A stretch of DNA of 19,636 nt, taken from positions 1-19,636 of the forward strand of contig JALOPK010000020.1 in assembly GCA_025453925.1 (NCBI GenBank), read 5' to 3'. Source of the stretch: Candidatus Eiseniibacteriota bacterium (GTDB lineage: Bacteria; JAFGKV01). Position numbers and translations under genes: made by a program. This document shows positions 1 through 19,636 of this stretch, piece by piece (the first letter of the stretch is position 1; the number at the start of each line of letters is the position of its first letter). The notes beneath the pieces are model-generated. The model did no database searches and was not told where the DNA came from. It saw only the letters and a program-made list of their open reading frames with translations.

Positions 1-819
1 TCGCTGCCCGGGGCCCCGTTCCTGCTGATATGGCCGGCGGGAGGACCGCTCACGTCCCTGGTCCTTCTGTTCGTGCGATGGAGCAGCCTTGGCGGCCGGC
101 TCCGCGGTCTTCTCCTCGATGGCCTTCTTTTCCCCGAACACGGTCGCGCCCTGCTCGACAGCCTTGGACACGAGCCGGGTGACCAGCTTGATGCTCTTCA
201 TTGCATCGTCGTTGCCGGGAATCAGGAGATCTATGGGATCGGGATCGACATTGGTGTCGACGATCGCCATGACGGGTATCCCGAGTTTCACTGCTTCCGA
301 CACCGCGATCCGTTCCTTCTTGCAGTCGATGATGTAGACGAGTCCGGGAAGGCCACTCATGTGGCGCACGCCTGCCAGGACCTTCTCGAGTTTGTGCCGC
401 TCTTTCAGGAGGCTCTGCATTTCCTTCTTCGTCATGGTGCGGCTGGGGCCTTCCTGCTCCAGTTTCTCCAGTTCCTCAAGCCGGGACATGCTGCGCCGGA
501 TGGTAGAGAAATTGGTGATGGTGCCGCCCAGCCACCGCTCGGTCACATAGGGCATGCCGATCCGTTCGGCCTCCCGCCGGATCACGTCCTTGGCCTGCCG
601 CTTGGTGCCGACGAAGAGCACCTTCTTGCCCTCGGCGGCAAGACGTTCGACGGCGTCCAACGATTCCTTCAGGAGTTGCTGCGACTTGCGAAGATCGATG
701 ATGTGAATACCATTTCGTTCCCCAAAGATGTACGGCTTCATCTTCGGGTTCCACCGCTTGGTCTGGTGGCCGAAATGGAGACCAGCCTCAAGCATTTGCT
801 CGATGGTCGGTAGTTCCAT
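1..819 (-). CDS. rpsB: 30S ribosomal protein S2, 3' end beyond the window
   Basis: Structural protein of the small ribosomal subunit. The frame opens at ATG 819 (MELPTIEQMLEAGLHFGHQ) and stays open to base 1, giving at least 273 residues without a stop. Hallmarks in order: GLHFGHQTKRWNPKM near the N-terminus, YIFGERNGIHIIDL, VLFVGTKRQAKD, RWLGGTITNF and, later, PVMAIVDTNVDPD followed by PGNDDA. These are diagnostic S2 motifs. After about residue 215 comes a Lys/Glu/Arg/Pro-rich tail, so the protein is longer than the roughly 240 residues of the E. coli protein. An AGGAGGCAG-type ribosome site precedes the ATG. It lies downstream of rplM-rpsI on the same strand, as in many bacteria, but 176 bases and two hairpins separate it from rpsI. 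tsf would be expected just outside the window. Confidence 0.96.
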   Translation of the reverse strand, partial: MELPTIEQMLEAGLHFGHQTKRWNPKMKPYIFGERNGIHIIDLRKSQQLLKESLDAVERLAAEGKKVLFVGTKRQAKDVIRREAERIGMPYVTERWLGGTITNFSTIRRSMSRLEELEKLEQEGPSRTMTKKEMQSLLKERHKLEKVLAGVRHMSGLPGLVYIIDCKKERIAVSEAVKLGIPVMAIVDTNVDPDPIDLLIPGNDDAMKSIKLVTRLVSKAVEQGATVFGEKKAIEEKTAEPAAKAAPSHEQKDQGRERSSRRPYQQERGPGQR

Positions 820-952
820 GTGGCTGCCTCCTCAGGCTCCGGATACGAGCCTGCGGCGTGGGGTTGTGCCTCCACCCGCCCTTCTGGGATCACCTTGACC
901 CGTCGAAACGGGACACCCCGGCGTCTCCAGGACGGATGTGCGAATTTGGTTC

Positions 953-974
953 CATCCGCCCGCATGGACGGATG
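953..974 (-). other. Second hairpin between rpsI and rpsB
   Basis: Arms CATCCG (953-958) and CGGATG (969-974) can pair around a 10-base loop. It directly abuts the stronger hairpin at 975-993. It may form part of a compound termination or processing signal in the rpsI-rpsB spacer. There is no T-run on the minus strand. Confidence 0.3.
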
Positions 975-993
975 GCGCCGCAGAGAGCGGCGC
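975..993 (-). terminator. Hairpin just after rpsI, possible terminator or attenuator
   Basis: Perfect 7-bp inverted repeat, arms GCGCCGC and GCGGCGC around a 5-base loop, starting two bases past the rpsI stop codon. No U-run follows in the minus direction, so an intrinsic terminator is uncertain. It could lower read-through into rpsB or act as an mRNA processing or stability element. Confidence 0.4.
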
Positions 994-995
994 GT

Positions 996-1388
996 CTAAC
1001 GCTTGGAGAACTGGAACCGCTTCCGGGCTCCCGGGCGGCCGTACTTCTTGCGTTCGACCATTCGGGGATCCCGGGTCAGCAGACCTTCTCGTCGCAGCGT
1101 CTTGCGGAGGTTCGGATCGTTGGCCACCAGCGCGCGGGCGATCGCCAATCGTACGGCGCCTGCCTGACCGACAACCCCGCCCCCGACCACGGTGACGGTC
1201 GTGTCAAACTTCCCTTCGCACTCGCACGACTTGAACGGCTTGAGCACGGTCAGGGTGAGTGTGGGAGTTGGAAAATACCGCTCGAGAGACCTCCCGTTGA
1301 CCTGAAACTGGCCACTGCCCTCGACAAGCTTGACGCGGGCAATGGCTTCTTTCCTGCGGCCGACCGACATCACTCCCGGCTGAGTCAT
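996..1388 (-). CDS. rpsI: 30S ribosomal protein S9
   Basis: 130-residue S9, normal length for the family. It binds 16S rRNA in the head of the small subunit and its C-terminal tail reaches the P-site tRNA. Visible signatures: [13 protein letters not shown] at the N-terminus, NGRSLERYF, the glycine-rich [21 protein letters not shown] and the basic tail [18 protein letters not shown] ending in the conserved SKR. The start ATG (1388-1386) overlaps the rplM stop (1387-1385) in an ATGA arrangement, so translation is almost certainly coupled to rplM. Nothing is unusual apart from an extra MTQPG ahead of the conserved start. Confidence 0.97.
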
Positions 1389-1825
1389 TGGCTACCCTCC
1401 ACTGGTTCGAGCGGAAGAGGGGCGGGCTGTTGAGCCGTGTGCGGATGGTCAGGCCCATTGTAGACCTTGAGCTTCCGGAAGAGCTCGCGTCCGAGCTTGG
1501 TGTGGGGCAACATGCCCTTGACTGCATGCTCCACCACCCGCTCGGGTCGCATCTTCGTGATCGGAATGATCCGCCTGCCACCGGGAAAACCGGTGAACCT
1601 CTCGTACCGCTTCATCGAAGACTTCTCCCCCGTGAGGAGTACCTTCGAAGCGTTGATGATGATGACATGATCTCCGAAGTCGAGATGCGGGGAGAACTCA
1701 GGACGGTGTTTGCCGCGGAGAACCGTTGCCACACGGGTGGCCAGTCTCCCGAGGACTTGGCCTTCCGCGTCTACGACCCACCACGTGTCCTTGATCTCGC
1801 CCGCCTTGGGCATGTAGGTTTTCAT
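1385..1825 (-). CDS. rplM: 50S ribosomal protein L13
   Basis: L13 of the large subunit, 146 residues from ATG 1825. Signatures: [78 protein letters not shown] and [11 protein letters not shown]. An in-frame GTG at 1837 lies inside the ribosome-binding sequence GAGAGGTG, so ATG 1825, nine bases after GAGGTG, is the better start. A proline-rich tail after the conserved HPH is slightly longer than usual. It is first gene of the rplM-rpsI pair and shares its upstream region with the divergent VanZ-like gene. Confidence 0.97.
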
Positions 1826-1875
1826 CACGTGTTTCACCTCTCTCCAGATACTTCATTGGAGCCGAACAAGGAACC

Positions 1876-1894
1876 GACGCCGGGGACAGGCGTC
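1876..1894 (-). other. Hairpin in the rplM upstream region
   Basis: GACGCC and GGCGTC arms enclose a 7-base loop about 50 bases upstream of the rplM start. If the promoter lies further upstream this would be in the rplM leader, where ribosomal operons often carry autoregulatory structures. No match to a known L13 leader class is claimed, and no clear -10/-35 pair was found between 1838 and 2011. Confidence 0.25.
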
Positions 1895-2011
1895 AAGACA
1901 GAATGTGACGGCCTGATCTCTCTTGACTACGGCCGCCCGGCGTGATCTCTTGGTCTTGCATTGTCCTCAATCGTCAAATCCTCCGCGCAAGCTCCGTACT
2001 TGAGACCGCTC

Positions 2012-3208
2012 ATGACTTCACGCGTATCCCGCCCATCGAGCCGACTGTTCCGTTGGGGAATCCTCCTCGCCTACTCCGCGATCATCCTCTCCACCCTCAG
2101 TCTCGTACGTGCCGCCCGGGACTGGCTCACCGGCGCTCTTGGTGAGCGTGGATTTTCCATGAGCGTGTGGGGACTGTTCGCCGCAGCCGGCATTTGGTTC
2201 GCGGTCTGGGCAGCTCGCCAGCATGTCCTCCGGTCTCGGCGGCGGCTGGCCATCCTGGCGACGGCATGTGCGGCCTACGCCGTGATGATTCTCCGCCTCG
2301 ACGTCCCCGTGGAGCGCATTCACTACCTCGAGTATGGATTGGTCGCGGTGTTGGCGCTCCGCGCATTCGAGATGGCAACTCCCGATGCCGGTTCCTACGC
2401 CCTCGCGTGTCTCTACGTGATGGCCCTGGGGCTTGTTGACGAGGCTATGCAGTGGATCCTCCCTACCCGCGTGGGCGAGTTCCGAGATGTCGCCATCAAC
2501 CTAAGCGCGGGCCTGCTGGGACTCTTACTCGTGGTCGCCGCCCGGCCACAGCCCTTTCGGCGCGTCCATCGGCAGAGCGCAGGCCGCGTATTGAGGTGGT
2601 CCGCCGGAGTCTTGGCCGGGAGCGCGGCGTTCCTGACCTTCATCCATGGCTTCGGATACAGGCACCGCTCGTCGGCCCACGCTGAGTTCCGCAGCGTGTT
2701 CGCTCCGGGAGCGTTCGAAGACGCCGGACGGCTGCCGGAGGCGGTGGCCTACAGGGAGTTCCCGGATTCCCCGGTCTCGCACCCTGGAGACCGTCCTTCG
2801 GCGTGGGTGCGGCAGCGAATCCTTCAGTGGCAGAAGCTGCGCCACCCCACCGCGGCGGCTTACAACTTCGAAGCGTGGCGACACCGCCAGCTTCGAGACG
2901 CCCTGAAGAACCCGCGCTACGCGCAGTATCGCGAGTCGCTGGAGGAGGAACGGATTCTCACCACCTTCTATCGAGCCTACGCCGACCACCATGAGCTCGC
3001 GCTATCCGTTGGCAGAAAACAGCAGTATGAGAAACTGCCCTTTGCCGAGGGCTCATCATACATGAGCCCGACCCAGGAACTGCTGATCACCTGGGTTCGT
3101 CCGGCCACCTTCTGGGCCGGAGCGATCATGGTCTCCCTCGGGCTGCTGACTGCGGGGCTCCTGCTCGGCAGGTCTCCCGCGGGCACTCGTTCCCCGTCGC
3201 GGAACTGA
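2012..3208 (+). CDS. VanZ-like membrane protein with large extracytoplasmic region
   Basis: 398 residues from ATG 2012; a TTG at 1961 would add 17 residues that look unlike a coding N-terminus. About six or seven hydrophobic helices lie in the first 215 residues. Residues 103-175 match the VanZ-like family: IHYLEYG, then VDEAMQWILPTRVGEFRDVAINLSAG, with the family's conserved His, Asp-Glu, Gln, Arg-x-x-Glu, Asp and Asn. Residues about 213-365 form a soluble, Tyr/Arg-rich segment without a recognisable domain, and a last helix sits near the C-terminus. VanZ itself confers low-level teicoplanin resistance, but most family members have no known function, so no role is assigned. It is divergent from rplM and followed by a hairpin. 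Confidence 0.75.
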   Translation: MTSRVSRPSSRLFRWGILLAYSAIILSTLSLVRAARDWLTGALGERGFSMSVWGLFAAAGIWFAVWAARQHVLRSRRRLAILATACAAYAVMILRLDVPVERIHYLEYGLVAVLALRAFEMATPDAGSYALACLYVMALGLVDEAMQWILPTRVGEFRDVAINLSAGLLGLLLVVAARPQPFRRVHRQSAGRVLRWSAGVLAGSAAFLTFIHGFGYRHRSSAHAEFRSVFAPGAFEDAGRLPEAVAYREFPDSPVSHPGDRPSAWVRQRILQWQKLRHPTAAAYNFEAWRHRQLRDALKNPRYAQYRESLEEERILTTFYRAYADHHELALSVGRKQQYEKLPFAEGSSYMSPTQELLITWVRPATFWAGAIMVSLGLLTAGLLLGRSPAGTRSPSRN

Positions 3209-3210
3209 GG

Positions 3211-3237
3211 CAGTCACGCCGCGCTCCGCGGCGACTG
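3211..3237 (+). terminator. GC-rich hairpin after the VanZ-like gene
   Basis: Arms CGCCGCG (3217-3223) and CGCGGCG (3227-3233) around a 3-base loop; outer CAGT/ACTG pairing extends the stem across a 2-base bulge. It begins three bases past the stop codon in a convergent gap. No T-run follows, so Rho-independent function is likely but unproven. Confidence 0.5.
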
Positions 3238-3441
3238 GCAGCGCCACCGTTCGCAGGGGCAGGTCTCCGCCCTTTCACGGGAGGGACCCATTCCGGTCGC
3301 GCTCGGCTGGATGAGCAGCCCGCTTCGCTCTATCTCGGCGGGAAGACGTTCCCAGCACCGTGCCTTCGCACACCGGTTGCCCACCGCATGAGGACGCGGG
3401 AATGATGGCCGCACTGACCCGCTCTCACGCCCCGCGACGGT
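3238..3441. other. Convergent intergenic stretch, no gene seen
   Basis: Space between the 3' ends of the VanZ-like gene and the small exported-protein gene. Frames crossing it show no family motif, signal peptide or ribosome site. Nothing further could be supported. Confidence 0.5.
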
Positions 3442-4023
3442 TCAGTCGGAAACCGAAGGGACCGAGTAGCCCGGCACCCACTCCGGTCTACCCGCGAGGA
3501 AATCAGACAGCCGGCACGCCTGGCAGGGGAGCCGGCCTGAGACCGGAAAGACCTCGTGGAACCAGGCCCCAGAGCTGTCAGGACCAAGTGCAACGTACGA
3601 CTCCTCCAACCGCCTCAGTGAAGTCCCGGCTAACAGGTCGCGCACCAGATATCCTTCCCCCGCTCCCATTCTATGGTACGTGGTGAGTGTGACGCCGCTG
3701 TCGGACGGGGTCACCTTGACGGCAAGGGGATGAAAGAAGACGCGATCGACGAAGCGATAGGCGACTTCTTCGTCACCCTCCCGAGCCCAGATCTCCCACC
3801 TTCCTCCCGCATTGCCCCAGCCGGGGCAATCCCCGAAATCGCAGGTGGCCGACAGCGCCAGATCAGGTGCCCCGTCGCCGGTGAAGTCTGCAGTCAACCG
3901 GACCAGCACGCATTTCTCGGGACGGGTGGTGCTGGCCGCCCGTCTGGCAAACGCGGCTGTGGGGTCGGCGACAATCGTCGAGTCAGGTCCGCCGAGTATC
4001 GCCATGAGAAGCAACAGGCACAT
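3442..4023 (-). CDS. Small exported protein with FG-GAP-like calcium loop
   Basis: 193 residues. The N-terminus is a short hydrophobic segment (MCLLLLMAILGG) that could be a weak signal peptide, lacking the usual positive charges. Residues 46-54, DFTGDGAPD, are a calcium-loop motif of FG-GAP/VCBS/dockerin type, and a Cys-rich stretch follows (CDFGDCPGW), which suits an extracytoplasmic protein with disulfides. No enzyme motif was recognised. The start is firm: GAGGTGA lies six bases before ATG 4023 and spans the stop of the GH113 gene, whose stop codon is only six bases upstream. The two are therefore translationally coupled and probably work in the same compartment. Function unknown. Confidence 0.7.
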   Translation of the reverse strand: MCLLLLMAILGGPDSTIVADPTAAFARRAASTTRPEKCVLVRLTADFTGDGAPDLALSATCDFGDCPGWGNAGGRWEIWAREGDEEVAYRFVDRVFFHPLAVKVTPSDSGVTLTTYHRMGAGEGYLVRDLLAGTSLRRLEESYVALGPDSSGAWFHEVFPVSGRLPCQACRLSDFLAGRPEWVPGYSVPSVSD

Positions 4024-4029
4024 CAGAGA

Positions 4030-5373
4030 TCACCTCACGAGGGTGACACAGGCCGAGGCTCGTCGCGCGGGTGATTCGACCCGCAGGACGTAGGTGCCTG
4101 CGGATACCCTGGGTGGTGGCGCCCAGACGAGACCGATTACGCCCGCCGAGGAGACTCCCGTTTCCACCTCGCCCTCCACCCGATGACCCATCAAGTCATA
4201 CGCGGCGACGTGAAGAGGGGCGGCATGATGCCGAATCGTGAGCCATACCCTGTCTCGCGCAGGATTCGGATACACGGCCAGGAGCGTTTCTCTGACGCCG
4301 AGGTTGCCGTCGTTGCCCAGCGCGTAGTTGCCTCGCAGCACTTCTTGGGCCAGCTTGCCGTTGGGAGTGAATCCGACTTCGTAGTCAGGGCCGTCTTCGC
4401 GATAGTCGCTGGTGGAGGAGTTGTCCCATGACCACCAGAACACGCCTCGTATCCACGGTCTTGACGCGATCGCGTCGAAGAAGGCCTGGTAGTAGTCTGC
4501 CTGTTCCTGGTGGTCGGGGACCACCCCGGTGTAGTCCCAGTTCCACGGCTCCCGCGCGGCGCCGTCGTAGCTGCTGCAGCCGATCTCTGTGAACACAATG
4601 GGAAGGCCCTGCCCGGGTCCCTGCGCGAATGCTTCGATGTCGACAGCTATGGTATCCCACACCGCCGCCATGTCATCCACGGTGGGATCGTCGCGATCGG
4701 CCAAGGGAAAGTAGGCGTCGATACCAACCAGATCCACCAGATGCCACCATGAGATCAGATCGTACTCCTCCCACCAGTTCGCCGCATACGTGATGGGCCC
4801 GGCGTACAGCGATCGCACGGTGTCCACCACGGCGGCCCATTCGACGCCAAGGCTGATGCTGGAGCTGATGAACTCGCAGCCGATGGAGAACTGCTCCACG
4901 CCCAGGGTTGCGCCCAAGGCGGCATAGTGGCCGATGAACCGCCGGTAGCTGGCGAACCAGGCGGGCCAACTGGCGGGGTTGATCTCCGCCCGCCAGGTGC
5001 CGTCTTCCGGATCGACCATGGGCTTGAGCATGACGGACAGGCCTCGGGCGTGGGCTTCTTGGATGATATGACAGACCGATGAATCTGAGGCGGTCCCGCC
5101 CCAGTCGGCGGGGGCAATGGTCGTGCTGGAGGCCGTCTCCTGAAACCACCAGACGCAGACCGAGACCCAACCCACATGACTGGCAACCAGCGTGTCGAGC
5201 GTCGCGTCGCTCTCCGGCGAGGCGTAGACATCCTCGCTGAACGCCACCAGGCTCATGCCCTTCTGGAAGCCAGGACCACCCCCGGCGAGAACCAGTGACG
5301 GCACCAGGAACACCGACCATGGAATCGCCATACCCGCACCTATCGCGCCGGTCCCGAAGATTCCCCGCTTCAT
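4030..5373 (-). CDS. Secreted GH113-type glycoside hydrolase with C-terminal sorting module
   Basis: 447 residues from ATG 5373, chosen because GGGGAG lies seven bases upstream; a GTG at 5382 sits directly against that site. Residues 1-30 form a signal peptide ending ...PSLVLA. Residues about 37-345 form a TIM barrel resembling GH113 (endo-beta-1,4-mannanase family): FQKGMSLVAF, VMLKPMVDPEDGTWRAEINP, SYRRFIGHYA, ITYAANWWEEY, GIDAYFPL and GVFWWSW. Likely acid/base is Glu167 in IGCEF and nucleophile Glu263 in IVFTEIGC. Residues about 365-447 (VYPNPARDRVWL...YDLMGHRV...SAGTYVLRV) are a FlgD/T9SS-like sorting domain. Substrate is probably mannan-like by family; other barrel hydrolases are possible. 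It sits between the PD40 propeller gene and the FG-GAP-like gene. Confidence 0.85.
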   Translation of the reverse strand: MKRGIFGTGAIGAGMAIPWSVFLVPSLVLAGGGPGFQKGMSLVAFSEDVYASPESDATLDTLVASHVGWVSVCVWWFQETASSTTIAPADWGGTASDSSVCHIIQEAHARGLSVMLKPMVDPEDGTWRAEINPASWPAWFASYRRFIGHYAALGATLGVEQFSIGCEFISSSISLGVEWAAVVDTVRSLYAGPITYAANWWEEYDLISWWHLVDLVGIDAYFPLADRDDPTVDDMAAVWDTIAVDIEAFAQGPGQGLPIVFTEIGCSSYDGAAREPWNWDYTGVVPDHQEQADYYQAFFDAIASRPWIRGVFWWSWDNSSTSDYREDGPDYEVGFTPNGKLAQEVLRGNYALGNDGNLGVRETLLAVYPNPARDRVWLTIRHHAAPLHVAAYDLMGHRVEGEVETGVSSAGVIGLVWAPPPRVSAGTYVLRVESPARRASACVTLVR

Positions 5374-5682
5374 GGTGCCCACTCCCCTTCCTGACGCAGG
5401 CCCTGCGTCTCGCCGCAGCAGTTCCCTCGCGCCGCCGAACCCCTCACCGCTCCCCTGTGCATGGGGCTCTCAGTGCGACCCGGGAAATCCAAGAAACGCA
5501 GCGTCCATGCGGGGTCAAGTGGGGTGCGCCCGCCCTGAAGGAGCGGTGCGCCAGAGTTGAGTCGGGCTACCGTCGTCGCACGTCGCCCATCCGGCGATCC
5601 CCCGTCCTTGCCCGGATGCGGGGCCGCTCCCTTGCCATCGAGCCGAAGCACTCCGGAACGGCCGCGAGAGCCGAGCGAGGGG
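5374..5682. other. Spacer between GH113 and PD40 genes, no gene seen
   Basis: About 309 bases. The only clear signal is the ribosome-binding sequence just upstream of ATG 5373. Competing frames lack family motifs. A promoter for the GH113 gene could lie here, but no convincing -35/-10 pair was found, so co-transcription with the PD40 gene is undecided. Confidence 0.45.
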
Positions 5683-6840
5683 CTACCGCGAAACGAGAAG
5701 CGGCTCGCTGCGGGTGCAGTCGCCGGTCATCACCGTGCAGCAATAGCCGCCGCCGGAAACGCTGCCCCCCATGTCCGAAGTCCCGTCCCACCGAGTGCAG
5801 TAGCATCCAGGCCCGCGGTGCTGATCCATCAGAAGCCGGGTGAGCCTTCCCTGCATGTCGTAGATCGCGATGACGACCCTGGCGGCCTCGTGAAGCACAT
5901 AGGAGACGGTGGTGCCGGTCCGAGTGGGATTTGGGAACAGCGACAGCCCGATCCCCGGCATGGGCATCAGGCCCTGGGCATCGGTTGCTTCCTCCGCATA
6001 CCAGATATCCCAGCCGCCGGACCCACCGGTACGCCCGGACCCGAAGAAGATGGTGCCGCCGACCACCCCGTTGTTGTCGAGGAAGCTGGCGCCCCACTCT
6101 GCTGCCGATGTGTTGAGGACGGCCCCCATGTTCACCATCGGGCCCCACGCGTCGCCCTGCCGCTGGGCGATCCACATGTCAGCATCACCGTGTCCGTCTG
6201 ACCGTGTCGAACAGATGAGCAGGGTCCCGCCATCGTCGGACAGCCAGCGGGGGCAGTCGGTGGCGCTGGAGTTGACCGCGGCGCCCAGATTCTCCGGTTC
6301 GCTCCAGCCCAGCTCCGAGCGCCGGGACACCCATGCATCCATGCTGCCGAATCCTCCCGTGTGGGTGGAGCAGAAGTAGATCGTGCTTCCCTCCGCGTCG
6401 ACCACCGGGCAGCAGTCCAGAGCCCCCGAGTTGGCGGGCGGGCCGAAGTTCTCCTTGGTGCCGGCCACCCCTTCGGTGAGGGTGCACCGGTAGATGTCCA
6501 TGGCGCCTTGGCCGCCGGGCGCCAGAGAGGCGAAGTAGAGGACGGAGTCTCCCGGCGCCAGATAGGGCGCCGACTCGCAGTAGGCGGTGTTGACCTGTGG
6601 GCCGAGGTTGCGGGGCGGTTGCCACTCGCCGCCCTCCTTGACGCTGATCCACAGGTCCGAAGAACCGTAACCGTCGGGTCGGTCCGAGACGAATACCATC
6701 CAGGTTCCGCCTCTGTTCAGTACGGGATACCAGTCGTTGGAGTCGGTATTGATGACGGAGCCGATGTTGACGGGTGACTGCCATTCCGCGTGGGCGGAGG
6801 CCAGCGAACCGAGAGCGAGCACGACCCACAGACGATGCAT
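5683..6840 (-). CDS. Secreted PD40/WD40-like beta-propeller with C-terminal sorting module
   Basis: 385 residues from ATG 6840, preceded by GGAGGTGA five bases away; the frame extends 48 codons further upstream but without a signal peptide there. Residues 1-18 (MHRLWVVLALGSLASAHA) are a signal peptide. Five propeller-like repeats follow, each with a pattern of N(I/L)G..(V/L)N, then a strand ending in F.S.R..G.G..D(L/M)W, for example SDRPDGYGSSDLWIS and STRSDGHGDADMWIA. This is the PD40 type seen in TolB- and OmpA-associated proteins. Residues about 298-385 (LFPNPTRTGTTVSY, IYDMQGRL, WDGTSDMGG) are the FlgD-like sorting domain, here unusually rich in cysteine. Probably a surface binding or scaffold protein. 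It lies upstream of the GH113 gene on the same strand. Confidence 0.85.
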   Translation of the reverse strand: MHRLWVVLALGSLASAHAEWQSPVNIGSVINTDSNDWYPVLNRGGTWMVFVSDRPDGYGSSDLWISVKEGGEWQPPRNLGPQVNTAYCESAPYLAPGDSVLYFASLAPGGQGAMDIYRCTLTEGVAGTKENFGPPANSGALDCCPVVDAEGSTIYFCSTHTGGFGSMDAWVSRRSELGWSEPENLGAAVNSSATDCPRWLSDDGGTLLICSTRSDGHGDADMWIAQRQGDAWGPMVNMGAVLNTSAAEWGASFLDNNGVVGGTIFFGSGRTGGSGGWDIWYAEEATDAQGLMPMPGIGLSLFPNPTRTGTTVSYVLHEAARVVIAIYDMQGRLTRLLMDQHRGPGCYCTRWDGTSDMGGSVSGGGYCCTVMTGDCTRSEPLLVSR

Positions 6841-7148
6841 TGGACTCACCTCCCCTGGATGATTCGACCGCGAACGGTGAAGGGACGGCGTGATGACCGC
6901 GCCGGGAAGTGCGCCAGCAATGCCCGTGCCAGAGCCTCGCGAAATGCGGGCCGAGTACCGAGTGACCTGCGTGCCGTGACGCACCAGGCCCGGCGGGGGG
7001 ACCGACCAGCGCCTCGCGAGGAGGCGGATACGCGTTGGGGCGTCTCACCGATCGAGCAACACTGCTGCGTTGGGTACCACGGGAACCGAAGGTCGCCGCG
7101 CGGGTGATGGAGTGCCAGATACTCGACATCATCGAAGGGGATGCCGTT

Positions 7149-7162
7149 GTTCACCGGTGAAC
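7149..7162. promoter_or_regulatory. Perfect 14-bp palindrome, possible operator
   Basis: GTTCACCGGTGAAC is a perfect palindrome of even length with a CCGG centre, the form of a site bound by a dimeric repressor such as LacI- or TetR-type proteins. It lies about 310 bases upstream of the PD40 gene start in a gene-poor region. No regulator gene is adjacent. Function is inferred from symmetry alone. Confidence 0.3.
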
Positions 7163-7508
7163 GCTCATGCCCGCAACTGGACGACGCCGGTGGCCGCCGC
7201 GATAGCCCAGTCCCACGCTCCCGAGCTGGCGAGCGACCGTCGGCGGGGAAGGAGGCCGACTCCTCAGCGGAATGCCAGTTGGAGAAGCACGGAGAGCGCG
7301 AACAGGAGAATGGCCGCGAGTCGGGACCTGATCACGATGTCCATCCTTGCATGCGGGGCGTGGACACTCCGGCCTGCGTGTCGATCTCCTCGATGACTGC
7401 CGAAGAACCGCCGCTCCTTCCGGGCCGAGGCGCGACATGCCACGACCGACCACAAGGATGCATCCGGTCGCTCACAATCCGCTCACGCACTCCCGTTCCT
7501 GGGGCCCG

Positions 7509-7531
7509 CCCGGCCGCCACGGCCGGCCGGG
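7509..7531. terminator. GC-rich hairpin downstream of the radical SAM gene
   Basis: CCCGGCCG (7509-7516) and CGGCCGGG (7524-7531) form an 8-bp stem with a 7-base loop, about 120 bases beyond the radical SAM stop on the minus strand. No U-run follows. It may end the MocR-radical SAM transcript. Confidence 0.35.
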
Positions 7532-7649
7532 TGAGGGCCGCAACCCGTGAAAGGGTTTCGGGGCGAGCCGCCTTGCCGTGAACCTCGCTCGATTCGCGGT
7601 GGCGACGCGATGCGCACCCGCAGGGCGGAGGCGGTGCGGCCGCCTCCCG

Positions 7650-8405
7650 TCAGAACACCATCGTCGGGATCTCCGCCCGATCCATGAGGCGTCCGATAGC
7701 GTGGAGGCGCGCAGTGTCGAGGCACGCAAGCGTGGGGGTCGGAGCGTCGCGATCCAGGGAATAGAGTTGCACCATGCGCGGCCGAATCCGCTGCAGGCAG
7801 GCGATCAACGATTCAATATCGTCATGCGACGAATTGCCCTCAGGCCCGCCGGCGAGCAGACACTGGATCGTGACACTGGGCAGCGACCTGAGGCCCCGGG
7901 TGATATCTTCAAGGCCGAGACTCGGCCATGGCCGGTTGAAGTTGGCCAGCAACGCGTCGGTGCCCGCATCCAGCTTCATGATCCGTACGTCGAGGCAAGA
8001 CAATGCGGAAGCGATCTCCGTGTTCCCGGCCAGAGACGAATTGGAGAGCAGCGCGACCTTGGCATCGGGCACCAGCCGGTTCCGGAGCGCACAGACACCA
8101 TCGACCAGGTCGCCGAACTGGGGATGCAGTGTCGGCTCCCCGTTGCCTGAGAACGTCAGATAGGCCGGCTGAGGGATATCGCCGGCAAGGGCCTCTTCGA
8201 TAGCGGCGAGTACGTCGTCGACTGGTGGGAATCCGGGGCGCGCGGTGTCCGGGGAGACGGGTGCCGCCCGCCCGTATTGGCAGTAGAGACAGTCGAACGT
8301 GCAGGTCTTCCGGTAGGGAGGAAGGGCGTTGATGCCCAGCGACCAGCCCAGCCGCCGGGAGCGAACCGGGCCGTAGGTGATCGTGCCTTTTGTACTGAGC
8401 AGCAT
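7650..8405 (-). CDS. Radical SAM protein of the COG0731 (TYW1-like) group
   Basis: 251 residues from ATG 8405; GAGGTG lies six bases upstream, while an in-frame GTG at 8414 falls inside that site. The [4Fe-4S] motif is CTFDCLYC (Cys35, Cys39, Cys42), and the SAM-binding GE motif is seen in LTFSGNGEPTLHP. The opening YGPVRSRRLGWSLGINALPP is characteristic of COG0731 Fe-S oxidoreductases, which are related to the wyosine-synthesis enzyme TYW1. Bacterial members mostly have unknown substrates, so no reaction is assigned. It begins 10 bases after the MocR stop codon, so the two are very probably co-transcribed and translationally coupled. That pairing suggests its reaction relates to what the MocR protein senses. 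Confidence 0.88.
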   Translation of the reverse strand: MLLSTKGTITYGPVRSRRLGWSLGINALPPYRKTCTFDCLYCQYGRAAPVSPDTARPGFPPVDDVLAAIEEALAGDIPQPAYLTFSGNGEPTLHPQFGDLVDGVCALRNRLVPDAKVALLSNSSLAGNTEIASALSCLDVRIMKLDAGTDALLANFNRPWPSLGLEDITRGLRSLPSVTIQCLLAGGPEGNSSHDDIESLIACLQRIRPRMVQLYSLDRDAPTPTLACLDTARLHAIGRLMDRAEIPTMVF

Positions 8406-8415
8406 CGTCACCACC

Positions 8416-9897
8416 TCACGAGCCGGAGATGTCGCGTATTGCTCGCCCCAGCCGCCGCATCCCCTCCTCTATGCGCCGCTCGTCAACCGCGGCGATGGAG
8501 AGCCGGAAGCAGGGACGCGTCGGAGGTTCGATGAAGTAATACGGACCGGGTGACACGATCACGCCGGACTGTGCGATGTGGGCATACACCTCCTCCGGAA
8601 AGCGGGCGCAGCGGGTCAGTTCGACCCAGATCAGGTACCCGCCGCCAGGCTCCGACCACGTCGCGAGATCAGGCGGCACGTGCTCCCGCATGGCCTGTAG
8701 CGTCACACGCATGCGCTTCCGGTACATGCGGTGAAGCCGACGGACGTGGAGGTCGTACAACCCCCGTTGGCAGAACTCGGTGAGGGCCGCATGGAGCAGC
8801 GCCGTGGGCGAGAGATCCGCGAATCTGCGGACAGCCACCAGGTGCTCGATGCACCCCCGATCCGCGGCGACCCATCCGATGCGGAGGCCCGGCATGAGGA
8901 TCTTCGAGAAGGTTCCGAGGTAGATCACGACGCCGCGGGTGTCCATTGACTTGATGGGCAGCGACACCTTCCCGAAGTACTTCATCTCCTCCTCGAATCC
9001 GTCCTCTACCACCGGCACTCGATGGTGTTCACAGAGCGCAAGCAGGCGTTCGCGATGATCCTGCGTGGTCGACACTCCGGTCGGATTCTGGAAGTTCGGC
9101 ATGGTGTAGACGAACCCGACATCCCGCCGCGCCAGCGTGCGCTCCAGTTGTTCGAGATCCATTCCGTCGGAGTTCATGGAAATCGGGATGATCTCGGCCC
9201 CGTGGAGCCGCAGAAGCGGGATCATCATGGCATAGGTCGGGGCTTCCACCACGACTCCCCGGCCCGGCGTGGCCAGGATTCGAACGAGGAGATCCAAGCC
9301 GTGCTGTGACCCGTTCGATATGAAGATCTCGTCCGGCGACACCTGGATCCCGTGAATCTGCATGCGGCGGGCGAGGTACTCCCGCAGCGGCCAGTAGCCC
9401 GCCCGCGGTCCGTAGCACAGCAGGTTCGCGCCCTCCCTGCGCAGAACCGTGTTCGTGCACCGCCGGAACGACTCGGCGGGGATGAATCGCTGATCCATGT
9501 CCAGACGGCTGAAATCCACTGCGTCCGGGGTAGAGTGATTGCCCTCCGGCGAGAAGCCGAGATACGTCCGGTGGGCATCGGCGCTCCCCGGCGAGACGCG
9601 GGAATCCCAGGAGATGAGTCCGGCCGAGGCCGGTGCGCCGGGGGGGGCCATTGGTGCTCGGCCGCGCACCCTTGAATAGGATCCCGGTCGCCCCTCGACA
9701 TAGCCAAGGGACCATAGCTCCTCGTATGCGCGATAGATGGTCGTGCGGTTCACACCCAGGTGCTCCGCCAGCTTCCTGGTGGGGGGCAACGCCGAGCCGA
9801 TTGGGAGACTCCCACGGTCGATCAGGCCACGGATCTGGTCGGTGATCTGCTGGTGGAGCGGGGTCGGGCCGTGTCGGGTGAGTGTGAGAAGGAGCAT
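8416..9897 (-). CDS. MocR-family regulator (GntR wHTH fused to aminotransferase fold)
   Basis: 493 residues from ATG 9897, preceded by GAGG seven bases away; the frame could run to 9951 but the conserved domain starts after this Met. Residues about 10-78 are a GntR-type winged helix-turn-helix (PLHQQITDQIRGLIDRG, ALPPTRKLAEHLGVNRTTIYRAYEEL, GYVEGRPGSY). Residues about 120-490 are a fold-type I PLP domain: YGPRAGYWPLREYLA, NFQNPTG (Asn271), VVEDGF (Asp299), TFSK (PLP Lys332) and FRLSIA (Arg465). All key PLP residues are present, so the cofactor can bind. MocR proteins sense PLP or amino-type ligands and commonly regulate nearby genes and themselves. It is followed by the radical SAM gene. Confidence 0.93.
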   Translation of the reverse strand: MLLLTLTRHGPTPLHQQITDQIRGLIDRGSLPIGSALPPTRKLAEHLGVNRTTIYRAYEELWSLGYVEGRPGSYSRVRGRAPMAPPGAPASAGLISWDSRVSPGSADAHRTYLGFSPEGNHSTPDAVDFSRLDMDQRFIPAESFRRCTNTVLRREGANLLCYGPRAGYWPLREYLARRMQIHGIQVSPDEIFISNGSQHGLDLLVRILATPGRGVVVEAPTYAMMIPLLRLHGAEIIPISMNSDGMDLEQLERTLARRDVGFVYTMPNFQNPTGVSTTQDHRERLLALCEHHRVPVVEDGFEEEMKYFGKVSLPIKSMDTRGVVIYLGTFSKILMPGLRIGWVAADRGCIEHLVAVRRFADLSPTALLHAALTEFCQRGLYDLHVRRLHRMYRKRMRVTLQAMREHVPPDLATWSEPGGGYLIWVELTRCARFPEEVYAHIAQSGVIVSPGPYYFIEPPTRPCFRLSIAAVDERRIEEGMRRLGRAIRDISGS

Positions 9898-9950
9898 TCT
9901 GGAGCCTCGCTTGGTGGAGCCTGCTACTGGCCGTCCGGCCGGGTACTCCA

Positions 9951-9979
9951 AAGATGTAGCACAATTGGTCCTTCGTCAA
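9951..9979 (-). promoter_or_regulatory. Candidate promoter for the MocR-radical SAM unit
   Basis: On the minus strand TTGACG (9979-9974) matches a -35 box at five of six positions; CATCTT (9956-9951) sits 17 bases later as a weak -10, with TACATC (9958-9953) as an alternative at 15 bases. Start of transcription near 9944 would give a leader of about 45 bases. Confidence 0.4.
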
Positions 9980-10013
9980 CAGCCAATTTCCGCACAATTC
10001 GAGCAGGCCAATT
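9959..10013 (-). promoter_or_regulatory. Four AATT-containing boxes over the MocR promoter
   Basis: Read on the minus strand, AATTGGC (10013-10007), AATTGTGC (9999-9992), AATTGGC (9988-9982) and AATTGTGC (9966-9959) are direct repeats of two alternating types. Distances between successive AATT cores are 14, 11 and 22 bases, the last two being one and two helical turns. They flank the -35 and enter the spacer, as expected for MocR autoregulation through direct repeats. The region is also AT-rich compared with its surroundings. Confidence 0.45.
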
Positions 10014-10123
10014 CGTCAGGGATTCTCACCGGATCCGAGTGTGCGGTTCTGGTTTGGGAGCACGAGGCAGGGATCCTGGCACGACACCATGCCTGGAGGT
10101 CGGAGGTACCGGGGAGGTACGGT

Positions 10124-10630
10124 CTACACCAGCCCGTCAACCAGCCGCATCATCTCGCCCACGGTCGTCGCCTGCAACGCCTGGTCCACCAGGCCTCCGT
10201 AGGTGACCGCGATGGCGAGCTGTTTGGCGAACCGGCGATAGATCTGGTCCTCGTAGGGCGGGCAGACCATGGAGAAGAAGAGATGTACGGGCTCCCCGTC
10301 CGGGGCGTCATAGTCGATGCCCGGCATGCTCCGGCCGATAGCGAACACCAGCGTCCGCGTATGCATGGTGCGGACGTGAGGGAAGGCAACTCCATGGCCC
10401 AGCGCGGTTGACCATTGTTTCTCGCGGTTGTGGAGATCGATGAAGAGTTTGTTCGGATTGCGAATGTCCGACGAGGTGAGGAGCAGGTCGCACATCTCGT
10501 GGATCACCCGTTCCTTGAGGTCGCGGAGCCAGCGTTCCCGCGGGATCTCCTCCCGCTCTTCATCCGAGGGCATCAGCGTGAGCATCTCGAGGCGCACTCT
10601 CGCGTCGCTCAGATACCGCATCAGACCCAT
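10124..10630 (-). CDS. PtsN-like PTS EIIA domain protein
   Basis: 168 residues from ATG 10630, with GGAGG six bases upstream. Residues about 20-168 are an EIIA type 2 (fructose/mannitol/nitrogen) domain. The phosphorylation site is His85 in LGHGVAFPHVRT, with the helix KLFIDLHNREKQWSTALG before it and the strand-turn PVHLFFSMVCPP after it, all typical. The first 20-40 residues are atypical, charged and of unknown purpose. No EIIB, EIIC, HPr or EI gene is visible, which fits a regulatory PTS(Ntr)-type role rather than sugar uptake. It lies upstream of MocR on the same strand but 226 bases away with a promoter between, so is probably a separate transcript. Confidence 0.85.
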   Translation of the reverse strand: MGLMRYLSDARVRLEMLTLMPSDEEREEIPRERWLRDLKERVIHEMCDLLLTSSDIRNPNKLFIDLHNREKQWSTALGHGVAFPHVRTMHTRTLVFAIGRSMPGIDYDAPDGEPVHLFFSMVCPPYEDQIYRRFAKQLAIAVTYGGLVDQALQATTVGEMMRLVDGLV

Positions 10631-10664
10631 CGTGATCCTCCGTTATGCATTACTGCCGCGCCCG

Positions 10665-10679
10665 CGGGCGGGTCGCCCG
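10665..10679 (-). terminator. Short GC hairpin between GT4 and EIIA genes
   Basis: Arms CGGGCG and CGCCCG with a 3-base loop, 28 bases beyond the GT4 stop codon. The neighbouring 12-bp palindrome CGCCCGCGGGCG (10659-10670) overlaps it and offers an alternative fold. No U-run follows, so termination is a guess. Confidence 0.3.
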
Positions 10680-10707
10680 GGTACCTTCCACCTGAAGGAA
10701 GGCGGGC

Positions 10708-11940
10708 CTACAACTTACGTGGCACGTTTCTCGGTGCAACCGCCCGTAGTTCTAGCGCCCTGGCGTACAACCCTTCGATCTCGGGCAGCGCCCGGTCCCA
10801 GGAGAGCGTGCTGAGTGCCATCTCGCGGGCGGCGGCTCCCAGCTTCGCCGCCAGGCAAGGATCGCGAAGCAGGCGCAGGATCGCTGCCGCGAACGGCTCC
10901 GGCGCCATCGACTCCACGATGAGTCCGGTCTCCCCGTCGACGATGCCGTGGGCGCAGGCCCGGCTGGCCACCACGGCGCGGCCGGCGGCAAGGTAGTTCA
11001 CCAGCTTGATAGGATACCCGCAACTCGGGAGCCGTGTGCACACCGCCAGCGAGGAGCGCAGGATCCACCGGCGCACCGCGTGAAATCCATGGGCGAGCAC
11101 GAAGTCAACGGAACCGCTGAGCCCCAGCGACCGTACCCGGGCCTCCAGGCGCGGACTCCGTTCATGGCTCACGATGGTCAGCACGGCATCGGGCATCTCT
11201 CGGGCCACGATGGCCATGCTGTCGATGAGGATCGAGAGGTTCTGGTAGTTGTCGAGGTTTCCGGTGTACACGATCGAGGCGGTCCTGGGAGGCCCCTCGG
11301 CAGGCGGCCATTCCTCGGGCCAGACCCCCGGCGGTATGACGCTGATGACCTCAGCGCGCACGCCCAGGGCGGTCAGTTCGTCCCGCACGGCATCGTTGAG
11401 GGCCACCACTGCATCCGCCTGCACCGGGATGCGCCGATCGAGGAACATGCCTAGCCATCGGGCAATCCTTCTCGACATGGGATCTCTGAAGTAGGTAGGC
11501 AGTTCTTCGTGCAGCACATTGTGAGTGTGGTAGACCAGGGGGACACCCAGCCGCCGGGCGACCAGAGCGCCGATCAGAGCGCCCTCGTAGTTGTGCCCGT
11601 GGACGAGATCGGGCTTCACCCGCAGGCCGACAGCCCGCGCCTTCCGCCAAAGGAGCCAGTCCAGCCCGAGCTTCCCCGCGCTCGGCCCGGCCTTCAACCG
11701 CCCCGTTCCAGGCAGGCGGCGGGTCCGGTACACGGGAAAATCGAAATCCGCCTGGTACTCGCCGTGGTGATAGGTCACCAGATGCACCGTGTGACCACGC
11801 CCCTGGAGGCCTGCGGCGAGCTGGCGAATGAGCGTCTGCGAACCCTGGCTCGTGGGGAAGGGGCACGGCGCGATCATGAGGATCGAACGTGCCGCGACGA
11901 CGCTGGACGGCAGGCGCACGGTCTCTGTTCGCGGCAACAT
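10708..11940 (-). CDS. Family 4 glycosyltransferase (GT-B fold)
   Basis: 410 residues from ATG 11940. An ATG at 12003 would add 21 residues, but its purine-rich GGAGGG touches the start codon, so the choice is not secure. N-terminal Rossmann half: ILMIAPCPFPTSQGSQTLIRQ, then LVHGHNYEGALIGALVARRLG and VYHTHNVLHEELP. C-terminal half: VIPPGVWPEEW, VYTGNLDNYQNL (start of the nucleotide-sugar domain), PSCGYPIKLVNYLAAGRAVVAS and GETGLIVE. The usual acidic residue of the E-x7-E motif is replaced around RLPSCGYPIKLVNYLA (no Glu at the first position, Asn for the second), which is worth noting. Donor and acceptor unknown. It follows the phosphodiesterase gene on the same strand by about 144 bases. Confidence 0.88.
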   Translation of the reverse strand: MLPRTETVRLPSSVVAARSILMIAPCPFPTSQGSQTLIRQLAAGLQGRGHTVHLVTYHHGEYQADFDFPVYRTRRLPGTGRLKAGPSAGKLGLDWLLWRKARAVGLRVKPDLVHGHNYEGALIGALVARRLGVPLVYHTHNVLHEELPTYFRDPMSRRIARWLGMFLDRRIPVQADAVVALNDAVRDELTALGVRAEVISVIPPGVWPEEWPPAEGPPRTASIVYTGNLDNYQNLSILIDSMAIVAREMPDAVLTIVSHERSPRLEARVRSLGLSGSVDFVLAHGFHAVRRWILRSSLAVCTRLPSCGYPIKLVNYLAAGRAVVASRACAHGIVDGETGLIVESMAPEPFAAAILRLLRDPCLAAKLGAAAREMALSTLSWDRALPEIEGLYARALELRAVAPRNVPRKL

Positions 11941-12084
11941 GACTACGGTGACCCACCGACATCGGCCGGGGCGGGTGGCGATGGCGGACAGCGGGTACCG
12001 CATCCCTCCGGTCGCGCCATATGGTGGTCAGGGGCGCATGCCACGGAATAGTTGGAGCGGGGCGCGCCGTCTGTTCCATGGGAC

Positions 12085-13785
12085 CTAGCCAAGGTACCCC
12101 AATCCCTTCAACCGCTCGAGCCGCTCCCATTCCCACGAGACCGCATCAGCCGCGGCCCGCTGGCACGAGGAGTCCCCCTCGCCCTCGCGGGTGGGCCGCG
12201 GGAGCGAGATCGGGGGCTCGCCCATCCCGGGGGGAGCGGGCAGCCCGAGTGCAGCGAGCAGCGCGCCGGCGACCTGATGGGCATCCGTCGCGGCAGGGAG
12301 TCTCCCCGGTCGCACACCCTCTCCGCAGGCGACCAGAATCCCCTCGCGGCGGTGGGTTCCTCCCATGCCGGATCCTTTTGCTCCCAAGGCAGAGAGATTC
12401 ATTCGACGCTGATCGGGGCCGTTTCGGCCCATGGACGACGCAACCACGTAGGAGTATCCCTCCGGCTCGGCGAGGTCAAGGAGGAGATCCGGCATGCCGC
12501 CAAGCGCCGGGCCATCCGTGACCTCCTCCCTGCGCATCACCCTCGTGACCACCGCGTCGCCTGTTCGGGCGTCCTTCCAGCCGAGCAGTGCCGCGCCCAC
12601 GTCGTCGAGTACGGCATCGTACCGGTCGGGGGCCACGACGCCGCGCCCTTCGCGGCCCGCCAGATTGATCCGGACCGCCGGTGCGTAGGGGAGCTCCTCC
12701 GAGTATGCCGTTGTGCCTTCCCACCCTATCCCGCCCAGCCGGCGGCGGCTCTCCAGCGCGCCCACGAGACGACGCGCGCGGCGGAACAGGCGTTGCTGGA
12801 GCGCGCGAGGCAGCAATCCGGCTGCCCCGATGGCAGACGGGAAGCCAAGGCGCCGGCCTCCGCCCTTTCGGAATCGGAGGAAGCCCTGCCGCTCGAGGAA
12901 CCGGTTGAGACATATCGCATCTGCCCCCGCACCGCCGAACCCGTGGTCGGAGACGACCATGACCAGCCCCACATCCCCCGCTGCCGCGGTCACGCGGGCC
13001 AGAGCGCTGTCCAACCGCGAGTAGATGTCGCCGATCACGCCGGCCATCTCCGGGTCGGTGAGAGCGGGCCTCCGCGGGCTGCGAGCATCGGCGAAGGGCC
13101 AGAAGTGATGGCACGCGGTGTCGCTTTCCCCGAACACCATGACGAACAGATCGGGCCGAAGCTCGCGGAGGACAAACTCCGCCACGCGCACCTTGCCCTC
13201 GATGCTCTGTTGCAGTGCGGGGCAGGCCCTGCGGTGCCAACCCGGGCTGATCCTCAGCTCCTGCACGGGAGTGAGAGGGAACCCTCCGACGCCCAGAAGC
13301 CGCTTCCTCCAATCGGGCGGATGGATGAACGATGGCTCGATGCTGGTGGTGACCGGGGTGTCGAACCCGGAGATCATCAGGTCCACTGAACTGTCGGGAG
13401 GGAAGGTGCCGGGCACGCCCAGGACCGCGGCCACGAGCCCCGCGCGGTGGACCCGCTCCCAGACCGCGGGTACGCGCCGCGACCGCGAGTCCGTAAAACG
13501 AACGGAGTAGGTGGCCGGATCGAACTCGGTGAAATCGAGAACCCCGTGATGGCCGGGAGTGACGCCGGTCATGATGCTGGTCCACGAGGGAAACGTGGAA
13601 CCGGGCCAGGGGCTCATCAGCGGCCCCCAACAGCCGCGCCCGAGGAGGCCGGCCAGAAACGGCATGGCCCCACGTGCCAGGAGCGGTTCCAGCACGGGCC
13701 ATCCCGCGCCGTCCAGCCCGAGCAGCAGAACTGGTTTGGTGGGCGGCTTCACGCGCGTGGCGACCCACCGAGGCCGTCGAGACAA
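12085..13785 (-). CDS. Alkaline-phosphatase-superfamily phosphodiesterase / nucleotide pyrophosphatase-like protein
   Basis: 566 residues if started at TTG 13785; GTG 13752 is an alternative and neither has a strong ribosome site. The core is the type I phosphodiesterase fold: LLLGLDGAGWPVLEPLL (metal-binding Asp25), STFPSWTSIMTGVTPGHHG (likely nucleophile Thr69), FGESDTACHHFWPF and VVSDHGFGG (metal ligands Asp-His). The C-terminus ends RLKGLGYLG, a tail seen in sulfatase- and phosphodiesterase-like proteins of this type. No signal peptide or membrane segment is visible, so a cytoplasmic enzyme is likely. Relatives act on nucleotides, glycerophospholipid headgroups or phosphonate-type esters; the substrate cannot be read from sequence. 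It is upstream of the GT4 gene, suggesting envelope or glycan metabolism. Confidence 0.85.
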   Translation of the reverse strand: MSRRPRWVATRVKPPTKPVLLLGLDGAGWPVLEPLLARGAMPFLAGLLGRGCWGPLMSPWPGSTFPSWTSIMTGVTPGHHGVLDFTEFDPATYSVRFTDSRSRRVPAVWERVHRAGLVAAVLGVPGTFPPDSSVDLMISGFDTPVTTSIEPSFIHPPDWRKRLLGVGGFPLTPVQELRISPGWHRRACPALQQSIEGKVRVAEFVLRELRPDLFVMVFGESDTACHHFWPFADARSPRRPALTDPEMAGVIGDIYSRLDSALARVTAAAGDVGLVMVVSDHGFGGAGADAICLNRFLERQGFLRFRKGGGRRLGFPSAIGAAGLLPRALQQRLFRRARRLVGALESRRRLGGIGWEGTTAYSEELPYAPAVRINLAGREGRGVVAPDRYDAVLDDVGAALLGWKDARTGDAVVTRVMRREEVTDGPALGGMPDLLLDLAEPEGYSYVVASSMGRNGPDQRRMNLSALGAKGSGMGGTHRREGILVACGEGVRPGRLPAATDAHQVAGALLAALGLPAPPGMGEPPISLPRPTREGEGDSSCQRAAADAVSWEWERLERLKGLGYLG

Positions 13786-14067
13786 CCGGTCGGCACCGCG
13801 CGGGGAGGTCGGCTCCTCGCACCGACATCCAACCGAGCGAGCGACGCCACCTCTCGGGACGCGACGGCGATCGAATGCTGCCGCTTGCGTGAATCCGTAT
13901 TCTCAGTATCGCGCATGGTCACCCTGCATCCCGCGGCGTCCGCGGCGGGCCCTTGGTTTTGTCTTGGCGGGCGGCTGCATCATCGCCCCGACGTGGTCTG
14001 TTCACACCGGCCCTGCCAACGTGGGCCTGGCGCTGAACAACCTCAACCCGAACATGGGAGACGGCCA
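13786..14067. other. Divergent intergenic region
   Basis: About 280 bases between the phosphodiesterase start and the secreted protein start. CCGCGG-CGT-CCGCGG at 13931-13945 is an inverted repeat followed on the plus strand by a T-rich patch, but no plus-strand gene precedes it. GGGAG seven bases before ATG 14068 is the ribosome site of the downstream gene. No clear promoter was found. Confidence 0.4.
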
Positions 14068-15741
14068 ATGTACGCATCGGTGCCCCGGTTTGCAGCCCTG
14101 TGTGCCCTCGCGATCATCCCGCATCTGACACAGGCCCAGACGGATGTCGTCAACGATTTCGGACCCGCCACCATGGAGTCCAATCCCAGCGTTGACTTCC
14201 ACGGTCCTGCCGGCCTGACCCTCTTGCCCTTTGATGATGGTTTCGACGCGCCGGAGCTGGATGCCGAACGGTGGACCGTGTACACCCAGAACGGATCGTG
14301 CTCGGTAGAAGACGGGTACCTGAGGCAAGACCTCGTTGCCGGCGGAGGGGATTCGTGGGCGACGGTGGTGCCCAAGCACACCTTTGCCGCGGGATCCTGG
14401 TTCGATCTGGAGGCGAAGTTCGACGCCTCGCACCTCCCTGCGACCAACTCCTGGTTCATGGTGATTCGCATCACCGTTGTCGACCACATCCAGGTGGAGA
14501 TGATCCGGAGCTATCACGTGTCCCGCCACGCGTGGAGTTCTCAATGCCGCTATTGGTCCGGCACCTATTGGGGCCCATGGTCCCAGCAGACATGGACCAC
14601 CGAGGATGTGACCACCGTGGGGTGGCTCGGGTTCGACCGTTTGGACGGCTCGACGACCCTGAGGGCGTGGTATCGTGGCTCCGGCGCGTGGATTCCGTGG
14701 GCCTCGTTCGCCGATTGCGGCGGGACGGCGTCGGTCTCCGTCACGACCAACAACTGGGTCCAGCATGCCTACGGATACGGGCTCTGGGACTCCTATGAGG
14801 TGAACATCCCCGGGGCCCCATACCTCGGAGACGGGCAGGGAATCCGGCTTCCGGTGGATTCGGGCATCGATCGGGTGAACCTGACGCGGCTCGCATGGGA
14901 TGCGGTGGTGCCCGACAACACGAGCGTAGCCTTCCAGCTCCGGGCGGCCCCCGGCGCCGGCGGCGCACCAGGCGCATGGACGGAGTGGTTCGGCCCGGGA
15001 GGCAGCCCCGACCTGTGGTTCGACGCATCGCCGGTCCCTGTCACCTTCACCCCCGACTACTGCCAGTGGGTCCAGTGGCGCGTACGTCTGACCAGCGCCG
15101 ACGGCCTGGAGACGCCGCGAGTCAACAGCGTGCAACTCGACTGGGAGACCAACCCCCAGCCGGTGGAGCTGGCGTCCTTCTCGGCGGCGTGGGAAGATCA
15201 GCGCGTATGTCTTCGTTGGTCGACGGCCTCGGAGTCCGACAATGTGGGGTTCAGAGTACTCCATCGAGAGTCAGACGCCCAGCCGTGGAAGCCGATCTGC
15301 GACCTGATTCCCGGTGCCGGAACCACCCAGGAACCGCGGCAGTATGCGTGCGCGCATGACGCGGATCCCTTGTCGTGGCACCACTACCTGCTGGAGGACG
15401 TGGATGCCCGCGGCACTGCCACGCGTCACGGCCCTGTTTCTGTCGCGCCGGCGCATATGGCGACAAACCTGTCGCCTAACTGCCCCGAACCATTCAGCGG
15501 GACAACGAGGTGGCTGCTGCCGGGCGAAGCTCCCCCGCATGAGGCGTGGATCGCCGACCTTGCAGGCAGGAGGATCTGCGACGTCCCGTGGTCGTGGACC
15601 GGAGGAGCATGGTCTCTTGCGTGGCACGGCCGGGACGGCAGCGGCCGTAGCATGCCGGCCGGACCCTATGTCCTCAGCGTCCTGCGCGACGGCGCGCTCT
15701 TCCGCCAGGTATGCGTCAAGGCGGGGAGTCCGCGGCGGTGA
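14068..15741 (+). CDS. Secreted multidomain beta-sandwich protein with sorting module
   Basis: 557 residues from ATG 14068 (GGGAG seven bases upstream); the same frame is open back to 13447, but that part lies over the phosphodiesterase gene and lacks coding character. Residues 1-23 form a signal peptide (FAALCALAIIPHLTQA). Residues about 55-255 resemble a concanavalin A-like lectin/glucanase fold of the DUF1349 kind (FDDGFDAPELDAERW, many Trp/Tyr). Residues about 265-375 are a second beta-sandwich (WTEWFGPGG, WVQWRVRLTS). Residues about 376-460 match the fibronectin-like module common in sorted proteins (VELASFSAAW, LRWSTASESDNVGFRVLHR). The end is a divergent FlgD-like sorting domain (LAGRRI, WHGRDGSGR, MPAGPYVLSV). 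Likely a surface carbohydrate-binding protein; catalytic residues not recognised. Confidence 0.82.
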   Translation: MYASVPRFAALCALAIIPHLTQAQTDVVNDFGPATMESNPSVDFHGPAGLTLLPFDDGFDAPELDAERWTVYTQNGSCSVEDGYLRQDLVAGGGDSWATVVPKHTFAAGSWFDLEAKFDASHLPATNSWFMVIRITVVDHIQVEMIRSYHVSRHAWSSQCRYWSGTYWGPWSQQTWTTEDVTTVGWLGFDRLDGSTTLRAWYRGSGAWIPWASFADCGGTASVSVTTNNWVQHAYGYGLWDSYEVNIPGAPYLGDGQGIRLPVDSGIDRVNLTRLAWDAVVPDNTSVAFQLRAAPGAGGAPGAWTEWFGPGGSPDLWFDASPVPVTFTPDYCQWVQWRVRLTSADGLETPRVNSVQLDWETNPQPVELASFSAAWEDQRVCLRWSTASESDNVGFRVLHRESDAQPWKPICDLIPGAGTTQEPRQYACAHDADPLSWHHYLLEDVDARGTATRHGPVSVAPAHMATNLSPNCPEPFSGTTRWLLPGEAPPHEAWIADLAGRRICDVPWSWTGGAWSLAWHGRDGSGRSMPAGPYVLSVLRDGALFRQVCVKAGSPRR

Positions 15742-15829
15742 TGGAGGCTCTGGAGCCCGCTCCCGCCGCAGGAACGCGCGCTGCCGCGATCGAGTGCGGT
15801 GTCCCACCGCGAGGCGGGGCGTCGGCGAT

Positions 15830-15849
15830 GCCGGCGGCCCCCCGCCGGC
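15830..15849. terminator. Bidirectional hairpin between convergent genes
   Basis: GCCGGCGG and CCGCCGGC form a perfect 8-bp stem with a CCCC loop, centred in the 124-base gap between two convergent 3' ends. Position and strength fit a shared terminator, though U-runs are absent on both sides. Confidence 0.5.
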
Positions 15850-15865
15850 GGCTCGGAGAGCGTGA

Positions 15866-16465
15866 CTACCGGCTGATCGTGACTGCCCTGCTCAGGGAGA
15901 CCTCGCCCGCTCGGATGCGGCACACGTAGACGCCTGAGACGGTGGGCGCCCCTGAGAGGTCCCTCCCGTCCCACGAGAAGCTCGTAGTGCCGGGGGCACA
16001 TCCTGCCGGACGTCCAGCCGTCCACACGAGCCTTCCGGCCAGGTCGTAGGCCGAGAGTGCAACATCGGTGGCGGAGCCAACCGTCACCGGGAACCACACC
16101 ATGCCGCGCGACGGGTTCGGGTAGGGTTCGCCGACCACGAGCTGGCGCGTTCCTGGGTCCCATTCCTCGGCCCCGGAAGGGTCACACCGTCCGTAGAAGA
16201 TGTCATTGTCATAGCCGTCATAGAAGTGGCCGCCCTCCCACACGACCCAGATCACCCCCGCGCTGTCGCTGGCCACGGCCGGAACATGGTCCACCAGGGA
16301 GTCAGACATGGTCACCTGGCGGTTGTGCCCCCACGCGCCATCATCGAACCCGCAGAGGTAGACATCACTGGAAGACGTCCACCACGTCACCCACAGGGGC
16401 CTGGGATTGAGGTGAGATTGCGCGGACGTCGTTGAATCCGGGCATGGATGACGCTCTTCCTGCAT
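15866..16465 (-). CDS. Probable 5'-truncated sorted surface protein
   Basis: 199 residues, starting at ATG 16465 with AGGGGA five bases upstream, but with no signal peptide. Residues about 23-95 hold roughly one and a half units of an extracellular repeat: WVTWWTSSSDVYLCGFDDG and PAVASDSAGVIWVVWEG, which normally occur in long tandem series in such proteins. Residues about 113-199 are a clear FlgD-like sorting domain (PYPNPSRGMVWFPV, AYDLAGRLV, WDGRDLSG, VSGVYVCRIRAG). An exported-protein C-terminus without an export signal suggests that the 5' part has been lost. Bases 16466-16608 show no missing part in any minus-strand frame. It is divergent from the SBBP gene. A real short cytoplasmic protein is less likely. 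Confidence 0.6.
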   Translation of the reverse strand: MQEERHPCPDSTTSAQSHLNPRPLWVTWWTSSSDVYLCGFDDGAWGHNRQVTMSDSLVDHVPAVASDSAGVIWVVWEGGHFYDGYDNDIFYGRCDPSGAEEWDPGTRQLVVGEPYPNPSRGMVWFPVTVGSATDVALSAYDLAGRLVWTAGRPAGCAPGTTSFSWDGRDLSGAPTVSGVYVCRIRAGEVSLSRAVTISR

Positions 16466-16608
16466 CTACGTCCCCTGGAGACCTTGAGCTGTGGCGCGTG
16501 AACGCGGCTGTTCCTGGTCGCGGATGCGGAGTCCTGGACTTCGCGATCTGGGCGGCCTAGATTACTGCCGTGGCGCGCAATCGAGAGGCACATCGAAGGG
16601 GGACTGTC

Positions 16609-19344
16609 ATGATTTCGCCGTACCCACTCGCGTTGCCCCGCGGCTTGATCACATGCTGCACCATTTGTGTCCTTTGGATCGCTCAGGAGGCTCTCTCCGG
16701 TCCTCATGGTGCCGACCACGGACGGGAGGCGGACGGGACATCACCACCTTGTCAGGCACCGCTCGGGCTGTGTGATCCTGGGGACAACTCACACCTGACG
16801 GACTGGCCTAACTACGTCTGGTCGACTCCCCTTTTCGAAGGAGTTCCGCGCGCACCTGATACCCATCCAGGCGCCGCAGCCGGGCCGGTTTCTACGCGGA
16901 CAGGGGCGCGGCGCTGCATCGGAGATCTTCCGAGTGCCCATTCGCTGGTACAGTCTGGCGATTCCCGCGATTTCGTCTTCGTGGCGTGGATGAGAGTGTA
17001 CGCGTCGGGGCTGGTGCCAACCATCGACAATGCCTCGGCCATTGTAGTGGATCGGTCCGGGAACGCGGTAGTCACCGGCACCACGAGAGGCCTGTGGGGA
17101 GATACCGACTACCTGACTGTCAAGTACGACAGCGCGGGCTCACAGCTATGGATGGCGCAACTCGACGGTGCCTCCGGGGGAGACGACTATCCTACAGCTT
17201 TGGCGGTCGATGGTCTCGGAAACATCGTCGTAACTGGCCATACCAGCTATTACCAGACTGATTGCTTGACTGTGAAGTACGACACCAACGGGAGTCTGGA
17301 ATGGGAAGCGATGTACGCCTCCGACGAATGGTACAACTTCCGCGATGAACCAACGGACATCGCTTTCGACTCATCGGGGAATATCTACATCACCGGACGC
17401 AGTGAAGGCGTCGAGTACGGCGGTACGAGCTACCTGACCATCAAGTACAGCTCGTTCGGTGAGGAGATCTGGGTCGCTCGCTTCGAGGATCCCTTGGGGT
17501 GGGGTTACGCATACGCAACGGCGCTGGCGGTGAGCCCCATCGGCGACGTGTTCGTTACGGGGTCATCGGGTTTCTCGTCTGGGGGGCCCGCGATGGTCAC
17601 GGTCAAGTATGACTCGGAAGGCGTGGAGCAGTGGGCAGTCGGCTACTGCGGCCCTTACCCTTACTCCCATGATGCCGGCAGGGACATCGCGGTGGACGCT
17701 CGCGGAGATGTCTATGTGACGGGGGAGAGTCTGTGCCTGACCGCAGACGACGAACACTATGACTACGCGACCATGAAGTACGCGTCCAACGGCGAGTTGC
17801 TCTGGGCTGCCCGCTATGACGGAGGAGGGGGCGGCAATGACTACCCGTCTCGCCTGCTCTTGGACGCCCGTGGCAACACGGTAGTGACCGGGCGCAGCAC
17901 CGGGGTGGGGATAGACTATGACTATGTCACGGTGAAGTATGACTCCAGTGGAAGTGAGTGTTGGGCGGCCCGGTACGGTGCAGAGGAGGGGAGCGATGAT
18001 CTTGCCGTGGGGCTGGGGATCGGCTCCAACGGAACCGTCTGCGTCACCGGTACATCCTGCGCGGGTCCGGATTCCGACTTCGTGACCGTCGCATACGATT
18101 CGACCGGGCAGCTCAAGTGGGCTGCACGGTACGATGGGCCTGCGTCATCTCGTGATGTGGCTGCACGTCTCGCACTCGATGAGGCGGGGTGCGTCCTCGT
18201 CTCTGGTAACGGCCGAGGCCTCGACACACACGACGACTACGCCACAGTGAAATACAGCGACCAAGGGGAGGTCTTGTGGGAAGCCCGGTACGACGGTCCG
18301 AACGATAGCAGAGACGTGCCTGCGGATATCGAGGTGGACGACACGGGACACGTGTCCGTGGCGATCACGAGCAAGGGACCTGGGGTGAACGATGACTTCG
18401 CCCTCATCCGATACGATGAAGCAGGCAGCCGGGTGTGGTTGTCACGCTATGACGGTCCCGCCCAGGGGGAGGACCATCCCGCAGCGTTAGCCATCATGCC
18501 GCGGGGAGGTCTCGTCGTCACCGGAGACACCTGGACAGGTTCGAGTTGGCAAGGCGGCCAGGCGTTTGACTGCCTCACAATGGCCTGCGATGCCGAAGGC
18601 CGGGTACGGTGGGATGCGAGCTACGGTGGGGCCGATCGAGGGTATGACCATGGGAAACGAGTCGCAGTTGATGACATGGCGAACGTGATTGTGGCGGGAT
18701 CCAGTTGGACTGACACGACATGGTACGACTATGTCACCCTGAAGTACGACGGGCAGGGGCTCCTGCTCTGGTGCAATCGATTGACGGGCACGGACTATTC
18801 CTCGTGGGATGGGCCTACGGCCCTGTGCCTGGACGATGCTGGGAACGCCATCGTGACTGGGTACGCGGAATTCACAGGTGCCGAACGAGACTTCCTCACG
18901 GTGAAGTACTCCCCATTAGGCACGGAGATGTGGCGCGCTCGGTACAACAGTGACGGGAGTGGCAATGACTTTGCGAGTGATGCTGCGGTTGACGACAGCG
19001 GCAATGTGTACGTGACGGGCTTTACCAGTGATGCTGCGGGCAGGCGCCGATGGGTCACCATCAAGTATGACTCCCTGCGGGAAGAATTCCAGGTGACCTT
19101 GAGCGAACGGGGGAATCAGACCTTCATCCTCAAAGATTTCGCCAAAGCCCAGGAGCTGATGGCCGACGTAGGCAACATCGAGGTCCTTCCCCTAAAACAG
19201 TTGGAGCGCAACACCCAATACCAACTGCGCATCAAGGCGGAACTGAATAAAGTCACCTTACCGCTGTACCTGCATTATATTCTCTTTTTTGTATCTTTAT
19301 GGGATTTTGAAACAGACTGGTATGTTGTTGAATTCATTTATTAA
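16609..19344 (+). CDS. SBBP-repeat beta-propeller protein fused in frame to a DUF4390 C-terminus
   Basis: 911 codons from ATG 16609, with GGGGGA five bases upstream; a GTG at 16570 is less likely. The N-terminus has a hydrophobic stretch (LITCCTICVLWIAQEAL) that fits a signal peptide, then a low-complexity linker. From about residue 140 come 13 copies of the SBBP repeat, each of about 55-65 residues, with the core DY.TVKYDS.G...W.ARYDG and D..GNV.VTG. Such repeats build propellers in exported proteins. The 13th repeat stops after VTIKYDS. The last 85 or so residues (EEFQVTLSERGNQTFILKDF ... SLWDFETDWYVVEFIY) belong to another family, DUF4390. The expected sorting domain is absent. The native gene is therefore probably truncated by the junction near 19057-19090. 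Confidence 0.8.
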   Translation: MISPYPLALPRGLITCCTICVLWIAQEALSGPHGADHGREADGTSPPCQAPLGLCDPGDNSHLTDWPNYVWSTPLFEGVPRAPDTHPGAAAGPVSTRTGARRCIGDLPSAHSLVQSGDSRDFVFVAWMRVYASGLVPTIDNASAIVVDRSGNAVVTGTTRGLWGDTDYLTVKYDSAGSQLWMAQLDGASGGDDYPTALAVDGLGNIVVTGHTSYYQTDCLTVKYDTNGSLEWEAMYASDEWYNFRDEPTDIAFDSSGNIYITGRSEGVEYGGTSYLTIKYSSFGEEIWVARFEDPLGWGYAYATALAVSPIGDVFVTGSSGFSSGGPAMVTVKYDSEGVEQWAVGYCGPYPYSHDAGRDIAVDARGDVYVTGESLCLTADDEHYDYATMKYASNGELLWAARYDGGGGGNDYPSRLLLDARGNTVVTGRSTGVGIDYDYVTVKYDSSGSECWAARYGAEEGSDDLAVGLGIGSNGTVCVTGTSCAGPDSDFVTVAYDSTGQLKWAARYDGPASSRDVAARLALDEAGCVLVSGNGRGLDTHDDYATVKYSDQGEVLWEARYDGPNDSRDVPADIEVDDTGHVSVAITSKGPGVNDDFALIRYDEAGSRVWLSRYDGPAQGEDHPAALAIMPRGGLVVTGDTWTGSSWQGGQAFDCLTMACDAEGRVRWDASYGGADRGYDHGKRVAVDDMANVIVAGSSWTDTTWYDYVTLKYDGQGLLLWCNRLTGTDYSSWDGPTALCLDDAGNAIVTGYAEFTGAERDFLTVKYSPLGTEMWRARYNSDGSGNDFASDAAVDDSGNVYVTGFTSDAAGRRRWVTIKYDSLREEFQVTLSERGNQTFILKDFAKAQELMADVGNIEVLPLKQLERNTQYQLRIKAELNKVTLPLYLHYILFFVSLWDFETDWYVVEFIY
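19057..19344 (+). other. 3' fragment of a DUF4390 gene joined in frame
   Basis: About 90 codons matching the C-terminal part of DUF4390 as I know the family: KYDSLREEFQVTLSERG, a middle with KDFAKAQELM, LKQLERNTQYQLRIKAEL, LPLYLHYILFF and the terminal SLWDFETDWY. The N-terminal half and signal peptide of that gene are missing; SBBP repeats take their place. Bases 19261-19344 are about 31 % G+C by hand count, against clearly above 60 % in the SBBP part. Directly followed by an NtrY-like gene start, the neighbour expected for DUF4390. Confidence 0.7.
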
Positions 19345-19381
19345 TACCTCGTCAGAAGCCATCGGCCCGTTGCCGGCCTCC

Positions 19382-19396
19382 CCGGCCGCGGGCCGG
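19382..19396 (+). other. GC hairpin between DUF4390 fragment and kinase gene
   Basis: CCGGCC-GCG-GGCCGG, a perfect 6-bp stem with a 3-base loop, 37 bases after the DUF4390 stop. No T-run follows. It might attenuate read-through into the kinase gene. Confidence 0.3.
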
Positions 19397-19434
19397 AAAT
19401 CCGAACCGTCCCACAACTCTATCTCGCCCACAGC

Positions 19435-19636
19435 ATGAAGGTACTGCTTACCGAAGAGCAAAAAGAACAGCGCCGCCGCAAGCGGGAAAGGATCATCATC
19501 GGGATCACCTTTCTGGTGGTCATCGCCCTGACCTTCTGGGAAACCCGGATCCTGAGGACCGACATCCCCTTCACCAATCCCCAGCGGGTGGTCATTTTCG
19601 CCCTGGTCAATATCAACATCATCCTGCTGCTCCTGT
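19435..19636 (+). CDS. NtrY-like sensor histidine kinase, N-terminal 67 residues only
   Basis: Open from ATG 19435 to the window edge (MKVLLTEEQKEQRRRKRERI...). A basic, charged start is followed by a membrane helix at about residues 20-35 (IIIGITFLVVIALTFWE), a short loop (TRILRTDIPFTNPQ) and the start of a second helix (VVIFALVNINIILLLL). This layout and wording match the N-terminus of NtrY-type kinases in Desulfobacterota, which sit behind a DUF4390 gene and ahead of an NtrX-type response regulator. The kinase domain itself is outside the window, so the name rests on the N-terminus and the neighbour. It probably does not belong to the same genome as the genes left of 19057. Confidence 0.65.
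   Translation, partial: MKVLLTEEQKEQRRRKRERIIIGITFLVVIALTFWETRILRTDIPFTNPQRVVIFALVNINIILLLL

Follow-up and report, generated by a model that had tools for sequence, protein, structure and literature searches.

Short-read assembly of metagenomes is known to produce contigs that join two genomes through a shared k-mer (PMC7299287). In Bordetella, NtrYX-type systems have been described with a periplasmic third component, the DUF4390 protein PlrP (PMC13001219). The window analyzed here (19,636 nucleotides; contig C238, bases 1–19636) contains an apparent fusion of an SBBP β-propeller protein with a DUF4390 protein, followed by a kinase gene. It is taken to be an entire contig of a fragmented metagenome-assembled genome (MAG; 3.9 Mb, 502 contigs, 82% complete). 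Judged by its sequence, the contig is very probably an assembly chimera, in which the last ~560 bp would come from a different, sulfate-reducer-like (Desulfobacterota) bacterium, and most likely no such fusion protein exists.

Overall organization of the window

Bases 16570–19344 form one open frame of 924 residues without an internal stop, and the same protein matches both SBBP and DUF4390 in Pfam. Together with the repeat count given below, these results agree with the description of the frame in the initial annotation, including its coordinates. The junction lies 560–580 bp short of the contig end. Downstream of it, the DUF4390 stop at 19344 is followed by a 90-bp spacer and by a kinase start that is truncated by the end of the window at 19636. 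The spacer (19345–19434), which extends from the DUF4390 stop to the kinase ATG, looks G+C-rich. No Rfam families were found in the window. The features are listed in Table 1.

Table 1. Features of the window and the evidence for each (G001 and G002, comparison genomes; L003, best relative of the right arm).
Feature	Position	Strand	Evidence
Left arm, native to the MAG (S2, S9, L13, others)	1..19055	.	Nucleotide identity to G001/G002; genus-specific dispersed repeat
SBBP β-propeller protein, 12 complete repeats and start of the 13th	16609..19055	+	Pfam SBBP, NCBIfam, repeats, left-arm composition
Shared word CACCATCAAGTATGACTCC (TIKYDS), which holds the switch	19056..19074	+	WVTIKYDS on the left, HTIKYDS in DUF4390 relatives, start of the L003 match
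C-terminal part of a Desulfobacterota DUF4390 (PlrP-like) gene, with its own stop	19056..19344	+	Pfam positions 63-160/161; L003 90% amino acid, 80% nucleotide identity
NtrY/PlrS-like sensor histidine kinase, first 67 codons	19435..19636	+	82% amino acid identity to the L003 kinase; gene order in L003/L004

The SBBP propeller and the origin of the left arm

The SBBP protein likely starts at the ATG at 16609, and its N-terminus is signal-peptide-like. The Pfam SBBP model matches repeatedly (E 2.4e-23, 82.2 bits against a cut-off of 20.5), and the NCBIfam SBBP lipoprotein model NF047494 (LipL53-type) matches with an E-value of 4.5e-59 and 200 bits, which is below its cut-off of 400 bits. Counting the signature [TAF]-[VIL]-[KR]-Y-[DS], which recurs at a spacing of ~53 residues, gave 12 complete repeats and a thirteenth that stops at RWVTIKYDS. 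The regular expression caught 10 of the 12, and the other two (ATMKYAS and ALIRYDE) were recognized by eye. The earlier reading of 12 full repeats and a 13th broken after VTIKYDS is therefore correct. The best SBBP relative seen (L089) reads QWVTIKYDSMG, the SBBP-type counterpart of WVTIKYDS in the window; by eye, it has a dockerin-like tail and no sorting domain, and the window frame itself is cut in mid-repeat. The propeller is native to the MAG, and its C-terminus is lost at the junction.

Among the genomes compared, the phylum is represented by three, the MAG and two others, G001 (same genus) and G002 (same family); the completeness of these two is 94% and 98%. The S2-S9-L13 region (153–1874) shares 79% nucleotide identity with G001, and other stretches of the left arm share 65–73% with G001 and G002. 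A search with a dispersed element of the left arm gave 26 matches in the MAG and 14 in G001 but none in G002. Both these identities and the genus-specific repeat indicate that the left arm is native to the MAG.

The dispersed element itself is non-coding, ~160–185 bp long and bounded by near-perfect terminal inverted repeats (CTNAGTACTCGNGTTCAT ... TGAATCCGAGTACTNAG). It is found in the window at 6976–7068 and 13785–13906, with complete copies in loci L130–L149, and resembles a MITE; it has a conserved internal GATATC stem-loop, with weak covariation support. Three other regions of the left arm (4030–5382, 5683–6984 and 15866–16465) encode proteins with C-terminal tails that by eye are FlgD-like or type-IX-secretion-like (PNP.R....YDL.GR). 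Elsewhere in the MAG, a contig of 2,590 bp (L120, G000:C100) consists entirely of the letter N, its sequence being masked or withheld.

Origin of the DUF4390 and kinase arm

The residues past TIKYDS belong to DUF4390, as the initial annotation had proposed, with a Pfam E-value of 5.5e-22 (78.4 bits against a cut-off of 27) over profile positions 63–160 of 161. Directly after the shared peptide they read LREEFQVTLSERG. Rather than a full-length domain behind a signal sequence, ~90 C-terminal residues are kept, the N-terminal 40% (62 of 161 profile positions) is gone, and the sequence upstream is SBBP.

The best relative of this piece (L003; JACRCK010000028.1, a Deltaproteobacteria MAG) is 90% identical in amino acid sequence, followed by RBG_13_43_22 (81%) and another groundwater MAG (78%). 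Apart from one titled only "bacterium", the 80 DUF4390 relatives kept are records of Desulfobacterota or Deltaproteobacteria. At the DNA level, L003 matches the window from base 19056, within the TIKYDS word, at 80% identity, and again from the kinase ATG to the end of the contig at 76% identity. The first 67 codons of the kinase correspond to residues 1–67 of the 741-residue L003 kinase. In both L003 and L004, a normal-sized DUF4390 gene precedes the gene for a complete kinase of ~740 residues; the two genes overlap in L003 and are 28 bp apart in L004. The right arm is an ordinary fragment of a plrP-ntrY type operon, since PlrP is known from NtrYX-type systems. The closest relatives of the two arms therefore differ, being G001 and G002 of the MAG's own phylum on the left and Desulfobacterota on the right, and the right arm, from 19056 onward, should be treated as foreign.

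The closest right-arm relative is another species, and a search for the source genome among five genomes of that relative's order found none closer than 80% nucleotide identity. Within the MAG, the only DUF4390 copy is the one in the window, at a contig end, and G001 and G002 have none. Nothing elsewhere in the MAG closely matches the kinase body expected past 19636; other matches are 23–45% identical, and none covers the N-terminal 290 residues. Between the DUF4390 piece and L003 there are 46 synonymous and 11 non-synonymous changes, which implies strong purifying selection until the join and hence no decaying insert.

Composition supports the same division. The sharp fall in base composition noted initially was reproduced, with a G+C content of 65.0% to the left of the junction versus 52.7% to the right; among 925 left-arm windows of that length, none has a G+C content as low as the right-arm value (left-arm minimum 57.7%). 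Codon usage turns to the Desulfobacterota pattern at the junction. With log-odds trained on left-arm genes versus Desulfobacterota genes, homologous genes excluded, the right arm scores +21.7, whereas 289 left-arm windows of the same size have a mean of -17.6 and a maximum of -1.8.

The shared word at the junction

The peptide TIKYDS is common to the SBBP and DUF4390 sides. The nearest DUF4390 relatives read HTIKYDSLR where the window switches, so the initial annotation was right to place TIKYDSL in DUF4390 proteins here. The window word CACCATCAAGTATGACTCC (19056–19074) differs from its L003 counterpart, CACCATTAAGTACGATTCC, by three third-position changes in 19, which is within expectation at 80% identity. 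The switch may lie at any base within CACCATCAAGTATGACTCC, and the word shared by the two parents would be up to 19 bp long. The break keeps frame, as had been claimed, and this reflects the fact that the word encodes TIKYDS in a common phase on both sides, not selection. An earlier break, at the near-repeat 18969–18988/19020–19039, was considered and rejected: bases 19040–19055 code for an SBBP-type ..RWV before TIKYDS, like QWVTIKYDS in L089, and the nearest DUF4390 relatives have L[NHE]HTIKYDS instead.

Exact words shared between the contig and the Desulfobacterota loci are about as numerous as expected at random (275 13-mers versus 263 expected, and 15 15-mers versus 16.5 expected). Extrapolated by the same formula, genomes of 3.9 and 4.9 Mb would share ~140 19-mers by chance. 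Such words would be plentiful in a metagenome of many genomes, and a low-coverage step through one of them would give a contig of this kind.

Assembly join or genuine fusion

The initial annotation had proposed either that assembly joined two genomes at a short common word or that microhomology led to recombination, and both explanations are supported in that arms from unrelated lineages meet in TIKYDS. Of the two, the assembly join is much the likelier because the contig is metagenomic, the foreign 560-bp end is cut inside a gene, and its remainder was not found in the MAG. The true genome of the MAG would continue the SBBP propeller past base 19074, and a Desulfobacterota organism in the same sample would carry a DUF4390-NtrY operon whose DUF4390 gene contains the same, or nearly the same, word. 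The join would then have been made in software: where coverage ran low at the end of one path, the assembler probably crossed to the other through CACCATCAAGTATGACTCC and added ~560 bp before the contig ended. Counted against a chimera is that neither parent's true continuation was found; when that of the propeller was sought in the MAG by the shared word, the window copy was the single occurrence. The absence of both the kinase remainder and the propeller continuation is as a chimera predicts, and is not proof of one.

The only serious rival, an unlikely one, is a very recent genuine event, in which microhomology recombination joined Desulfobacterota DNA inside the SBBP gene and gave an in-frame fusion beside a transferred NtrY-like kinase. 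The frame is indeed open, with no stop, and the foreign DNA is without decay. The product could also be exported, given the signal-peptide-like N-terminus of the SBBP protein and the periplasmic action of DUF4390 proteins such as PlrP (PMC13001219). However, the foreign piece sits at a contig end, its remainder was not found in a MAG that is 82% complete, the N-terminal part of DUF4390 is missing, and no sign of a mobile element near the junction was seen in the searches made. At up to 19 bp, the shared stretch is, moreover, long for microhomology joining and ordinary for a k-mer join. Relatives with the same SBBP-DUF4390 fusion, which the initial annotation had named as evidence against a two-genome origin, were sought and not found among ~85 distinct DUF4390 loci, as no DUF4390 frame outside the window is longer than 272 residues; DUF4390 proteins of other groups have frames of 181–248 residues. 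It is very unlikely that a real recent cross-phylum transfer joined a secreted SBBP propeller to a PlrP-like C-terminal part, in frame and ahead of an NtrY-type kinase, and so made a new sensory module by recombination at the 19-bp word.

An established architecture in the phylum, with an SBBP propeller-DUF4390 protein as the sensor partner of an NtrY-like kinase, would suit the intact frame and the kinase directly downstream, but is extremely improbable and already contradicted by the lack of DUF4390 in G001 and G002, the propeller that stops within a repeat, the shortened DUF4390, the codon shift at the junction and the lack of a fusion among the relatives examined.

Implications

With an assembly chimera as the preferred reading, the main value of this locus is one of caution: a gene fusion is not proved by a clean open frame that crosses a junction, because proteins that share a short motif stay in frame when they are joined there. 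The last 560–580 bp should be trimmed from the contig; if they are left in place, databases may take up the false fusion, and with it the only DUF4390 of the MAG, as a new domain architecture and a spurious transfer between phyla.

Comparison with known systems

The left part of the frame resembles SBBP proteins (PF06739; LipL53-type NF047494) in its 12 repeats of ~53 residues with a T[VI]KYDS signature, and differs from them in scoring under the NF047494 cut-off and in stopping inside repeat 13. The right part shares the association of DUF4390 with a kinase seen in PlrP-PlrS of Bordetella (PMC13001219). It is closest to the L003 locus (DUF4390, PF14334, with an NtrY/PlrS-family kinase), with a C-terminal part that is 90% identical, its own stop and the kinase as the next gene; unlike L003, the window has a propeller in place of the signal peptide and the first 62 profile positions, and a spacer before the kinase where the L003 genes overlap. 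As a whole, except that its join preserves the reading frame, the window is like the chimeric contigs described from metagenomes (PMC7299287): two genomes, a short shared word, a switch in composition, and a foreign piece at the contig end.
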